NCBI RefSeq assembly: GCF_003014735.1
Contig: NZ_PYAX01000013.1
Location: 62,001 to 126,000, forward strand
Source: Saccharothrix carnea
GTDB lineage: Bacteria; Actinomycetota; Actinomycetes; Mycobacteriales; Pseudonocardiaceae
DNA length: 64,000 nt
Direction: 5' to 3'
Position numbers and translations under genes: made by a program
Shown here: positions 1-64,000 of the stretch, one piece after another
Position numbering within the stretch: the first letter of the stretch is position 1
Layout of the letters: each line of letters begins with the position of its first letter
The notes under the pieces: generated by a model
What the model saw: the letters and a program-made list of their open reading frames with translations, nothing else
The model's database searches: none
What the model was told of the DNA's origin: nothing

Positions 1-1123
1 GCTCGACCAGCAGCGGCTCGATGAAGGCGCTCAGCTTGGCGCCGTCGCCACCTTCCGCGGCCACGATGGCGTCGGCCAGCGCCGTCCACCGCGAGCGGTC
101 CGCGATGCCGGCCAGGACGGCTTCCGTGGCAGTACCCGGGGTCAGGTCGAAGTCACCACCGCGCAACGGCTTGTCCCGCAACGACTCCAGCAGCGCCTTG
201 AACCGGTCCGTCGCACCGGCACCCAGCGGGCAGCCCCGGATCACGCAGTCCTTCTGGAACGCCGAGAACGTCTCCTCCGCCGCCACCGCCCGCGTCTGCG
301 ACACCGCCGTCACGTCCAGCGTCGGGTCCGGCGCGCCGTCGAACACCATCCGCCCGATCCGGTCCGGGAACCGCGCCGCGTACAGGGTCAGCACCCGCGA
401 ACCCTCACCGAACCCGACCGCGTTCAGGTGCGGCACGTGCAACGCCTCGCGCAACTGCTCCAGGTCGGCCGACGCGCGCCACGAGTCCACCGCGGGCAAC
501 CGGTTCTCCATGTCGAGCACGCACTCGCGGCTGGCCAGCGTGTACGCGTCGACCAGGTCCTCGTTCGACTCCGCACCGGGATCGGCCTCCACGATGCCCA
601 CCCGCGCCGCGTCCGGCATGCACTGCACGGGGTCCGACTCGCCGGTGCCCCGCCGGTCCACACCGATCAGCGTGTACGTGCTCAGCACCGTCGCGGGCAG
701 GCTCGCGGCCAGCCGCGCGGCCTTCACCGTCCCCGGCTCACCACCCGCCTCGCCGACCACGACCAGCGGGCTGCCGCCCGTGCCGACGCGCAGCAGCGAC
801 ATGCCGAGGCTGCCCCGCCCGGGACGGCTCGGCACGTCCAGCCGCACGGTGAGCTGCGTGCACTCGTACTCCCACGTGCCCGCCGGCGCCGAGTCACCCA
901 TCCGCTCGCGCGTCGAGTCCGTGCACGACGACCACGCCATGCCGGGCGTCTCGAAGCTCGCCAGCGGCGGGACCTCGCGCGGACCGGACGGCACGGTGGC
1001 CGACGACGGCTGCTCGCCGTCACCGTGCACGGCGATCACCGGCCGGGTCGACGGACCCGCGCTGCACGCGGCCAGCGCGCTCAGAGCCACCAGCATCCAA
1101 GTGGCGTGACGCCGACGCGGCAC
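1..1123 (-). CDS. Secreted lipoprotein alpha/beta hydrolase, TAP-like, C-terminus cut by window edge
   Basis: The GTG start at 1123 follows a GAGGGG ribosome binding site. It opens an Arg-rich lipoprotein signal (VPRRRHATWMLVALSALAAC) with a lipobox Cys at about residue 20, so the protein should be exported and lipidated. Downstream text such as GVDRRGTGESDPVQC and FPDRIGRMVFDGAPDP matches the alpha/beta hydrolases with a TAP-like C-terminus (tripeptidyl aminopeptidase type). The nucleophile elbow, normally G-x-S-x-G, reads GFGEG: Gly at about residue 239 replaces the expected Ser. The protein may be non-catalytic or use another residue. The C-terminal third, with the expected Asp and His, lies outside the window. 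Confidence 0.8.
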   Translation of the reverse strand, partial: MPRRRHATWMLVALSALAACSAGPSTRPVIAVHGDGEQPSSATVPSGPREVPPLASFETPGMAWSSCTDSTRERMGDSAPAGTWEYECTQLTVRLDVPSRPGRGSLGMSLLRVGTGGSPLVVVGEAGGEPGTVKAARLAASLPATVLSTYTLIGVDRRGTGESDPVQCMPDAARVGIVEADPGAESNEDLVDAYTLASRECVLDMENRLPAVDSWRASADLEQLREALHVPHLNAVGFGEGSRVLTLYAARFPDRIGRMVFDGAPDPTLDVTAVSQTRAVAAEETFSAFQKDCVIRGCPLGAGATDRFKALLESLRDKPLRGGDFDLTPGTATEAVLAGIADRSRWTALADAIVAAEGGDGAKLSAFIEPLLVE

Positions 1124-1231
1124 AGCGGTCCCCTCGCTCTCTCCCACGGCATTGGTCTCCCGAAGGTGTGGTGCAGAGCCTCACACAGTCCAGGTGAGAC
1201 TTCGGTGAGCGGGCTGGGGGAGGATGTCGGC

Positions 1232-2143
1232 GTGGTCACGGTGCACATCGAAGGCGTCCCCGAACGCAGGCTCGGCCGATCGGGTCCGGTCACGCTCGCC
1301 GCCAAGGCGTTCGGGGCGATCCCGCCGACCGCTCTGGTCCTGTTGGGCGTGGTCAGCGTGCAGGTCGGCGCGGCCGTGGCCAAGCAGCTGTTCACCCAGG
1401 CGGGTGCCGCGGGCACGGTCACGCTGCGGCTCCTGCTGGCCGCCGTCGTGCTGCTGCTGGTGTGGCGTCCGTCGCTGCGCCTGGACCGGCGGACGTACGC
1501 GGTCATCGCCGGGTACGGGCTGGTGCTCGGCGCCATGAACCTGACCTTCTACCAGGCGATCAAGCACATCCCGCTGGGCGCGGCGGTCACCATCGAGTTC
1601 CTCGGGCCGCTGGCGGTGGCCGTGCTCGGGTCGCGGCGCTGGCTGGACGGGCTGTGGGCGCTGCTCGCGGCGGCCGGCGTGCTGCTGCTGACCAGGGTGG
1701 ACGGCGGCCTGGCGCTGCCCGGGGTGCTGTTCGCGCTGGCCGCGGCGGTGTGCTGGGCCGGGTACATCCTGCTGGCGGCGGCGCTGGGCAGCCGCACGTC
1801 GGACGGCAAGGGCCTGGCGCTGGCGATGGTGTTCGGCGCGGCCCTGGCGCTGCCGTTCGGCGTGGCCGAGGCGGGCACGATGCTGCTCGACCCGGTGGTG
1901 CTGATCGCGGGCGCGGCGGTGGCGCTGCTGTCGTCGGTGATCCCGTACTCGCTGGAGCTGGAGGCGCTGCGCAAGATCCCGCCGCGCGTGTTCGGCATCC
2001 TGATGAGCCTGGAGCCCGCCGTGGCGGCGCTGGCCGGGCTGATCCTGCTGCACGAGTCGCTGCACCCGGCGCAGTGGGTCGCGGTGTTCTGCGTGGTGCT
2101 GGCGTCGGTCGGGGCGACCCGGACCGCGAGACCGGAGGTGTGA
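1232..2143 (+). CDS. EamA/RhtA-type inner membrane exporter
   Basis: This 303-residue protein carries about ten hydrophobic segments in two repeats, the EamA (DUF6) drug/metabolite transporter architecture. Motifs such as NLTFYQAIKHIPLGAAVTIE and FGILMSLEPAVAALAGLILL are typical of the RhtA threonine/homoserine exporter branch; the substrate is not known. The GTG at 1232 was chosen because GGGGGAGG lies about 9 bases upstream. It is divergent from the hydrolase at the window start and is followed 3 bases later by a DUF1801 gene, so the two are probably cotranscribed. Confidence 0.85.
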   Translation: MVTVHIEGVPERRLGRSGPVTLAAKAFGAIPPTALVLLGVVSVQVGAAVAKQLFTQAGAAGTVTLRLLLAAVVLLLVWRPSLRLDRRTYAVIAGYGLVLGAMNLTFYQAIKHIPLGAAVTIEFLGPLAVAVLGSRRWLDGLWALLAAAGVLLLTRVDGGLALPGVLFALAAAVCWAGYILLAAALGSRTSDGKGLALAMVFGAALALPFGVAEAGTMLLDPVVLIAGAAVALLSSVIPYSLELEALRKIPPRVFGILMSLEPAVAALAGLILLHESLHPAQWVAVFCVVLASVGATRTARPEV

Positions 2144-2146
2144 GCG

Positions 2147-2584
2147 ATGGCCCAGAGCGAGGCCGCAACGGTCGAGGAGTACCTGGCCGAGCTGCCCGAG
2201 GACCGGCGGGCGACGGTGTCCGCGGTGCGGGACGTGATCCTGGCGAACCTGCCGGACGGGTACGTCGAGGGCATCCAGTGGGGCATGATCACCTACTCGG
2301 TGCCGCTGGAGGTGTCCGGCAAGACCTACAACGGGCAGCCGCTGGGGTACGTGTCGCTCGCGTCGCAGAAGAACCACGTCTCGCTGTACCTGATGGGTGT
2401 CTACGGCGAGCGCGAGCAGGAGTTCCGGGCCGAGTTCGAAGCGACCGGCCGCAAGCTCGACATGGGCAAGAGCTGCGTGCGGTTCAAGCGGACCGACGAC
2501 CTGCCGCTCGACCTGATCGGACGTGAAGTCGCACGTCAGAGCGTGGCCGAGTTCGTGGCGAAGGCGAAGGCCGCCCGGTCCTAG
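2147..2584 (+). CDS. DUF1801 (YdhG-like) small protein
   Basis: A 145-residue soluble protein with no signal or membrane segment. The pattern of an N-terminal acidic helix (TVEEYLAELPEDRRATVSAV), a central GIQWGMITYSVP segment and a C-terminal MGKSCVRFKRTDDLPLDLI fits the DUF1801/YdhG family, a small fold of unproven function sometimes linked to iron-chaperone-like proteins. It starts 3 bases after the EamA exporter and its last 4 bases overlap the 3' end of the opposing membrane-protein gene. Confidence 0.8.
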   Translation: MAQSEAATVEEYLAELPEDRRATVSAVRDVILANLPDGYVEGIQWGMITYSVPLEVSGKTYNGQPLGYVSLASQKNHVSLYLMGVYGEREQEFRAEFEATGRKLDMGKSCVRFKRTDDLPLDLIGREVARQSVAEFVAKAKAARS

Positions 2585-3057
2585 GGCTGGGGCTTGGGCG
2601 GCTGCTCGGGCGGTGGCTCGTCGTTGCTGAGCCGCCCGTCGATCAGCTCGCCGCCGCGCTCCTCGAAGATCGCTGCGTAGGTGGCGGCGTACTTGCGGTA
2701 GACGGCGAGCATCTCGCCTTCCACCGCGTCGGCCACGTCGGCGCGGAACTCGTCGCGCAGCCGGCGCATGGTGTTCACCGCGCTGCGCCGCATCAGGCTG
2801 TGCAGGTAGGGCCGGAACGTCACGTTCAGCCCGCCCACCACGGCCGCCGTGAGCAGCAGCACCTTGCCCAGCGCCGTCTCCGACGAGGTGAAGCCCACCG
2901 CGAGCACGGCGGGCACGAAGATCAGCACCACGGTGTAGAACAGCCCGGTGGTGCGGTGCACGACCCGCCACATCGACAGCCGGCGGCAGTCGTGCCGCAT
3001 GCGGTCGTCGAGTTCCCGGATGAGCACGCCCACGTCGGCTACAGGTAAGTCGGCCAC
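2581..3057 (-). CDS. Small membrane protein with two central transmembrane helices
   Basis: A 158-residue protein starting at GTG 3057. After a charged cytoplasmic N-terminus (IRELDDRMRHDCRRLSMWRVVH) come two hydrophobic helices (about residues 35-55 and 65-80). A long charged, probably helical tail follows, ending in a Pro-rich stretch (EPPPEQPPKPQP). The layout recalls the 2TM-plus-tail SLATT/DUF4231 group, but no signature residue proves this. No nucleotide-synthase partner lies nearby, so a link to defence systems is not supported. Function unknown. Confidence 0.7.
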   Translation of the reverse strand: MADLPVADVGVLIRELDDRMRHDCRRLSMWRVVHRTTGLFYTVVLIFVPAVLAVGFTSSETALGKVLLLTAAVVGGLNVTFRPYLHSLMRRSAVNTMRRLRDEFRADVADAVEGEMLAVYRKYAATYAAIFEERGGELIDGRLSNDEPPPEQPPKPQP

Positions 3058-3084
3058 AGCCCGTCACCGTACCGACCCGGGCGG

Positions 3085-4158
3085 TCACGCGGGGCGGACT
3101 TCGCCTCGCAGCACGGATTCCACGTCATAGCGGGCGGGCTGGTCGAGCTGGTCGTAGCGGCACGACGCGGGATCCCGGTCGGGCCGCCACCGGCGGAACT
3201 GGCCGTTGTGCCGCAGCCGGGCCGGCGCCGCGCCCTCGGTCTGCGAGTACGCGATCTCCAGCACGCGTTCCGGCCGCAACGGCACCCAGTCGGCGTGCTT
3301 GCCGCGCCACCGGTTGATCTCGCCGGGCAGCCGGCGGCCATCGGGCTCCACCAGCCACGGGTGCTCGCCGGTGGTGATCAGGGGTTGGAACTCCTCGGCC
3401 AGCGCACGCCGTTCGGCCGCCTTGAACGACCCGACCACGCCGACGTGGTGCAGGATGCCCGCGTCGTCGTGCAGGCCGAGCAGCAGCGAGCCGACCGCCG
3501 TGCCCGGTTCGGTGTCCTTGTGCCAGCGCAGCCCGGCCACCACGCACTCGGCGGTGCGGGCGTGCTTGACCTTGACCATGGTGCGCTTGCCGGGCGTGTA
3601 CTCGCCCGCAGCGGGCTTGCCGATGACGCCGTCCAGGCCCGCGCCCTCGAACAGCTCGAACCACTGCGCGGCCAGGTCTCCATCAGTGGTCGCGGGCGTG
3701 AGGTAGAGGCCGTCGCCGGGCGTGATCAGGCCCTCCAACGTGGCACGGCGCTCGGTGCAGGGCCGCTCCAGCAGCAGGTCGTCGCCCACGGCCAGCACGT
3801 CGAACGCCACGAAGCTGGCCGGCGTCTGCTCCGCGAGCAGACGCACGCGGCTCTCCGCCGGGTGGATGCGCTCGGACAACGCGTCGAAGTCGAGCTTGTC
3901 GTCCTTGGCCACGACGAGCTCGCCGTCGACCACGATCCGCGGCGGCAGGGTGCGCTTCAGCGCGGCCTCGGCCTCCGGGAAGTACCGGTTGAGCGGCTTG
4001 CCGCTGCGGGACTGGAGGAACACCTCGTCGCCGTCGCGGAAGACCAGGCAGCGGTAACCGTCCCACTTCGGCTCGAACACCAGGTCCGCGCCGGTCGGGA
4101 TCTTGTCCACCGCGGTGGCCAGCATCGGCTGCACGGGAGGGGTCAACGGGAGCGCCAC
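3085..4158 (-). CDS. ATP-dependent DNA ligase, LigC-like
   Basis: The protein has an adenylation domain followed by an OB-fold domain, the minimal ATP-dependent ligase layout. Motif I is EPKWDGYR with the AMP-accepting Lys at residue 31. Further motifs are VVDGELVV (motif III region), FVAFDVLAV, GLDGVIGKP (motif IV) and MVKVKHART (motif V). At 357 residues it matches actinobacterial LigC, which seals nicks and aids back-up end joining. The GTG at 4158 was chosen because of an AGGCAGGA element upstream; an ATG at 4185 would add nine residues. No Ku or LigD gene is nearby. It is the last gene in the same direction as the Asp23 operon, with 26 bases between them. Confidence 0.88.
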   Translation of the reverse strand: MALPLTPPVQPMLATAVDKIPTGADLVFEPKWDGYRCLVFRDGDEVFLQSRSGKPLNRYFPEAEAALKRTLPPRIVVDGELVVAKDDKLDFDALSERIHPAESRVRLLAEQTPASFVAFDVLAVGDDLLLERPCTERRATLEGLITPGDGLYLTPATTDGDLAAQWFELFEGAGLDGVIGKPAAGEYTPGKRTMVKVKHARTAECVVAGLRWHKDTEPGTAVGSLLLGLHDDAGILHHVGVVGSFKAAERRALAEEFQPLITTGEHPWLVEPDGRRLPGEINRWRGKHADWVPLRPERVLEIAYSQTEGAAPARLRHNGQFRRWRPDRDPASCRYDQLDQPARYDVESVLRGEVRPA

Positions 4159-4184
4159 CCGGCCATCCTGCCTGGTGGACCGCA

Positions 4185-4718
4185 CTAGCGCACGCGTTGG
4201 CGCTCCCTCTTGGCCAGATCCAGCCGCACCGCGGCGGGCAGCACGTCGACACCGAGCGCGCTGCGCGCCCGGGACAGCACGCGGTCGTCCAGCTCACGCC
4301 ACACCCGAGTCACGTCCGCGCCGTGCCGCAACGTCAGCCGCAGCCGCAGCGCGGGCGAGCCCACCACGGACACCTTCGCCCCGGCCACGCCGTGGACCTG
4401 CTCGGCGTCCGCCCGCACCGCCGCCGCGAGCGCCTTGGCGGTCACCACCACGTCGTCCAGGCGCAGGTCGGGGTGCCGTTCCGGGCGGATCGCGCGCCAC
4501 GCCCACCACAGCCCGAGGACCACGGCCAGCAGGCCGAGCGCGAGGAGCCCGAGCCGGACGGGCAGCAGGTGCCGGCGGGCCCAGTCGAGCACGACCGGGT
4601 CCAGCACCGGCCGGTCCACGTCGAACCGGTGCAGCAGCACGGCCGCGCCGCCGACCAGCAGCGCGAGCGCGCCGAGCACGGCCGCCATCACGCGTTCGAC
4701 GCGGTTCGAGCGGTTCAC
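4185..4718 (-). CDS. AmaP-like alkaline-shock membrane anchor
   Basis: A 177-residue protein beginning at GTG 4718, overlapping the preceding stop by 4 bases. Two hydrophobic helices near the N-terminus (AAVLGALALLVGGAAVLL and a second around residue 60) precede a soluble alpha/beta domain (KALAAAVRADAEQVHGVAGA onward). This is the layout of AmaP proteins, which hold Asp23/Gls24 proteins at the membrane. Position at the end of an Asp23 operon supports the call. The protein should face the cytoplasm with its C-terminal domain. Confidence 0.75.
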   Translation of the reverse strand: MNRSNRVERVMAAVLGALALLVGGAAVLLHRFDVDRPVLDPVVLDWARRHLLPVRLGLLALGLLAVVLGLWWAWRAIRPERHPDLRLDDVVVTAKALAAAVRADAEQVHGVAGAKVSVVGSPALRLRLTLRHGADVTRVWRELDDRVLSRARSALGVDVLPAAVRLDLAKRERQRVR

Positions 4719-5215
4719 GGGCGGTCCTTGGGTGAGATGACCACGACCGACACCTTCGGCCGCACGGGCAGCGGCAGGTCGGCCACCGCCGCCTGAGCCA
4801 CCTCCAGCAGCCGGGGCCGCAACGTCGCCTCGTCGTGCACCCGACTCCTCGCCCGGACTCGCACCTTGCGCCGCGACGCGGTGACCGACGCGTCCAGCAC
4901 GCCTTCCTCCGCCCGCACGCGGTGCCCGACCACCCGGGCCAGGGACGTCGGCGTGGTCACCACCCGGACCCCGTCCGCCGGGTCGTCCAACGGCAGCTGC
5001 GCCACCCCCGCCCGTGACGCCAGGACCAGCAGGACCAGGCCACCGGCCGCCAGGGACGCGCCGAGCACGAGCACCGGCCGGTCCACCCAGGACCAGTCCG
5101 GGAGCGACCACGCGCGTCCGGTCCAGTGCCGGACCACCGCGACGGCCAGCAGCGCACCGGCGGCGGCCAGCGCCAGCCCGAGCAACGGCGACAGCACCCG
5201 CAGCAGGACCCGCAC
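4715..5215 (-). CDS. DUF6286-type membrane protein of the Asp23 operon
   Basis: A 166-residue protein from GTG 5215. Two transmembrane helices (LGLALAAAGALLAVAVV and VLVLGASLAAGGLVLLVL) are followed by a cytoplasmic domain with a beta-alpha pattern (SLARVVGHRVRAEEGVLDAS ... RPKVSVVVI) resembling DUF6286. It sits directly after an Asp23-like gene and overlaps the next gene by 4 bases. This suggests tight translational coupling within an envelope stress module. Confidence 0.75.
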   Translation of the reverse strand: MRVLLRVLSPLLGLALAAAGALLAVAVVRHWTGRAWSLPDWSWVDRPVLVLGASLAAGGLVLLVLASRAGVAQLPLDDPADGVRVVTTPTSLARVVGHRVRAEEGVLDASVTASRRKVRVRARSRVHDEATLRPRLLEVAQAAVADLPLPVRPKVSVVVISPKDRP

Positions 5216-5533
5216 CTACACCACCCGCGGCCGGGTCGGGGCGCGCAGCGCGGACACCGTCAAGGCCAGAGACCGGACCCGGTACCCGGTGATCCGCTCC
5301 ACCTCCTCGGTGACGTGCCGCCGGACGTCCGCGGCGGCGGTGCGGACGGGCGCGGGGTAGGGCAACGCCAGCTTCACCACCAGCTCCAGGTCACCGTCCG
5401 CCTCGCCGACGCCCACCTTCACCGCCGCGCTCGGTTCCGCGCCGGGCACCAGGCGGACGGCGTGCGCCGCCACCTTCCGCACGACGGTCGGGTGGATCTC
5501 CAATGACCCCTCCGCCTGGTCGGGGCCGGTCAC
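5216..5533 (-). CDS. Asp23/Gls24 family protein (second copy)
   Basis: A 105-residue soluble protein with the Asp23/Gls24 core: IHPTVVRKVAAHAVRLVPGA, then VKVGVGEADGDLELVVKLAL and a helix leading to VEERITGYRVRSLALTVSAL-type text. Asp23 proteins are abundant membrane-associated envelope stress proteins. The GTG start at 5533 overlaps the stop of the small DUF2273-like gene by 4 bases. Confidence 0.8.
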   Translation of the reverse strand: MTGPDQAEGSLEIHPTVVRKVAAHAVRLVPGAEPSAAVKVGVGEADGDLELVVKLALPYPAPVRTAAADVRRHVTEEVERITGYRVRSLALTVSALRAPTRPRVV

Positions 5534-5706
5534 TTGTCGCGGCCCCGGCCGAGCAGGTCGCCCAGGTCGAGCCCGCCGTCGAGGACCCGGCCCACGACCA
5601 GCCCGATCACCCCGACCGCCAGGGTCACCAGGAACGCGGTGAACCCGCCGGTCGCGGCCAAGCCCAGGACCAGGCCCGCGAGCAGGCCCGTCTGCGTCGC
5701 GCTCAT
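5530..5706 (-). CDS. DUF2273-like small integral membrane protein
   Basis: A 58-residue protein from ATG 5706. It begins MSATQTGLLAGLVLGLAATG, continues with two closely spaced hydrophobic helices, and ends in a soluble DLLGRGRDK tail. Small DUF2273 membrane proteins are regular members of Asp23 operons. Both ends overlap the neighbouring genes by 4 bases (ATGA and GTGA), strong evidence that this short gene is translated as part of the operon. Confidence 0.8.
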   Translation of the reverse strand: MSATQTGLLAGLVLGLAATGGFTAFLVTLAVGVIGLVVGRVLDGGLDLGDLLGRGRDK

Positions 5707-5966
5707 CCGCCCTCCAACTCCAGGTCGGCCACGGTGACGTCCACCGGCGCGCGGCCGGTCACCCGCGCCACGTGCGCCCGCAGCTCCGACACCACCTCGG
5801 CGATCGGCCGGTCCGGCCGCAGCACCACCGCGACCTCGACCCGGTCGCCGACCCGGACGCCGTCCACCCGCCGCCCGGGCAGGTAGGAGGCGACCGCGCC
5901 GTCCAGCCGCGCCACGTCCGGGTGGGCCAGCAGCGCCGACTCCACGTCCTCCGCCACGTCCGTCAC
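5703..5966 (-). CDS. Small Asp23-operon protein, Asp23-like fold
   Basis: An 87-residue protein from GTG 5966. It starts with a short helix (VAEDVESALLAHPDVARL), then beta strands (VRVGDRVEVAVVLRPDRP) and a helix plus strand (RAHVARVTGRAPVDVTVADL). The order resembles a shortened Asp23/Gls24 domain. The start overlaps the stop of the first Asp23 gene and the end overlaps the DUF2273-like gene. A structural role in the same envelope complex is inferred. Confidence 0.7.
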   Translation of the reverse strand: MTDVAEDVESALLAHPDVARLDGAVASYLPGRRVDGVRVGDRVEVAVVLRPDRPIAEVVSELRAHVARVTGRAPVDVTVADLELEGG

Positions 5967-6412
5967 TCGACCCGCGACCCCGTCGACGGCGCGGTCTCCT
6001 CGTCGTCCTCGGGCAGGTGGATGTCGTTCACCGCGATGTTGACCTCGATGACCTCGAGCCCGGTCATCCGCTCGACCTGGCCGATCACGTTGCGCCGCAC
6101 GGCCCGCGCCAGGTCGACGATGCTCGCGCCGTACTCGACGATGATGTCCAGGTCGACCGCGGCCTGCCGCTCGCCCACCTCGACGGCCACGCCGGCGGTG
6201 CTCGCGGTGCCCGCGCCGGGGATCCGCTCGCGCAGCGCGCCGAACGCCCGCGACACACCGCCGCCCACGGCGTGCACGCCGGAGATCTCCCTGGCCGCGA
6301 TGCCCGCGACCTTCTGCACGACCGACGACGCGATCGTGGTCCGGCCCAACTCGGTGTCGTCGGCCGGACGCGCGGTGCCGGTGTCCGGCTTGACGGCGGT
6401 GCTCTGAGCCAC
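5963..6412 (-). CDS. Asp23/Gls24 family envelope stress protein, first gene of operon
   Basis: A 149-residue protein with a complete Asp23/Gls24 domain: TTIASSVVQKVAGIAAREIS, a Gly-rich turn, then AVDLDIIVEYGASIVDLARA and VIGQVERMTGLEVIEVNIAV. The N-terminal 20 residues and acidic C-terminus (PEDDEETAPS) are low complexity. It heads a run of six genes (6412 down to 4185) with 4-base overlaps or direct junctions, so one transcript from upstream of 6412 is likely. Confidence 0.88.
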   Translation of the reverse strand: MAQSTAVKPDTGTARPADDTELGRTTIASSVVQKVAGIAAREISGVHAVGGGVSRAFGALRERIPGAGTASTAGVAVEVGERQAAVDLDIIVEYGASIVDLARAVRRNVIGQVERMTGLEVIEVNIAVNDIHLPEDDEETAPSTGSRVE

Positions 6413-6465
6413 GGCGGATCCCTCCGAATCGTTGCGTGCCCGTTCGGAGGCGGACCGTAGCCGGA

Positions 6466-7239
6466 TCAGGCCGGTGATGCGCCCGACGTCACCGGATCAG
6501 GCGTCACCCTCCGGTACCGCAGGAGGAGGGCGCTGTCGGCGTGCAGCACCGACGCCAACTCCATCGACCGAGGTGACGGCGGCAGCGGGCCCACCGCGAT
6601 CCGGCCCGCGTCACCGCCCGCGAGCAGCGGGGAGAACGTCACGCACAGCACGTCCACCAGGTCGGCGTCGATCAGCGCGCCGAACACGTGCGGCCCGCCC
6701 TCGCAGTCGACCCGGCGCAACCCGCGCTCGTCCAACGCCGCCAGCGCCAGGTCCATGGACACCGCCTCCTCACCGGCCACGACGACGTCCGCGCCCGCCG
6801 CCGCCAGCGCGTCACGCCGCTCCCGGGGCGCCGCCGCCGTGGTGAGGATGATCGGCGGCACGGACGTGCTGGTCACCAGGGCGGATGTCGGCTCGATCGA
6901 GCACCGCCCCGTCACCACCGCGATCGGCGGCACGGGCGTGAGGCCCAGCCTGGCCCGCCGGGACGCGCGGACCTCGCCCGCCTTGACCCCCTGGTAGCCC
7001 TCGACCAGGGCCGTGCCCGCGCCGACGAGCACCACGTCGCACAGGTCGCGGCCGAGCATGAACACCTTGTGGTCGGCCGCGTTGCCCAGCCCCTCGGACC
7101 GCCCGGCGACCGACACCGCACCGTCCACGCTGGACACGAAGTTCACCTGCACCCACGGCCGGTCCAGTCCGGCTGGGTAGTCGTAGAGCCGTTCCAGCTC
7201 CTCGTCGGTGATCTCGCCGTCACGTGGTGGCCACAACAT
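6466..7239 (-). CDS. RibD C-terminal-like pyrimidine reductase
   Basis: A 257-residue protein with the dihydrofolate-reductase-like fold of the RibD C-terminal domain. VNFVSSVDGAVSVAGRSEGL and ADHKVFMLGRDLCDVVLVGAGT form the NADPH and substrate region, and RRVDCEGGPHVFGALIDADLVDVL is the late conserved block. The family reduces 5-amino-6-ribosylaminouracil phosphate or similar pyrimidines. It stands alone rather than with rib genes, so its substrate is open. The ATG at 7239 is preferred; GTG 7245 is possible. It is divergent from zapE with about 39 bases between starts. Confidence 0.78.
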   Translation of the reverse strand: MLWPPRDGEITDEELERLYDYPAGLDRPWVQVNFVSSVDGAVSVAGRSEGLGNAADHKVFMLGRDLCDVVLVGAGTALVEGYQGVKAGEVRASRRARLGLTPVPPIAVVTGRCSIEPTSALVTSTSVPPIILTTAAAPRERRDALAAAGADVVVAGEEAVSMDLALAALDERGLRRVDCEGGPHVFGALIDADLVDVLCVTFSPLLAGGDAGRIAVGPLPPSPRSMELASVLHADSALLLRYRRVTPDPVTSGASPA

Positions 7240-7278
7240 CCGCACCGCCACATCCCAGCACGCCGTTACGATCCGGTC

Positions 7279-8289
7279 ATGTCCGCCCCGCCGCGCCTGT
7301 CCGACCGAACCCCGCACGTCGCCGCGGACGAGCTGGTGGACGCGATGGTCCCGCCGCCCCGCTTCGACGCGGTCCGCTTCGACACCTACCTGCCCAACCC
7401 GGACGAGCCGAGCCAGGCGGCGGCGGTGCGGGCGTGCCGGGAGTTCGCCGAACGCGTGTCCGAGGGCGACCGCCGGGGCGTGCTGGGCCGGCTGTTCAAG
7501 CGGTCGGGTGACGGCGAGGCCAAGCCCGGCCTCTACCTCGACGGCGGGTTCGGCGTCGGCAAGACCCACCTGCTGGCGTCGGTGTGGCACGCAGTGCCCG
7601 GTCCCAAGGCCTACGGCACGTTCGTCGAGCTGACCAACCTGGTCGGCGCGCTCGGCTTCGGCGAGACCGTGCGCCGGCTGTCGGCGCACAAGCTGCTCGC
7701 GATCGACGAGTTCGAGCTGGACGACCCGGGTGACACGATGCTGGTCACCCGGTTGATCAAGGAGTTGACCGCGGCGGGCGTGTCGGTCGCGGCCACGTCG
7801 AACACGCTGCCGGACAAGCTGGGCGAGGGCCGGTTCGCCGCCGCCGACTTCCTGCGCGAGATCCAGTCGATGTCGGCGAAGTTCACGGTGGTCCGGGTCG
7901 ACGGCCCCGACTACCGCCACCGCGGCCTGCCGGACGCGCCGCCGCCGATGGCCGACGAGGACCTGGTGGCCAAGTCCCAGGGCACGCCCGGCAGCACGTT
8001 GGACGAGTTCGCCGACCTGTGCGACGCGCTGGCCAGGATCCACCCGTCGAGCTACGGCCGGCTGGTGGACGGCGTCACGGCGGTGCACCTGCGCCACGTC
8101 CGGCCCGCGCCCGACCAGGCGGTGGCGCTGCGGCTGGTGGCGCTCGGCGACCGGCTCTACGACCGGGACATCCCGGTGGCGGTGTCCGGCGAGCCGCTCT
8201 CGGAGCTGTTCACGGCCGAGATGCTGCGCGGCGGCTACCGCAAGAAGTACCTGCGGGCGGTATCGCGCCTGGTGGCGCTGTCACGCTGA
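7279..8289 (+). CDS. zapE: ZapE/AFG1-like cell division ATPase
   Basis: A 336-residue AAA-type ATPase. Walker A is GGFGVGKTH at about residue 90, Walker B is LLAIDEFELDDPGD, and AATSNTLPDKLGEGRF carries the sensor region, a signature of the AFG1/ZapE family. ZapE interacts with the FtsZ ring in bacteria; mitochondrial AFG1 assists respiratory-chain quality control. The C-terminus (GGYRKKYLRAVSRL) also fits the family. ATG 7279 gives the family length. Confidence 0.9.
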   Translation: MSAPPRLSDRTPHVAADELVDAMVPPPRFDAVRFDTYLPNPDEPSQAAAVRACREFAERVSEGDRRGVLGRLFKRSGDGEAKPGLYLDGGFGVGKTHLLASVWHAVPGPKAYGTFVELTNLVGALGFGETVRRLSAHKLLAIDEFELDDPGDTMLVTRLIKELTAAGVSVAATSNTLPDKLGEGRFAAADFLREIQSMSAKFTVVRVDGPDYRHRGLPDAPPPMADEDLVAKSQGTPGSTLDEFADLCDALARIHPSSYGRLVDGVTAVHLRHVRPAPDQAVALRLVALGDRLYDRDIPVAVSGEPLSELFTAEMLRGGYRKKYLRAVSRLVALSR

Positions 8290-8356
8290 TCTTGCCTGCT
8301 CAGACCCCCGTTCAGGGGAGTTTTGCGGGTGGTCCGCCGGGTATCCATCGGCCGTG

Positions 8357-8599
8357 ATGAGCGAAGCGGAACGCCGCACCCTCAGTGAGATCGAGAGCAG
8401 ACTCGCGGACGAGGAGCCGGGCCTCGCCTCGGCGCTCGTCGCCGGCAAACCCCGGCACCCCGTGCTCAGCTACGCCCTCGTGGCCACGTTCGGCGGTCTG
8501 GGCGTGCTGCTGCTGTTCCTCGGGGCGTTCGGCCCCGCCCTGGCGTCGCTCGGGTTCGGCGCGCTGCTGATGCTGATGCGCGGCTACACCTGGCGCTGA
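8357..8599 (+). CDS. DUF3040 small membrane protein
   Basis: An 80-residue protein. The N-terminal LSEIESRLADEEPGLASAL is the typical DUF3040 helix, followed by two hydrophobic helices (LSYALVATFGGLGVLLLFLG and ALASLGFGALLMLM). DUF3040 proteins are common in actinobacteria and have no proven role. ATG 8357 is used; a GTG directly in front would add one residue. Confidence 0.85.
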   Translation: MSEAERRTLSEIESRLADEEPGLASALVAGKPRHPVLSYALVATFGGLGVLLLFLGAFGPALASLGFGALLMLMRGYTWR

Positions 8600-8747
8600 G
8601 CCGGCACCGCCGGGCAGGCGCACACCAGCCGCGAGCTCATCGCACCGTCGCGCCGCGTCCGGCCACGCCCGTCAGCCGACCCCGGGTCCGGGGAGCCTCG
8701 TCACACTTCGCGGATCCGGCCTAATCCGCTGGCCACGGGCGGCTGCC

Positions 8748-10385
8748 ATGGCCGACCATGCGCGGGTGGGATTCCTGGACGCGAACGGCCTCGCCTTCCG
8801 CCTGCCCGACGGCCGCGAGCTGTTCCGCGACGTGTCGTTCAAAGTCGGCACGAACAGCGTGGTCGCCCTGGTCGGCGCGAACGGCGTCGGCAAGACGACG
8901 TTGCTGAGAATCCTGTCCGCCGAGCTGACGCCCACCGCGGGCAGCGTCCGCGTGCAGGGCGGCTTGGGCGTGATGCCTCAGTTCGTCGGCTCGGTCCGGG
9001 ACGAGAGCACCGTCCGCGACCTGCTGCTGGCCGCGTCACCGGCGCCGCTGCGCGCCGCGGCGCAAGCGCTGGACGAGGTCGAGCTCCAGCTCATGGAGAC
9101 CGACGACGAGCCGACCCAGATGCGGTACGCCGACGCGATCACCGCGTGGGGCGAGGTCGGCGGCTACGACGCCGAGGTGCTGTGGGACACCGTCACGGTG
9201 GCCGCGCTGGGCGTGCCGTTCGACCGGGCCCGGTTCCGCGAGGTCCGCACGCTGTCCGGCGGCGAGCAGAAGCGGCTGGTGCTCGAAGCGCTGCTGCGCG
9301 GGCCGGAGCAGGTGCTGCTGCTGGACGAGCCGGACAACTACCTCGACGTGCCGGGCAAGCGGTGGCTGGAGGACCGGCTGCGCGAGACCGGCAAGGCCGT
9401 GCTGCTGGTCAGCCACGACCGGGAACTGCTCGACGTGGCCGCGACGCACGTGGTCACGGTCGAGGCGCACTCGGCGTGGACGCACGCGGGCTCGTTCGGA
9501 ACCTGGCACGCCGCCCGCACCGCCCGGATCGAACGCCTCGCCGAACTGCACCGCCGCTGGAACGAGGAGCACGACCACCTCAAGGAACTCGTCCGCACGC
9601 TCCAGATCCAGGCGCGGATCAGCGAGGTGATGGCCGCGAAGTACCGGGTCATGCGGGCCAAGCTGGAGCGGTTCGAACAGGCCGGTCCGCCGCCCGAGCT
9701 GCCCACCGACGAGAAGGTGGCGCCCCGGCTGCGCGGTGGCCGCACCGGCGTGCGGGCCATCACCTGCGAGAACCTCGAACTGACCGGCCTGATGAAACCG
9801 TTCGACGCGGAGATCTTCTTCGAGGACCGGGTCGCGGTCCTGGGTTCGAACGGCTCCGGCAAGAGCCACTTCCTGCGGCTGCTCGGCGGCGGCGACGTCG
9901 CGCACACCGGCGTGTGCCGCCTCGGCGCCCGGGTCGTGCCAGGCCTGTTCGCGCAGACCCACCAACACCCGGAGTGGATCGGCCGCACGCTGGTCGACGT
10001 CCTGTGGCACGGCGAGGACGGCCGCAAGGGCCTCGACCGGGGTGCCGCGATGTCCGTCCTGAGCCGCTACGGCCTGGGCAAACAGGGCGACCAGCGGTTC
10101 GAGACACTGTCCGGTGGCCAACAGGCACGGTTCCAGGTGCTGCTGCTGGAGCTCTCCGGCGCGACCTTGCTCCTGCTGGACGAGCCAACCGACAACCTCG
10201 ACCTGAACTCCGCCGAGGCCCTGCAGGACGCCCTGGAAGGCTTCACGGGCACCGTCATCGCCGTCACCCACGACCGCTGGTTCGCCCGCAACTTCGACCG
10301 CTTCCTGCTCTTCCGCTCCGACGGCCGAGTAGTCGAAGTCGACGAGCCGGTCTGGGACGAGACGCGGGTCAAGCGCGTTCGGTAG
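8748..10385 (+). CDS. ABC-F family ATPase (duplicated ATP-binding domains)
   Basis: A 545-residue soluble protein with two nucleotide-binding domains and no membrane domain. The first has GANGVGKTT, LSGGEQKR and LLLDEPDNYLD; the second has GSNGSGKSH, LSGGQQAR and LLLDEPTDNLD. A charged linker (ERLAELHRRWNEEHDHLKEL and following) separates them, as in ABC-F ribosome-associated factors such as EttA/Uup and antibiotic-protection proteins. Whether it is a housekeeping translation factor or a resistance determinant cannot be told from sequence. It ends shortly before ctaA. Confidence 0.88.
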   Translation: MADHARVGFLDANGLAFRLPDGRELFRDVSFKVGTNSVVALVGANGVGKTTLLRILSAELTPTAGSVRVQGGLGVMPQFVGSVRDESTVRDLLLAASPAPLRAAAQALDEVELQLMETDDEPTQMRYADAITAWGEVGGYDAEVLWDTVTVAALGVPFDRARFREVRTLSGGEQKRLVLEALLRGPEQVLLLDEPDNYLDVPGKRWLEDRLRETGKAVLLVSHDRELLDVAATHVVTVEAHSAWTHAGSFGTWHAARTARIERLAELHRRWNEEHDHLKELVRTLQIQARISEVMAAKYRVMRAKLERFEQAGPPPELPTDEKVAPRLRGGRTGVRAITCENLELTGLMKPFDAEIFFEDRVAVLGSNGSGKSHFLRLLGGGDVAHTGVCRLGARVVPGLFAQTHQHPEWIGRTLVDVLWHGEDGRKGLDRGAAMSVLSRYGLGKQGDQRFETLSGGQQARFQVLLLELSGATLLLLDEPTDNLDLNSAEALQDALEGFTGTVIAVTHDRWFARNFDRFLLFRSDGRVVEVDEPVWDETRVKRVR

Positions 10386-10414
10386 CGCGATCTAGGCTGC
10401 CGGAGGTGAACGTT

Positions 10415-11263
10415 TTGCGGCTTCCCGTCCGCCGGTCCGCGTACGCGGCGGCCGTGGCGGCGCTCGTGGCCAACGTGCTGATCGTGCTCACCGGCGCGTT
10501 GGTGCGCCTGACCGGCTCCGGGCTGGGGTGCCCGACGTGGCCGAGCTGCACCGACGACTCGTTCGTCACCACGCCGGAGATGGGCGTGCACGGCGTGGTC
10601 GAGTTCGGCAACCGGGTGCTCGGCATCGTCGTCGGCCTGATCACCCTGGCCCTCGTGGTCGCGGTGGCCCGCCATCGCGACCGCCCGCCCAAGGCGCTGC
10701 CGCTGGCAGTCGGCGTCCTGGTCGGCGTGGGGTTGCAGGGCCTGATCGGCGGGCTGAGCGTGCGCCGGGCGCTCGCGCCCGAGATCGTCGCCGTCCACTT
10801 CCTGGTCAGCACGGTGCTGGTCGCGGCGCTCGTCGTGCTGGTCGACCTGCTCGGCCGGCCCGACGCCGTGCTGCGCGCACCGGCGGACCTCCGGCTGCGG
10901 ATCGGCCTGGCGGCGATGCCCGTGGCGCTCGCCGGCGTCCTGGTGCTCGGCACCCTGGTGACCGGCAGCGGCCCGCACGCCGGTGACGAGGACGCCCGCC
11001 GGTTCGGCTTCGACCCCGCCGAGGTGGCGGCGTTCCACGTGCTGTTCGTCGTGGTGCTGCTCGGGCTCCAGGTCGGGGCGGCGATCGTGCTGCGCACTCC
11101 GGCGGCGTTCGCCGCGGTGGCGCTGTCGATCACCCAGGGCGTGATCGGCTCGGTGCAGGAGGCGTTGGCCCTGCCGGTGCCACTGGTGGCCGCGCACGTG
11201 GTCACCGCCGCGCTGGTCGTCGCGGCCACCACCCACCTCACCGTGCGGGCGTTCCGGGTCTAG
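10415..11263 (+). CDS. ctaA: Heme A synthase (CtaA/COX15)
   Basis: About 282 residues with eight transmembrane helices. GALVRLTGSGLGCPTWPSC is the family signature, with the conserved Cys pair region; HGVVEFGNRVLG and EIVAVHFLVSTVL carry heme-ligating His, and AFHVLFVVVLLG and VAAHVVTAALVV complete the set. The enzyme oxidises heme O to heme A for aa3-type cytochrome oxidase. A GGAGGTGA at 10402-10409 points to the TTG at 10415 as start; the in-frame GTG at 10406 lies inside that ribosome binding site and is less likely. Confidence 0.9.
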   Translation: MRLPVRRSAYAAAVAALVANVLIVLTGALVRLTGSGLGCPTWPSCTDDSFVTTPEMGVHGVVEFGNRVLGIVVGLITLALVVAVARHRDRPPKALPLAVGVLVGVGLQGLIGGLSVRRALAPEIVAVHFLVSTVLVAALVVLVDLLGRPDAVLRAPADLRLRIGLAAMPVALAGVLVLGTLVTGSGPHAGDEDARRFGFDPAEVAAFHVLFVVVLLGLQVGAAIVLRTPAAFAAVALSITQGVIGSVQEALALPVPLVAAHVVTAALVVAATTHLTVRAFRV

Positions 11264-11292
11264 TCGGTCACCCGCCGTGCCATGCTCGGAGC

Positions 11293-11439
11293 ATGGACAC
11301 CGGTTCGGTGGTGGCGGTGGTCGCCTTCCTGCTCGTGATCGTGGGCGGTGTGGTCCTGGCCGTGCGGGGACGCGACGACCAGAGCCGCGACGACGTCGGG
11401 CCGCCGATGAACTCGTCCGACGGCGGTGGTGGCGGCTGA
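11293..11439 (+). CDS. Small single-span membrane protein
   Basis: A 48-residue reading frame from ATG 11293. It has one N-terminal membrane helix (MDTGSVVAVVAFLLVIVGGV), a positive stop (RGRDD) and a soluble tail ending in SSDGGGGG. It lies 29 bases after ctaA in the same direction, so it may be cotranscribed with it. No family is recognised. The clean topology and codon use support it, but its small size leaves doubt. Confidence 0.55.
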   Translation: MDTGSVVAVVAFLLVIVGGVVLAVRGRDDQSRDDVGPPMNSSDGGGGG

Positions 11440-11466
11440 GCCGACGGCTCGACCGGTGACGAGCGG

Positions 11467-12240
11467 CTAGCGGGCGCTCGGCTCGGGCGCGCGGGTCGAC
11501 TGGTCCTCCGACGCGGTCGGCTCGACGCCCTGCTCGACCAGGTGATCGGTCTCGAACTCGCGTTCCAGCACCCACACCCCGTCCTCGCGCCGCCACGACG
11601 TCACCGAAGCATTGGGCACCACGGTGTTGCGCGCGAACGCCGCCAAATCCGGCTCGGGCAGGCACTCCAGCAGGTAGCGCAACAGGTACGCCTGCAACTC
11701 GTGCCCGAACAGCAGCACCCGCCGCCCGTCCAGGTCACGCAGCAGCGACCGCAGCCGCAACGCCACGTCCGCCCACGACTCACCGCCCGGCGGCCGGTAG
11801 TAGAACTTGCCCAACCGCCGCTCGCGCGCCCGCTCCTCCGGGTGCCGCAGCGCCACCCCGCGCGTCGTCAACAGGTCCAGCACACCCAGCTCACGGTCAC
11901 GCAGCCGCTCGTCCACCCGTGCCCGGGGGTGGTGCCCACCCACGGTGAGCCGCGCCGTGTCGATGGCCCGCCGGTACGGCGAGCACACCACCAGATCCGG
12001 CCGCCGCTCGTCCGGCAGCGCGGCGAACCACCGGCCCAGTGCCCGGCCCTGTTCCTCGCCCCGCGCCGACAGCGGCACGTCCGGGTCGCGCTCCGGGATG
12101 TCGACGACCTCGTCACCGGCCGACTCCGCGACCTCCCGCGCCACGTTGCCGGTGCTCTCGCCGTGCCTGATCAGCCCGATCCAGTCCGCCCCAAGGGAGT
12201 CCACCTGAGCCAACTTAGCGCTCCGGCGCCGCACCGGCAC
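11467..12240 (-). CDS. Histidine phosphatase superfamily protein
   Basis: About 257 residues with the phosphoglycerate-mutase-like signature LIRHGEST (catalytic His about residue 26 from GTG 12240). VVCSPYRRAIDTARL supplies the second Arg, and LLFGHELQAY the second catalytic His. SGDEVVDIPERDPDVPLSARG is the usual early substrate loop. It probably removes phosphate from a small metabolite or sugar phosphate. Internal GTG codons (for example 12204) are alternative starts that keep the catalytic core. Confidence 0.85.
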   Translation of the reverse strand: MPVRRRSAKLAQVDSLGADWIGLIRHGESTGNVAREVAESAGDEVVDIPERDPDVPLSARGEEQGRALGRWFAALPDERRPDLVVCSPYRRAIDTARLTVGGHHPRARVDERLRDRELGVLDLLTTRGVALRHPEERARERRLGKFYYRPPGGESWADVALRLRSLLRDLDGRRVLLFGHELQAYLLRYLLECLPEPDLAAFARNTVVPNASVTSWRREDGVWVLEREFETDHLVEQGVEPTASEDQSTRAPEPSAR

Positions 12241-12276
12241 TCCTGGCGCTCACCCCGAACCGGTAGAACTCCGCCC

Positions 12277-12912
12277 GTGGACGACATCGACGCGTACTGC
12301 GAACGCCTGGCGGCCGGTCTGTGGGCCGAGCCGCTCAACGCCGTGAGCAACGCGGCGTTCCTGATCGCGGCGGCCCTGCTGTGGTGGCGCCACCGGCCGG
12401 GGCCGAGGAGCCTGCGGGCGCTGCCGGTGCTGCTCGCGCTGGTCGGGCTGGGCAGCCTGAGCTTCCACACGGTCGCCGACACGCTCACCAACTTCTTCGA
12501 CGTCGGCTTCATCGCCGTCTACGTGATCTGGTACCTGGTCGTGTTCGCGCACTACTACCTGAACGCCCGGTGGGCGCTCGCCTGGCTGGCCGCGCCCGCG
12601 TTCGTCGTGCTCGCGGTGGTCGTCGCACCGCTGAGCGCGCTCGTGCCGGGCGGTTCGGGCATCTACCTGGCGCCGTTCCTGTGCCTGCTGGCCGCCGCGG
12701 CGGTCGCGGTGGCGCGCCGGATGCCGTGGCACGACCTGGCGGCGGCCGCGGGCGTGTTCGTGGTGTCGGTGACGCTGCGGACCCTCGACCAGCCCCTGTG
12801 CGGCGGCTGGCCGAGCGGCACGCACTACTTCTGGCACGTGCTCAACGCCGTGGTGCTCTACCTGGTGGCCCGGCAGGTCATTCGCGTTCAGCGGGCAGCC
12901 GACCCGACCTGA
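12277..12912 (+). CDS. Ceramidase-like (CREST superfamily) membrane hydrolase
   Basis: A 211-residue protein with seven predicted membrane helices. The motifs are EPLNAVSNAAFLIAAALLWW, SLSFHTVADTL (Ser and His) and LDQPLCGGWPSGTHYFWHVL (Asp, His and WH). They match the alkaline ceramidase/CREST group, whose Ser-Asp-His residues bind a metal and hydrolyse amide bonds in lipids. The bacterial substrate is unknown. Its last 35 bases overlap the opposing DUF2252 gene. Confidence 0.75.
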   Translation: MDDIDAYCERLAAGLWAEPLNAVSNAAFLIAAALLWWRHRPGPRSLRALPVLLALVGLGSLSFHTVADTLTNFFDVGFIAVYVIWYLVVFAHYYLNARWALAWLAAPAFVVLAVVVAPLSALVPGGSGIYLAPFLCLLAAAAVAVARRMPWHDLAAAAGVFVVSVTLRTLDQPLCGGWPSGTHYFWHVLNAVVLYLVARQVIRVQRAADPT

Positions 12913-14251
12913 CCGCCGCGACCAGCGCCTCGTGGTCGGCGCACGTCCGGTCGGCGTAGTCCAGCGCGTACCGGGCGATCGCGGCGTCCAGCTCCTCGCC
13001 GTCCGCGCAGTACCCGGCCAGCAGCCGGGGGTCCACCGAACGGCTGTGCGCGCGGGCCAGCAGGGCGCCCGCCAGCCTGCCGTAGTCGTCCAGGTCGTCC
13101 CGCTTCAACGTGGTCGCGTCGATCTCGCCCTTGCGGTTGCGGAACTGGCGGACGATGTAGTCCCGTCCGTCGATCGTGGTCCAGCCGAGCAGGATGTCGG
13201 TCTCCGCCTGCACGAGCCGCGCGCCGTGCACGATCCGCTTGCCCTCGTGCTTGACCGCGGGCGCCCCGAGGAACGGTGCCAGCGCGGACGGCCGCGCCTC
13301 CTTCGCCTGCAGCACCAGCGCCTCGTCACCGTTGCCGTGCAACAGGACCAGGTAGTTGCGCCACCCCACGCTGCCGGTGCCGACCACGCGGAACGCCACG
13401 TCCGACACGCTGTACCGCATGATCAGGTTGTACCGCGACTCCCGCAGCGTGTCCACATAGGACGGCAGGGCGTCCACGACGGACTGTGCGGCCTCGGGGG
13501 AGATCCGGGACAGCACGGGCGGGTCCTCGACGAACCGGATGTGCTCGCCCTCGCGCCGCGTCCACTTCGCGGCCACCCGCGCGCTGGTGTTCTTGCGCGC
13601 CTTGGACGCGGCCTTGGTGAAGGCGTCCATCAGGTCGTCGGCCTTGGTCTTGGACAACGCCGACTCGTCGCCCAGCGCGTTCCACGACTCCATGAACGGG
13701 ATCTCGGCCAGGTGCCGCGCCGCGGCCCGGTAGGCCCGCACCGCGTCGGACGCCGCGTCACGGCAGCCCTTCTCCGACACGCCGCCTTCCCGGCCGGCCA
13801 GCACCAGCGACGTCGCCAGCCGCTTCAGGTCCCACTCCCACGGTCCGGGCAGCGTCTCGTCGAAGTCGTTGATGTCCATCACGATCCGGCCCTCGGGCGT
13901 GCCGTAGAGGCCGAAGTTCGCCGCGTGCGCGTCACCGCACAGCTGCGCGTCCAGCCCGCTGCGCGCACCGACGGCCAGGTCGCCCGCCATCAGCCCGGCG
14001 CTGCCCCGGAAGAACGCGAACGGCGAGACGAGCATCCGGCCGATCCGCAGCGGCACGAGGTGCGGCAGGCGGCCCTCGTTCGAGGCGTCCAGGAACTCGA
14101 CCACGGACGGCCGGTCCGGCGCGAGCGGCACCTTGCGGTGCGCCTCGTGGCTCACCGCCGCCCGCAGCTCGCGGCCGCGCGCCAGGACCTCTTCCGGCTC
14201 CACCCACTGTCCCAGCGCGACGGCCGCCTGAGCCCGCTTGCGTTCACCCAT
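12878..14251 (-). CDS. DUF2252 family protein (kinase-like fold)
   Basis: A 457-residue protein with the DUF2252 signatures. These are RIGRMLVSPFAFFRGSAGLM, then LCGDAHAANFGLYGTPEGRI and VMDINDFDETLPGPWEWDLK, which resemble the HxDxxxxN and DFD/DxD motifs of aminoglycoside/choline-kinase-like enzymes. A conserved VVGTGSVGWRNYLVLL block follows. The family is widespread in actinobacteria, predicted to be a phosphotransferase, and lacks a proven substrate. It starts at ATG 14251. Confidence 0.85.
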   Translation of the reverse strand: MGERKRAQAAVALGQWVEPEEVLARGRELRAAVSHEAHRKVPLAPDRPSVVEFLDASNEGRLPHLVPLRIGRMLVSPFAFFRGSAGLMAGDLAVGARSGLDAQLCGDAHAANFGLYGTPEGRIVMDINDFDETLPGPWEWDLKRLATSLVLAGREGGVSEKGCRDAASDAVRAYRAAARHLAEIPFMESWNALGDESALSKTKADDLMDAFTKAASKARKNTSARVAAKWTRREGEHIRFVEDPPVLSRISPEAAQSVVDALPSYVDTLRESRYNLIMRYSVSDVAFRVVGTGSVGWRNYLVLLHGNGDEALVLQAKEARPSALAPFLGAPAVKHEGKRIVHGARLVQAETDILLGWTTIDGRDYIVRQFRNRKGEIDATTLKRDDLDDYGRLAGALLARAHSRSVDPRLLAGYCADGEELDAAIARYALDYADRTCADHEALVAAVRSGRLPAERE

Positions 14252-14313
14252 GGGGGTAAGGATGCGTCACGAACCCGCCGGATACGTGCGCCTCGACACG
14301 TCTGTGACCTGCG

Positions 14314-15540
14314 TTAACGCTGAGTGTTCAGCACCTCGCCGATCGCGTCGACACCGCGGTCCAACTCCTCGCGCGTGATGACGAGCGGTGGGGCGACGCG
14401 CAGGGTGGTGTCCTGGGTCTCCTTGCACAGCACGCCGAGCCCGGCCAGGGCCTCCGACACCGCCCGCCCGCGCGGTCCGCCGGGCGCGATCTCGACACCG
14501 GCCCACAGCCCGCGCCCGCGCACCTCGGCCACCCCGTGCCCGACCAGCTCGCCCAGCCGCGCGTGCAGGTGGGCGCCCAGCTCGCGGGACCGCTGCTGGA
14601 ACTCGCCGGTCGCCAGCAGCCGCACCACGGCCCGGCCGACCGCGCACGCCAGCGGGTTGCCGCCGAACGTCGACCCGTGCTCACCGGGCCGCAGCACGCC
14701 CAGCACCGCCCGGCTGCCGACCACCGCCGACACCGGCATGATGCCGCCGCCGAGCGCCTTGCCCAGCGTGTACAGGTCGGCGCGCACGCCGTCGTGGTCC
14801 AGCGCCAGCAGGTCGCCCGTGCGGCCCAGCCCCGACTGGATCTCGTCCGCGATGAGCAGCACGTCGTGCTCGTCGCACAGCGCCCGCGCGCCGGCCAGGT
14901 ACCCCGCGGGTGGCACGACCACGCCCGCCTCGCCCTGGATCGGCTCGAGCAGCACGGCGGCCGTCCGCTCGGTGATCGCCTCGCGCAGCGCGTCCAGCGA
15001 CCCGTACTCGACGACCTTGAAGCCCGGCGTGAACGGCCCGAAGTCGCTGCGCGCGGTCTCGTCGGTGGAGAACGAGACGATCGTGGTGGTGCGGCCGTGG
15101 AAGTTGGACCCGGCGACCACGATCTCGGCCGTACCCTCCGGCACGCCCTTCACCCGGTAGGCCCACTTGCGGGCGACCTTGATCGCGGACTCGACGGCCT
15201 CCGCGCCGGAGTTCATCGCGAGCACCATCTCGGTGCCGGTCAGCTCGGCCAGCTCGCGGCAGAACAGGCCGAACTGGTCGTGGTGGAACGCGCGGCTGGT
15301 GAGCGTGACGCGGCCGAGCTGCTCGACCGCGGCGGCCACCAGCTCCGGGTGGCGGTGGCCGAAGTTCAGCGACGAGTAGCCGGACAGGAAGTCCAGGTAG
15401 CGGCGACCTTCGACGTCGGTGACCCACGAGCCCTCGCCGTGCGAGATGACGACCGGCAGCGGGTGGTAGTTGTGCGTGCTCCATTCCTCGTCGAGCGCGA
15501 TGAAGTCCCGGGAGCTCAGTGCTGCGGCCATGGCGGTCAT
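14314..15540 (-). CDS. rocD: Ornithine aminotransferase
   Basis: A 408-residue class III pyridoxal-phosphate aminotransferase. EEWSTHNYHPLPVVI at the N-terminus and LSGYSSLNFGHRHP are typical of ornithine-oxo-acid aminotransferases. LIADEIQSGLGRTG holds the PLP Asp, and TLGKALGGGIMPVSA the Schiff-base Lys. It converts ornithine and 2-oxoglutarate to glutamate semialdehyde in arginine catabolism. ATG 15540 was chosen over an upstream ATG at 15576 because homologues begin close to this point. No arginase or rocE gene is adjacent; it is divergent from a PPK2 gene. Confidence 0.88.
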   Translation of the reverse strand: MTAMAAALSSRDFIALDEEWSTHNYHPLPVVISHGEGSWVTDVEGRRYLDFLSGYSSLNFGHRHPELVAAAVEQLGRVTLTSRAFHHDQFGLFCRELAELTGTEMVLAMNSGAEAVESAIKVARKWAYRVKGVPEGTAEIVVAGSNFHGRTTTIVSFSTDETARSDFGPFTPGFKVVEYGSLDALREAITERTAAVLLEPIQGEAGVVVPPAGYLAGARALCDEHDVLLIADEIQSGLGRTGDLLALDHDGVRADLYTLGKALGGGIMPVSAVVGSRAVLGVLRPGEHGSTFGGNPLACAVGRAVVRLLATGEFQQRSRELGAHLHARLGELVGHGVAEVRGRGLWAGVEIAPGGPRGRAVSEALAGLGVLCKETQDTTLRVAPPLVITREELDRGVDAIGEVLNTQR

Positions 15541-15604
15541 GTCACCACAGTAAGGGCCCTGCGCCAGCGATTTCATCCGCCAGGTGTTGCGCGTCCGTCA
15601 TGTT

Positions 15605-15645
15605 CGTTGCGCAATCGAACGGTTTCGCGGCGATCCGTTGCGCAA
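15605..15645. promoter_or_regulatory. Paired TTGCGCAA palindromes between rocD and ppk2
   Basis: The perfect 8-base palindrome TTGCGCAA occurs at 15607-15614 and 15638-15645, each preceded by CG, with centres 31 bases (about three helical turns) apart. A partial copy (GTTGCGCG) lies at 15585. The sites lie in the 141-base gap between the divergent rocD and ppk2 starts. They look like a two-site operator, possibly for an Lrp/AsnC-type regulator, which often controls rocD; that link is inference. Confidence 0.5.
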
Positions 15646-15681
15646 CCGGCACGGCCAAGATCGGCGGGTTACCCTCCGACG

Positions 15682-16551
15682 ATGGCCGACAAGTCCGCGC
15701 AGGTCCAGTCGATATCCGACGCCTTCCGGGTGCGACCGGAGGACTTCGACCTGGCCGAGGTCGACCCGGGCGCCACGCCGGTCGGGCCGAGGTCGAAACG
15801 CGAGGCCGCCGCCGACATGGCCGTGATCGGCCAGGAGCTGGACCGGCTCCAGGAGGCGCTGTACGCCGAGGGCACGGGCGGCGGCGTCCGGAGGGTGCTG
15901 CTGGTGCTCCAGGGCATGGACACCTCCGGCAAGGGCGGCACGATCCGGCACGTCGCGGGCCTGGTCAACCCGCAGGGCCTGCGGATCGCGTCGTTCAAGA
16001 AACCGACCCGGACCGAGCTGCGGCACGACTTCCTGTGGCGCGTCCGCCGCCAGGTGCCGCAGCCGGGCTACATCGGCGTGTTCGACCGCTCGCACTACGA
16101 GGACGTGCTGGTCGCGCGGGTGGACAACCTCGTGCCGTCGACCGAGTGGCGGCGCCGGTACCGGCAGATCAACGCGTTCGAGGCGGAGCTGGCCGAGCAG
16201 GGCGTGACCACGGTCAAGTGCTTCCTGCACATCTCGCCGGAACGGCAGCGCGAGCGGCTCATCGCCCGGCTGGAGGACCCGCTCAAGCACTGGAAGTACA
16301 ACCCGGGCGACCTGGAGGTGCGGGCCAAGTTCTCGCGCTACCAGCTGGCCTACCACGACGCGCTGGTCAAGTGCTCGACGCCGGTCGCGCCGTGGTACGC
16401 CGTGCCGTCCGACCGCAAGTGGTACCGGAACTGGGTGGTGGCGCAGCTGCTGCTGGAAGCGCTGCGGGACCTGGCGCCCGAGTACCCGCAACCCTCGTAC
16501 GATCCGGCCGTCGAGTTGGCACGGCTCCAGGAAGCCGACCCGTTGCGCTAG
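15682..16551 (+). CDS. ppk2: Polyphosphate kinase 2 family protein
   Basis: A 289-residue P-loop kinase. The Walker A motif is GMDTSGKGG (residues 78-86). It is followed by FKKPTRTELRHDFLWR, the Walker B-like GVFDRSHYEDVLVARV, and the lid region KCFLHISPERQRERLIARLE. PPK2 enzymes move phosphate between polyphosphate and nucleotides (AMP, ADP or GDP). Its length and single domain fit class I or III; the class cannot be fixed by eye. ATG 15682 is clear. Confidence 0.9.
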   Translation: MADKSAQVQSISDAFRVRPEDFDLAEVDPGATPVGPRSKREAAADMAVIGQELDRLQEALYAEGTGGGVRRVLLVLQGMDTSGKGGTIRHVAGLVNPQGLRIASFKKPTRTELRHDFLWRVRRQVPQPGYIGVFDRSHYEDVLVARVDNLVPSTEWRRRYRQINAFEAELAEQGVTTVKCFLHISPERQRERLIARLEDPLKHWKYNPGDLEVRAKFSRYQLAYHDALVKCSTPVAPWYAVPSDRKWYRNWVVAQLLLEALRDLAPEYPQPSYDPAVELARLQEADPLR

Positions 16552-16581
16552 ACGCAATCTTCGTTGCGCCTCTTGCTTGTT

Positions 16582-16603
16582 CACAGTGGTGCAGGCCACT
16601 GTG
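16582..16603. terminator. Hairpin after ppk2
   Basis: An 8-base perfect stem, CACAGTGG at 16582-16589 and CCACTGTG at 16596-16603, with a 6-base loop, lies about 30 bases after the ppk2 stop and 34 bases before the lactonase start. It could end ppk2 transcription or serve as an operator; there is no T-run. Confidence 0.4.
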
Positions 16604-16637
16604 GGAACCGCCGCGGGCGGTCGAGCGGAGGTTCGGT

Positions 16638-17771
16638 GTGGTTGTCGACAGGCGGCGGTTCCTGGGGGCCGTTGGCGTGGGAGCGGGGTTGCTGATGACC
16701 GAGGGCGTGGCGGGAGCGGACGGGTCGGACCACGGGCGGAAGGAGGTTCGCGCCTACCTGGGCACCTACACGTCCTGGGCGGGCGGCGGCACGGGTCTCG
16801 GGCTCGGCGCGTACGACCCGGCGACGGGTGTGCTGCGCGTCACCGGCGTGGTGCCGGACGTGCCCAACCCGTCGTTCGTGATCGACGCGGGCCGCTGGGT
16901 GTACGCGGTCAACGAGAAGTCGGACGGCGAGGTGACCGCGCTGGCGGTCGGCGCGGACGGCGTGCCGAAGGTCGTCGGCAGCCGGTCCACCGGTGGCGCG
17001 GACCCGTGCCACCTGGTGCTGCACCGGGGTTTCCTGCTGTCGGCCAACTACAGCTCGGGCAGCGTGGCCGTGCACCCGGTGCTGCGCGAGGGCGGGCTGG
17101 GCGAACGGACGGACCTGGTCGTGCACTCCGGCGCGGGACCGGACCCGGACCGGCAGGAAGGGCCGCACGCGCACCAGGTGCTCCCCGACCCGACCGGCGA
17201 GTTCGTGCTGGCGGTCGACCTGGGCACCGACTCGGTGTACAGCTACCGGCTCAGCGACGAGGGCAAGCTGACCGCGGCGGCGACGGCGCGCGTGCACCCG
17301 GGCGCGGGTCCGCGGCACCTGGCGTTCCACCCGTCGGGCAAGTACGCCTACATCGCCAACGAGCTCGACTCCACGATCGTGGTGGCGGCCTACGACCGAG
17401 GTGTCCTCACGCCCGGCCCGAAGGTGAGCACCCTGCCCGCCGGGGCGCCGACCACGCCGCGCAACTACCCGGCGGAGATCCTGGTGTCGCGCGACGGCCG
17501 GTTCGCCTACCTGTCCAACCGGGGCCACGACAGCGTGGCCGTGTTCGCGGTGGAACGCGGCGGCGCCGTCCTGCGGCTGGTCGAGGCCACTCCGGTGGGT
17601 GGCAAGTTCCCCCGGCACCTCACGCTCGACGGTTCCGGCCGGTTCCTGCTCGCGGCCAACCAGAACTCCGACAACATCACCGCGTTCGCGGTGGACCGGG
17701 CCACCGGCAAGCTGCGGCAGACGGGCACGACGGCGTCCCCGATCCCGGTCTGCGTCGCTCTGACGAGGTAA
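16638..17771 (+). CDS. Secreted 6-phosphogluconolactonase-like beta-propeller protein
   Basis: A 377-residue protein from GTG 16638 with a GGAGG element close upstream. The N-terminus DRRRFLGAVGVGAGLLM is a twin-arginine signal, so export through Tat is likely. The rest is a seven-bladed lactonase repeat with motifs such as DPCHLVLHRGFLLSANYSSG, GPHAHQVLPDP and GPRHLAFHPSGKYAYIANEL. The YbhE/Pgl family hydrolyses sugar-phosphate lactones, but exported members in actinobacteria are not characterised. Substrate unknown. Confidence 0.85.
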   Translation: MVVDRRRFLGAVGVGAGLLMTEGVAGADGSDHGRKEVRAYLGTYTSWAGGGTGLGLGAYDPATGVLRVTGVVPDVPNPSFVIDAGRWVYAVNEKSDGEVTALAVGADGVPKVVGSRSTGGADPCHLVLHRGFLLSANYSSGSVAVHPVLREGGLGERTDLVVHSGAGPDPDRQEGPHAHQVLPDPTGEFVLAVDLGTDSVYSYRLSDEGKLTAAATARVHPGAGPRHLAFHPSGKYAYIANELDSTIVVAAYDRGVLTPGPKVSTLPAGAPTTPRNYPAEILVSRDGRFAYLSNRGHDSVAVFAVERGGAVLRLVEATPVGGKFPRHLTLDGSGRFLLAANQNSDNITAFAVDRATGKLRQTGTTASPIPVCVALTR

Positions 17772-17826
17772 CTCCGGACGGGTCAACTTCGGCCGGCGGG
17801 ACTGTCCACAGTGGTAGGCCGAGGGC

Positions 17827-18573
17827 ATGAAGATGCTCGCGCTCGCACTGCTGATGTCCGTGGTACCGGCACCGGTCGCGCCGGAGCTCGTCGCGTTGGG
17901 TGATTCCTACGCGGCGGGCCTCGGCGCGGGCGACGAGGCGTCCGACGACTGCCGGCGCAGCCCGCACGCGCACCCGAAGCTGTGGGCGGAGCGCAACAGC
18001 GCGTCGCTGGTGTTCGCCGCGTGCGCCGGCGCCCGGACGGCCGACGTGGTCGGGCAGGCGGAGCGGATCACGCCGTCCGCCACGCTGGTCACCATCACGG
18101 TGGGCGGCAACGACGCCGGTTTCAGCGACGTCATGACGACCTGCACGCTGGGCGGGGACGACGAGTGCGCGCAGCGGGTCGACGTGGCCGTGCGGTTCAT
18201 CCGGGACGAGCTGCCCGGCCGCCTGGACGAGGTGTACGGCGTGGTGGGCGACCGGAGGTCCGCGTCGGCCGAGGTGGTCGTGCTGGGCTACCCGCGGCTG
18301 TTCTCGTTCGAGACGTGGTGCCTGATGAGCGAGCCGAAGCGGGCGGCGGTGAACCGGGCGGCCGACGTGCTGGCCGAGGTGACCGGCGACCGGGCGAAGG
18401 CGGCCGGGTTCACCTTCGCCGACGTCCGTGAGGCGTTCGACGACCACGGCGTGTGCGCCGACGAGTCGTGGCTGAACGGCCTGGTGCTGGTGCCCGTCGA
18501 CCGGTCGTACCACCCGAACCGGGCAGGTCAGGAGGCCGGCTACCTGCCGGCGTTGACGGAGGCTGCTCTGTAG
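17827..18573 (+). CDS. Secreted SGNH/GDSL esterase
   Basis: A 248-residue protein with a short signal peptide (MKMLALALLMSVVPAPVAP). SGNH blocks are visible: block I VALGDSYAAG (catalytic Ser), block II-like ACAGARTADVV (Gly), block III VGGNDAGF (Asn), and block V DRSYHPN with the catalytic His. Four Cys residues suggest disulfides outside the cell. It resembles Streptomyces secreted lipases of the SGNH type; the lipid substrate is unknown. Confidence 0.88.
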   Translation: MKMLALALLMSVVPAPVAPELVALGDSYAAGLGAGDEASDDCRRSPHAHPKLWAERNSASLVFAACAGARTADVVGQAERITPSATLVTITVGGNDAGFSDVMTTCTLGGDDECAQRVDVAVRFIRDELPGRLDEVYGVVGDRRSASAEVVVLGYPRLFSFETWCLMSEPKRAAVNRAADVLAEVTGDRAKAAGFTFADVREAFDDHGVCADESWLNGLVLVPVDRSYHPNRAGQEAGYLPALTEAAL

Positions 18574-18630
18574 GCGTGACCTTGCCGTTCGTGGGTGCTG
18601 ACCGAGCGGTGGCGGCCCTGGGGTGACCTG

Positions 18631-18691
18631 ACCGGCGGCTGATCTCGAACGACTCGCCGCCGGTCGGCGAGCCGGCCGCTGAGCCGCCGGT
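18631..18691. terminator. Nested hairpin downstream of SGNH esterase
   Basis: An outer perfect 10-base inverted repeat (ACCGGCGGCT at 18631-18640, AGCCGCCGGT at 18682-18691) encloses an inner 7-base one (CTCGCCG at 18653-18659, CGGCGAG at 18665-18671). It lies about 58 bases after the esterase stop. No T-run follows, so this may be a GC-type terminator. The rest of the 281-base gap to 18855 shows nothing gene-like. Confidence 0.45.
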
Positions 18692-18854
18692 GAGCACGCC
18701 CGCAGTGTCCCAGCGCCTCAAGGTGCCGGTGCGCCGGGGCGTCGAACGGCAGACCACCCAGGCCGCGGCGGGGGCGGCGAGGCGAGGGCGGCCGGGGTTG
18801 CGTCCTGGGCCGTGACGCGGACGCCGGTAACCGGTTGGCGGTCGGGTCCTCCGG

Positions 18855-19667
18855 TTGACCATCATTCAGCCCGTGAACCCCACGAACGGGCTGCGCCAGG
18901 TCGCGGCCACCCGCTACGTCACGCCCTTCCGGGAGGGCGGCTCCCTGCCGGGCCTGGTCGAGGCCGACGACCTCGGCATGTACGTGCTCAAGTTCCGCGG
19001 CGCGGGCCAGGGCGTGAAGGCGCTGATCGCCGAGATCGTGGTCGGCGAGCTCGCCCGCCGCCTCGACTTCCGGGTGCCCGAGATCGTGCTGGTGGAGCTG
19101 GACCCGGAGCTGGGCCGGGCCGAGCCCGACCAGGAGGTGCAGGAGCTGCTCAAGGCCAGCGGCGGGCTCAACCTGGGGCTGGACTACCTGCCCGGCTCGT
19201 TCGACTACAACCCGGTGGTGCGCGAGCCGTCCGCCGAGACCGCCGCCCGGCTGCTGTGGCTGGACGCGCTCACGCTCAACGTCGACCGCAGCTGGCGCAA
19301 CCCGAACACCCTGCTGTGGCACCGCGAGCTGTGGCTGATCGACCACGGCGCCTCGCTGTACTTCCACCACTCCTGGCGGCCGGAGAAGTTCCCCGCGGCC
19401 ACCTACCGGTTCGACGCGGCCGACCACCTGATGCTGCCGTTCGCGGGTGGGCTGGCCGAGGTGGACGCCGAGCTGACCGCCCGCGTGACGCCGGACCTCG
19501 TGCGCGAGGTGCTGGCGCTGGTGCCCGACGCGTGGCTCGCGCAGGACGAGGCGTTCGGCACACCGGCGGCCGTGCGCGAGGCGTACGAGACGTTCTTCAC
19601 CGCACGCCTGGCCGCGCCGCGGACCTGGGTCGACGCACTGGAGGCCGCCCGTGCCGCACGTGTTTGA
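18855..19667 (+). CDS. HipA-like kinase family protein
   Basis: A 270-residue protein resembling the catalytic half of HipA kinases. LGMYVLKFRGAGQGVKALIA has the ATP-binding Lys, LWLDALTLNVDRSWRNPNTL the catalytic-loop Asp and Asn, and LWLIDHGASLYFHHSW the metal-binding Asp (DFG-like). It lacks the N-terminal HipA subdomain and there is no HipB antitoxin next to it. Instead its 3' end overlaps a DUF3037 gene by 17 bases. This two-gene pairing is conserved in many bacteria and its role is unknown. Confidence 0.8.
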   Translation: MTIIQPVNPTNGLRQVAATRYVTPFREGGSLPGLVEADDLGMYVLKFRGAGQGVKALIAEIVVGELARRLDFRVPEIVLVELDPELGRAEPDQEVQELLKASGGLNLGLDYLPGSFDYNPVVREPSAETAARLLWLDALTLNVDRSWRNPNTLLWHRELWLIDHGASLYFHHSWRPEKFPAATYRFDAADHLMLPFAGGLAEVDAELTARVTPDLVREVLALVPDAWLAQDEAFGTPAAVREAYETFFTARLAAPRTWVDALEAARAARV

Positions 19668-20040
19668 GTACGCGCTGCTGCGCGCCGTGCCCAGGCAGGA
19701 GCGCGGCGAGTTCGTCAACGTCGGTGTGCTGGTCTACTGCAAGGACCTGGACTTCCTGGGCGCCCGCGTGCACGTGGACGAGTGCCGGGTGCTGGCGCTG
19801 GACCCGTTCCTGGACGTCGAGGTGCTGCGGGCCACCCTGGACCACCTGGGGCTGTCGTGCGACGGCGCCGCCACGGCCGGACCGGTCTCCCGCACGACGC
19901 CCGGCCAACGGTTCCGCTGGCTCACCGCGCCGCGCAGCACCATCGTCCAGACCTCGCCCGCGCACACGGGTCTGACCGACGACCCGGAAGCCGAGCTGGA
20001 CCGCCTGCTGACCGCCCTCGTGCTGCCACCCGCCCGGTAG
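19651..20040 (+). CDS. DUF3037 protein paired with HipA-like kinase
   Basis: A 129-residue protein from GTG 19651, overlapping the HipA-like gene. FEYALLRAVPRQERGEFVNV and GVLVYCKDLDFLGARVHVD are the DUF3037 signature, and PGQRFRWLTAPRSTIVQTSP is the conserved late block. No membrane or signal sequence. The overlap with the kinase gene implies coupled expression and perhaps a shared complex. Confidence 0.85.
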   Translation: MPHVFEYALLRAVPRQERGEFVNVGVLVYCKDLDFLGARVHVDECRVLALDPFLDVEVLRATLDHLGLSCDGAATAGPVSRTTPGQRFRWLTAPRSTIVQTSPAHTGLTDDPEAELDRLLTALVLPPAR

Positions 20041-20129
20041 TGCCACGACCGGCACTAGGGTGGCAACCTCTTGCCGCGCACCGCGTCTTTAGGTGCGAGC
20101 AGTGACCGACACACGGACGGGGTCGCGTG

Positions 20130-21269
20130 ATGAACGCCGGATACCAGCAGGGCGGGTATCAGCAGGGCGGATACCGACAGGGCAGGCCGCAGCAGGGCGG
20201 GCAACCGCGGCAGCGCGGTCCGCAGCCGTACCGGCAGGACGGCTACCCGCCCCGGGGCGGGCAACCGAAGCAGACCGCCGCCTACGCCCAGGCCGGGCCG
20301 CCTCCGGCGGCAAGGCGGCGCAAGCCGAGGATCGGTCGGGCCATCGGGATCGTGCTGGTGCTGCTGCTGGCGTTCGGCGTCGGCATGTGGTTCTACGTCG
20401 ACGGGTCGCTGCGCCGGATCGACGCGCTGACCGACTACGAGGGCAGGCCGGCCGACACGCCGGGCACCAACTGGCTGCTCGTCGGGTCGGACGCGCGCGA
20501 CGACCTGACCGAGGAGCAGAAGCAGGACCTCTCCACCGGTGACGCGGGCGGTCGGCGCACGGACACCATCATGCTGCTGCACATCCCGGAGGGTTCCGGG
20601 AAGTCCACTTTGGTGAGTGTTCCTCGCGACTCCTATGTGGACATCCCCGGCAACGGCAAGAACAAGATCAACGCGGCGTTCGCGTTCGGCGGGCCCTCGT
20701 TGCTCGTGCAGACAGTCGAGGGTGCCACCGGCATCCACATCGACCACTACATGGAGATCGGCTTCGGCGGGTTCGCCGGGATCGTGGACGCGGTCGGCGG
20801 CGTGGACATGTGCATCGAGGAGCCGATGCAAGACCCGTTGGCGGGCCTGGACCTCCAGCCCGGCTGCCAGGAGCTCGACGGGGCGCAGGCGCTGGGCTTC
20901 GTCCGCTCGCGGGCGTTCGCCACGGCCGATTTGCAGCGGGTGGAGAACCAGCGCAAGTTCCTCGCCGCGCTGACGGACAAGGCGACGAGCTTCGGCACGC
21001 TGGCCAACCCGTTCCGCGCGTTCCCGCTGCTGTTCGCGGGCACCGACTCGATCTCGGTGAACTCCGACGACCACCTGCACCACCTCGCGGGCATGGCGTT
21101 CGCGATGGGCGGGGGAGTGGACACGGTCACCGTGCCGGTGGGTGGCACGCCGACCGTGCCGGGCGCGGGCTCGGTCGTGCAGTGGGACCGGACGAACGCG
21201 CTGCGCCTGTTCGGCGCGCTGGAGAAGGACGAGGCGGTCCCCGCCGACCTGCTCCCGCAACCGAAGTAG
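20130..21269 (+). CDS. LytR-CpsA-Psr (LCP) family cell-wall ligase
   Basis: A 379-residue type II membrane protein. A cytoplasmic N-terminus of about 70 residues contains GYQQGGYQQGGYRQG repeats and many Gln, Pro and Arg. One membrane helix (IGIVLVLLLAFGVGMWFYVD) follows, then an extracellular LCP domain with GRRTDTIMLLHIP, LVSVPRDSYVDIPG and KINAAFAFGGPSLLV, which hold the Arg and Asp residues that bind polyprenyl pyrophosphate. LCP enzymes attach polymers to peptidoglycan. ATG 20130 was taken; a GTG just before it adds one residue. Confidence 0.92.
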   Translation: MNAGYQQGGYQQGGYRQGRPQQGGQPRQRGPQPYRQDGYPPRGGQPKQTAAYAQAGPPPAARRRKPRIGRAIGIVLVLLLAFGVGMWFYVDGSLRRIDALTDYEGRPADTPGTNWLLVGSDARDDLTEEQKQDLSTGDAGGRRTDTIMLLHIPEGSGKSTLVSVPRDSYVDIPGNGKNKINAAFAFGGPSLLVQTVEGATGIHIDHYMEIGFGGFAGIVDAVGGVDMCIEEPMQDPLAGLDLQPGCQELDGAQALGFVRSRAFATADLQRVENQRKFLAALTDKATSFGTLANPFRAFPLLFAGTDSISVNSDDHLHHLAGMAFAMGGGVDTVTVPVGGTPTVPGAGSVVQWDRTNALRLFGALEKDEAVPADLLPQPK

Positions 21270-21278
21270 CACCTCCGG

Positions 21279-21348
21279 CCGCCGGGCACGCCCCCGGCGG
21301 TCGTCGAACGGACGGGCCGCCGGGCACACGCACCCGGCGGCCCGTCCG
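21279..21348. terminator. Two tandem hairpins between LCP and MFS genes
   Basis: The first hairpin has stem CCGCCGGG/CCCGGCGG at 21279-21286 and 21293-21300. The second is a perfect 16-base stem at 21309-21324 and 21333-21348 with an 8-base loop. They lie between convergent genes ending at 21269 and 21352, so they would serve both strands. Confidence 0.75.
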
Positions 21349-21351
21349 CGT

Positions 21352-22521
21352 TCACCGGGCCTCGACGACCGGGATGTCGGGTACCCCGAGCCGCCGCACG
21401 GCCCGCGGCACGACGACCGCGCCCGCCAGGATCATCCCGGCGGCCACCACGCACGCCACCCACCAGTGCGCACCGTCGTACAGCACGCCCGCCACCACGC
21501 TGCCGATCAGCGCGCCGACCAGGCACGCCGCCTCGTACACGCCCATGGCCCGGCCCACCTGCCCGTCCGCCGCCTCGGCGATCACCGCCTGCTGCACCGG
21601 CATCACCGCCGCCCACGCCAGCCCGCTCAGCACCCACAGGCCCGCGATCACGTACGGGTTCGGCGCCCACGCCAGGCTGACCGCGAACACCCCGCTGGCC
21701 AGCGACGCGCCGGTCAGCACCAACCGCCTGCCGAACCGCAGCACGTACCGGTGCAGGTACTCGGCGGCGGCGCTCATCGCGATCGCACCGGGCAGGAACA
21801 CGAACGCCACCTCCTGCAGCTCCAGGCCGAACCCGCGTTGCAGGTGCAGGAGCAGCAGCAACCCGACCGCCGCCTCCGCCGCCATGGTCATCACGACCGC
21901 GAACAGCATCGGCCGCAACCGCTTGCCCACCGCGCCCAGCCCCGCCGCCGCCACGCCCTGCCCACCGCGTTCCCTCCGCCGCGGCGCGACGAGCAGGAAC
22001 ACCGCCGCCGCCACGCAGGCCGCCGCGCACCCCCAGAACAGCCCCGCGTAGCCGATGCGGCCCACGAGTGCGATCCCGGCCACGAACGCCACCCACGAGC
22101 CCGTCTCCTGGGCGGAGAGCAGGCGCGGGAACACGGCGGTGTCCTCGGCGAGCCGTTCGCTGACGATCGCGCGCACGGCGACCCACAGCAGCGCGCCACC
22201 CGCACCGCCGACCGCCGCCGCGCCGTACGCCAACGGCGCGCTCTCGGCGATCGCGTACCCCGCGCACGACAGCGCGTAGAGCAGCGCGCCGGCAGCGGCG
22301 GTGTACCGGCGTTCCCACCGGTCCGCCAACACGCCCGCCAGCGGTCGCACCACCACCGACAACGCCATCTCGACCGCCATCAGCACGCCCACCTCGGTCG
22401 CGCTCAGCCCGATGGCCGCGCCCGCCCACAGCGGCAGCACGAAGTCGATCAGCTCGGTCGGCCCGTTGGCCAGCGTCGCCGCCGTCAACGTGCGGCGTTC
22501 GCGTTCCATCCCCCGGTCCAC
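21352..22521 (-). CDS. MFS transporter
   Basis: A 389-residue protein with about twelve membrane helices. RPLAGVLADRWERRYTAA is the major facilitator loop 2-3 motif. GTG 22521 was chosen for a GGGGGG run upstream; ATG 22509 would shorten it by four residues. It is divergent from a TetR regulator with a palindromic operator between them, so it is probably a drug or metabolite exporter repressed by that regulator. Confidence 0.85.
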   Translation of the reverse strand: MDRGMERERRTLTAATLANGPTELIDFVLPLWAGAAIGLSATEVGVLMAVEMALSVVVRPLAGVLADRWERRYTAAAGALLYALSCAGYAIAESAPLAYGAAAVGGAGGALLWVAVRAIVSERLAEDTAVFPRLLSAQETGSWVAFVAGIALVGRIGYAGLFWGCAAACVAAAVFLLVAPRRRERGGQGVAAAGLGAVGKRLRPMLFAVVMTMAAEAAVGLLLLLHLQRGFGLELQEVAFVFLPGAIAMSAAAEYLHRYVLRFGRRLVLTGASLASGVFAVSLAWAPNPYVIAGLWVLSGLAWAAVMPVQQAVIAEAADGQVGRAMGVYEAACLVGALIGSVVAGVLYDGAHWWVACVVAAGMILAGAVVVPRAVRRLGVPDIPVVEAR

Positions 22522-22546
22522 GGCACCCCCCAAAGAAACTTCGAAC

Positions 22547-22570
22547 ACCGTTCGTACAACTCCGAACGGT
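22547..22570. promoter_or_regulatory. Operator between MFS transporter and TetR regulator
   Basis: A perfect inverted repeat, ACCGTTCG at 22547-22554 and CGAACGGT at 22563-22570, with an 8-base spacer. An overlapping second repeat (CGAAC-acc-GTTCG) lies at 22542-22554. The palindrome runs into a TATACT -10-like hexamer at 22570-22575 facing the tetR gene. This geometry fits a TetR binding site that represses both divergent genes. Confidence 0.7.
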
Positions 22571-22585
22571 ATACTGAGTTTCACC

Positions 22586-23314
22586 ATGAACGCAAAGGAC
22601 GACGCGCAGCGGCGAGTGCTCGAACTGCTGTGGAAGGACGCCCGCCGCCCCGCCCGCGGCCCGCAACGCGGCCTCACGACCGAGCGGATCGTGGCCGCCG
22701 CGATCCGGATCGCGGAGACCGAGGGCCTGGCCGCGCTGTCCATGCGCCGGGTGGCCGTCGAGCTGGGCGTCGGCACGGCGTCGCTCTACACCTACCTGCC
22801 GGGCAAGGCGGAGCTGGAAGCCCTGATGGCGGACGCGATCGGGGCCGAGGACCCGTTGCCGAACGACTGGCCGGGCGACTGGCGGGCCAAGCTGGAGGCG
22901 TGGGCCCGCAACGACCACGAGGGCTACCGCAAGCACCCCTGGGCGCTGAACCTGGTCGCGACGGCGGTCGCGCCCGGCCCGAACCTGCTGCGGTGGATGG
23001 ACTCGGCGCTGCGCGTGCTGGAGGGCACCGGCCTGACCGAGGCGGAGAAGATGGCGGTGGTCGAGTCGGTCGACGCCTACGTGCGCGGCCAGGCCAGGTT
23101 GAGCCTCGACACCGAGGAGCCGAGCGCCGACGAGGTGCGCGAACGCGACGCCGTGCTCGGCGAGCTGGTCGACTTCGAGCCGTACCCGGCGCTGGTCACG
23201 ACCATGCGAGCGGGTGTCTCGCCCTACATGGGTGACAAGTTCGAGTTCGGGCTGCGGCTGCTGTTGGACGGCGTCGAAGCCCTCATCGCCTCGCGGAGGG
23301 CTTCGACGCCGTGA
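22586..23314 (+). CDS. TetR-family regulator, TetR-C type
   Basis: A 242-residue regulator. The N-terminal helix-turn-helix is LSMRRVAVELGVGTASLYTY (about residues 50-70), preceded by ERIVAAAIRIAETEGLAA. The C-terminal half is all-helical with no fixed motif, as usual for ligand domains. Its divergent partner is an MFS transporter and the 64-base gap holds a palindrome. This is the standard layout of a ligand-responsive exporter switch. Confidence 0.9.
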   Translation: MNAKDDAQRRVLELLWKDARRPARGPQRGLTTERIVAAAIRIAETEGLAALSMRRVAVELGVGTASLYTYLPGKAELEALMADAIGAEDPLPNDWPGDWRAKLEAWARNDHEGYRKHPWALNLVATAVAPGPNLLRWMDSALRVLEGTGLTEAEKMAVVESVDAYVRGQARLSLDTEEPSADEVRERDAVLGELVDFEPYPALVTTMRAGVSPYMGDKFEFGLRLLLDGVEALIASRRASTP

Positions 23315-23317
23315 AGA

Positions 23318-23461
23318 TCAGTTCTCGTCCGGCTTGCCCTCGGCGGCCTGCTCCGGCGCCTCGGCTGCCTCCGGGGCCTGTACTGCCTCGGCGGCCTCGC
23401 TGGCGAGGATGATTCCCTCGAACTCGCGCAGCAGGTCGTCGTAGATCGGCGTAAGTGACAC
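23318..23461 (-). CDS. Small acidic protein of unknown function
   Basis: A 47-residue frame from GTG 23461, with GGGGG about 9 bases upstream. It starts VSLTPIYDDLLREFEGIILA and ends in an Ala-Glu-rich tail (AEAPEQAAEGKPDEN). The ordered N-terminal helix and the ribosome binding site support translation. An upstream GTG at 23503 would add 14 residues. No family is recognised. Its stop is 3 bases from the convergent tetR stop. Confidence 0.5.
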   Translation of the reverse strand: MSLTPIYDDLLREFEGIILASEAAEAVQAPEAAEAPEQAAEGKPDEN

Positions 23462-23655
23462 TTCGTAACCCCCAAGACGTCGTTCGTCCCCCGAACGGGC
23501 CAAAGCAGCCTACCTACGGGCACCGTCGGCTTCACCCTGTATGTGACAACCGGATCAATGCCCCACTAACTGTTGGCTAAACACATTCCTCGTCCGGATG
23601 TTGTAGGGCCTGCTCACATGGGCCTTGCACCGCAGGTCACCTAGCGTTTCGGGCC

Positions 23656-24423
23656 ATGACGAGTGTCCCCGGTCACAGCGACGACCTGTCCGGTCGCACC
23701 GCCCTGGTCACCGGCGCCGGCAGCGGCATCGGGCGGGCCTGCGCGGTCGCCCTCGCCCGCGCCGGGGCGAAGGTGCACCTGGTCGACCGCGACGGCGACT
23801 CGGTCACCGACGCGGCCCGCGAGACCGGCGGCACCGAGCACGTGGTCGACCTCGCCGCCGACGACGCCGCCCGGCACCTGCCCGCCGAGGTCGACATCCT
23901 GGTCAACAACGCGGGCCTGCAGCACGTCGCACCGGTCCACGAGTTCCCGCCCGACCGGTTCGCGCTGCTCCAGCGGGTCATGGTCACCGCGCCGTTCCTG
24001 CTGGCCCGGCACGTCCTGCCGCACATGTACCAGCGCGGCTGGGGCCGGGTGGTGAACATCTCCAGCGTGCACGGCACCCGGGCCAGCGCGTTCAAGTCCG
24101 CCTACGTCGCCGCCAAGCACGGCCTGGAAGGGCTGAGCAAGGTCATCGCGCTGGAAGGCGCGCCGCACGGCGTGACCAGCAACTGCGTCAGCCCCGGCTA
24201 CGTGCGCACCCCGCTGGTGGAGAACCAGGTCGCCGACCAGGCCCGCGCGCACGGCATCGAACCCGAGCAGGTGCTCACCGAGGTGATGCTCACCAAGCAC
24301 GCCATCAAGCAGCTCATCGAACCGGCCGAAGTGGCTTCCGTCGTGCTGTGGCTGTGCGGCGCGCACTCCGGTCACGTCACCGGTTCGTCGTTCACGATCG
24401 ACGGCGGCTGGACCGCCCAGTAG
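23656..24423 (+). CDS. bdhA: 3-hydroxybutyrate dehydrogenase (SDR)
   Basis: A 255-residue short-chain dehydrogenase. TGAGSGIG binds NAD, LVNNAG is the second core motif, and the catalytic set is ISS with YVAAK. The stretch LQHVAPVHEFPPDRF and the late LTKHAIKQLIEP are characteristic of D-3-hydroxybutyrate dehydrogenase, which oxidises 3-hydroxybutyrate to acetoacetate. It heads a run with an MHS transporter and a GAF-PucR regulator, which fits catabolism of this substrate. Confidence 0.88.
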   Translation: MTSVPGHSDDLSGRTALVTGAGSGIGRACAVALARAGAKVHLVDRDGDSVTDAARETGGTEHVVDLAADDAARHLPAEVDILVNNAGLQHVAPVHEFPPDRFALLQRVMVTAPFLLARHVLPHMYQRGWGRVVNISSVHGTRASAFKSAYVAAKHGLEGLSKVIALEGAPHGVTSNCVSPGYVRTPLVENQVADQARAHGIEPEQVLTEVMLTKHAIKQLIEPAEVASVVLWLCGAHSGHVTGSSFTIDGGWTAQ

Positions 24424-24463
24424 CCCCCGTTCACCCCCCACCCCCAACGAAGTGGTGACCGAC

Positions 24464-25801
24464 ATGACGAACGCCGCCCCTCCGCAGCCGAAGAAATCCT
24501 TCACCAAGGTCGTCATAGCCAGCCTGATCGGAACCACGATCGAGTGGTACGACTTCTTCCTCTACGGCTCCGCCGCCGCGCTGGTGTTCAACAAGCTGTT
24601 CTTCCCCACGGCGGACCCGCTCACCGGCACCCTGCTCGCGTTCACCACCTACGCGATCGGCTTCCTGGCCCGTCCGCTGGGCGGCCTGGTGTTCGGCCAC
24701 TTCGGCGACAAGCTCGGCCGCAAGAAGCTGCTCGTGCTCAGCCTGGTGCTGATGGGCGGCGCGACGTTCGCCATGGGCCTGCTGCCCACCTACGCCGCCA
24801 TCGGGGTGGGCGCGCCGATCCTGCTCACGCTGCTGCGGCTGGTCCAGGGCTTCGCGCTGGGCGGCGAGTGGGGCGGCGCGGTGCTCATCGTGTCCGAGCA
24901 CGGCAGCGCGGAACGGCGTGGCTTCTGGGCGTCCTGGCCGCAGGCGGGCGTGCCGCTGGGCAACCTGCTGGCCACCGCCGTGCTCGCGGTGCTGGCGGGT
25001 GTGCAGAGCGAGGAGGCGTTCCTGTCGTGGGGCTGGCGGGTGCCGTTCCTGCTGTCCGGCGTGCTCGTCCTGATCGGACTGTGGATCCGGCTCAGCGTGT
25101 CCGAGTCGCCGATCTTCCTGGAGGCCCAGAAGAAGGTCGAGGCCGGGAAGCTCCAGGAGAAGCCGCCGATCGTGGCCGTCGTGCGCGACCACTGGCGCGA
25201 GGTGCTGATCGCGATGGGCGCCCGCATGGCGGAGAACGTGTCGTACTACGTGATCACCGCGTTCATCCTGAGCTACATCACCGCGAAGCTGGGCATGCCG
25301 CGCTCGGCCGGGTTGAACGCCGTGCTCATCGCGTCGTTCGCGCACCTGCTGACGATCCCGATGTGGGGCGCGCTGTCGGACCGGATCGGCCGCCGGACCA
25401 CGTACCTGATCGGCACGGTCGGCATCGGCGCGTGGATGTTCCCGTTCTTCCTCCTGCTGGACACGAAGTCGTTCTTCCCGATGGTGCTGGCGGTGACGGT
25501 CGGCCTCGTGCTGCACGGCGCGATGTACGGCCCGCAGGCCGCGTTCTTCTCCGAGCTGTTCGGCACGAAGGTGCGCTACTCGGGCGCGTCGATCGGCTAC
25601 CAGCTCGCGTCGATCGCGGCGGGCGCGCTGGCGCCGCTCATCGCGACGGCGCTGCTCAAGTCCTACGACAGCACGTTCCCGATCGTGCTGTACGTGCTCG
25701 CCATGTGCGTGCTGACCGTGATCGCGGTCGTGGCGGCGAAGGAGACGAAGGGCAGCTCGCTGGACCGGACCGACGTCGGCGCGGCCTCGGTGCGAGCATG
25801 A
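24464..25801 (+). CDS. MHS-family MFS transporter (3-hydroxybutyrate cassette)
   Basis: A protein of about 445 residues with twelve membrane helices. GTTIEWYDFFLYGSAAALVF is the metabolite:H+ symporter signature, and GHFGDKLGRKKLL the MFS loop motif. MHS members import carboxylates and similar solutes. Its place 40 bases after the 3-hydroxybutyrate dehydrogenase gene suggests uptake of 3-hydroxybutyrate or acetoacetate. ATG 24464 is used; GTG codons from 24452 would add four residues. Confidence 0.85.
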   Translation: MTNAAPPQPKKSFTKVVIASLIGTTIEWYDFFLYGSAAALVFNKLFFPTADPLTGTLLAFTTYAIGFLARPLGGLVFGHFGDKLGRKKLLVLSLVLMGGATFAMGLLPTYAAIGVGAPILLTLLRLVQGFALGGEWGGAVLIVSEHGSAERRGFWASWPQAGVPLGNLLATAVLAVLAGVQSEEAFLSWGWRVPFLLSGVLVLIGLWIRLSVSESPIFLEAQKKVEAGKLQEKPPIVAVVRDHWREVLIAMGARMAENVSYYVITAFILSYITAKLGMPRSAGLNAVLIASFAHLLTIPMWGALSDRIGRRTTYLIGTVGIGAWMFPFFLLLDTKSFFPMVLAVTVGLVLHGAMYGPQAAFFSELFGTKVRYSGASIGYQLASIAAGALAPLIATALLKSYDSTFPIVLYVLAMCVLTVIAVVAAKETKGSSLDRTDVGAASVRA

Positions 25802-25805
25802 GGGC

Positions 25806-27656
25806 ATGAGCGAGGCGGACGCGGTGGAGCACCTGTTGGAGCTGCTCGACCTGCTCGCGACGGACGCGGGCAGTGAGCGGCTGGCGGCGGTGCTCCCCGC
25901 GGCCCGCGCGGCGGGCGTGCCGGACCACGAGCTGGACCGCGTCGCCCGCGCCACGGAGTGGGCGTTGCGGATCCGCCGCACGCTCACCGCGCACCGCCGC
26001 CGGGAAGCGGAGCTGGAAGCGCTGTTCGACACCGCGAACGACCTGGCGGGCGTGCGCGACCCGGACGCGGTGCTGCGGTCCATCGTGCGGCGCGCCCGGC
26101 TGCTGCTCGGTGCGGACATCGCCTACCTCAGCATGAACGAGCCCGGCGAGCGCGGCACCTACATGAGGGTGACCGACGGTTCGATCTCCGCGCTGTTCCA
26201 ACAGGTCCGGCTCGGCATGGGCGAGGGCCTGGGCGGGCTGGTGGCGCAGGCGGCGCAGCCGTACGTGACCGCCGACTACTTCGCCGACGACCGGTTCAAC
26301 CACACCGGCCCCATCGACACGGCCGTGCGCGACGAGGGCCTGGTCGCGATCCTGGGCGTGCCGCTGAAGCTCGACCGCCGGGTCATCGGCGTGCTCTACG
26401 CGGCCAACCGCTCGCCGCGCCAGTTCCCGCCCGACGAGGTGGCGCTGCTGTCGTCGCTGGCCGACCACGCCGCGATCGCCTTGGACACCGCGCACCTGCT
26501 GGAGGAGACGCGGGCCGCGGGCGAGACGATCCGCGCGCACAACGAGGCCATGCGCCGTGCCGAGGACGCCCACGACCGGCTCACCGACCTGGTGCTGCGC
26601 GGCGCGGACGTGCCCGAGGTGGCCGCCGCCGTGGCCAAGGTGCTCGACGGCGGGCTCGTGGTGCACGACAGCGACGGCGCCGAGCTGGCCCGCATCGGCA
26701 CCACACGCGCGCTCGCGCCCCGTGCGGCGGTCAACGCCTCCCGTGCCAGCGGCCGGGCGATCCCGCAGGACGGCACGTGGGTGTGCGCCGTGCTGGCGGG
26801 CCGCGAGCTGCTGGGCAGCATCACCCTCACCGACCGCCCGGACCTCGGTGACGCCGACCGCAGGCTGTTCGAACGCGCGGGCGTCGTCACCGCCCTGCTG
26901 CTCCTGCTGCGCCGCACGGTCGCGGAGGCGGAGAACAAGGTGCGCGGCGAGCTGATCACCGACCTGCTGACGGCCGCGGTGGACTCGGTCGCGTTGCGCG
27001 CCCGTGCCCGCCGGGTCGGCGTCGAGCTGTCCGCCGACCACGTGGTGCTGGTCGCGGACGGCCCGCGGGACCGGCTCCTCGCCGCCGCCGCGCACCACGC
27101 GTCGGCGTGCCGGGGCCTGGCGGGCGTGCACGGCGAGCACGTGGTGCTGGTGCTGCCTGGCACGGACCTGGCGTGCGCGGCGCGGGACGCGGCACGGGTG
27201 CTGGGCAAGGCGGTCGGCCTGCCGGTGACCGTCGGCTCGGGCGGTCCCGCGCACGGCCCGGAAGGCGTGGCCGACGCGCACGCCGAGGCGGTGCGGTGCC
27301 TGAAGGCGTTGCTGCAGCTGGGCCGCAAGGGCACCGGCGGCACGCTCGCGGACCTGGGCTTCGTCGGCGTGCTGCTGGGCGACCGGGCGGACATCGCCGG
27401 GTACGTCCGCGCCACCCTCGGCCCATTGCTGGACTACGACTCCAGCCGCGGCACCGAACTGGTCCGGACGGTCACGGCGTACTTCGCGTGCGGCGCCAAC
27501 CTCAGCCGGGCCAAGGACGAGCTGCACGTCCACGTGAACACGGTGGTGCAGCGGCTGGACCGGGTGGCGAGCCTGCTGGGCGAGGACTGGCAGTCGCCGG
27601 ACCGGGTGCTGGAAGTCCAGCTGGCGCTCAAGCTCATGAAGGTGCTCGGCGACTGA
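25806..27656 (+). CDS. GAF domain plus PucR-type helix-turn-helix regulator
   Basis: A 616-residue regulator. A GAF domain (about residues 85-225: RSIVRRARLLLGADIAYLSM to SLADHAAIALDT) follows an N-terminal helical region. The C-terminus has the PucR helix-turn-helix VTAYFACGANLSRAKDELHV with HVNTVVQRLDRVASLLGEDW. Such proteins sense a small ligand and activate nearby catabolic operons. It starts 4 bases after the MHS transporter and ends at a strong terminator, so it probably controls its own operon. Confidence 0.87.
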   Translation: MSEADAVEHLLELLDLLATDAGSERLAAVLPAARAAGVPDHELDRVARATEWALRIRRTLTAHRRREAELEALFDTANDLAGVRDPDAVLRSIVRRARLLLGADIAYLSMNEPGERGTYMRVTDGSISALFQQVRLGMGEGLGGLVAQAAQPYVTADYFADDRFNHTGPIDTAVRDEGLVAILGVPLKLDRRVIGVLYAANRSPRQFPPDEVALLSSLADHAAIALDTAHLLEETRAAGETIRAHNEAMRRAEDAHDRLTDLVLRGADVPEVAAAVAKVLDGGLVVHDSDGAELARIGTTRALAPRAAVNASRASGRAIPQDGTWVCAVLAGRELLGSITLTDRPDLGDADRRLFERAGVVTALLLLLRRTVAEAENKVRGELITDLLTAAVDSVALRARARRVGVELSADHVVLVADGPRDRLLAAAAHHASACRGLAGVHGEHVVLVLPGTDLACAARDAARVLGKAVGLPVTVGSGGPAHGPEGVADAHAEAVRCLKALLQLGRKGTGGTLADLGFVGVLLGDRADIAGYVRATLGPLLDYDSSRGTELVRTVTAYFACGANLSRAKDELHVHVNTVVQRLDRVASLLGEDWQSPDRVLEVQLALKLMKVLGD

Positions 27657-27697
27657 GCGCCGCTCGGCCGCCCCCAGTGGCACGGCCGAGCGGCGCT
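27656..27697. terminator. Bidirectional terminator
   Basis: A perfect 15-base stem (27656-27670 with 27683-27697) and 12-base loop, directly between the convergent PucR-type gene and the secreted esterase. Confidence 0.8.
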
Positions 27698-27703
27698 TCC
27701 CGG

Positions 27704-29011
27704 CTACGCCAGCGCGCACTCCGTCGCGTTCACGGTCGCCGGGCGGGGGACCGTCGTGGACGCGGGCGGGCGGGTGCCGGACAGCCAGCCCTCCAGTGCC
27801 GTGAACGCCGACCGGTGGCACGGAGTCAACGGCCGCAGGCGGTCCGGGAAGGCGTCGAACAGCGAGTCCACGTGCGTCCCGCCCTCGATCCGGTAGTAGC
27901 GGAACAGGGCGCCGCGACCTGCCTGTCGCACCATGTCCGCGTAGACGTCGGAGTCCTTCGAGATCGGCAGCAGCACGTCCAGCGTGCCGTGCAGGGTGAG
28001 CAGCGGTTTGCCGATCCGGCCGGTCAACGCGATCCGCTCGACGGCCCGCTGCGCCTGCGGACGTGAGGCGTAGTCGTAGTCCGCGTCGCACGACGGCGTG
28101 CCGGGCGCGCAGAACGGCGTGCCGGCTTCGACGTCACCGTCCCACTTCGGGTCCAGTTCCTCGCGGTAGATCCGCTGGGTCAGGTCCCAGTAGTACTGGT
28201 GGTGGAACGGCCACAGGAACTCCGACTCGGCCGGGAACCCGGCCGCCACCACGGCCGCCTTGTCACCGGTCGCGTAGCCCTTCAGCGCGGGCGGCAGGAA
28301 CGTCAGCAGGTTCGGCCCCTCGGCCGTCCACAGCGTGCCCTCCCAGTCGACGCCGCCGTCGTACAGCTCGGGCCGGTTCTCCAGTTGCCACCGCACCAGG
28401 TAGCCGCCGTTGGAGATGCCGGTCGCCAGGGTCCGCGACGGCGGGCGGCAGTACCGCTGCGCCACCACGGCCTTCGCCGCCCGCGTCAGCTGCGTGACCC
28501 GGTGGTTCCACTCGGCGATCGCGTCACCGGGCCGCGTGCCGTCCCGGTGGAACGCCACACCCGTGTTGCCCTTGTCGGTCGACGCGAACGCGTACCCCTT
28601 GGCCAGCACGAAGTCGCTGATCGCGCGGTCGTTGGCGTACTGCTCGCGCACGCCGGGCGAGCCGGCCACGACGAGGCCGCCGTTCCAGCGCTCCGGCAGC
28701 CGGATCACGAACTGCGAGTCGTGCGCCCAGCCGTGGTTGGTGTTGCCCTTGGAGGAGTCCGGGAAGTAGCCGTCCACCTGCGTGCCCGCCACCGGGGTCG
28801 GCGCGGGCAGCCCGGCCGGGGTCAGCCCGGCCCAGTCGGCGGGATCGGTGCGGCCCCCGGCGGTGGACAGGTCGGCGAGGTGGGTCAGTTCCTGGTGCTC
28901 GGCACCGGGAACGCGCAGGGGCCCGCATCCGTGGGCGGACGCGGGAACGGCCTGCGCCGTCGTCGCGAGGAGCGCTGCGATCAGCGGAACGGCGATGTTC
29001 ACCCGTGGCAC
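27704..29011 (-). CDS. Secreted alpha/beta hydrolase, tannase/3-hydroxybutyrate-oligomer hydrolase-like
   Basis: A 435-residue protein with a signal peptide (VNIAVPLIAALLATTAQAVP, cleaved near ASAHG). The nucleophile elbow is GISNGG, and GGVDWEGTLWT and LLTLHGTLDVLLPISKDSD carry the later catalytic region, with His in GGTHVDS. The overall pattern resembles tannase/feruloyl esterase and 3-hydroxybutyrate-oligomer hydrolases. Four or more Cys suggest extracellular disulfides. Next to the 3-hydroxybutyrate dehydrogenase operon, release of hydroxybutyrate from polymer or oligomer is a reasonable but unproven role. Confidence 0.75.
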   Translation of the reverse strand: MPRVNIAVPLIAALLATTAQAVPASAHGCGPLRVPGAEHQELTHLADLSTAGGRTDPADWAGLTPAGLPAPTPVAGTQVDGYFPDSSKGNTNHGWAHDSQFVIRLPERWNGGLVVAGSPGVREQYANDRAISDFVLAKGYAFASTDKGNTGVAFHRDGTRPGDAIAEWNHRVTQLTRAAKAVVAQRYCRPPSRTLATGISNGGYLVRWQLENRPELYDGGVDWEGTLWTAEGPNLLTFLPPALKGYATGDKAAVVAAGFPAESEFLWPFHHQYYWDLTQRIYREELDPKWDGDVEAGTPFCAPGTPSCDADYDYASRPQAQRAVERIALTGRIGKPLLTLHGTLDVLLPISKDSDVYADMVRQAGRGALFRYYRIEGGTHVDSLFDAFPDRLRPLTPCHRSAFTALEGWLSGTRPPASTTVPRPATVNATECALA

Positions 29012-29391
29012 GGTAAAACCGCCCGGCGGGCCGCGGAATGGGTCCCGACGCCATGGCCGGCGGGGCGGATGTGGTGTGCGGAGCCATCAGCGGCACACCT
29101 CCGAGTGACCCTCACACCGGGGGTTGGCTCGGCACAGCGTCACCAACGGCCGTAAACGGGGATTTCACCGCTACAGGTGACGCCGATCGGTGCATGACCG
29201 CTGCGTGACCGATCTCCACGGCCGCCCGAACGGCCGTGTCCTGGACGTCCCCAGGTGCGTGGCGTTGCGTCTCGCTCGGCGGTGGCGGCTTGAGTACCAC
29301 GTTCGGTGCGTTTTGGCCGCCCGGGCAGGGGTAGCTGAGTTGACCCAGCGAAGTTCGCACTGCCAGGTGATTTACGTTCACCCGGCGTGAG
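29012..29391. other. 380-base region without a gene
   Basis: It lies between the start of the esterase gene (minus strand) and a small plus-strand gene, so it should contain two divergent promoters. A TTGACC hexamer at 29340-29345 could be a -35 box for the plus-strand gene, but no good -10 follows. A short TCACC/GGTGA hairpin lies at 29166-29181. Possible reading frames here lack a start with a ribosome binding site and a protein-like composition. Confidence 0.6.
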
Positions 29392-29673
29392 GTGTCTGCT
29401 TCCGGGGTGACTGAGCAACGGCGCTCTACGCGCACTGACCAGGAGTGGGACCTGATCCGGCGCATCCAGAACCTGGCCCACCGGGCCGAACGCACCGCGT
29501 TCGACCACTCGAACCTCGTCGGTCCGCCACCGTCCCAGCAGCACCTGGACATCCTGGCGGAGATCCGTGCGCTCACCGAGCAGGCGGTGGCGCAGCGGAT
29601 GCCGAGACCGGCCACGCTGCCGCGGCAGCCGCAGCCGGTCGCCGAGAAGAAGGTCTCCGCCCCCGTTCGCTGA
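29392..29673 (+). CDS. Small charged protein of unknown function
   Basis: A 93-residue frame (or 88 from GTG 29407). A charged helical core, TDQEWDLIRRIQNLAHRAER and LDILAEIRALTEQAVAQRM, is flanked by Ser/Thr- and Pro-rich ends. No signal or membrane segment. Its stop codon lies in the left arm of a strong terminator hairpin, which supports a real transcription unit. No family recognised. Confidence 0.55.
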   Translation: MSASGVTEQRRSTRTDQEWDLIRRIQNLAHRAERTAFDHSNLVGPPPSQQHLDILAEIRALTEQAVAQRMPRPATLPRQPQPVAEKKVSAPVR

Positions 29674-29723
29674 CCGCCGTGCGCGGGCTGGGCCTGACTC
29701 CCCGGCCCGCGCACGGCGGTCAG
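29670..29723. terminator. 19-base-stem bidirectional terminator
   Basis: A perfect 19-base inverted repeat (29670-29688 and 29705-29723) with a 16-base loop, placed between the small plus-strand gene and the end of secA2. A partial direct copy of the right arm (GGCGGTCAGCGG) follows at about 29727-29738. Confidence 0.8.
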
Positions 29724-29733
29724 CGGACGGCGG

Positions 29734-32052
29734 TCAGCGGCGCCGGACCAGCTTGACCAGGCCCTTGAACGTCTCCTCCAGGCCGGACGAGAACGGGTTG
29801 TCGTTGACCAGGTAGGTCCAGGTGGTGTTCGGCCGCTGCACGCCCGCCTCGGCCAGGTGCGCGCCGTCGGCGTCGATCTCCACCTTGGCGAAGGTCTCCT
29901 CGGCCTCGTCCCACGCGTCCGGGATGATCTTGTGGTAGGCCGGGATCGCTTCCCGGTGGAACTCGTCCAGCGGGTTCTGCCGCGCCAGCGCCCGCAGGTG
30001 GATGCCCTCGCGCAGGTCGGTCAGGAACGTCAGGTGGTCGCTCCACCGCTGGTCGAGGTGGTGCAGACCGATCAGCCGGGCCGCCTTGACCTTGACGTCC
30101 TCGTCCAGGTCCTTGATCTCCAGGGCCTTGTCCGGCTTGCGCTCGGACAGCTCCTGCCACGCGAGATCGGTGCGCAGCAGCTTGTCCCGGTACTCCAGCA
30201 TCAGCTGGCGCTGGTGCTCGATCAGCTTGTTGTACCGCCAGGTGTTGCGGTGGATCTCCAGGTGCACGCCCTCGGCGACGCGCTGCGCGTGCTCCACGGT
30301 GTGCAGCGTGCCCGTGTCGGTGACCCGGCCGTCCTCGTCCACCTCGGCAGGCTCGTCGTGGTCGGGCACGTACTGCGTGACCAGGTCGTCCTGCAGCGAG
30401 GAGAAGAACACCGAACCGCCGGGGTCGCCCTGACGGCCCGCGCGACCGCGCAGCTGGTCGTCCAGCCGGCTGCTGGAGTGCCGCCCGGTGCCGATCACGT
30501 AGAGGCCGCCGAGCTCGGCGATGCGCTCGCGGTCGGTCGACTCGTGCCCGCCGAGCCGGATGTCCGTGCCGCGGCCCGCCATCTGGGTCGACACGGTGAT
30601 CCGCTGGTACGAGCCCGCGTCGGCGATGATCGCGGCTTCCTCGGCGTCGTTCTTCGCGTTGAGCACGACGCAATCCAGGCCCGCTTCGCCGAGCTTGCGG
30701 GACAGGCGCTCCGACTCGGCCACGTCGAGCGTGCCGACCAGGATCGGGCGGCCGGTCTCGTGCACTTCCTTGATCTCGGCGACGATCGCGGCTTCCTTCT
30801 GCTCCAGCGTCAGGTACAGCCGGGGCGCCTCGTCCTCCCGGATCGTCTCCACGTTCGGCGGGATGACCAGCACTTCCAGCTTGTAGAAGTCGCGCAGCTG
30901 CTCGGCGACGGCCACCGCGGTACCCGTCATGCCGCACACGGTCGGGTAGCGGCTGAGCAGCGCCTGGACCGTGATGGAGTCCAGCACCTCGCCCGCGTCC
31001 GTGGTGGCCACGTTCTCCTTGGCCTCGACCGCGGCCTGCAGGCCGTCCGGCCAGCGCTGGAGCTTGGCGATCCGGCCGCGGGTGTCGTTGATCAGGTGCA
31101 CCTTGCCGTCGCGGACGATGTAGTCCACGTCGCGGTGCAGCAGGACCTGCGCGTGCAGGGCCACGTTGACCTTGCTCAGCGTGGTCGAGACGTGCTCGTC
31201 GGAGTACAGGTCGATGCCGCCGAGCGCCCGTTCCACCAGCTCGCTGCCCGCGCCGGTGAGGTAGACGTTGCGCTCTTCGTCGTCGATCTCGAAGTGCAGG
31301 TCGCGGCGCAGCCGCTTGACCAGGTCGGCCAGGGCCGGGTCGACCGCCGGGCCCGCCGTGGAGCCCGCCAGGACCAGCGGCACGCGGGCCTCGTCCACCA
31401 GCACCGAGTCCGCTTCGTCGACGAGCGCGACGCGCGGCTTGGGCACGATGAGGTCGCCCTCGTCGGTGGCCAGCCGGTCGCGCAGCACGTCGAAGCCGAT
31501 CTCGGAGACCGAGGCGTACACGACCTCGGCCTGGTAGGCGGCGCGGCGCTCCTCGGGCTTGGAGCTCTGGTTGAGCCAGCCGACGCTGACGCCCATCAGC
31601 TCGTAGAGCGGGCCCATCCACTCGGCGTCGCGTTGGGCCAGGTAGTCGTTGACCGAGACCACGTGCACCTGGTCGCCGCGCAGCGCGAAGCCGGCCGCGG
31701 CGATGGCGCCGGAGAGCGTCTTGCCCTCACCGGTGGCCATCTCGACCACGTGGCCCTCCAGGAGACCGAGGGCGCCGAGGATCTGCACGTCGAACGGGCG
31801 CAGGCCGAGCGCGCGGTCGGCGGCCTCGCGGCCGAGCGCGCACACCTCCACCAGCTCGGGGCGGCCGAAGTCGGCCTTGTCGCGCAGCTTGGCGGCCGCC
31901 GCGGTCAGTTCCTCGTCGCTGAGCTTCTTCACGCGCTCGGCCTGCTCGTTGACCTCGTCGAGCAGCTTCCGGTAGGGCGTGAGGTCGGCGGAGCCGGGCT
32001 TCTGCGCGAACCGACGCAGCCGCTGCTTGAACCGTCCCAGGAGAGTGGTCAC
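29734..32052 (-). CDS. secA2: Accessory preprotein translocase ATPase SecA2
   Basis: A 772-residue SecA-type motor. Walker A is MATGEGKTL at about residue 106, the DEAD-like box is ALVDEADSVLVDEARVPLVL, and the second helicase half has STQMAGRGTDIRLGG. It is shorter than housekeeping SecA (over 900 residues) and lacks the zinc-binding C-terminal tail, as in actinobacterial SecA2. SecA2 exports a small set of proteins together with the SecYEG channel. No secY2 or substrate genes are adjacent. ATG 32052 is clear. Confidence 0.9.
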   Translation of the reverse strand: MTTLLGRFKQRLRRFAQKPGSADLTPYRKLLDEVNEQAERVKKLSDEELTAAAAKLRDKADFGRPELVEVCALGREAADRALGLRPFDVQILGALGLLEGHVVEMATGEGKTLSGAIAAAGFALRGDQVHVVSVNDYLAQRDAEWMGPLYELMGVSVGWLNQSSKPEERRAAYQAEVVYASVSEIGFDVLRDRLATDEGDLIVPKPRVALVDEADSVLVDEARVPLVLAGSTAGPAVDPALADLVKRLRRDLHFEIDDEERNVYLTGAGSELVERALGGIDLYSDEHVSTTLSKVNVALHAQVLLHRDVDYIVRDGKVHLINDTRGRIAKLQRWPDGLQAAVEAKENVATTDAGEVLDSITVQALLSRYPTVCGMTGTAVAVAEQLRDFYKLEVLVIPPNVETIREDEAPRLYLTLEQKEAAIVAEIKEVHETGRPILVGTLDVAESERLSRKLGEAGLDCVVLNAKNDAEEAAIIADAGSYQRITVSTQMAGRGTDIRLGGHESTDRERIAELGGLYVIGTGRHSSSRLDDQLRGRAGRQGDPGGSVFFSSLQDDLVTQYVPDHDEPAEVDEDGRVTDTGTLHTVEHAQRVAEGVHLEIHRNTWRYNKLIEHQRQLMLEYRDKLLRTDLAWQELSERKPDKALEIKDLDEDVKVKAARLIGLHHLDQRWSDHLTFLTDLREGIHLRALARQNPLDEFHREAIPAYHKIIPDAWDEAEETFAKVEIDADGAHLAEAGVQRPNTTWTYLVNDNPFSSGLEETFKGLVKLVRRR

Positions 32053-32175
32053 GGCACGGCAACGTACGGCAAGCGCACAACGTTCCGCACGTCACCCGGT
32101 TGACAGTTCACTCCCGGGGTGGGTCGGCGGCTGTTGGACCATCCCTGGTCGCTGCGCCGGGAGGACCAAATTTCA

Positions 32176-32248
32176 GGTGCTTCCCATCGAAGCACCCTAC
32201 GGGCGACTACGTTTCGCTACGCTTCGATGCTCGACGTAGTCGGGTGCT
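32176..32248 (+). promoter_or_regulatory. Leader with two mutually exclusive hairpins
   Basis: AAGCACCC at 32190-32197 can pair with GGTGCTT at 32176-32182. It can also pair with GGGTGCT at 32242-32248, extending a perfect stem CGACTACGT (32204-32212) with ACGTAGTCG (32234-32242). The second fold ends 3 bases before the AGGAGGTGG ribosome binding site (32252-32260) of the next gene. This is the geometry of an attenuator or translational switch; no ligand or leader peptide is identified. Confidence 0.4.
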
Positions 32249-32261
32249 CCCAGGAGGTGGG

Positions 32262-33149
32262 ATGCTCACTCGGTTCATCGCGTGGTTGGACGAGTTCCTC
32301 GCGGATGAGGGCAGCCCGGCGATCGTGAAGGCCATACTCGGCATCCTGTCTTTCGCCGTGCTCCTGGGTGCGTTATTGGGCAGTGCCGCAGTCAAGGCCG
32401 GAGCGTTGGTCGCGGCGCTCTTGGTGCTGCTTTCGGGCGTCCTGGTGCTGTTGGCCGACCGCAGAGCGACCCTGCGTCGATTAGAGGTCCACCGGCAACT
32501 CGTCTCGCACTACACCAAACTCGCGTCGGACACCGGCCCACCGGAATACCGGATACTGGACTGGGACGTCTTCTGCACTGTCGAGCCCAACGGCGACACG
32601 CGTCAGCGGCTCACAATGCGGGCACAGGTGCTCGAAGACGGCCTGTGGGCGGTGCGGCTTGTGCACGGCTGTGGATGGTCCCAGCCCGCCAAGTACCGGC
32701 GCAGGGTCACGGTCGTGACACGGAAGTTGCTGGCAGACGACGTCCCAGGTCCGAAGATGTCCACCACCTCCGTCTGGGATGCCGAAGGCAGGTTCGTGCT
32801 GATCGTCCACTTCCGCACGGCGGTGCCGCGAGGGAGTTTGTTCGGTGTCATGGTCGAGTGCGACTGGCCTGGCAAGTGCGCGCCGCTCATGCGTGACCGC
32901 GGCCCGGACGACTTCACATTCAGGTTCCGCACCCCCGTGGTCTGCGCCCGATACCGGGTCGCACTACCTCGAGGGGCCGACGTCTATCTCGAGCCCCTGG
33001 GATTCAGCGAAGGCGATGATGGCTTCGAACTCATCCGAGCGGTGGACGGGAGTGGCCGGCCGGTGTTCGGCATCGAGTCGACAGCGGTTCCGCTTCGCGA
33101 GAACGTCGGCATGCGCCTGGAACTGAAACGAAGGGGTGCGCTGCCTTGA
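32262..33149 (+). CDS. Two-helix membrane protein with large cytoplasmic domain, unknown
   Basis: A 295-residue protein from ATG 32262 behind AGGAGGTGG. Two membrane helices (IVKAILGILSFAVLLGALLG and AGALVAALLVLLSGVLVLLA) are followed by about 220 residues of mixed beta structure, with Cys and Trp scattered (VHGCGWSQPAKYRRRV, FGVMVECDWPGKCAPLMRD). Base composition is visibly less GC-rich than neighbours and two TTA codons occur (codons 38 and 74), so expression may need the bldA leucyl-tRNA. Both points suggest recent transfer. No family recognised. Confidence 0.75.
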   Translation: MLTRFIAWLDEFLADEGSPAIVKAILGILSFAVLLGALLGSAAVKAGALVAALLVLLSGVLVLLADRRATLRRLEVHRQLVSHYTKLASDTGPPEYRILDWDVFCTVEPNGDTRQRLTMRAQVLEDGLWAVRLVHGCGWSQPAKYRRRVTVVTRKLLADDVPGPKMSTTSVWDAEGRFVLIVHFRTAVPRGSLFGVMVECDWPGKCAPLMRDRGPDDFTFRFRTPVVCARYRVALPRGADVYLEPLGFSEGDDGFELIRAVDGSGRPVFGIESTAVPLRENVGMRLELKRRGALP

Positions 33150-33159
33150 GCGCACCCCT
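33132..33159. terminator. Terminator overlapping the stop codon
   Basis: A perfect 11-base stem, AGGGGTGCGCT (33132-33142) with AGCGCACCCCT (33149-33159) and a 6-base loop, includes the stop codon of the membrane-protein gene. It faces the opposing MFS gene. Confidence 0.75.
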
Positions 33160-33197
33160 CGCCGATCAGCGATTGTTATTGGTCACGACCGTCTCGA

Positions 33198-34484
33198 TCA
33201 GGGGCGGTGCGTTTCCCGCAACCCGAGCACCGATGCCAGCGTCACCACGCCCATGACCAGCAGGAACGCCGACACCGACAGCGACGTGCCGGTCGCGACC
33301 AGCAACGCCGTCATGATGAACGGTGTGCCGCCGCTGACCAGGATCGACGCCAACTGGTACGCCAGCGAGGCGCCCGAGTACCGCACCTGAGGCTCGAACA
33401 GCTCCGCCAGGTACGCCGCCACCGGCCCGTAGACCAGGCTCGACCCGATGCCGGACACGGCCAGCGCGACGAAGATCAGCCCGAGCGACGCGGTGTCGAT
33501 CAGCCAGAAGTACGGGAACGCCCACACGATCATCGCCACCGCGCCCGCCACGATCAGCGGACGCCTGCCGTGCCGGTCCGACCAACGCCCCGCCAGCAGG
33601 ATGACCGGCACGCTGACCAGCGACGACAGCAGCGTCACCACCAGCACCGAGTTCCGCGCCAGCCCCAGCTCACGGGTCGCGTAGTCGAGCACCCCGGCGA
33701 TGCTCACGTAGAACACGGCGTTGGACGCGAACATCAGCCCCGCGCCGAGCAGCACCGGCCGCCGGTGCGTGCGCAGCACCTCCTTCAACGGCGCGGGCGG
33801 CGGCCCGGAAGGACGGCGTTCCTTGATCTCCCGGAACACCGGGCTGTCCTCCACCTTCAGCTGGATGAACAGCACCACCGGGAACAGCAGCGCGCTCGCC
33901 AGGAACGGCACCCGCCACCCCCACGCGGCGAAGTCGGCGGGCGGCACGGTCGCGCCCACGACCAGGAACGCCACGTTGCCCAGGATCACCCCGAGCGGCA
34001 CGCCCGCCTGCCCGAACGTCCCGGCGAACCCGCGCCGCTCCGGCCCGGCGGTCTCGGTCAGCAGCAGCACGACGCCGCCCCACTGCCCGCCCACCGCGAT
34101 GCCCTGCAGGAACCGCAGCACCACGAGCAGCACCGGCGCCAGCACACCCAGCGTCGCGCTGGTCGGCAGCAGGCCGATCAGGAACGTCGCCGCGGCCATC
34201 AGCGCCAGGCACGTCACCAGCGCGGGCTTGCGGCCGAACTTGTCGCCGACGTGCCCGAACACCAGCCCGCCGACCGGCCGGGCGATGAACCCGGCCCAGA
34301 ACGTGCTGAACGACAGCAGCAGCCCGATCAGCGGCGACGCCTCGGGGAAGAACAACTTCGGGAACACCAGCGCCGCGGCGGTCGCGTAGATGAAGAAGTC
34401 GTACCACTCGAGCGACGAGCCGACGAGCCCGGCCGCCATGAGTTTGCGCAACGTGCGCCGCTCGGGGGGAGCGGTCGTGACCAT
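33198..34484 (-). CDS. MHS-family MFS transporter (acyl-CoA carboxylase operon)
   Basis: A 428-residue transporter with twelve helices. GSSLEWYDFFIYATAAALVF is the MHS signature and GHVGDKFGRKPAL the loop motif; the end FEPQVRYSGASLAYQLASIL is also typical. It starts 13 bases after the acyl-CoA carboxylase stop and should be cotranscribed with it. It is probably an importer for the organic acid that enters that pathway. Confidence 0.85.
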   Translation of the reverse strand: MVTTAPPERRTLRKLMAAGLVGSSLEWYDFFIYATAAALVFPKLFFPEASPLIGLLLSFSTFWAGFIARPVGGLVFGHVGDKFGRKPALVTCLALMAAATFLIGLLPTSATLGVLAPVLLVVLRFLQGIAVGGQWGGVVLLLTETAGPERRGFAGTFGQAGVPLGVILGNVAFLVVGATVPPADFAAWGWRVPFLASALLFPVVLFIQLKVEDSPVFREIKERRPSGPPPAPLKEVLRTHRRPVLLGAGLMFASNAVFYVSIAGVLDYATRELGLARNSVLVVTLLSSLVSVPVILLAGRWSDRHGRRPLIVAGAVAMIVWAFPYFWLIDTASLGLIFVALAVSGIGSSLVYGPVAAYLAELFEPQVRYSGASLAYQLASILVSGGTPFIMTALLVATGTSLSVSAFLLVMGVVTLASVLGLRETHRP

Positions 34485-34497
34485 GTGCTGTTCCCTT

Positions 34498-37464
34498 TCA
34501 CCAGGTGTCCACGAACGGGCGTTTCTTGCCGGTCCTGACCTGGACGGGGTCGGGACCGGTGAGCAGGGTGGTGATCCAGCGCCGGGTGTCGGCGGGGTCG
34601 ATCACGTCGTCGATCTCGTAGGCGGAGGCCACGTTGAGCGCCTTGCCGTGCTCGTAGGCGGCGGAGACCATCGCCTCGAACATCTCCTTGCGCTGCGCCG
34701 GGTCGTCGATGGCGTCCAGCTCGCGCCGGTACCCGAGCCGCACCGCGCCTTCCAGCCCCATCGGGCCGAACTCGCCGCTGGGCCACGACACCGCGAACAG
34801 CGGCACCTTCAAGCTGCCCGCCGCCATCGCCTGCGCACCCAGCCCGTAGGCCTTGCGCAGTGCCACGAACCCGAACGGCACGTCGAGGTTCGCGCCGGCC
34901 ACGAGCATCCGGGTCAGGTGCCGCACGGTCGCCGTCCGCTCGGCGTCCGGCCCGACCATGAACCCCGGCGTGTCGCACAACGACACCACCGGCAGGTCGA
35001 ACGCGTCGCACAGCTGCAGGAACCGTGCGGCCTTGTCGGCGGAGTTCGCGTCGATCGCGCCGCCGAGGTGGCCGGGGTCGTTCGCGATCAGCCCCAACGG
35101 CCGACCCTCGACCCGGACCAGCGCGGTGACGATGCCGCGTCCGAACTCCGGCCGCAGCTCCAGCACCGAGCCGGTGTCCGCGACCGTCTCCACCACGGAC
35201 CGCACGTCGTAGGCGCGGACCCGGTTCTCCGGCACGAGGTGGCGCAGCAGCCGCTGGTCGGCGCACTCCCACGCGTCCACTGGCCCTTGGAAGTACGACA
35301 GGTACTTCTTGGCCACCGCGACGGCCTCGGCCTCGTCGGACACCAGCACGTCGATCACGCCGTTGGGCACCTGCACGTCGACCGGCCCGACCTCTTCCGG
35401 CCGGAACACGCCGAGCCCACCGCCCTCGATCATGGCCGGGCCGCCCATGCCGATCGTCGCGTCACGGGTCGCGATCACCACGTCGCACGTGCCCAGCAGC
35501 ACGGCGTTGCCGGCGAAGCAGCGGCCGGACGCGATGCCGATCAGCGGCACCAGTCCGGAGAGCTTGGCGAACAGGTGGAACGCCAGGCAGTCCAGCCCGC
35601 TCACGCCGCCGTGGTCGGTGTCGCCGGGCCGCCCGCCGCCACCCTCGGCGAACAGCACCACGGGCAGCCGGCGCTGCTCGGCCAGCTCGAACATCCGGTC
35701 CTTCTTGGCGTGGTTGCGCAGGCCCTGCGTGCCCGCCATGACCGTGTAGTCGTAGGACATCGCGACGACCTGGCCGCCGTTCACCGTGCCGACGCCCGCC
35801 ACCAAACCGTCCGCCGGCGTGCGTTCGACCAGCTCGTCCAACGACCGGCGGCGGCGTTGCGCGGCGATGGCCAACCCGCCGTACTCCACGAACTCCTCGC
35901 ACAGGTCGGCGATGTTCTCCCGGACCGTGCGGCGGCCGGCCGCGTGCCGCTTCGCCTCCGCCTCGGGACGTGAGAAGTCGTGCCGCGCCAGCGTTTCGGC
36001 GAGGTCGGGCCGCACGTCGTCCAGGTCGACCTCGACGGCCTTCTCCTCGACGGCCACGTCGACGCCCTCGGCGAGCAACGCGCCTTCCGCGACCGTGTCG
36101 CCGACCTCGACCAGCACCCGCGCGTCACCGATCGGCACGACGTGCTGCATCTTCATCGCTTCCACGACGACCGTGCCGTCCTCGACCGCGACGACGGTTC
36201 CCTGCACGGGAGCGCGCGCTCCGGTGTCCTCACGGGGCAGTGAATCGACCAGGCCCGTGTGCGCCTTCAGCACGTCCGGGTGGTCCAGCAGCCCGCGCAG
36301 GAAGCCGATGTTGGTCCTGGCACCGTCCACTGTGAATTCGTCCAGCGCGCGGCGGGCGCGGCGCAGCGCGGTGTCCAGGTCGTCGGCATGCACCACGACC
36401 TTGGCCAGCAGCGGGTCGAAGCCCAGGCCCGCGCGGTAGCCGATGGACGCGTGCGTGTCGACCCGCACGCCCGGTCCCGTTGGCGGGACGAACGCCGAAA
36501 GCCGTCCCGTGGACGTCAGGCTCACGCGCAGTTGCAGCGCGCTGCCGCGTGGCGTGTGGGTCAGGTCCGGCTCGGTCTCGGCCGCCAGCAGCAGTTGGGC
36601 GCGCACCAGGTCCAGCCCGGTGACCTGCTCGGTGACGGTGTGCTCGACCTGCAGGCGCGGGTTGGCCTCCAGGAACGCGAACCGGCCGTCCGGCGCGACC
36701 AGGAACTCGACCGTGCCCAGCCCGGTGTACCGGACGGCACGCGCGATCGTCGTCGCCGCGTCGTGCAGCGCGGACCGCAGCCCGGGGGAGAGGTCCGGCG
36801 CGGGCGCGATCTCGACCAGCTTCTGGTGCCGGACCTGCAACGAGCAGTCCCGGTCGCCGAGCACCGTCGTGCCGACCAACTGCACCTCGACGTGCCGCGC
36901 GGGCTCCAGCAGCTCCTCCACGAACACGGTGTCGTCGCCGAACGCGGCCAGCGCCTCGGCCCGGCACCGCTCGACGGCGGCTTTGAGGTCGGCCAGGCGC
37001 CGCACCACGCGCACGCCCTTGCCGCCGCCACCGGCGACGGCCTTCACGACGACCGCGCCGTGCGCCTTGAAGAACTCCTCGAACCCGTCCTCGGCACCCG
37101 CGAGCACCGGCACGCCCACCTCGGCGGCCAGGGCGCGGGCCCGGCTCTTGTCGCCGAGCAGCTCCAGCACCTCCGGCGGCGGGCCGACGAACGTCAGCCC
37201 GGCCTCGGCGCAGCGGCGGGCGAACCCGGCGTTCTCGGCCAGGAACCCGTAGCCGGGGTGCACCAGGTCGCACCCCTCGGCGGCGGCGAGCACCGCGTCC
37301 GCGTCCAGGTAGGAGCCTTGGAGCCGGACCGCGCGGTCGGCGAACCGGCCGTGCGCGTCGTCGGAGTCGGTGACCAGGGCGACGGTCCGCCAGCCGAGGT
37401 CGGCGGCGGCGCGCAGCACCCGGACGGCGATCTCTCCCCGGTTGGCGACGAGCAGCGTGGGCAC
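34498..37464 (-). CDS. Single-chain acyl-CoA carboxylase (biotin carboxylase-BCCP-carboxyltransferase)
   Basis: A 988-residue fusion. Residues 1-400 are biotin carboxylase (LLVANRGEIAVRVLRA, KAVAGGGGKGVRVV, FLEANPRLQVEHTVTE). A biotin carrier domain follows, with VVEAMKMQH and the biotinyl Lys at residue 438. Residues about 490-988 are a carboxyltransferase (GLVAGVGTVNGGQVVAMSYD; GFMVGPDAERTATVRHLTRM). Most actinobacteria keep these on separate chains. The likely reaction is ATP-dependent carboxylation of a short acyl-CoA; the exact substrate is unknown. GTG 37464 follows GGAGG, and a TetR-type operator overlaps that site. Confidence 0.88.
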   Translation of the reverse strand: MPTLLVANRGEIAVRVLRAAADLGWRTVALVTDSDDAHGRFADRAVRLQGSYLDADAVLAAAEGCDLVHPGYGFLAENAGFARRCAEAGLTFVGPPPEVLELLGDKSRARALAAEVGVPVLAGAEDGFEEFFKAHGAVVVKAVAGGGGKGVRVVRRLADLKAAVERCRAEALAAFGDDTVFVEELLEPARHVEVQLVGTTVLGDRDCSLQVRHQKLVEIAPAPDLSPGLRSALHDAATTIARAVRYTGLGTVEFLVAPDGRFAFLEANPRLQVEHTVTEQVTGLDLVRAQLLLAAETEPDLTHTPRGSALQLRVSLTSTGRLSAFVPPTGPGVRVDTHASIGYRAGLGFDPLLAKVVVHADDLDTALRRARRALDEFTVDGARTNIGFLRGLLDHPDVLKAHTGLVDSLPREDTGARAPVQGTVVAVEDGTVVVEAMKMQHVVPIGDARVLVEVGDTVAEGALLAEGVDVAVEEKAVEVDLDDVRPDLAETLARHDFSRPEAEAKRHAAGRRTVRENIADLCEEFVEYGGLAIAAQRRRRSLDELVERTPADGLVAGVGTVNGGQVVAMSYDYTVMAGTQGLRNHAKKDRMFELAEQRRLPVVLFAEGGGGRPGDTDHGGVSGLDCLAFHLFAKLSGLVPLIGIASGRCFAGNAVLLGTCDVVIATRDATIGMGGPAMIEGGGLGVFRPEEVGPVDVQVPNGVIDVLVSDEAEAVAVAKKYLSYFQGPVDAWECADQRLLRHLVPENRVRAYDVRSVVETVADTGSVLELRPEFGRGIVTALVRVEGRPLGLIANDPGHLGGAIDANSADKAARFLQLCDAFDLPVVSLCDTPGFMVGPDAERTATVRHLTRMLVAGANLDVPFGFVALRKAYGLGAQAMAAGSLKVPLFAVSWPSGEFGPMGLEGAVRLGYRRELDAIDDPAQRKEMFEAMVSAAYEHGKALNVASAYEIDDVIDPADTRRWITTLLTGPDPVQVRTGKKRPFVDTW

Positions 37465-37473
37465 TTTAACCTC

Positions 37474-37489
37474 CTGAGCGACCGCTTAG
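37474..37489. promoter_or_regulatory. CTAAGC-type operator before acyl-CoA carboxylase
   Basis: CTGAGC-gacc-GCTTAG, one mismatch from the palindrome CTAAGC-N4-GCTTAG seen at 39651, 39669 and 48857. It touches the GGAGG of the carboxylase gene, so bound repressor would block initiation. Confidence 0.65.
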
Positions 37490-37621
37490 TATGTGACCGC
37501 GGTCGCATAGTGGCACCTGGACTTAGCGTTCGTCCAGAGGGAACCGATGCACCTGTCGAGGCGTCCTTGGAGAAACCCGAGGTCAAGGGCGTGACACAGA
37601 GCAGGCCAGGAGGCACCCACC

Positions 37622-38419
37622 GTGGTTTTCAAGAGGATGTTGCGCGCGTTCGGAGTCGGCGGTCCCTCGGTGGACACGGTGCTGGCCAACCCCAACGTGC
37701 GGCCGGGTGAGCCGGTCACCGGCGAGGTCCGCATCGCGGGCGGCGACCACGCCGCCGACATCGACCAGGTCAAGTTGTCGCTGGTCACCCGCGTCGAGGT
37801 GGAGAGCGGAGACAACGAGTACAACCGCAACACCGAGTTCGCCCAGGTCGTGGTGGGGCAGCGGATCGCCGTCGCGCCGGGGCAGAACCTGGTGCTGCCG
37901 TTCCAGTTCCCGGTGCCGTTCGAGACGCCGCTGACCGTCGTGCACGGCCGGCACCTGCACGGCATGACGATGGGCCTGCGCACGGAGCTGGAGGTGCGCG
38001 GCGCCGTCGACCCCGGCGACCTCGACCCGGTGGCCGTGCACCCGACGCGGTCGCAGGAGCACGTGCTCAACGCGTTCGGCGCGCTCGGGTTCCGCTTCCA
38101 GCGGGCCGACAACGAGGCCGGGCGCATCCACGGCGTGCCGCAGCAGCTGCCGTTCTACCAGGAGATCGAGTTCCTGCCGCCGGGGCAGTTCCTGGGCAAG
38201 ATCGCCCAGCTGGAGCTGACCTTCGTGACCGACCCGCACCGGCTGTTCGTGGTGCTGGAGGCGGACCGCCGCGGCGGGCTGTTCCGGGCGGGCGGCGACT
38301 CGTTCGGGCACTTCGCCATGTCGCACGATGAGGTGATCCGCACGGACTGGGCGGCGCTGCTGCACCAGTGGATGGACCAGGTCTCCGGCAGGCGATCTTC
38401 CCACGGTTTCGGCCACTAG
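37622..38419 (+). CDS. spo0M: Spo0M-family sporulation-control protein
   Basis: A 265-residue protein from GTG 37622 with AGGAGG about 9 bases upstream. The Spo0M/arrestin-like beta fold shows in VFKRMLRAFGVGGPSVDTVL, VRPGEPVTGEVRIAGGDHAA and the late LFVVLEADRRGGLFRAGGDS. Spo0M modulates sporulation entry in Bacillus; the actinobacterial role is unclear. The frame stops at 38419 after HGFGH, while an acidic, family-like tail continues in another frame to 38556 (see findings). Confidence 0.85.
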   Translation: MVFKRMLRAFGVGGPSVDTVLANPNVRPGEPVTGEVRIAGGDHAADIDQVKLSLVTRVEVESGDNEYNRNTEFAQVVVGQRIAVAPGQNLVLPFQFPVPFETPLTVVHGRHLHGMTMGLRTELEVRGAVDPGDLDPVAVHPTRSQEHVLNAFGALGFRFQRADNEAGRIHGVPQQLPFYQEIEFLPPGQFLGKIAQLELTFVTDPHRLFVVLEADRRGGLFRAGGDSFGHFAMSHDEVIRTDWAALLHQWMDQVSGRRSSHGFGH

Positions 38420-38556
38420 GACGGTCGCCGCGGAGGTCACCGGTCGGTGGGTCGCCCACCGGCCGGGCCGCCGCTGGCGCTGCGGCCGGCGCGTTCGGTG
38501 GGGATGATGACGAAGAGGCCCTCGACGAGGTCGGGGACTTCTTCGAAGGCGACTAA
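38420..38556 (+). pseudogene. Possible out-of-frame tail of spo0M
   Basis: After the spo0M stop the -1 frame is open and encodes RAAAGAAAGAFGG followed by DDDEEALDEVGDFFEGD and a TAA at 38554-38556. Fifteen bases later the next gene starts. Ala/Gly-rich then acidic tails end many actinobacterial Spo0M proteins, so this looks like coding sequence separated by a stop and a frameshift. It could also be a sequencing error, or an independent small frame starting at GTG 38368. Confidence 0.35.
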
Positions 38557-38571
38557 CCGGCAGGAGGCATC

Positions 38572-38844
38572 GTGGGCATCGGCGGTGTGATCAGCGCTCT
38601 GATCGTGGGTCTCATCATCGGCTTGCTCGGCAAGCTCATCGCGCCGGGCAAGCAGGCCATCCCCATCTGGCTGACGATCATCGTCGGCATCGTGGCGGCG
38701 TTCCTGGGCACGTTCGTCGCCCGGGCGCTCGGCGTGGAGGACACGCCCGGCATCGACTGGATCGAGATCATCGTGCAGGTGATCATCGCCGCCATCGGCG
38801 TCAGCCTCGTCGCAGGGTTCTACGGCAAGAAATCCGTCCGCTGA
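38572..38844 (+). CDS. GlsB/YeaQ/YmgE family small membrane protein
   Basis: A 90-residue protein from GTG 38572 behind GGCAGGAGG. Three hydrophobic helices with Gly patterns (ISALIVGLIIGLLGKLIAPG, IIVGIVAAFLGTFVARALGV, IIAAIGVSLVAGFYG) define the transglycosylase-associated/GlsB family, linked to general stress. It probably shares a transcript with spo0M. Confidence 0.88.
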   Translation: MGIGGVISALIVGLIIGLLGKLIAPGKQAIPIWLTIIVGIVAAFLGTFVARALGVEDTPGIDWIEIIVQVIIAAIGVSLVAGFYGKKSVR

Positions 38845-38864
38845 CCCACCTCACCGCCCTCCAC

Positions 38865-38989
38865 CCGCGCGTGTCCTACGTTCCGGTACCCCATGTTGAA
38901 CACTCGGGACGGCCGACCGCCGTTCTGAACGTTCAACATGGGCGTTCTGAACGTAGGACACGCGTGACGCGAACGTAGGACACGCGCGG
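38865..38989. repeat. Nested REP-like inverted repeat element
   Basis: Outer perfect 19-base arms at 38865-38883 and 38971-38989 (core GAACGTAGGACACGCG). A further direct copy of that core lies at 38949-38964. Inner perfect 12-base arms CCCATGTTGAAC (38890-38901) and GTTCAACATGGG (38931-38942). CGTTCTGAACGT is also repeated directly at 38921 and 38943. It lies between convergent genes and could fold into a large cruciform or act as a terminator. Confidence 0.8.
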
Positions 38990-39610
38990 TCAGGTGGGGG
39001 TGCCCACCATGCGCAGGACCAGGTCGGCGTAGAGGTCGCCGATCTCGGTGGGGGTGCGGCGGCCGGACGGCTGGTACCAGCGGGCCACGTCGATGCACAG
39101 CGAGAGCACCGCCAGGGTCGCCCCGCGCACGTCGGGCACGTCGAACACGCCCGCCCGCACGCCCTCGGTGATCATGTCGCGCACGGCCGCCTCGATGCGC
39201 CGCCGCAGCTCCACCACCTCGGCCAGGTGCTCCGGCGTCAACGCGCTCAACTCGTACTGAACGACCCGCGCCGTCGTGTGGTACTCCGCGTGCCACGACG
39301 CGAACGCCCGCACGGCCGCCGCCAGCCGCTCCACGGGGTCCACCTCGGACACACCGGTCAGCACCGACAGCGACGTGGCGTGCCCGATCCGCGAGATCTG
39401 GAACAGCAGTTCCTCTTTGGACCGGTAGTGGATGTAGACCGCGGCCGGTGACATGCCCGCCTGCGCCGCGATGTCCCGGGTCGTCGTCGCGTGGTACCCG
39501 CGCACCGAGAACGCGGCGGCGGCCGCGATCAGCATCCGGCGGGCCGCCGGCGGCGTCACGGACGACCACGTCTCATCCAGGAGCGCGAACTCACCACTGG
39601 TCGTCGTCAC
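38990..39610 (-). CDS. TetR-family regulator of the acyl-CoA regulon
   Basis: A 206-residue TetR protein from GTG 39610 behind AAGGAGG. The helix-turn-helix is TTRDIAAQAGMSPAAVYIHY after RRMLIAAAAAFSVRGYHATT. The helical C-terminus (RVVQYELSALTPEHLAEVVE and TLAVLSLCIDVARWYQPSGR) resembles TetR repressors of fatty-acid catabolism. It is divergent from the acyl-CoA dehydrogenase operon across two tandem palindromes. A candidate promoter (TTGCTT, 17 bases, TAGCCT at 39671-39648 on the minus strand) overlaps both, implying self-repression. Confidence 0.88.
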   Translation of the reverse strand: MTTTSGEFALLDETWSSVTPPAARRMLIAAAAAFSVRGYHATTTRDIAAQAGMSPAAVYIHYRSKEELLFQISRIGHATSLSVLTGVSEVDPVERLAAAVRAFASWHAEYHTTARVVQYELSALTPEHLAEVVELRRRIEAAVRDMITEGVRAGVFDVPDVRGATLAVLSLCIDVARWYQPSGRRTPTEIGDLYADLVLRMVGTPT

Positions 39611-39650
39611 AGTCGACCCTCCTTGACACGAACCCGAACGATACCGCAGG

Positions 39651-39684
39651 CTAAGCACACGCTTAGACCTAAGCAACCGCTTAG
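39651..39684. promoter_or_regulatory. Tandem CTAAGC-N4-GCTTAG operators
   Basis: Two perfect palindromes: CTAAGC-acac-GCTTAG at 39651-39666 and CTAAGC-aacc-GCTTAG at 39669-39684, offset by 18 bases. They lie between the divergent tetR and acyl-CoA dehydrogenase genes. The same 16-mer with spacer aacc recurs at 48857-48872, and a one-mismatch copy at 37474-37489. Confidence 0.8.
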
Positions 39685-39700
39685 TATGGAGGATGCGAGA

Positions 39701-40846
39701 GTGCGCCGCACGCTGTTCGAACCCGACCACGAAGCGTTCCGCGAGACCGCGCAGGCGTTCTGCGACCGCACCCTCCGCCCGAACTACGAGCGGTTCGTCG
39801 AGCAGCGCCACATCGACCGCGACGTGTGGCTCGAAGCGGGCAAGCAGGGCCTGCTCGGCCTGGAGGTCCCCGAGGAGTACGGCGGCAGCGGCGCGAACGA
39901 CTACCGGTTCAACGCCGTGCTCGGCGAGGAGCTGTCCAAGGTCAGCGCCGGCATGTCGTCCTGCCTGGGCATCCACGGCGACGTCGTCGCCCCCTACCTG
40001 GTCGACCTGTGCACCGAGGAGCAGAAGCAGCGCTGGCTGCCCCGGTTCTGCTCGGGCGAGATGACGACCGGCATCGGCATGACCGAGCCCTCCGGCGGCT
40101 CCGACCTCGCCGCGCTCAAGAGCAACGCCGTGAAGCAAGGCGACGACTGGGTCCTCAACGGCTCCAAGACCTTCATCACCAACGGCTTCTCCGCCGACAT
40201 GATCGTGGTCGCCGCGCGCACCAGCCCGGAGAAGAAGGCCAGGGGCATCACCCTGTTCGCCGTCGAGACCGGCATGAAGGGCTTCCAGCGCGGCCGCAAG
40301 CTCGACAAGGTCGGCCAACCCGAGTCCGACACCGCCGAGCTGTTCTTCGAGGACGTGCGCGTGCCGCAGGAAAACGTGATCGGCGAGGTCGACCAAGGCT
40401 TCATCTACATGATGGAACGCCTGCCGCAGGAACGCCTCGGCGGTGCGATCTCCAACCTGGCCCACGCCAAGCAGATCCTGCTCGAGACGATCGAGTACAC
40501 CAAGGAGCGCAAGGCGTTCGGCCAGTCCATCGGCTCGTTCCAGCACAACAAGTTCACCCTCGCCGAGCTGGTCACCAAGATCGACATCACGCAGGCGTTC
40601 CTGGACCAGTGCACCGACGCGCACACCCGCCGCGAGCTGACCGCCGTGGACGCGGCGAAGGCGAAGTGGTGGAGCGCGGACGTGCAGAACGACGTCATCG
40701 ACGCGTGCGTGCAGCTGCACGGCGGCTACGGCTACATGACCGAGTACCGCGTGGCCCGCGCCTGGATGGACGCCCGGGTGACCCGGATCTGGGCCGGCTC
40801 CAACGAGATCATGAAGGAACTCATCGGCCGCGACCTCGGCCTCTAG
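39701..40846 (+). CDS. Acyl-CoA dehydrogenase
   Basis: A 381-residue flavoenzyme. IGMTEPSGGSDLAALKSNAV is the first family signature and QLHGGYGYMTEYRVARAWMD the second, with ITNGFSADMIVVAART and the C-terminal RIWAGSNEIMKELIGRDLGL. It oxidises acyl-CoA to enoyl-CoA using FAD. GTG 39701 was chosen for GGAGG at 39688-39692; the ATG at 39686 lies inside the operator/leader. First gene of an operon with thiolase and SDR. Confidence 0.92.
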   Translation: MRRTLFEPDHEAFRETAQAFCDRTLRPNYERFVEQRHIDRDVWLEAGKQGLLGLEVPEEYGGSGANDYRFNAVLGEELSKVSAGMSSCLGIHGDVVAPYLVDLCTEEQKQRWLPRFCSGEMTTGIGMTEPSGGSDLAALKSNAVKQGDDWVLNGSKTFITNGFSADMIVVAARTSPEKKARGITLFAVETGMKGFQRGRKLDKVGQPESDTAELFFEDVRVPQENVIGEVDQGFIYMMERLPQERLGGAISNLAHAKQILLETIEYTKERKAFGQSIGSFQHNKFTLAELVTKIDITQAFLDQCTDAHTRRELTAVDAAKAKWWSADVQNDVIDACVQLHGGYGYMTEYRVARAWMDARVTRIWAGSNEIMKELIGRDLGL

Positions 40847-40865
40847 GACTGCAGGAGACACCGCC

Positions 40866-42068
<1,203 letters not shown>

Positions 42069-42830
42069 ATGGGAATCCTGGACAAGTTCCGGCTGGACGG
42101 GCAGGTCGCGATCGTCACCGGCGCGTCGTCCGGCTTGGGCGTGGCGTTCGCCAAGGGCCTCGCCGAGGCCGGTGCGGACGTGGTGCTCGCCGCACGGCGG
42201 GTGGAACGGCTCAAGGACACCGCGCAGCTGGTGGAGAGCACCGGTCGGCGCGCGCTGATCGTGCAGGCGGACGTGGCGCAGCCGGACGACTGCCGTGAGG
42301 TGGCCCGTGCGGCGGCGGAGTTCGGCCCGGTGCACGTGCTGGTGAACAACGCGGGTGTGGCGTCGGCGGTGCCCGCGTCCCGGGAGACGCCCGAGCAGTT
42401 CCTCGGCGTCATGGACGTCAACCTCAACGGCACCTACTGGATGGCGCAGGCGGCGGCGGCCGTGATGACCGGCGGCGGGTCGATCATCAACATCTCCAGC
42501 GTGCTCGGCCTGGTCTCCGGCGGGCTGCCGCAGGCCGCGTACTCGGCGTCGAAGGCGGGCGTGATCGGCCTGACCCGCGACCTGGCGCAGCAGTGGACCG
42601 GCCGCAAGGGCATCCGGGTCAACGCGATCGCGCCCGGCTACTTCGCCTCCGAGATGACCGACCAGTACCCCGAGGGCTACCTCGAAGCGCACATCTCGAA
42701 GCTGCCGATGGGCCGGGTGGGCGACCCGGAGGAACTGGCGGCGGCAGTCGTGTTCCTGGCGTCGGCGGCGGGCGGCTACACCACCGGCCAGACGTTCGTG
42801 GTCGACGGCGGCGTCACGATCGGCAGCTGA
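42069..42830 (+). CDS. SDR-family 3-hydroxyacyl dehydrogenase-like protein
   Basis: A 253-residue short-chain dehydrogenase. TGASSGLGVAFAKGLAEAGA binds the nucleotide, LVNNAG follows, and ISSVLG with YSASKAG gives Ser-Tyr-Lys. It starts directly after the thiolase stop. In this operon it is likely to act on a 3-hydroxyacyl-CoA or related alcohol. Confidence 0.85.
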   Translation: MGILDKFRLDGQVAIVTGASSGLGVAFAKGLAEAGADVVLAARRVERLKDTAQLVESTGRRALIVQADVAQPDDCREVARAAAEFGPVHVLVNNAGVASAVPASRETPEQFLGVMDVNLNGTYWMAQAAAAVMTGGGSIINISSVLGLVSGGLPQAAYSASKAGVIGLTRDLAQQWTGRKGIRVNAIAPGYFASEMTDQYPEGYLEAHISKLPMGRVGDPEELAAAVVFLASAAGGYTTGQTFVVDGGVTIGS

Positions 42831-42928
42831 TCGTCCATGGGTGGAATTCCCGACTTGTGACCCACCGCGGCGGCGCGGCGATCTAGCCTGGCGTTCAGGG
42901 GAGATCGCCGTCCGCACGGGGGAGTTCC

Positions 42929-44122
42929 GTGGTCGCGAAGAGCTCGACCGAAGAACCAGGCTTCACCATCCTCGAACCGCCGCGGTCGGTGTTCCGGCGC
43001 AAGCGCTTCCTGCTGCCGTTCGGCGTATCGGCGGGCATCGCGCTGGTCGGGGTGGTCGCGCTGTTCGCGTCCGGCACGGTGGCGCTGCCGTTCCAGCGGA
43101 TCACCGTGGTCAGCGCCATGATGGCGTCCAAGTCGGTGTACTTCCAGGACCCCGAGGTCCGCCGGATCCTGATGGCCAACGGCGTCGACGTGCGGGTCAC
43201 CGACTCGGGCGGGTCGCGGGAGATCGCGCGGGACCGGCAGGACCGGGTCCGCGAGTACGACTTCGTGATGCCGTCCGGGCAGGCCGCGGGCGAGCTGATC
43301 CGGGACCGCTTCGGCGGCCGGGTGTTCTTCCCGTTCGCCAGCCCGCTCGTGCTGGGCGCGTTCAAGGAGTACGCGCAGGCGCTGGAGGCCGAAGGCGTGG
43401 CGCGGGCGCAGGCGGACGGGCTCTACTACACCCTCGACCTGGCCGCGTTCGTCAAGCTCTCCCTGCCCGACGACGGGAGCCGGGCGAAGACCTGGAACCA
43501 GCTCGAGCAGCCGGTCGACAACCGCAACCAGATCGTCGCCCAGTCGCCCAACCCGTGCGACTCCTACTCGGGCTCGGCCTGGATGGGCCTGGTCGCGTTC
43601 GCCGTCAACGGCTCCGTTCCCCCGACCGAGCAGGACGCGTCCGCCGTCGCGGCGAAGATCAAGCCGGTGTTCGAGATCGAAGGGCTGCACGGCTCCGGCA
43701 TCGGCACCACGTTCTTCCACCCGGACGGCCGCACCACGGCACCGGTCGGCGTCATGTACGAGCACCAGTTCATGGCCTACCAGCTCGCCGAGGTGGCGAA
43801 GAAGGGCAGGCCCGACCGGGAACGGGTGCTGCTCTACCCGGACGCGCACCACCGCACCGAGCCGTGGCTGATCGCGTTCAGCCCGGCGGGCGAACGGGTC
43901 GGCGAGCTGGTGCGCGGCCACCCCGACCTGCGTCGACGCGCCCTGGAGCTGGGCTTCCGGCTGGACAACGAGGAGTCGACCGCGCTCAACGAGCTGCTGC
44001 GGGAACGCGGGCTGCCCGAGCCGGTGCTCAGCCGCACGGAGGGCTTCCTGCCCAAGCCCCCCGAGCTGGAGAAGATGATCAAGGAGGTCGGTCGCTGCCC
44101 GGAGATCCGGGTGCCGATATGA
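42929..44122 (+). CDS. Membrane-anchored extracytoplasmic protein of vWA module
   Basis: A 397-residue protein from GTG 42929 (GGGGGAG upstream). About 30 cytoplasmic residues precede one membrane helix (LPFGVSAGIALVGVVALFAS). The large outer domain is solute-binding-like: ITVVSAMMASKSVYFQDPEV, YDFVMPSGQAAGELIRDRFG, and ASPLVLGAFKEYAQALEAEG. No transporter is nearby. Its stop overlaps the ATG of the vWA lipoprotein (ATGA). Function unknown. Confidence 0.75.
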   Translation: MVAKSSTEEPGFTILEPPRSVFRRKRFLLPFGVSAGIALVGVVALFASGTVALPFQRITVVSAMMASKSVYFQDPEVRRILMANGVDVRVTDSGGSREIARDRQDRVREYDFVMPSGQAAGELIRDRFGGRVFFPFASPLVLGAFKEYAQALEAEGVARAQADGLYYTLDLAAFVKLSLPDDGSRAKTWNQLEQPVDNRNQIVAQSPNPCDSYSGSAWMGLVAFAVNGSVPPTEQDASAVAAKIKPVFEIEGLHGSGIGTTFFHPDGRTTAPVGVMYEHQFMAYQLAEVAKKGRPDRERVLLYPDAHHRTEPWLIAFSPAGERVGELVRGHPDLRRRALELGFRLDNEESTALNELLRERGLPEPVLSRTEGFLPKPPELEKMIKEVGRCPEIRVPI

Positions 44123-45579
44123 GGTGGGCCGCCCTGCTCCTGGTGGTGGCCGCCCTGGCCGCCTGCACGTCCGAGAAGCCCGAGCGGGTCACGGTGACCG
44201 TGCTGGCCAGTTCGGAACTGGCGGACCTGCACGACGTGCTCGCCGACCTGCGCCGTGACACCGGGGTCGAGCTGAAGCTGGACCACCGCGGCACCGTGCG
44301 GGCGAGCGAGGACCTGGCCGCCGGCGTGGACCACGACCTGGCCTGGCTGTCCACGAACCGGTACCTCAAGCTCAAGGGCGTCGACCTGCCGCCGTCCTCG
44401 CCCACGATGCTCTCGCCGCTGGTGCTGGGCGTGAAGCGGGGCAAGGCGGGAGGGCTGCGGGACGTGTCGTGGGCCGACGTGGCGAGCCGCGCGGCGGCGG
44501 GGGAGCTGCGGTTCGGCATGGCCGACCCGAGGGTGTCGGGCAGCGGGATGGCGGCGTTGATCGGGGTGGCCACGGCCGCCGCGGGCACGGGTGCGGCGTT
44601 GCGGGCGGAGGACGTGACCTGCGACAAGCTCCAGGGCTTCCTGACCGGACGGGTGTTCGGCGCACCGGGCGCGGCCGAGGTCGCCGACGAGTACGTGGCG
44701 CGGCAGGACGAGGTGGACGCCGTGGTCGCGTACGAGTCGACCGTGCTGTCGCTGAACGCGTCCGGGCAGCTGCGCGAGCCGTTGGAGGTCGTGTACCCGC
44801 GGGACGGGATCGTGCTGTCGGACTACCCGTTGATGCTGCTCAAGCCGGACAAGCGGGCCGCCTACGACCGGGTCGTGCAGTGGCTGCGCACGCCGTCCGC
44901 CCAGCGCTCGATCATGGAGCGCACGCACCGCAGGCCGGTGGACCCGCAGGTCGAGCGCACGGACGGGCTGCGCGAGCCGATCGGCACGGGGCTGTACTTC
45001 CCCGGCACGCAGCAGGTCGTGGACACCCTGCTCGCCGCCTACGACCGGGCCGGTCAGGCGGGCCGGGTGGTGTTCGTGCTGGACCACTCGACGTCCATGG
45101 CGGGTGCGCGGATCGCCGGGCTGCGGGAGGCGTTCGCGACGTTGAGCCGGGCGGGCGGGTTCGACCGGTTCCGGGTGGGGGAGACGGTCGTGCTGGTGCG
45201 GTTCGCGGGCAGCGTGCTGGAGGAGCGCACCGTCGTGATCAGGAGTGCCGCCGACCTGGAGTCGCTGGCCACCGCGTTGACGACGGCCGAGCTGTCCGAG
45301 ACCGGCACCGCGATCTGGTCGGCGCTGGACCACGCCTACCGGGTCGTCGGCGACGGCACGGTGGTGCTGATGACCGACGGCGAGAACAACGCGGGGATGA
45401 GCGCGGACGGGTTCCTGGCCGCTTGGCCGGCCCCACCGGCGCGCACGTACGCGATCCGGTTCGGCGAGGCCGACCCGGTGGAGCTGGACCGGGTGGCGCG
45501 GGCGACCGGCGGGCGCGTGGTGGACGCGGGCTCGGGGTCGCTGCTGGAGGCGGTGAAGGAGATCCGTGGCTGTCGATAG
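44119..45579 (+). CDS. Lipoprotein fusing solute-binding-like and von Willebrand A domains
   Basis: A 486-residue lipoprotein. The signal MRWAALLLVVAALAAC puts the lipidated Cys at 16. Residues about 20-290 resemble a type 2 solute-binding domain (VTVLASSELADLHDVLADLR; GMADPRVSGSGMAALIGVAT; VVYPRDGIVLSDYPLMLL). Residues 316-486 are a vWA domain with an intact metal site: D-x-S-x-S at 322-326 (FVLDHSTSM), a Thr in ETGTAI, and LMTDGENN. Such fusions occur in actinobacteria without known function. Translationally coupled at both ends. Confidence 0.82.
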   Translation: MRWAALLLVVAALAACTSEKPERVTVTVLASSELADLHDVLADLRRDTGVELKLDHRGTVRASEDLAAGVDHDLAWLSTNRYLKLKGVDLPPSSPTMLSPLVLGVKRGKAGGLRDVSWADVASRAAAGELRFGMADPRVSGSGMAALIGVATAAAGTGAALRAEDVTCDKLQGFLTGRVFGAPGAAEVADEYVARQDEVDAVVAYESTVLSLNASGQLREPLEVVYPRDGIVLSDYPLMLLKPDKRAAYDRVVQWLRTPSAQRSIMERTHRRPVDPQVERTDGLREPIGTGLYFPGTQQVVDTLLAAYDRAGQAGRVVFVLDHSTSMAGARIAGLREAFATLSRAGGFDRFRVGETVVLVRFAGSVLEERTVVIRSAADLESLATALTTAELSETGTAIWSALDHAYRVVGDGTVVLMTDGENNAGMSADGFLAAWPAPPARTYAIRFGEADPVELDRVARATGGRVVDAGSGSLLEAVKEIRGCR

Positions 45580-46321
45580 AGCGCTGTGGTGGTCGGTGTG
45601 GTGGCCGTGGGCGGTGGTGTGGCTGGTGACCGTGCTGGCGGTGGTCGCCACCATCGGGGTCACGGTGTGGGCGTGGCGGTCGCGGCACCGGTTCGCACCG
45701 GCCCGCGAGGTGCCCGGGCTGACCATCTACCTGCACGAGAAGTCCGTGATGGACCTCTACCAGGTCGGGGGGTTCGGCGACGCAATGGCCAAGGAGGTCG
45801 TGGACCGGGTCGGCGTCACCAAGGACGGCAAGATCGCGTTGCGGGGCCTGGACCTGGGCGTGGAGGGCGTGCGGACGTCCGGGCGCGAGGTGGTGAAGAC
45901 CTACATCGAGCAGTACGAGCCGATCGCCGTGGTCGGCCTGCTGCTCGACGCGCTGGAGTCCGCGTCCGCGGTCGTGCACGTCGACCTGGGCGACCTGACC
46001 GTGCTGCGGAACACGGCGCTGGAACAGCGCGCGCAGACGCCCGACGTGGTGCGACTGCGGCGGCTGGACGCGTACGTGTCGGTGAAGGGCGTGTTCCGGG
46101 TGGTGTCGGACGGTGACGGCACGACGGTGTTCCTGGCGCCGTTCGGCGACCCGGACGACCCCGAGGACGGGCCGCAGGTGCGGGTCGAGTGCTACCACTC
46201 GGGGCTGCGCGACGACGTCGTGCCCGAGGGCGGGTTCCGGGCGCAGTGCCTGGGCCGGGTGCAGGCGTGGAAGGCGGACTCCCGGGAGCTGGTGATCCGG
46301 CCGATCGCCATGTTCCAGTGA
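45566..46321 (+). CDS. Membrane-anchored third protein of vWA module
   Basis: A 251-residue protein from GTG 45566, overlapping the vWA lipoprotein gene by 14 bases. One N-terminal helix (WAVVWLVTVLAVVATIGVTVW) is followed by a soluble alpha/beta domain (VPGLTIYLHEKSVMDLYQVG; VVKTYIEQYEPIAVVGLLLD; YVSVKGVFRVVSDGDGTTVF). If the helix is oriented by the positive RSRHR after it, the domain is cytoplasmic, which would connect the outer proteins to the cell interior. No family recognised. Confidence 0.75.
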   Translation: MAVDRALWWSVWWPWAVVWLVTVLAVVATIGVTVWAWRSRHRFAPAREVPGLTIYLHEKSVMDLYQVGGFGDAMAKEVVDRVGVTKDGKIALRGLDLGVEGVRTSGREVVKTYIEQYEPIAVVGLLLDALESASAVVHVDLGDLTVLRNTALEQRAQTPDVVRLRRLDAYVSVKGVFRVVSDGDGTTVFLAPFGDPDDPEDGPQVRVECYHSGLRDDVVPEGGFRAQCLGRVQAWKADSRELVIRPIAMFQ

Positions 46322-46343
46322 TCGGGCGTGCGATGCTTGGCCC

Positions 46344-46931
46344 ATGGCATCGGTACCGGAGCGGCTGATCGACGCCGCGACGCGGTTGTTCGCCGCCAAG
46401 GGCTTCGACCGGGTCGCGGTGCAGGACATCGTGGACCTGGCGGGCGTCACCAAGGGCGCCATGTACCACTACTTCGGGTCCAAGGACGACCTGCTGCACG
46501 AGATCTACGGCAGCCTGCTGCGGATGCAGACCGAGCGCCTGGACCACTTCGCGTCCGGGTCCGCGCCGGTGGCCGAGCGGTTGCACGCGGCGGCGGTGGA
46601 CGTGGTCGTCACGTCGGTGGACAACTTCGACCAGGCCAAGGTGTACTTCCGCTCGGCCGACCACCTGGCCGAGGACAAGCGGCGGGAGATGCGCGCGGAA
46701 CGGCGGCGCTACCACGAGCGCTTCCGGTCGCTGGTCGAGGAGGGGCAGGCCTCGGGCGTGTTCCGCACCGACGTGCCCGCGGACCTGACCGTGCACTACT
46801 TCTTCGGCACGGTGCACCACCTGGGCCAGTGGTACAGCGCGGACGGTCCGCTGTCGGCCAAGCAGGTCGGCCGGCACTTCGCCGACCTGCTGCTGGCGTC
46901 CCTGCGCCCCGTTCCGGAGGACTCACCGTGA
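46344..46931 (+). CDS. TetR-family regulator coupled to DinB gene
   Basis: A 195-residue TetR protein. The helix-turn-helix is VAVQDIVDLAGVTKGAMYHY after LIDAATRLFAAKGFDR. The C-terminal ending (DLTVHYFFGTVHHLGQWYSA) resembles KstR2-type ligand domains. Its TGA overlaps the GTG of the DinB gene (GTGA). No clear palindrome is seen in the 22-base gap upstream. Confidence 0.88.
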   Translation: MASVPERLIDAATRLFAAKGFDRVAVQDIVDLAGVTKGAMYHYFGSKDDLLHEIYGSLLRMQTERLDHFASGSAPVAERLHAAAVDVVVTSVDNFDQAKVYFRSADHLAEDKRREMRAERRRYHERFRSLVEEGQASGVFRTDVPADLTVHYFFGTVHHLGQWYSADGPLSAKQVGRHFADLLLASLRPVPEDSP

Positions 46932-47491
46932 AGTCCGACCTGCACCGCTACCTGCGCGCGGCCCGCGAGGCGCTGCTGTGGAAGCTGGAGGGCCTGTCGC
47001 CCTACGACGTGCGCCGCCCGTTGACGCCGACCGGTACGAACCTGCTGGGCCTGGTCAAGCACCTGGCCGCGATGGAGGTCGGCTACTTCGCCGACACGTT
47101 CGGCCGCCCGTTCCCCGAGCGGTTCGAGTGGATGGGCGAGGACGCCGAGCCCAACGCGGACATGTGGGCGACGGCCGAGGAGTCCCGTGAGGACGTCGTC
47201 GGCCTCTACCGCCGTGCGTGCGAGCACGCCGACGAGACGATCGAGGCGCTGGACCTGGACGCGCCGGGCACCGTGCCGTGGTGGTCGGAGGAGCGCAGGT
47301 CGGTCACCCTGCACCTGGTCCTGGTGCACATGATCGCGGAGACGAACCGGCACGCGGGCCACGCCGACATCGTCCGCGAGCTGGTCGACGGCGCGGCCGG
47401 CTTGCGCCAGGACAACGACAACCTGCCCGCGATGGACTGGGACGCCTACCGCGCCGAACTGGAACGCGTCGCCCGTGAGGCTCAGGACTGA
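46928..47491 (+). CDS. DinB/DUF664 family protein
   Basis: A 187-residue four-helix protein. LVKHLAAMEVGYFADTFG and LVHMIAETNRHAGHADIVRE hold the three His residues that bind metal in DinB-like proteins. Members include thiol transferases that use mycothiol or bacillithiol. It is translationally coupled to the TetR gene before it. Confidence 0.85.
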   Translation: MKSDLHRYLRAAREALLWKLEGLSPYDVRRPLTPTGTNLLGLVKHLAAMEVGYFADTFGRPFPERFEWMGEDAEPNADMWATAEESREDVVGLYRRACEHADETIEALDLDAPGTVPWWSEERRSVTLHLVLVHMIAETNRHAGHADIVRELVDGAAGLRQDNDNLPAMDWDAYRAELERVAREAQD

Positions 47492-47511
47492 GCCCTCCAC
47501 AGCCGCCGTCG

Positions 47512-47605
47512 TTGTCCACAGCCCGCCGCTGCGCGCCCGGGCTTCGTCGGTGCCGTGTGGCAGGGTAAAAGCAGGGGTCCCCTTGGCGGGGACCCCTGCG
47601 GAGCG
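47512..47605. repeat. Hairpin repeat, copy 1, with DnaA-box-like site
   Basis: TTGTCCACA at 47512-47520, then TCGGTGCCG...GGCAGGGTAAAA, and a perfect 12-base stem GCAGGGGTCCCC (47571-47582) with GGGGACCCCTGC (47588-47599) around a TTGGC loop. Read on the minus strand the hairpin is followed by TTTTAC, so it terminates the MaoC gene ending at 47612. Related copies lie at 52638-52729 and 58143-58254. Confidence 0.8.
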
Positions 47606-47611
47606 AGGGAG

Positions 47612-48067
47612 TCAGGCCGGCACGAGCAGGACCACGGTCTCCGCCACGCACGCGGGCTTCGGGTTGCCCTCGATCTCGACGGTCACCTTCACCACCGCCT
47701 GCTTGCCCTGCGCCACGTCCGTGACCTCGGCCAGCTCGGCACCGGCCCGGACCCGCGAGCCGACGGTCACCGGGCTCGGGAAGCGCACCTTGTTCAGCCC
47801 GTAGTTCACGCCCATCGCCAGGCCCTGCACCGTGTAGATGTCCCGGACCAGCAGCGGGATCAGCGACAGCGTCAGGTAGCCGTGCGCGACCGGCGCGCCG
47901 AACGGCCCGGCGGCGGCCTTCTCCAGGTCCACGTGGATCCACTGGTGGTCGCCCGTGGCGTCGGCGAACAGGTTGATCTCGGCCTGCGTGATCTCGTGCC
48001 ACTCGCCGTGGCCGAGGTGCTCGCCCTTGGCCGCTGCCAGCTCGTCGAGGTTCGCGAATACCCGCAT
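47612..48067 (-). CDS. MaoC-like enoyl-CoA hydratase
   Basis: A 151-residue hot-dog-fold protein. HEITQAEINLFADATGDHQW and IHVDLEKAAAGPFGAPVAHG form the R-hydratase motif with catalytic Asp and His. It adds water to trans-2-enoyl-CoA. ATG 48067 lies 2 bases after the SDR stop, so the two form an operon under the 48857 palindrome. Confidence 0.9.
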   Translation of the reverse strand: MRVFANLDELAAAKGEHLGHGEWHEITQAEINLFADATGDHQWIHVDLEKAAAGPFGAPVAHGYLTLSLIPLLVRDIYTVQGLAMGVNYGLNKVRFPSPVTVGSRVRAGAELAEVTDVAQGKQAVVKVTVEIEGNPKPACVAETVVLLVPA

Positions 48068-48069
48068 CG

Positions 48070-48831
48070 TCAGTCCTTCGGTCCGCCGGCGACGTAGACG
48101 ACCTGACCGGACACGAACCCGGCACCCTCGCTGACCAGGAACGACGCCGTGTGCGCGATGTCCTCGGGCGTGCCGACGCGCTGCACGGGGATCGCCGCCG
48201 CCGCACCCTTCTTGAACTCCTCGAAGTCGACGCCGACGCGGGCCGCCGTCGCGGCGGTCATGTCGGTCGCGATGAACCCCGGCGCGATCGCGTTCACCGT
48301 GACGCCGAACTTGCCCAGCTCGATCGCCAACGTCTTGGTGAACCCCTGCAGGCCCGCCTTGGCCGCCGAGTAGTTCGCCTGGCCGCGGTTGCCCAGCGCC
48401 GACGTGCTGGACAGGTTGACGATCCGGCCCCACTTCGCCTCGGTCTGGAACTTCTGCACCGCCCGGCTCATCAGGAACGACCCGCGCAGGTGGACGTTGA
48501 TCACCGCGTCCCAGTCGTCGTCGGTCATCTTGAACAGCAGGTTGTCCCGCAGGATGCCCGCGTTGTTGACCAGGACGGTCGGCGCGCCGAGCTCGTCGGC
48601 GACCCGCTGCACGGCCGCCTCGACCGCCGCGCTGTCGCTGACGTCGACACCCACCGCGATCGCGGTCCCGCCCGAGGCCTTGATCTTCTCCACCGCCTCG
48701 GCGCAGCTGCCCTCGTCGAGGTCGAGCAGCGCGACGGCCATGCCGTCCTGCGCGAGCCGCGTGGCAACGGCGGCGCCGATGCCCCGTGCGGCACCGGTGA
48801 CGATGGCCACCCGTGCGTCCGTCTCGGCCAC
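48070..48831 (-). CDS. FabG-like SDR, 3-oxoacyl reductase/3-hydroxyacyl-CoA dehydrogenase
   Basis: A 253-residue short-chain dehydrogenase from GTG 48831 behind AAGGAGG. TGAARGIGAAVATRLAQDGM, LVNNAGILRDNLLFKM, and LSSTSALGNRGQANYSAAKA carry the coenzyme and Ser-Tyr-Lys motifs. Paired with MaoC, it probably performs the third step of beta-oxidation or its reverse. Confidence 0.88.
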   Translation of the reverse strand: MAETDARVAIVTGAARGIGAAVATRLAQDGMAVALLDLDEGSCAEAVEKIKASGGTAIAVGVDVSDSAAVEAAVQRVADELGAPTVLVNNAGILRDNLLFKMTDDDWDAVINVHLRGSFLMSRAVQKFQTEAKWGRIVNLSSTSALGNRGQANYSAAKAGLQGFTKTLAIELGKFGVTVNAIAPGFIATDMTAATAARVGVDFEEFKKGAAAAIPVQRVGTPEDIAHTASFLVSEGAGFVSGQVVYVAGGPKD

Positions 48832-48856
48832 GGTCAATCCTCCTTGATCTGCGGGC

Positions 48857-48872
48857 CTAAGCAACCGCTTAG
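48857..48872. promoter_or_regulatory. CTAAGC-type operator before SDR-MaoC operon
   Basis: CTAAGC-aacc-GCTTAG, identical to the right-hand copy at 39669-39684. It lies 25 bases before the GTG of the SDR gene. In minus orientation the shared extended sequence is TACTAAGCGGTTGCTTAGG. Confidence 0.75.
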
Positions 48873-48924
48873 TAACGTACCTGGCGACGTCGCCTTGACG
48901 CCAGGGCGAGTCAGGAGAACCATA

Positions 48925-48936
48925 CCGACTGGTCGG
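48925..48936. promoter_or_regulatory. CCGAC-tg-GTCGG palindrome before SDR/quinone-reductase operon
   Basis: A perfect 5-base inverted repeat with a 2-base centre, 42 bases before the GTG at 48979. It differs from the CTAAGC palindrome and probably belongs to another TetR-type regulator not identified here. Confidence 0.45.
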
Positions 48937-48978
48937 AATGTGCGCCGGCACGCCGGCAGCGGAAAGTCAGGAGGCGCG

Positions 48979-49773
48979 GTGGAGTTCTCGGGCAAGGTCG
49001 CACTGGTCACCGGTGCCGCGAACGGCATCGGCGCGGGGGTGGCGCGGCGACTGGCCGCCGCGGGCGCGTCCGTCGTCGTCGCCGACGTGGACGACGTGCG
49101 GGGCGAAGCCGTGGCCGACGAGGTGGGCGGCGTGTTCGCGCACTGCGACGTGCGCGACCCCCGGCACAGCGAGGCGGCGGTCGCGACGGCGGTGGAGCGG
49201 TTCGGCGGCCTCGACATCGCCGTGCTGAACGCGGGCATCGCCACCGGGTTCGGCCTGGGTGACGACTTCGACGTGGAGCGGTACCGCACGGTCATGGGCA
49301 TCAACCTCGACGGCGTCGTGTACGGCGTGCACGCGGCGCTGCCCGAGCTGCGCAAGCGCGGCGGCGGGCACATCGTCGCCACCGCGAGCATGGCAGGCCT
49401 GATGGCGATGCCCATGGACCCCCTCTACGGCGCGAACAAGGCCGCCGTCGTCGGCCTGGTCCGCGGCCTGGGCCCGGTGGCCGCCGCGGACGGCGTCACC
49501 GTCAACGCCGTGTGCCCGTCGTTCGCCGACACCTCGATCATCACCGACATCAAGTCGGCCTTGGAGTCGGCGGGGATGCCGGTGATGAGCGTGGACGACG
49601 TGGTCGACGCGTTCGTCTCCGTGTTGCGCGACGGCAAACCGGGTGAATGCTGGTTCGTGCAGGCCGGACGCCCCAGCGCGCCGTTCACCTTCCCCAACCC
49701 GCCCGGCCCGCGCACCGCCACCGGCGAACGCGTCAAGCTCGACCACGACCCGCTGATCACCGAGGAGAACTGA
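48979..49773 (+). CDS. SDR-family oxidoreductase
   Basis: A 264-residue short-chain dehydrogenase from GTG 48979 behind AGGAGG. TGAANGIGAGVARRLAAAGA binds the nucleotide, and the catalytic region is ATASMAGLMAMPMDPLYGAN with YGANK. The family's C-terminal substrate loop is long and Pro-rich (PSAPFTFPNPPGPRTATGE). It is followed 5 bases later by a quinone reductase gene. Confidence 0.85.
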   Translation: MEFSGKVALVTGAANGIGAGVARRLAAAGASVVVADVDDVRGEAVADEVGGVFAHCDVRDPRHSEAAVATAVERFGGLDIAVLNAGIATGFGLGDDFDVERYRTVMGINLDGVVYGVHAALPELRKRGGGHIVATASMAGLMAMPMDPLYGANKAAVVGLVRGLGPVAAADGVTVNAVCPSFADTSIITDIKSALESAGMPVMSVDDVVDAFVSVLRDGKPGECWFVQAGRPSAPFTFPNPPGPRTATGERVKLDHDPLITEEN

Positions 49774-49778
49774 CACCC

Positions 49779-50732
49779 GTGCGCGCCATCCAGATCACCG
49801 AGTTCGGCGGACCCGAGGTCCTCACCGAGGTCGAGCTGCCCGATCCCGTCGCGGGGCCGGGCGAACTGCTCGTCGACGTCAGCCGCGCGGGCCTGAACTA
49901 CGCCGACACCCACCAGGCCGAGAACTCCTACCTGTCGAAGATGGAGCTGCCGCTGGTGCCCGGCGGCGAGGTCGTCGGCACGGCCGGTGACCGGCGCGTG
50001 GTCGGCCTGACCAACTTCGGCGGGTACGCGGAGAAGGCCGTGGTGCCCGAGGCGACCGCGTTCGACGTGCCGGACGGCGTGGACGACCTGACCGCGTTGA
50101 GCCTGGTCGTGCAGGGTGCGACGGCTTGGCTGCTGCTGCGCCGCAGTGCCCACCTGGAGCCGGGCGAGAGCGTCGTCGTCCACGCGGCCGCCGGCGGGGT
50201 CGGTTCGCTGGCCGTGCAGCTGGCGAAGAAGTGGGGCGCCGGCCGCGTCATCGCTACCGCGAGCAGTGAGGACAAGCGCAAGCTCGCGCTCGACCTGGGC
50301 GCCGACGTCGCCGTGGACTCGACCGCCGAGAACATGACCGAGGTGCTGCGCGAGGCCAACGGTGGACGCCGCGTCGACATCGTCCTGGACATGACCGGCG
50401 GCGCCGTGACCGACCAGAGCATCGCCGCCCTCGCCCCGTTCGGCCGACTGGCGTTCTACGGAATGGCCAGTCGGGAACAACCGACCCCGGTCGCCCCCGG
50501 CCGCCTGCTGGTCGGGTCGAAGACGATCGCGGGCATGTGGCTGCCCCACGCGTTCAAGCTCCCGGGCCGCGTCGTGCACCGGGCGATGGGGGAGCTGTTC
50601 GACCTGGTCCTGTCGGGCGACCTGCGCGCCGTACCGGGCGGCGAGTACGGCCTGTCCGAGGTCCGACAGGCACATGAGGACCTGCGTGCCCGCCGAACCA
50701 CCGGAAAACTCGTCCTGGACCCGTCACGCTGA
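49779..50732 (+). CDS. Zinc-independent medium-chain reductase, quinone oxidoreductase-like
   Basis: A 317-residue protein from GTG 49779. GRAGLNYADTHQ-type text near residue 35, then VHAAAGGVGSLAVQLAKKWG (NADPH site) and GLSEVRQAHEDLRARRTTGK at the end, define the quinone oxidoreductase branch of the MDR superfamily. No zinc-binding Cys cluster is visible. It may reduce enones or enoyl compounds together with the preceding SDR. Confidence 0.88.
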   Translation: MRAIQITEFGGPEVLTEVELPDPVAGPGELLVDVSRAGLNYADTHQAENSYLSKMELPLVPGGEVVGTAGDRRVVGLTNFGGYAEKAVVPEATAFDVPDGVDDLTALSLVVQGATAWLLLRRSAHLEPGESVVVHAAAGGVGSLAVQLAKKWGAGRVIATASSEDKRKLALDLGADVAVDSTAENMTEVLREANGGRRVDIVLDMTGGAVTDQSIAALAPFGRLAFYGMASREQPTPVAPGRLLVGSKTIAGMWLPHAFKLPGRVVHRAMGELFDLVLSGDLRAVPGGEYGLSEVRQAHEDLRARRTTGKLVLDPSR

Positions 50733-50746
50733 CGCACCGCACCGCG

Positions 50747-50778
50747 GGAGCCCTCACCGTTCCGCCGGTGAGGGCTCC
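50747..50778. terminator. 13-base-stem terminator
   Basis: Perfect arms GGAGCCCTCACCG (50747-50759) and CGGTGAGGGCTCC (50766-50778) with a 6-base loop, 14 bases after the quinone-reductase stop. Confidence 0.8.
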
Positions 50779-50792
50779 GTCGCGTGCGTCGA

Positions 50793-51005
50793 TCAGTCGA
50801 GGGTGAACGCCCCGGCCACCCGGCGCAGCTCCGGGATCCTGGTGCTGAGCAGCCAGAAGAACTTCTCCGCCGCGTCGGGGGTCAGCGCGACAGTCGCCGC
50901 CGTGCCGAAGCTGACTTCGTAGTCGCCGTCAGCCGTGATGGATACGCTGGAAGTGGTAGCGGCGTACGAACGAGCATCCGGGGTCGGCGTGTACCGAGCG
51001 GACAC
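50793..51005 (-). CDS. Small protein of unknown function
   Basis: A 70-residue frame if started at GTG 51005 (an ATG at 51056 would add 17). Text such as VSARYTPTPDARSYAATTSS and TPDAAEKFFWLLSTRIPELR is protein-like, with alternating strands then one helix. It ends just before a strong terminator. Its 5' end overlaps the start of the plus-strand gene at 50938, so one of the two starts is probably wrong. No family recognised. Confidence 0.45.
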   Translation of the reverse strand: MSARYTPTPDARSYAATTSSVSITADGDYEVSFGTAATVALTPDAAEKFFWLLSTRIPELRRVAGAFTLD

Positions 51006-51510
51006 CAACCACCCGAGACTGCGGAAGATCGAAAGCCCCGAACACTTGCAGCACATTCAGCAGGCCGTGGAGAGCGGCGATTCGGACATCTTCGCCCAGG
51101 GACCGACGTCCAGTTCCATCGACGCGGCCGTGGCTCCCGTGCCGGGATCGGATGCGATCGGGCATTTCCGGCGGTGGGCCGTCAGCGGAGAGACGTCGAC
51201 GCTGCGGGCCAACGCGGTCAGCATCCTGGGGTTCCTGCCGGGCAGGGAGAACGCCGACGTCGTGGTCAGCGTGCTGGAGACTGACGCCGTCGTGCGGCGG
51301 CTGTGCCTGGCGTCGGAGGTGTCCCGGCTGACTCAGTGCGCCTGGGACGTCGCCCTCGCGGTCGCGGACGACCCTGCCGGTGCACCGGAACCCCGGCGGC
51401 TCGCGACCAAGTTGGCCAAGGAAGCCGTCGACCCGAAGGACACCGAGGCGCGCTGGTGCGCGGGTTACCTTCTCCAACGCATGGCCGTCGTTCTCGGTCC
51501 GGAAAGCTGA
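50938..51510 (+). CDS. HEAT-like helical protein of unknown function
   Basis: A 190-residue helical protein. MDTLEVVAAYERASGVGVYR starts it, and STLRANAVSILGFLPGRENA with VVRRLCLASEVSRLTQCAWD looks like paired HEAT-type helices. Similar stand-alone or regulator-fused domains seem frequent in Pseudonocardiales. No ribosome binding site is evident at ATG 50938, so the start could be later. Confidence 0.6.
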   Translation: MDTLEVVAAYERASGVGVYRADTNHPRLRKIESPEHLQHIQQAVESGDSDIFAQGPTSSSIDAAVAPVPGSDAIGHFRRWAVSGETSTLRANAVSILGFLPGRENADVVVSVLETDAVVRRLCLASEVSRLTQCAWDVALAVADDPAGAPEPRRLATKLAKEAVDPKDTEARWCAGYLLQRMAVVLGPES

Positions 51511-51611
51511 GTCGCGCGCCAGGGATTGCGGGTGGTGCTCGGCCCGTCACCGGGACGCTTCGCGGAACGGGCGCCGCCGTGAGCGTGCACGACGGCCCCC
51601 GCTCCGGTGGT

Positions 51612-52082
51612 TCAGTCGCTCAGCTCGGCCAGCGCGGCCTTGACCTTCGCCAGCTCGGCCTCCAGCTCCTCCATCCGCGTGCGGTGCTGGGTGCGAGCTG
51701 CCTCGATGACCTCGTCGATGCCGCCTGCGATGTCGTCGTGCAGCTCCTTGGCCGCCCGCGACACCGCCGCGGCCGAGATCTGGAGACCCTGCACGACCCG
51801 CTTGGTGCCGTGCACGAGGTCCGCCTGCCACTCGCCGTCGGCGGTCCCGGTGACGGTCAGCGTCAGCTCGACCGTGCGGGTCTTCTTGGCCGTCGACTTG
51901 GGCCGCTTCACGGGCTTGGCCTCGGCCTCCGCGGGCTTGGCCTCGGCTTCTGCGGCCTGCTCTGCCTGTGCCACGGGTGCGACCTCCTGCTGCACGGGTG
52001 CGGCGGGCGCCTCGGCGTCCACCGTCTCTTCCTGCTCCACGAGCGTGTCCGCCTGCACGTTCTCGTCGTCCTCTCTGCGCAT
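51612..52082 (-). CDS. DUF6319-like protein
   Basis: A 156-residue protein from ATG 52082. An acidic, Ala/Glu/Gln-rich N-terminus (VDAEAPAAPVQQEVAPVAQA) leads to a basic linker (KPVKRPKSTAKKTR). The conserved C-terminus is VELTLTVTGTADGEWQADLV, then LQISAAAVSRAAKELHDDIA and a coiled-coil (RMEELEAELAKVKAALAEL). This matches DUF6319 proteins of actinobacteria, function unknown. Confidence 0.75.
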   Translation of the reverse strand: MRREDDENVQADTLVEQEETVDAEAPAAPVQQEVAPVAQAEQAAEAEAKPAEAEAKPVKRPKSTAKKTRTVELTLTVTGTADGEWQADLVHGTKRVVQGLQISAAAVSRAAKELHDDIAGGIDEVIEAARTQHRTRMEELEAELAKVKAALAELSD

Positions 52083-52161
52083 CCGGCTCGACCCGGCGTG
52101 ATCATAGAACACGTGTTCGATGGTGGGTCGATTGCCCCGCACAGCGTAGGGTGTCGGCCTT

Positions 52162-52524
52162 GTGAGCGGTTGGAGGGACTTCTCCGCTCGCCGGTTCTTG
52201 GACCGGTTGAGCGACGAACTCGGTCTTGCGGCGGTGCTGGCGCCTGGCGTCCTGGCGCCCGGGGTGCTGGCGGCGATCGACCAGCACGGTGCAGCGGTGC
52301 GCGACATCCTCGCGTTCGGCGTGCCCGCGGCGGCGGTGGCCGGTGCGGTGGCGGCCGGTGCGGTGGTGCTGGCCGGGTACGCCAAGGGTGTGCTGGACGA
52401 GGCCAAGGCGCAGGGCTGGGACCTGCCCGCGATCGTGGACTGGGCGAACGCGGACTGGCTCACGTTGAGACTCGTCGCCGTCTGCCACCTGGCCCGGCGT
52501 GACGAACCGGCTCTCGAGGGCTAG
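52162..52524 (+). CDS. DUF6401-like protein
   Basis: A 120-residue protein from GTG 52162. SARRFLDRLSDELGLAAVLA and PGVLAAIDQHGAAVRDILAF match the DUF6401 proteins often noted beside natural-product genes. A hydrophobic Ala/Val-rich segment (VPAAAVAGAVAAGAVVLAGY) follows. No biosynthetic cluster is visible here. Confidence 0.65.
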   Translation: MSGWRDFSARRFLDRLSDELGLAAVLAPGVLAPGVLAAIDQHGAAVRDILAFGVPAAAVAGAVAAGAVVLAGYAKGVLDEAKAQGWDLPAIVDWANADWLTLRLVAVCHLARRDEPALEG

Positions 52525-52637
52525 CGGCCTTCAGAGATCAAAAGCATGTCCTCGCCCGACGACTTCCGGCGAAGACATGATCTTTCACCCCCGAGGCCCT
52601 GCGGCCAGCCGGTGAGGCCCCGCGGCCAGCCGATGAG

Positions 52638-52729
52638 TTGTCCACAGGCCCGCGCCGGCGGCTCGTTCTTGTCGGTGCCCGCCGGCAGAATAAAAGCAGG
52701 GGTCCCCTGGCGGGGACCCCTGCGCAGCG
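52638..52729. repeat. Hairpin repeat, copy 2, with DnaA-box-like site
   Basis: TTGTCCACA at 52638-52646, then GTCGGTGCCC and GCCGGCAGAATAAAA. The stem is GCAGGGGTCCCC (52696-52707) with GGGGACCCCTGC (52712-52723) around TGGC. On the minus strand TTTTATTC follows, so it terminates the channel gene ending at 52737. Confidence 0.8.
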
Positions 52730-52736
52730 ATCGTGG

Positions 52737-53651
52737 TCAGCGCTGCTCACCCGGCGGGTACTGGCCCGGGTGCGGCTGGACCGGGCGGGTCGGCGGGGCC
52801 GCGGGCTGGCCCACCGGCGGGGTCGGCATGCTGGAGGCGTGGGCCGGGGTTTCGGTGATCCTGGTCGTCTGCTCGGCAGGCGAGACGCCCTGCGTCGCCG
52901 TCGCGGTCCGCTGCACGTCCTCACGGCCGCGCTGGTAGGCCTCGGCCTGCGCCTTGGCCTGCGGCGCCTCGTTCTCCGCCTTCGTCAACCAGCCCTCCCA
53001 GCGCTGCTGCATGGGCTTGATCAGGCCACCACCCACGCCGACGACGGCGATACCGCCGATGGTCGCCAGGATGGTGATCAGGATCGGGGTCGTGACGGTG
53101 GTGGCGACGCCGATCTGGTTCAGCGCCGCGATCACGCCGAGCGCGATGATGAACCAAGCGGCGATCTTGCCGAGCGTCGGACCGTAGGACAGGCCGCCGA
53201 GCGCACGCGAGGCGATGTCCTGCACGGCCCGCGCGATGGCGGCGGCGACCACGACGATGATGATCGCGACGATCGCCCGCGGCAGCCAGGCCACGATGTC
53301 GGTCAGCAGGGCGCTCACCGGGTTGGGCCCGAAGACGCCGAACGCGATCTGCAACGCGATCAGCAGCACCGCGTAGTACACGATCTGCGCGACGAGACCG
53401 GAGGCGTCGAACTTGGACCGCGCCAGCGCGTCACCGATCCCACCGCGCTGCACGGCACGGTCGAAGTGGACGCGTTCCAGCACCTTGTTCACCGCCGTGC
53501 GCAGCAACCGGGCGACGATCCACCCGATGAGCAGCACGACGAGGAACCCGACGAGCTTGGGTACGAAGGTCACCACGGAGCGCAGGGCGTCACCGGTGGC
53601 GTCACCGATGCCTTGAGCCTGCACCGTCTGCGCGGCGAGCAGGGCTTTCAT
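52737..53651 (-). CDS. Mechanosensitive-channel-like membrane protein
   Basis: A 304-residue protein with about five membrane helices. LVGFLVVLLIGWIVARLLRT and the repeated IVAWLPRAIVAIIIVVVAAA resemble the transmembrane repeats of small MscS-like/CmpX proteins. The cytoplasmic tail (about residues 230-304) is Gln- and Pro-rich (VGQPAAPPTRPVQPHPGQYP). No Yggb-type beta domain is seen, so channel activity is uncertain. Confidence 0.78.
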   Translation of the reverse strand: MKALLAAQTVQAQGIGDATGDALRSVVTFVPKLVGFLVVLLIGWIVARLLRTAVNKVLERVHFDRAVQRGGIGDALARSKFDASGLVAQIVYYAVLLIALQIAFGVFGPNPVSALLTDIVAWLPRAIVAIIIVVVAAAIARAVQDIASRALGGLSYGPTLGKIAAWFIIALGVIAALNQIGVATTVTTPILITILATIGGIAVVGVGGGLIKPMQQRWEGWLTKAENEAPQAKAQAEAYQRGREDVQRTATATQGVSPAEQTTRITETPAHASSMPTPPVGQPAAPPTRPVQPHPGQYPPGEQR

Positions 53652-53751
53652 CGTCTTCGACCTCCTCGGACGACCGGTTCGTCTCAAGCAACCGGTTACC
53701 CGTGGTGGCCGGGTCAAACCTCGGTCCGCCGAACGGGTGACGCCAACGAGG

Positions 53752-53973
53752 TCAGACCTCGGGCGGCAGCCGCACGGCGCGGTCCACTTCGACGTGCGAG
53801 ACGCCGGGCACGGCACCGAGCAGGTCGCCCACTCCGGGGGCGACCGACCCGGTGACCACGCCCAACCCCTCCAACACGCCCTCCACCACCATCCCGGCGT
53901 CACGCAGCGCCGTCACGACGGTGGGCAGCTCGGCCAGGCTGTCGTCGGCGACCGAGACCACGACCTTGTCCAC
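53752..53973 (-). CDS. Small I9-inhibitor-like protein next to S8 protease
   Basis: A 73-residue protein from GTG 53973. VVVSVADDSLAELPTVVTAL, then GVLEGLGVVTGSVAPG and VPGVSHVEVDRAVRLPP follows the beta-alpha-beta order of protease propeptides (inhibitor I9). Similar small proteins beside S8 peptidases are sometimes mislabelled ketohydroxyglutarate aldolase. It starts 18 bases after the protease stop and probably shares its transcript. Confidence 0.65.
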   Translation of the reverse strand: MDKVVVSVADDSLAELPTVVTALRDAGMVVEGVLEGLGVVTGSVAPGVGDLLGAVPGVSHVEVDRAVRLPPEV

Positions 53974-53991
53974 GGGCGCCTCCGGCGGGCC

Positions 53992-55188
53992 TCAGGGAGA
54001 TTGCACCAATCCTGCACCCACATCGGTGGAAGGCAAGCCCAGCCGACGAGCGGCCTGCGACAACCTCGCCCACAGCTCCCACCCGCGCGCGTTGTGCTTC
54101 TCCGCGACGAGCGCCGCGACGCCCGCGACGTGCGGCGTGGCCATGCTGGTGCCCTGGATGCGCTTGTGCATGCCCAGGCCACCGTCCTCCTTGTTCCAGC
54201 TGGAGTACACGTCCACCCCGGGGCCGACGATGTCGACCTGGCCGATGGTGTCCGCCGTCCCGCAGGAGAAGATCGCGATGGCCCGGTTCACGTCCACCGC
54301 GCCCACGGCGAGGATCGACGGGCAGTTGGCCGGGTGGCCCACCGGCGCGACCTTGCCCGGCCGGTTGCTCTCGTTGCCCGCCGCCGCGATGATCAACGTG
54401 CCCTTCGCCATCGCGCGCGTGGCGGCCTGCTCGAAGATCTGCGAGTGCGGCGTGCCCGGCCGCACGGCCGCGCCCAGCGACATCGAGACGACCGCGCAGT
54501 TGTTGGCGATGGCCCACTCGATACCGGCCAGGATGCCGCTGTCGGTGCCGCTGCCCCGGTTCGACAGCACCTTGCCCGCGTAGATCTCCGCCTCGAACGC
54601 GACCCCGTAGCCCGGCCCGCCACTGGCGGCCTTGCGCGGACCCGCGGCGGAACCGATGCAGTGCGTGCCGTGGCCGTGCGCGTCGTCCACCGTCTCACCG
54701 GTGATGAACGACTGCGTGATCACGGCGCGGCCCGCGAAGTCGGGGTGCGCGACGGTGAAACCGGTGTCGAGCACGGCGACGCGCACGCCCTTGCCGGTGG
54801 CCGAGCTGATGTTCGCGCCCACGGCCTGCAGGCCCCAGGTGAACACGGACTCGTCCACCGCAGCGGCCTCGTCGGTGCCCGTGGCCGGTGGCGCGGTGTA
54901 GGCGTGCACGACGCGCTCGGCCTCGACCACGGCGATGGGGCCCGGCGCCTCGGCGGCGCGGGTCAGCTGCTGGACCTGGTCCGGCGTCGCGTTGACCACG
55001 GCCACGCCCAGGTCCTGGAAGATGACGCCGTCCGCGGCGGCGAGCTCCGCTCTGGTCGCGGACTCCGCGGTGCTCGCGGCGCTGATCCCGGCGACCCGGT
55101 TCATCTCCCGCGCACCGGCCGCGACCGACTTGTCGTCGAGGAGCACGAGGTAGCGACCAGTGGTCTCGACGTCCGTTGGCTGTGACAT
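53992..55188 (-). CDS. S8 subtilisin-type serine protease without signal peptide
   Basis: A 398-residue subtilase. The catalytic triad is Asp141 (VAVLDTGF), His173 (DAHGHGTHC) and Ser348 (GTSMATPH), with oxyanion Asn272 (AAAGNES). Residues 1-110 resemble an I9 propeptide (GRYLVLLDDKSVAAGAREMN). There is no hydrophobic N-terminus after ATG 55188, so it is probably intracellular or exported by a non-Sec route. A short I9-like gene lies directly downstream. Confidence 0.88.
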   Translation of the reverse strand: MSQPTDVETTGRYLVLLDDKSVAAGAREMNRVAGISAASTAESATRAELAAADGVIFQDLGVAVVNATPDQVQQLTRAAEAPGPIAVVEAERVVHAYTAPPATGTDEAAAVDESVFTWGLQAVGANISSATGKGVRVAVLDTGFTVAHPDFAGRAVITQSFITGETVDDAHGHGTHCIGSAAGPRKAASGGPGYGVAFEAEIYAGKVLSNRGSGTDSGILAGIEWAIANNCAVVSMSLGAAVRPGTPHSQIFEQAATRAMAKGTLIIAAAGNESNRPGKVAPVGHPANCPSILAVGAVDVNRAIAIFSCGTADTIGQVDIVGPGVDVYSSWNKEDGGLGMHKRIQGTSMATPHVAGVAALVAEKHNARGWELWARLSQAARRLGLPSTDVGAGLVQSP

Positions 55189-55327
55189 TGACGACCCCCT
55201 TCGGGGTGGGACGGCAGTCAGGTGTAACGCGAACCCACGCGCGTGCTCAATCGACCGGAAGTGTTGCCGTTGGCGCGAACGTGGTCGTATGCCGTAGTGG
55301 AGTCGTCGGGACGGGAAGAGATACAGG

Positions 55328-56512
55328 TCAGGCGGTTGCCGGAGCAGTACCACGCTTTCGGGTGAACTTCTTGGCCAACGGTTCCACCACGCGTGCCGCG
55401 ACCGGCCCGAGCACCGCCATCAACAGCACGTACGCCGTCGCCAGCGCCGCCAGCTCACCGTCCACCGCGCCGGACGCCACCGTCAACGACGCGATCACGA
55501 TCGAGAACTCGCCCCGCGCCACCAGTGCCGCGCCCGCCCGGGCCCGGCCCATCCGCCCGATGCCCTGCCGCCGCGCGGCCCACCACCCGGTGGCCACCTT
55601 CGTCACCGTCGTCACCGCGGCCAGCGCCACCGCCAGCCCCAGCACCGGCGGGATCGACGCCGGATCGGTGTTCAGGCCGAACACCACGAAGAACATCGCC
55701 GCGAACAGGTCGCGCAACGGCTCCAGCATCCGGGTCGCGTTCTCCGCCGTCGACCCGGAGATCGCGATGCCCAGCAGGAACGCGCCCACCGCCGCCGACA
55801 CCTGCAGCTGCGACGCCACGCCCGCGACCAGCAGCGCCGCGCCCAGCACCTTGAGGAGGAACACCTCGGGGTCGGGGCTGTCCACCACCGCCGACACGTA
55901 CCGGCCGAACTTCAGAGCGATGACCAGGACCACGGTGATCGCGGCCAGCGAGATGCCCACCGCGCTCAACCCGCCGAGGAAGCTCACGCCCGCCAGCACG
56001 GCGGTCAGGATCGGCAGGTAGACCGCCATCGCCAGGTCCTCGAACACCAGCACCGACAGCACCACCGGCGTCTCCCGGTTGCCCAGCCGGCCCAGGTCGC
56101 CGAGCACCTTGGCGATGATCCCGGACGACGAGATGTAGGTGACGCCGCCCATCGCCAGGGCGCCCACCGGGCCCCAGCCCAGGATCAACGCCGCGATCAC
56201 GCCCGGCGTCGCGTTCAGCACGATGTCCACGAGCCCGGCCGTCCACGACCGCTTGAGCCCGGTCATCAGCTCGGCGGCCGAGTACTCCAGGCCGAGCAGG
56301 AGCAGCAGGAGGATGACGCCGATCTCGCTGGACAGGTGCGTGAAGTCCTCGATGCCGTGCAGCGGCACCAGGCCGCCCTGCCCGAAGGCCAGGCCGCCGA
56401 TCAGGTAGAGCGGGATCGGGGAGATGCCGACCCGCCACGCCATCTTGCCGAGCAGGCCCAGCCCGAAGAAGACCGCGCCGAGTTGGATCAGTGCGATTGC
56501 GGTGCTGTGCAA
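55328..56512 (-). CDS. Cation/proton antiporter, KhtU-like
   Basis: A 394-residue CPA2 antiporter with about twelve helices. LYLIGGLAFGQGGLVPLHGI, VILLLLLLGLEYSAAELMTG and ARAGAALVARGEFSIVIASL are family blocks. A TTG at 56512 was chosen as start because homologues begin with a similar HSTAIALIQLGAV helix and no GTG or ATG fits. It lies 5 bases after a TrkA-C/KhtT-like gene, as in KhtTU systems that expel K+ in exchange for H+. Confidence 0.83.
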   Translation of the reverse strand: MHSTAIALIQLGAVFFGLGLLGKMAWRVGISPIPLYLIGGLAFGQGGLVPLHGIEDFTHLSSEIGVILLLLLLGLEYSAAELMTGLKRSWTAGLVDIVLNATPGVIAALILGWGPVGALAMGGVTYISSSGIIAKVLGDLGRLGNRETPVVLSVLVFEDLAMAVYLPILTAVLAGVSFLGGLSAVGISLAAITVVLVIALKFGRYVSAVVDSPDPEVFLLKVLGAALLVAGVASQLQVSAAVGAFLLGIAISGSTAENATRMLEPLRDLFAAMFFVVFGLNTDPASIPPVLGLAVALAAVTTVTKVATGWWAARRQGIGRMGRARAGAALVARGEFSIVIASLTVASGAVDGELAALATAYVLLMAVLGPVAARVVEPLAKKFTRKRGTAPATA

Positions 56513-56517
56513 GGTGC

Positions 56518-57000
56518 TCAGCCACCACCCAGCAACTCGGCCGCGGCGCTCAGGCCGTCCGCCGTGCCGACCACGACGACGAGGTCGCCGCCCGCGAAGA
56601 CGAAGTCCGGGCGCGGTGACGGGTGCACCGAGCCCGCGCGCACGACGGCCACGATGGACGCGCCGGTGCGGGTGCGCAGCTCGGTCTCGGCCAGCGGGCT
56701 GCCGTCGAACCGGGCGCCGGGCGGGATCGGGAACTGCTTGGTGGAGATGCCCGCGACCTCGCGCTGCTGCTCCTGCAGGTGCGCGACCAGCTGCGGCGAG
56801 CCGAGCAGGCCCGCCAGCGTGCTCGCCTCGGCGGCCGTGAGGGCTATCGACGCCGTGCAATCGTCAGGGTCTTCCAGGGACGAGACGATCAGCTCGAACT
56901 TGCCGTCACGGTGGGTGATCACCCCGATCCGTCGGCCCGCGCGGATCATGAAGTCCTGACGGGTGCCGATCCCCGGAAGCGGCGTCACCTCGACGTTCAC
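56518..57000 (-). CDS. TrkA-C domain regulator, KhtT-like
   Basis: A 160-residue soluble protein from GTG 57000. The N-terminal domain (VNVEVTPLPGIGTRQDFMIR) leads to a C-terminal RCK_C/TrkA-C domain (GSPLAETELRTRTGASIVAV; PDFVFAGGDLVVVVGTADGL). KhtT proteins gate the antiporter and in Bacillus bind c-di-AMP. It is divergent from the DUF1015 gene with only 19 bases between starts. Confidence 0.85.
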   Translation of the reverse strand: MNVEVTPLPGIGTRQDFMIRAGRRIGVITHRDGKFELIVSSLEDPDDCTASIALTAAEASTLAGLLGSPQLVAHLQEQQREVAGISTKQFPIPPGARFDGSPLAETELRTRTGASIVAVVRAGSVHPSPRPDFVFAGGDLVVVVGTADGLSAAAELLGGG

Positions 57001-57019
57001 AGCATGTGATCCTAGACGA

Positions 57020-58129
57020 GTGAGTACACGTGTTCGGGCGATCAGCCGGGGTTGGGTGGTCCGCGACCGGGTGCCCGGACCGGACGTGGACGAGTTCGCC
57101 GAGCCGGAGCGGATCGTCGCCGCCCTGGCCCGCGCCCGCCCAGGCACGTTGCTGGCCGTGCAACACCCCCACCGCACACCTGCCTCGCTGGCCGCCGGGT
57201 TGTCGCTGCTCGACGCCCTGCCGCACGCCGTCGCCGAACTCGCCCACCTGCGCCGCACCGCCTACCGCGAGGTGCGGGACGTCGTCGCGCCCTACCGGGT
57301 GGACGGCCCGGACGGCACCGCGCACGGGCTGCTGTGCCTGGTCGACCCGGCGGCGGTCGGGCACACCGAGGACGTGTACCCCGACGTGGTCGCCGAACGG
57401 GCGCGCGTGCTGTCCGGCCTGGGCTGCGTGACCAGCGCCGCGATGCTCGTGCCGGTGGCCCGCGAGGTCCGGCTGACCCGGCTGGTGGCGGAGGTCGACG
57501 ACGAGCCCGCGGTGTCCGTGGTCGACCCGGGCGGGCGGCGGCACTGGCTGTGGCTCGTGGGTCCGGGCCCTCGCCAGGACGCCCTCCTGGAAGCCGCGGG
57601 CGAGCACCCGTTGATGGTGGCCGACGGCAACCACCGGGTGGCCGCGTCGGCCGGGCTGTCCGGCCTGTTGGCGCTGGTCACGGCCGGTCCGGACCTGCGG
57701 GTCGGGCCGATCCACCGTGCCGTGGCGGGCTCCGGGCTGGCGTTGGCCGACATGGTGGCCGCGTGGCGCGCGCTCGGGCTGGTGGTGACACCGGTCGACG
57801 CCGCGACCCGGCCGTCACCGGGTGTGGTGGTCGCGGTGGCGGGATCGTCCGCGGTGCGGGTCGAGCTGCCATCGGCGGGCGTGGACCACGCGTTCGTCGA
57901 GGCCGTGCTGTTGGACAAGGCGCTCGGCTTGGACCCGGAGAGCCCGCACGTGCGGCCGGTGACCGGTGACGTGCCAGACGGCGCGTCCGTGGACGCCGTC
58001 CTGCTGATCGCCGCCGTGCCTCTGGAGGACGTGCTGGCCGTGCACGAAGCCGGTGGCCGGATGCCGCGCAAGAGCACCTACTTCGCGCCGAAGCCGCGCA
58101 GCGGGCTCCTGCTCGCCGACCTGGACTGA
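57020..58129 (+). CDS. DUF1015 family protein
   Basis: A 369-residue protein from GTG 57020. DGNHRVAASAGL and the ending GRMPRKSTYFAPKPRSGLLL are the DUF1015 signatures. The family is conserved, sometimes near D-3-phosphoglycerate dehydrogenase genes, and has no proven activity. It shares a very short divergent region with the KhtT-like gene. Confidence 0.85.
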   Translation: MSTRVRAISRGWVVRDRVPGPDVDEFAEPERIVAALARARPGTLLAVQHPHRTPASLAAGLSLLDALPHAVAELAHLRRTAYREVRDVVAPYRVDGPDGTAHGLLCLVDPAAVGHTEDVYPDVVAERARVLSGLGCVTSAAMLVPVAREVRLTRLVAEVDDEPAVSVVDPGGRRHWLWLVGPGPRQDALLEAAGEHPLMVADGNHRVAASAGLSGLLALVTAGPDLRVGPIHRAVAGSGLALADMVAAWRALGLVVTPVDAATRPSPGVVVAVAGSSAVRVELPSAGVDHAFVEAVLLDKALGLDPESPHVRPVTGDVPDGASVDAVLLIAAVPLEDVLAVHEAGGRMPRKSTYFAPKPRSGLLLADLD

Positions 58130-58142
58130 CCCAGCCCGCGAG

Positions 58143-58254
58143 TTGTCCACAGACCTGTGAGTTGTCCACAGGGCAGCGGCCGAGCACCCGACACCGTCCG
58201 ACCCCGCCGGCAGAATAAAAGCAGGGGTCCCCTGGCGGGTACCCCTGCGAAGCG
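58143..58254. repeat. Hairpin repeat, copy 3, with two DnaA-box-like sites
   Basis: TTGTCCACA at 58143-58151 and 58162-58170, then GCCGGCAGAATAAAA and stem GCAGGGGTCCCC (58221-58232) with GGGTACCCCTGC (58237-58248), which has one mismatch. The 44 bases from GCCGGCAG to AGCG match copy 2 except for two positions. Confidence 0.8.
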
Positions 58255-58277
58255 TTCGCCGAGGCGGCCGCCGACGT

Positions 58278-58325
58278 GGCGTTCGGCAACCCCGGCGTTC
58301 GGCGACTTCGGCGTTCGGCGGCCGG
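58278..58325. repeat. 16-base tandem repeat, three units
   Basis: GGCGTTCGGC recurs at 58278, 58294 and 58310, each followed by a different 6-base spacer (AACCCC, GACTTC, GGCCGG), giving a 16-base period. Confidence 0.8.
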
Positions 58326-58567
58326 GCCCGCGACGACGAGCAGCGGCGCCCGTGACAACGACAAGCGGCGGCTCCCAGTGGTGGGCGCTGGTCGTCGTGC
58401 GGCGACCGGAAGGCCTGCTGTCTCCCGGATCGAGGGCGAGTGGGTACCGGGCCGCGGTCGCCGTGGCGCGGGCGAGTGGGCGACCGACCACCTGATGCGG
58501 GTGTGACGGGCCGCACCAGGCACAATTGGAGGTTGACGACCGTCGTCGCGTTGAGGAGGAATACCCC

Positions 58568-59296
58568 GTGGGACACGGTGAGCTGCGTGGCGTGGTGGCC
58601 CTCGACGGCCCCTCCGGCACCGGCAAGTCCTCCGCAGCGCGCCGCCTCGCGGCCACTCTCGGCGCGCGCTACCTCGACACCGGGGCGATGTACCGCGCGG
58701 TCACGCTCGCCGTGCTGCGCGCAGGCGTCGACCTCGCCGACGCGGCCGAGGTCGCCGAGGTCGCGGGCGCCGCACTGGTCGTCCAGGGCACCGACCCGGA
58801 CCGCTCGACCACCTTCCTCGACGGCGACGACGTCGGCGTGGAGATCCGCGGCCCCGAGGTGACGCTGGCCGTGTCACCGGTGTCGGCCGTGGCCGCGGTC
58901 CGTGAACTGCTGGTCGCCGAACAGCGCCGGATCATCGCACGGGCGTTGGACGAGGCGGGCGGCATCGTGGTGGAAGGCCGGGACATCGGCACCGCCGTCG
59001 TGCCCGACGCGCCGCTCAAGGTCTACCTGACCGCCGACGCCGAGGCCCGCGCCCAGCGCCGCGCCAAGCAGGACAGCGCGTCCGGCCGCGAGGCCACGCT
59101 GGACGCCACGCTCGCCGACGTGCAGCGGCGCGACGCCTACGACTCGTCACGGGCGGTGTCGCCGTTGCGCGCCGCCGAGGACGCGGTCGTGCTCGACACG
59201 ACCACGCTCGACCTGCCGGGCACCCTGGCCGCGCTGCTCGAACTCGTGGACGCCCACGGGCTGCTGGCCCAGCCGAGCGGACGGGTGCGCGGGTGA
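58568..59296 (+). CDS. cmk: Cytidylate kinase
   Basis: A 242-residue kinase from GTG 58568 behind GAGGAGGA. VALDGPSGTGKSSAARRLAA is the P-loop, YLDTGAMYRAVT the CMP-binding motif, VEGRDIGTAVVPDAPLKVYL the core, and RRDAYDSSRAVSPLRAAEDA the lid/C-terminal block. It phosphorylates CMP and dCMP. First gene of the common cmk-plsC-der operon; the genes overlap by 4 bases. Confidence 0.95.
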   Translation: MGHGELRGVVALDGPSGTGKSSAARRLAATLGARYLDTGAMYRAVTLAVLRAGVDLADAAEVAEVAGAALVVQGTDPDRSTTFLDGDDVGVEIRGPEVTLAVSPVSAVAAVRELLVAEQRRIIARALDEAGGIVVEGRDIGTAVVPDAPLKVYLTADAEARAQRRAKQDSASGREATLDATLADVQRRDAYDSSRAVSPLRAAEDAVVLDTTTLDLPGTLAALLELVDAHGLLAQPSGRVRG

Positions 59297-59937
59297 CCGA
59301 CCAGCTCCCCGAGGGGTCGGCGCCCTGGCTGCACGACGTCGGCCGGTGGATCGCGCGCGGACCGCTCCGGGCGGGGTTCCGGGTCCGGGCACGTGGCGTC
59401 TCGCGGATCCCGCTCGAAGGCCCCGTGGTCGTCGTGGCCAACCACAGCTCGATGGCGGACGGGCCGATCCTGTTGGGAGTCCTGCCCCGGCGTGTGGTGT
59501 TCTTGATCAAGCAGGAGATGTTCAAGGGCGTGGTGGGCACGCTGCTGCGCAAGATCGGCCAACTGGCCGTGCGGCGCGGCGCGCCCGACCGGGCGCCACT
59601 GCTGGCCGCGCAGCGGGTGCTGCGGGCCGGTGGCGTGGTCGGGGTGTTCCCCGAGGGCACCCGCGGCACGGGTGACGTGGCCGAGGCGCAGGCGGGCGCG
59701 GCGTGGCTCGCCCGCTCGACCGGCGCGGTCGTCGTGCCCGTCGCGTGCCGGGGCACCCTGCGCCCGGCCGGAACCCGACGGCGGTTCCGGCCCGTGGTGG
59801 ACGTGCTCGTGGGTGAGCCGTTCGAGCTGCCGGACGACAGGGGTCGTCAGGCGCTCGTGAAGGCCACCGAGCAGGTCCGCGACCGCTTGGCCACGCTGGT
59901 GGCCGAGCTCGACAGCCAGCGAGGAGAAGTGAAGTGA
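59293..59937 (+). CDS. plsC: 1-acylglycerol-3-phosphate acyltransferase
   Basis: A 214-residue acyltransferase. [13 protein letters not shown] is the HX4D motif, [12 protein letters not shown] the second block, and [13 protein letters not shown] the later strand. It makes phosphatidic acid at the membrane. GTG 59293 overlaps the cmk stop and its own stop overlaps the der start, so the three genes are coupled. Confidence 0.9.
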
Positions 59938-61340
59938 CGGACTTGGACGGCACCTGGGCGGACGAGTCCGACTGGACCGCGTTCGACGAGACGGTGGAGG
60001 GCGAGGAGGGCGGCACGCCGCCGATGCCCGTGCTGGCCGTCGTCGGCCGGCCGAACGTCGGCAAGTCGACACTGGTCAACCGCATCATCGGCCGCCGTGA
60101 AGCGGTCGTGCAGGACGTGCCGGGCGTGACCCGTGACCGGGTCGCCTACGACGCGCTGTGGAACGGCCGCAAGTTCACCGTGGTCGACACCGGTGGCTGG
60201 GAGCCCGACGCGGTCGGCATGATGGCCGCCGTCGCCGCGCAGGCCGAACTGGCCATGGCCACCGCCGACGCGATCCTGTTCGTCGTCGACGCCACGGTCG
60301 GCGCGACCACCAACGACGAGGCCGCGGTCAAGCTGCTGCGCCGGTCCAAGCGGCCCGTGCTGCTGGTCGCGAACAAGGTCGACGACGAGCGGCTCATGTC
60401 CGAGGTCGCGTCGCTGTGGTCGTTGGGCCTCGGCGAGCCGATCCCGGTGTCCGGTCTGCACGGCCGCGGTTCCGGCGACATGCTCGACGCGATCCTCAAG
60501 GCCCTGCCCGAGACGCCCCGCGAGACCTACGAGGCCGTCCGCGGTGGGCCGCGCCGGGTCGCCCTGGTCGGCCGGCCGAACGTCGGCAAGTCGTCCCTGC
60601 TCAACCGGCTGACCGGGGAGAACCGGTCGGTCGTGCACGACGTCGCGGGCACCACCGTCGACCCGGTCGACTCGCTGGTCGAGCTGGACGACGAGCTGTG
60701 GCGGTTCGTCGACACCGCGGGCCTGCGCAAGCGGGTCAACTTCGCGTCCGGCGCGGAGTACTACGCGTCGCTGCGCACCAAGGCCGCGATCGAGTCCGCC
60801 GAGGTCGCGATCGTGCTGCTGGACGCGTCCGAGCCGATCAGCGAGCAGGACCTGCGGGTGCTGACCATGGTCGTGGAGTCCGGGCGGGCGTGCGTGCTGG
60901 CGTTCAACAAGTGGGACCTCGTGGACGAGGATCGGCGCCACGCGATGGTGCGTGAGCTGGAGCGCGGGCTGGTCCGGGTGCCGTGGGCCGAGAAGGTGAA
61001 CATCTCGGCGTTGACCGGACGCGCGGTGCGCAAGCTCGCGCCCGCGCTGCGGACGGCGCTGAAGTCGTGGGACACCCGCGTGTCGACCGGTCAGCTGAAC
61101 TCGTGGCTGACCGACCTGATCGCCGCCACCCCGCCGCCGGTGCGCAGCGGCAAGCAGCCCAAGGTGCTGTTCGCCACCCAGGCCAGCACCCGTCCGCCGA
61201 CGTTCGTGCTGTTCACGACCGGTTTCCTGGAGGCGGGCTACCGGCGGTTCATCGAACGCAGGCTGCGTGAGGAGTTCGGTTTCCAAGGCAGCCCGGTGCG
61301 CATCTCGGTGCGGGTGCGGGAGAAGCGCCAGAAGAAGTGA
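59934..61340 (+). CDS. der: Ribosome biogenesis GTPase Der (EngA)
   Basis: A 468-residue protein with two GTPase domains and a KH-like C-terminus. Domain 1: [28 protein letters not shown]. Domain 2: [33 protein letters not shown]. The ending [20 protein letters not shown] is typical. Der is essential for 50S ribosome maturation. Confidence 0.95.
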
Positions 61341-61377
61341 CCCCGGTTCGTCGTGGCCGGTTGCTCCGGCAGGCGGA

Positions 61378-62034
61378 ATGCGGTTGCCTGGCGTCGTGCC
61401 GGTGCGATTGGTCCTCGCCGACGACGAAGCGCTGCTCCGTCGAGGGCTGAAGGTGCTGCTCGAAGCGGACGGCCGGGTCGAGGTCGTGGCTGAAGCCGCG
61501 GACGGCGCCGGCCTGTTGGAGGTCGTCCGCCGGTTCCGGCCGGACGTGGCGCTGGTCGACGTGCAGATGCCGGGCATGGACGGGCTGTCCGCGCTGCGGG
61601 CGGTGCTGGCCTGGCCCGACCCGCCCGCGCTGGCCGTGCTGACGACGTTCGACCTGGACGACTACGTGGCCACGGCGTTGGAGCTCGGCGCCCAGGGGTT
61701 CCTGCTCAAGGACGCCGAGCCCGACGCCCTGGTGCGCGCCGTGCTCGACCTGGCCGCCGGGGGAGCCGTCCTCGACCCGCGCATCACGGCCCGGCTGCTG
61801 CCGAAGATGCGTGCCGCCCGGTTGCGGCGCAGCCCGCAGCTCGACGGCCTGAGCGCGCGGGAACGCCAGGTGCTCGAACTGCTGGCCGGCGGTCGGCCGA
61901 ACAGCGCCATCGCCGCGTCCCTCGGCCTCAGCGAGGCGACGGTGAAGAGCTACGTGTCCACGGTGCTCACCAAGCTCGGCGTGGAGAACCGCGTCCAAGC
62001 CGCCCTCGTCGCGCACCAGGTGGGCACGTGGTGA
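61378..62034 (+). CDS. LuxR/NarL-type response regulator
   Basis: A 218-residue regulator. The receiver domain has VLADDEALL (acidic pocket), VALVDVQMPGMDG with the phosphoacceptor Asp, and FLLKDAEPDALV. The output is a GerE helix-turn-helix (LSARERQVLELLAGGRPNSA; SEATVKSYVSTVLTKLGVEN). ATG 61378 was chosen; GTG codons at 61396 or 61402 are possible. It overlaps the histidine kinase gene. Confidence 0.92.
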   Translation: MRLPGVVPVRLVLADDEALLRRGLKVLLEADGRVEVVAEAADGAGLLEVVRRFRPDVALVDVQMPGMDGLSALRAVLAWPDPPALAVLTTFDLDDYVATALELGAQGFLLKDAEPDALVRAVLDLAAGGAVLDPRITARLLPKMRAARLRRSPQLDGLSARERQVLELLAGGRPNSAIAASLGLSEATVKSYVSTVLTKLGVENRVQAALVAHQVGTW

Positions 62035-63146
62035 TCTTCCTGGAGTTCCTGGCCGTCGTGGTGCCCGCCGCGATGGTCCTGCTGGCCGACCACGTCCCGT
62101 ACGCGTGGTCGATCCCGACTGCGCTGGCTGCGTGCGTGCTGCTGCCGGTGCGCCGTTGGCGGCCCTCGATCGCCGCGCTGCTGTGCCTGCCGGGCCTGGT
62201 CGGTGGGCTGGGCTGGCCACCGACCGTCGTCGCGCTGTACCGGGTGGGCCGCAAGTCCACCGTGCCGGTGATGATCGCGTGGGTCGGGCTGGCGACCGCG
62301 CTGCCGTCCACCCTGGTGGTCGTCAGCCAGGGCCTGGCGCCGGGTGCGGCACTGCTGACGTTCGCGTTCAGCCTGTTCATGGCCGGTGCGCCCACCGCAC
62401 TCGGCGCTTTGATCACGACGAGACGCGAACTGACCGCGAGCCTCGCCGAGGCGTCCCGGGCGAGGACGGCCGAGGTGGAGGCCCGCGAGGACGGTGCGCG
62501 TGCGGCGGAACGTGCCCGAATCGCCCGTGAGATCCACGACGCCGTGGGGCATCACGCCACCCTCATCGCCGTGGAGTCGGCAGCGCTGGCCGCCACCACC
62601 GAGGACGCCAAGACCCGCGACACGGCACTGCGCCTGCGTGCGTTGGCCAAGGAAGCCCTCGCCGAGATGCGCGCGGCCCTCGGCCTCCTCAACACCGAGC
62701 CGACCCCGGGCTTCGAAGGCCTCCCGTCCCTGGTCGACCGAGCCAGATCAGCCGGCCTGACCGTGCACTACGAAGACCGAAGCGGAACCCCACCACCACC
62801 CGCCACCGGCCGAGCCGCGTACCGAGTGGTTCAAGAAGCCCTGACCAACGCCACCAAACACGCCCCCAACTCCACCGTCCACGTGCGACTGTCAAAACAG
62901 GACGAAAACCTGCGCGTGACCATCGTCAACGACCGACCCACCACCACACCACCGCCACCCGACCAAGGCGGCCACGGCCTCCACGGCCTGAGGGAACGCG
63001 TAGCCCAAGCCGGCGGCACCCTGACAACAACCGCCCACCCAGACGGCGGCTTCACCGTCGACGCGACCCTGCCGACGGGTCCGTCGAAAGTTGACACAGA
63101 TGACTCGACTTTCGGCGGTAGTGCACGAAACCGCGCCAACGCATAG
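62031..63146 (+). CDS. Sensor histidine kinase (HisKA_3 type)
   Basis: A protein of about 371 residues. Four or five N-terminal membrane helices (VIFLEFLAVVVPAAMVLLAD to LTFAFSLFMAGAPTALGALI) precede a HisKA_3 domain, RARIAREIHDAVGHHATLIA, with the phosphorylated His. An HATPase_c domain follows (VVQEALTNATKHAPNSTVHV; GHGLHGLRERVAQAGGTLTT). From about 62700 the codons end in A more often than in the rest of the gene. The last 20 or so residues (SKVDTDDSTF onward) come from an inverted-repeat element. Partner of the preceding regulator. Confidence 0.9.
   Translation: MIFLEFLAVVVPAAMVLLADHVPYAWSIPTALAACVLLPVRRWRPSIAALLCLPGLVGGLGWPPTVVALYRVGRKSTVPVMIAWVGLATALPSTLVVVSQGLAPGAALLTFAFSLFMAGAPTALGALITTRRELTASLAEASRARTAEVEAREDGARAAERARIAREIHDAVGHHATLIAVESAALAATTEDAKTRDTALRLRALAKEALAEMRAALGLLNTEPTPGFEGLPSLVDRARSAGLTVHYEDRSGTPPPPATGRAAYRVVQEALTNATKHAPNSTVHVRLSKQDENLRVTIVNDRPTTTPPPPDQGGHGLHGLRERVAQAGGTLTTTAHPDGGFTVDATLPTGPSKVDTDDSTFGGSARNRANA
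63085..63114. repeat. Inverted repeat at the 3' end of the histidine kinase
   Basis: CGAAAGTTGA (63085-63094) and TCGACTTTCG (63105-63114) form a 10-base inverted repeat with one mismatch and a 10-base spacer. It lies within coding sequence and encodes the final tail beyond the normal HATPase end. Confidence 0.55.
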
Positions 63147-63193
63147 TTACCCCAAGGCCCGACCCGGGGGGATCCGGTCGCGACCGAGGGGAC

Positions 63194-63220
63194 CAGGGGC
63201 CCGCCACCCGCGGGCCCCTG
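63194..63220. terminator. Terminator after histidine kinase
   Basis: An 11-base stem, CAGGGGCCCGC at 63194-63204 with GCGGGCCCCTG at 63210-63220, and a 5-base loop, 47 bases after the kinase stop. No T-run. Confidence 0.7.
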
Positions 63221-63324
63221 CCATCTCCGCAGGTAGACGTCGTGATCGCGCAACCTAGGGGGCCGTGTCGGGGGCCTGTTGCGAGTGCGCTAAGCTATCC
63301 GCGCACCCCACAACGGGATGCGGC

Positions 63325-63398
<74 letters not shown>

Positions 63399-63404
63399 CG
63401 GCCA

Positions 63405-63446
63405 AGAGGGTCTTCGCAGGTCAGACACTGCGAGGACCCTCTTTTT
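63405..63446 (+). terminator. Rho-independent terminator of tRNA-Pro
   Basis: AGAGGGTCTTCGCAG (63405-63419) pairs with CTGCGAGGACCCTCT (63428-63442) with one G-U pair, then TTTTT at 63442-63446. Confidence 0.85.
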
Positions 63447-63515
63447 GTGATCTTGGTTGGTTCTTCGAGGTCGAGCACGCCGCTCAGCGACACCTTGACT
63501 CGGAGGACTTCCGCG

Positions 63516-64000
63516 ATGCCTCTGCTGGACCTGACCAAGATCACCACCGGCCTGTCGAAGACCTGGGCCGGCTACCTCCGCGACTGGGACCGGACCCTGC
63601 GTTCCGCCGGTCACCCGGAGACGACCCGCTACAACTACCTCCTCGCCGCCGCCCAGTTCGCCCGCTACCTGGCCGAGTACTCGCCGGACCCGGACGCCGA
63701 CGACGCGGCCGACGACCCGTGCGAGGTGACCAAAGCCCACGTCGAAGCGTTCCAGGCGTGGATGATCGAGACCCGTTCCGGTGCGACCGCGCTGAACAAG
63801 CACAAAGTTTTGCAGCAGTTCTTCAAGTGGCTGATGCTCGACGAAGAGGGCATCGACCGCTCACCGATGGAACGGGTGAAGCAACCCCAGGTCCGGAAGA
63901 AGCTGATCCCGGTCATCCGTGACGACGACACGAAGCGGGTGTTGGACACCTGCAAGGGCAAGGATTTCGTCCAACTGCGCGACGAGGCGATCATCCGGCT
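63516..64000 (+). CDS. Tyrosine recombinase/integrase, cut by window end
   Basis: ATG 63516 follows GGAGG at 63502-63506. The 161 visible residues form the N-terminal SAM-like core-binding domain (WAGYLRDWDRTLRSAGHPET; TRYNYLLAAAQFARYLAEYS; NKHKVLQQFFKWLMLDEEGI). The start of the catalytic domain follows (VIRDDDTKRVLDTCKGKDFV; LRDEAIIR, where the first catalytic Arg is due just at or past the edge). Located right behind tRNA-Pro, it probably belongs to an integrated plasmid or phage. Confidence 0.85.
   Translation, partial: MPLLDLTKITTGLSKTWAGYLRDWDRTLRSAGHPETTRYNYLLAAAQFARYLAEYSPDPDADDAADDPCEVTKAHVEAFQAWMIETRSGATALNKHKVLQQFFKWLMLDEEGIDRSPMERVKQPQVRKKLIPVIRDDDTKRVLDTCKGKDFVQLRDEAIIR

Follow-up and report, generated by a model that had tools for sequence, protein, structure and literature searches.

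Acyl-CoA breakdown supplies antibiotic precursors and serves the use of storage lipids, and FdmR is a mycobacterial fatty-acid regulator. In mycobacteria and rhodococci, HIP catabolism is repressed by the TetR-fold protein KstR2 (Rv3557c). Its targets include genes for acyl-CoA dehydrogenase, thiolase and SDR proteins, its operator half-site is related to the one described here, and its reported effector is HIP-CoA (PMC3068626, PMC5380842). BkaR (Rv2506/MSMEG_4718) is described as an autoregulated TetR whose promoter carries two palindromes and which controls the divergent accD1-bkdC operon (PMC3920632), much as proposed below. For PfmR (TTHB023), from Thermus thermophilus, consensus sites have been mapped at the promoters of genes for fatty acid biosynthesis (PMC7022988). 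AibR and Bacillus FadR are CoA-binding TetRs; their structure entry titles name isovaleryl-CoA and stearoyl-CoA, respectively.

A TetR-family regulator and four palindromes

We analysed 64,000 nucleotides of Saccharothrix carnea DNA; this whole stretch is referred to as the window. A first-pass annotation had proposed that one TetR protein, encoded at 38990-39610, acts through four copies of the palindrome CTAAGC-N4-GCTTAG. The gene coordinates are correct and all four palindromes lie where claimed. The relevant features are listed below.

33198..34484, minus strand: MFS transporter, MHS-like; best NCBIfam match TIGR00883 (metabolite/H+ symporter), below cut-off
34498..37464, minus strand: single-chain acyl-CoA carboxylase, 988 aa, biotin carboxylase plus carboxyltransferase; relative of long-chain acyl-CoA carboxylase 4rcn
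37474-37489, no strand assigned: candidate operator, one mismatch, CTGAGCGACCGCTTAG; overlaps the carboxylase ribosome-binding site; the mismatch itself is kept in relatives
38990..39610, minus strand: TetR-family regulator gene (tetR), 206 aa, PF00440 plus PF17932 (TetR_C_24)
39651-39666, no strand assigned: candidate operator, perfect, CTAAGCACACGCTTAG; between tetR and the acyl-CoA dehydrogenase gene, on the tetR side
39669-39684, no strand assigned: candidate operator, perfect, CTAAGCAACCGCTTAG; abuts the acyl-CoA dehydrogenase gene start
39701..40846, plus strand: acyl-CoA dehydrogenase; alternative in-frame ATG at 39686
40866..42068, plus strand: acetyl-CoA acyltransferase (thiolase); passes equivalog NF005890 (726.6 vs 580 bits)
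42069..42830, plus strand: SDR1, SDR-family dehydrogenase; final gene of the dehydrogenase-thiolase run
47612..48067, minus strand: MaoC-type hydratase, in the SDR2-maoC unit
48070..48831, minus strand: SDR2, 3-oxoacyl reductase/3-hydroxyacyl dehydrogenase type; below FabG equivalog cut-offs
48857-48872, no strand assigned: candidate operator, perfect, CTAAGCAACCGCTTAG, letters as at 39669-39684; before the SDR2-maoC unit

The regulator has an N-terminal TetR_N helix-turn-helix, a TetR C-terminal domain and a matching fold, which place it in the TetR family. Both Pfam matches exceed their cut-offs (PF00440, 3.1e-16; PF17932, 7.8e-38). Judged from the letters alone, a putative palindromic operator at its own gene also fits this family. 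The folds closest to its AlphaFold model (pLDDT 94.6) are 3him, PfmR, DarR, AibR, KstR2 and FadR. The closest solved structure is 3him, a Rhodococcus RHA1 TetR (1.6e-40, 42-43% identity) whose entry title names neither function nor operator. PfmR is the second-best solved relative (2.6e-25). Identity is 20-26% for AibR and FadR and, in fold alignments, 27% for KstR2 and 20% for BkaR. KstR2 further differs in operator, target genes and spread. When letters were compared, the window sites matched neither the central motif of the BkaR operator, GTTA(N)T(N4)A(N)TAAC, nor the PfmR consensus, (a/c)Y(g/t)A(A/C)YGryCR(g/t)T(c/a)R(g/t), which had earlier been given as TACCGACCGNTNGGTN.

Chance does not explain the window sites. 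At up to two mismatches, the palindrome has a chance mean of 0.37 in the window, and none of 100 shuffles reached four. The 8.918 Mb genome holds only three perfect copies, all inside the window. Markov models of order 1-3 predict 0.002-0.010 perfect and 0.4-1.2 one-mismatch copies per genome, and the single further one-mismatch copy overlaps an unrelated gene at its 3' end. There are also 14 two-mismatch places. Among the ten with context read, no recognisable acyl-CoA gene lies downstream. One of these ten falls between a cytochrome P450-like gene and another TetR-like gene. Note that a reversed-pattern control gave more matches than the true pattern (146 per strand at two mismatches, 8 at one, in the same genome). 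This pattern contains CG steps, common in this DNA, so we judged it unfair and used Markov expectations and co-occurrence across genomes instead. Matches of the CTTAGCACACGCTTAG type, recurrent in several genomes of the order, were set aside as of 23S rRNA origin; the single locus checked is in LSU rRNA.

The targets fall into three transcription units, and other genes (42929-47491) lie between them. A scan of the region for sigma-70-type promoters and terminators found no promoter, and promoters were placed by eye. The 37474-37489 site shares 2 bp with the ribosome-binding site (AGGAGG) of the carboxylase gene, consistent with the contact initially described. The extended identity reported around the palindromes (TACTAAGCGGTYGCTYAGG, minus strand) holds at three sites and fails at 39651-39666. 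Upstream of SDR3 lies a further palindrome (48925-48936). The transporter gene lies on the carboxylase strand, 13 bp downstream. With both domains in one chain, the carboxylase is of the LCC single-chain type; it shares with 4rcn the order biotin carboxylase then carboxyltransferase (988 and 1093 residues, respectively), a likeness of chain layout. The carboxylase site is directly flanked by a second inverted repeat, also conserved, so that control there is probably composite. The targets had been called a near-complete acyl-CoA degradation set. The label is reasonable as regards four steps (dehydrogenase, hydratase, 3-hydroxyacyl dehydrogenase and thiolase), but among the genes downstream of the window sites we saw no acyl-CoA ligase.

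Sites and regulator across genomes

Within the genus, 19 of 25 genomes encode the TetR, each with 1-8 sites at up to one mismatch. The maximum of eight comes from one genome in which two contigs duplicate the region. In the six remaining genomes, where a repeat search for the TetR gave nothing at E<=1e-15, there are 0-1 sites (Mann-Whitney p=3e-4). All six carry SDR2 (78-87% identical), and the best operator copy upstream has at least 5 mismatches; four keep the second TetR of the cluster. The carboxylase gene and its site are jointly missing from three genomes (G009, G011 and G016). The 39669-39684 site is conserved ahead of tetR both within the genus and in Lentzea, where the genus pattern recurs. 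Its neighbour, 39651-39666, is found in most genus orthologs at a start-to-start distance of 18-19 bp, and is degraded or absent in G002, G011 (2 mismatches), G016 and G021.

The palindrome, at up to two mismatches, lies just upstream of the tetR ortholog at 26 of 29 loci examined. In Streptomyces, the ortholog (63-71% identity) adjoins maoC; in S. coelicolor it may lie near SCO1690. In Streptomyces the operator is dispersed over the chromosome, a pattern also seen in two more distant genomes. Our Streptomyces-type sample, six genomes of our choosing, contained 23 sites. Twenty are just upstream of homologs of tetR (4), maoC (5), acyl-CoA dehydrogenase (5), thiolase (4) or SDR2 (2); the others precede a thioesterase gene (2) or another acyl-CoA dehydrogenase gene (1). 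The acyl-CoA dehydrogenase of Streptomyces may be a paralog, as it shares only 44-47% identity with that of the window. Control of all sites by one local TetR, advanced in the first-pass annotation as an inference, is well supported by this comparison. Briefly, TetR and sites co-occur, and sites precede tetR orthologs and the same enzyme genes even when these are scattered.

Across the class, exact CTAAGCN4GCTYAG occurs in 33 of 46 TetR-bearing and 21 of 200 TetR-less genomes (p=1.4e-16), and is missing from 13 of the TetR-bearing ones. Absence of the TetR is less certain in this sample, because just the 12 best first-look candidates per genome were scored. Twelve of the 21 TetR-less genomes with sites belong to one family, in which we read seven places in three genomes (G042, G145 and G211). 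By eye, the neighbours are mostly of other kinds (cytochrome P450-like, CoA-transferase-like and xanthine dehydrogenase-like), so a related regulator may use a similar operator there. The sole core-target homolog directly behind a site is an SDR 44% identical to SDR2; at one locus, an acyl-CoA dehydrogenase 47% identical to that of the window lies some 3.8 kb from the site. These sites may be background or belong to such a regulator. A 51%-identical TetR homolog in a further genome has another palindrome, TTACTGATCGATCAGTAA, and no operator was found at three more distant homologs (L039, L041 and L043).

Regulatory model and alternatives

The 38990-39610 protein is likely an autoregulated TetR-type repressor, with the palindromes as operators that control beta-oxidation units and with release by acyl-CoA. 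A homodimer would bind each CTAAGC-N4-GCTTAG. The tandem pair (39651-39684) would control tetR and the divergent acyl-CoA dehydrogenase-thiolase-SDR1 run, the 37474-37489 site the carboxylase-transporter unit, and the 48857-48872 site SDR2-maoC. Because the sites lie on putative promoter, start or ribosome-binding regions, bound repressor would stop transcription. An acyl-CoA derived from incoming substrate would then enter the C-terminal pocket, release the repressor and switch beta-oxidation on. The fold neighbours and the target genes suggest acyl-CoA responsiveness. On our best reading, the protein would work in the mode of KstR2 or FadR with an operator of its own. At the level of sequence, the comparison establishes the sites and their linkage to the regulator, and it shows which genes are the targets and that these are conserved. 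We infer DNA binding by a dimer, repression rather than activation, the acyl-CoA ligand and the substrate chain type.

Logically, the palindromes could serve another regulator, such as the second TetR (46344-46931), leaving the neighbouring one a bystander. The gene for this further TetR_C_24 protein lies at a distance of 7 kb, and one is present near maoC at many Streptomyces loci. However, the four genus members that retain it (77-84% identical) without the first TetR keep SDR2-maoC and have no site there. Hence, with the sites gone from four genomes that retain it, the second TetR is unlikely to be the binder. Similarly, in G027 the sites adjoin the first TetR, and its 16-kb locus yielded no homolog of the second. 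Identity with a local KstR2, as part of steroid-ring (HIP) catabolism, is more improbable still. The two proteins are related in sequence (E 1.7e-14) and fold (TM 0.76-0.86), and one reported KstR2 site, CCAAGCGCTTGCTCGG, and the operator in Streptomyces, CTAAGCGCTTGCTCAG, agree at all but 2 of 16 positions (PMC3068626). However, KstR2 scores far below both 3him and PfmR. The window sites lack the published 14-mer, AnCAAGnnCTTGnT; they contain no CAAGnnCTTG, and their four central bases are variable. Where the KstR2-3 signature has EDRNKQQRK, the aligned stretch reads ELRRRIEAAV. The thiolase exceeds the cut-off of the general model NF005890 and falls far short of that for the steroid thiolase (258 vs 515 bits), and we saw no ipdAB-type gene among those downstream of the window sites.

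There is a small chance that the protein, bound at the sites, activates its targets or is a dual regulator. The family has exceptions, with FasR termed a TetR-like activator in an abstract, and the inverted repeat at the carboxylase site speaks for composite control there. Yet the sites lie on or right beside the ribosome-binding site or the start region, where steric repression is usual. Repression by the local TetR is the reading that we retain. It is somewhat more likely than not that the protein is an unnamed, widespread master repressor of actinomycete beta-oxidation with the code CTAAGCN4GCTYAG. Its core regulon would be tetR, acyl-CoA dehydrogenase, thiolase, maoC and SDR2, clustered in Saccharothrix and Lentzea and dispersed in Streptomyces and others. 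The first two genera are also where it would have captured the carboxylase and transporter, at a promoter with a second, CRP-like inverted repeat.

Significance

The system is ordinary in kind; its scope is broad and apparently unrecognised. Literature searches found no published description of this regulator or operator, and the operator strings appeared in one unrelated paper only. A 2017 paper on Streptomyces coelicolor calls the regulatory signals and genes of triacylglycerol and fatty acid catabolism in such bacteria undescribed to date (PMC5539140). For Streptomyces and relatives, we can now name a single regulator with a single operator code and list its target promoters, so that control of fatty acid catabolism is directly testable. 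If the protein is a master switch, it would be of practical interest too, given the antibiotic precursors and storage lipids concerned.

Putative operators and the genes behind them

The first-pass annotation placed a CTAAGC-N4-GCTTAG palindrome at four positions, and we found it at each of them. The relevant features are:

37474-37489, operator with one mismatch, ahead of the carboxylase gene
38990-39610 (-), tetR, 206 residues, C-terminal domain TetR_C_24
39651-39666 and 39669-39684, perfect operators, starts 18 bp apart
42069-42830 (+), SDR dehydrogenase gene SDR1
46344-46931, second TetR_C_24 regulator
47612-48067 (-), maoC
48070-48831 (-), SDR dehydrogenase gene SDR2
48857-48872, perfect operator

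The tandem pair separates tetR from a divergent acyl-CoA dehydrogenase gene, followed by genes for a thiolase (above the NF005890 equivalog cut-off) and SDR1. The one-mismatch operator shares 2 bp with the AGGAGG ahead of the carboxylase gene. The carboxylase is a single chain of 988 residues, related to the long-chain acyl-CoA carboxylase of PDB entry 4rcn, and an MHS-like transporter gene comes next. The fourth site precedes SDR2 and the MaoC hydratase gene. The site-bearing genes make three units, interspersed with other genes (42929-47491). We saw no acyl-CoA ligase gene downstream of any site. By eye, possible -10 hexamers (CATACT, TAGTAT and TACGTT) overlap sites or are close to them; a promoter scan of the region found nothing.

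Searching the whole genome (8,918,169 bases, 40 contigs), as the annotation had proposed, returned just three perfect copies. All are window sites, clustered within 9.3 kb. Note that Markov models of order 1-3, trained on the window sequence, predict 0.002-0.010 per genome. Allowing one mismatch gave five places, four being the window sites; the fifth (C1:883008) overlaps an unrelated gene at its 3' end. We read 10 of the 14 two-mismatch places, and none had a recognisable acyl-CoA gene downstream. We consider the palindromes real.

Other elements lie nearby. The carboxylase operator departs from the palindrome at one base (CTCAG for CTTAG), and this mismatch is kept in the genus and Lentzea, so it may tune affinity. 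Adjoining this operator is a second inverted repeat, TATGTGACCGCGGTCGCATA (37490-37509), with half-sites kept and middle bases variable in the same taxa. It resembles a CRP-type box (TGTGA-N6-TCRCA); the copy in G009, a genome without the carboxylase, has 2 mismatches. The palindrome CCGACTGGTCGG (48925-48936) is upstream of a divergent SDR3-zinc dehydrogenase unit (48979-50732), has similar copies in four genomes (G006, G009, G011 and G016) and is similar to the earlier PfmR consensus. This suggests that another regulator may act there. Between convergent genes, at 38868-38964, an inverted repeat (46 nt arms, 80% complementary, 5 nt apart) has the 14-mer CGTGTCCTACGTTC three times, and is possibly a bidirectional terminator. 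The second TetR is also near maoC in many Streptomyces loci.

Co-occurrence of sites and TetR

TetR was found in 28 of 60 genomes, the window's own included (E<=1e-30, at most 52 candidates scored per genome), and in 19 of the 25 from the genus. Those 19 have 1-8 sites each at up to one mismatch, the count of 8 coming from G013, where the region is repeated on two contigs. The TetR-less G004, G006, G012, G014, G018 and G023 have 1, 1, 0, 0, 0 and 0, respectively. Because the initial search scored so few candidates, we repeated the search in these six, scoring almost every candidate, and found no match at E<=1e-15. SDR2 is present in all six (78-87% identical), with MaoC adjoining in five, and the second TetR is kept in four. 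The best stretch upstream of SDR2 in these genomes is at least 5 mismatches from the palindrome. Hence, the palindromes track the 38990-39610 TetR, not the target gene or the second regulator. Three genomes (G009, G011 and G016) lack the carboxylase and its site and keep a tetR site; in G011 the dehydrogenase, read by eye, has shrunk to an apparent remnant adjoining the operator.

The nearest relatives are Saccharothrix (best 80 of 591 confirmed loci). Among the matches listed, all 10 Lentzea loci have the tandem pair and carboxylase site, and the SDR2 site was seen in seven. Of the remainder, L136 starts inside SDR2, and SDR2 was not found in the stretches fetched for L127 and L133. Among the matches listed for Streptomyces-type loci (L137-L203, one MAG included), 53 of 67 have at least one site at up to one mismatch. 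Three of the 14 others were read (L140, L160 and L190), and have CTAAGCGCTTGCTCAC directly ahead of tetR. A class-wide sample, with the 12 best candidates per genome scored, gave TetR in 46 of 246 genomes (E<=1e-45). Exact CTAAGCN4GCTYAG occurs in 33 of these 46, and was not found in 13; of the 200 genomes lacking a TetR match, 21 have it (Fisher p=1.4e-16). A copy with up to two mismatches lies within ~130 bp upstream at 26 of 29 tetR loci besides the window's own. Such co-occurrence supports the earlier suggestion that one local TetR serves all sites. Upstream of the 57%-identical TetR gene at L248 stands CTGACTAAGCGCTTAGTCAG, which looks like these half-sites joined without their 4-bp spacer.

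The operator code is a property of this TetR subfamily, not of all relatives. A 51%-identical homolog in G028 has a different palindrome, TTACTGATCGATCAGTAA, and an altered recognition-helix region; no site was seen for homologs at 37-44% (L039, L041 and L043). In family f8, 12 genomes have sites without a TetR match. At seven such places, in three genomes, no core-target homolog was downstream, bar one SDR (44% to SDR2); at one f8 locus, ~3.8 kb from the site, lies an acyl-CoA dehydrogenase gene with 47% identity to that of the window. Since the f8 sites read lie beside what look like mostly non-core genes, and there is no TetR match, a related regulator may read a similar operator there. CTAAGCANNTGCTCAG-like sites in f8 (L298-L303) are by cytochrome P450-like and CoA-transferase-like (both by eye) and SDR genes. 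Separately, CTAAGCGTGTGCTAAG-type matches recurring in the order's genomes were rejected as 23S rRNA genes (one locus checked, L049, 404-3016).

Predicted mechanism and known regulators

The closest fold neighbour of the TetR model (pLDDT 94.6) is PDB entry 3him, then PfmR, DarR, AibR, KstR2 and Bacillus FadR. Judging by entry titles, the AibR and FadR structures contain acyl-CoAs, and KstR2 reportedly responds to HIP-CoA (PMC3068626, PMC5380842). DarR binds c-di-AMP, so the ligand is not fixed by fold alone. Our best guess, from fold neighbours and target genes, is a repressor that would bind the palindromes and be released by an acyl-CoA.

Identity with KstR2, BkaR or PfmR was rejected, because their reported operators differ: AnCAAGnnCTTGnT for KstR2 (PMC3068626, PMC5380842), GTTA(N)T(N4)A(N)TAAC for BkaR (PMC3920632) and (a/c)Y(g/t)A(A/C)YGryCR(g/t)T(c/a)R(g/t) for PfmR (PMC7022988). 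The KstR2-3 signature is also missing from the window TetR. One KstR2 site, CCAAGCGCTTGCTCGG, matches the Streptomyces operator except at two symmetric positions (PMC3068626). Hence, the two operators look like cousins. We file the window protein as a TetR of known kind. A literature search, with subscription papers largely outside its reach, turned up neither this regulator nor its operator, so absence is unproven.

Dispersed sites in other actinomycetes

We chose six genomes via Streptomyces, Actinacidiphila and [Kitasatospora] loci. Together they have 23 exact copies of the pattern (1-6 per genome; expectation, 0.08-0.37 per 8 Mb), each directly upstream of a gene. The genes are tetR (4), maoC (5), acyl-CoA dehydrogenase (5), thiolase (4), SDR2 (2), a hotdog thioesterase (2) and another acyl-CoA dehydrogenase (1). 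Identity to the window proteins is 65-69% for TetR, 58-63% for MaoC, 67-69% for thiolase and 72-73% for SDR2, but just 44-47% for the acyl-CoA dehydrogenase.

The more distant G290 and G166 (family f41) have 8 and 6 perfect copies. Core homologs beside them are tetR (51-54%); thiolase (69%) and MaoC (58%) in G290; and acyl-CoA dehydrogenase (68%) and SDR2 (74%) in G166. Also beside sites are a zinc-type dehydrogenase, an APH-type kinase, more acyl-CoA dehydrogenases and homologs of the carboxylase (29-32%). A gene of another kind follows at least one site (L290). In another family member, G038 (TetR 45%), homologs of acyl-CoA dehydrogenase, thiolase and SDR1 (64-68%) surround tetR; two copies there, with 3 and 2 mismatches, start 16 bp apart.

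TetR control of acyl-CoA genes is ordinary in kind. Its breadth here exceeds the first-pass view, because the dispersed sites reveal what is probably a regulon for beta-oxidation in Streptomyces and further actinomycetes.
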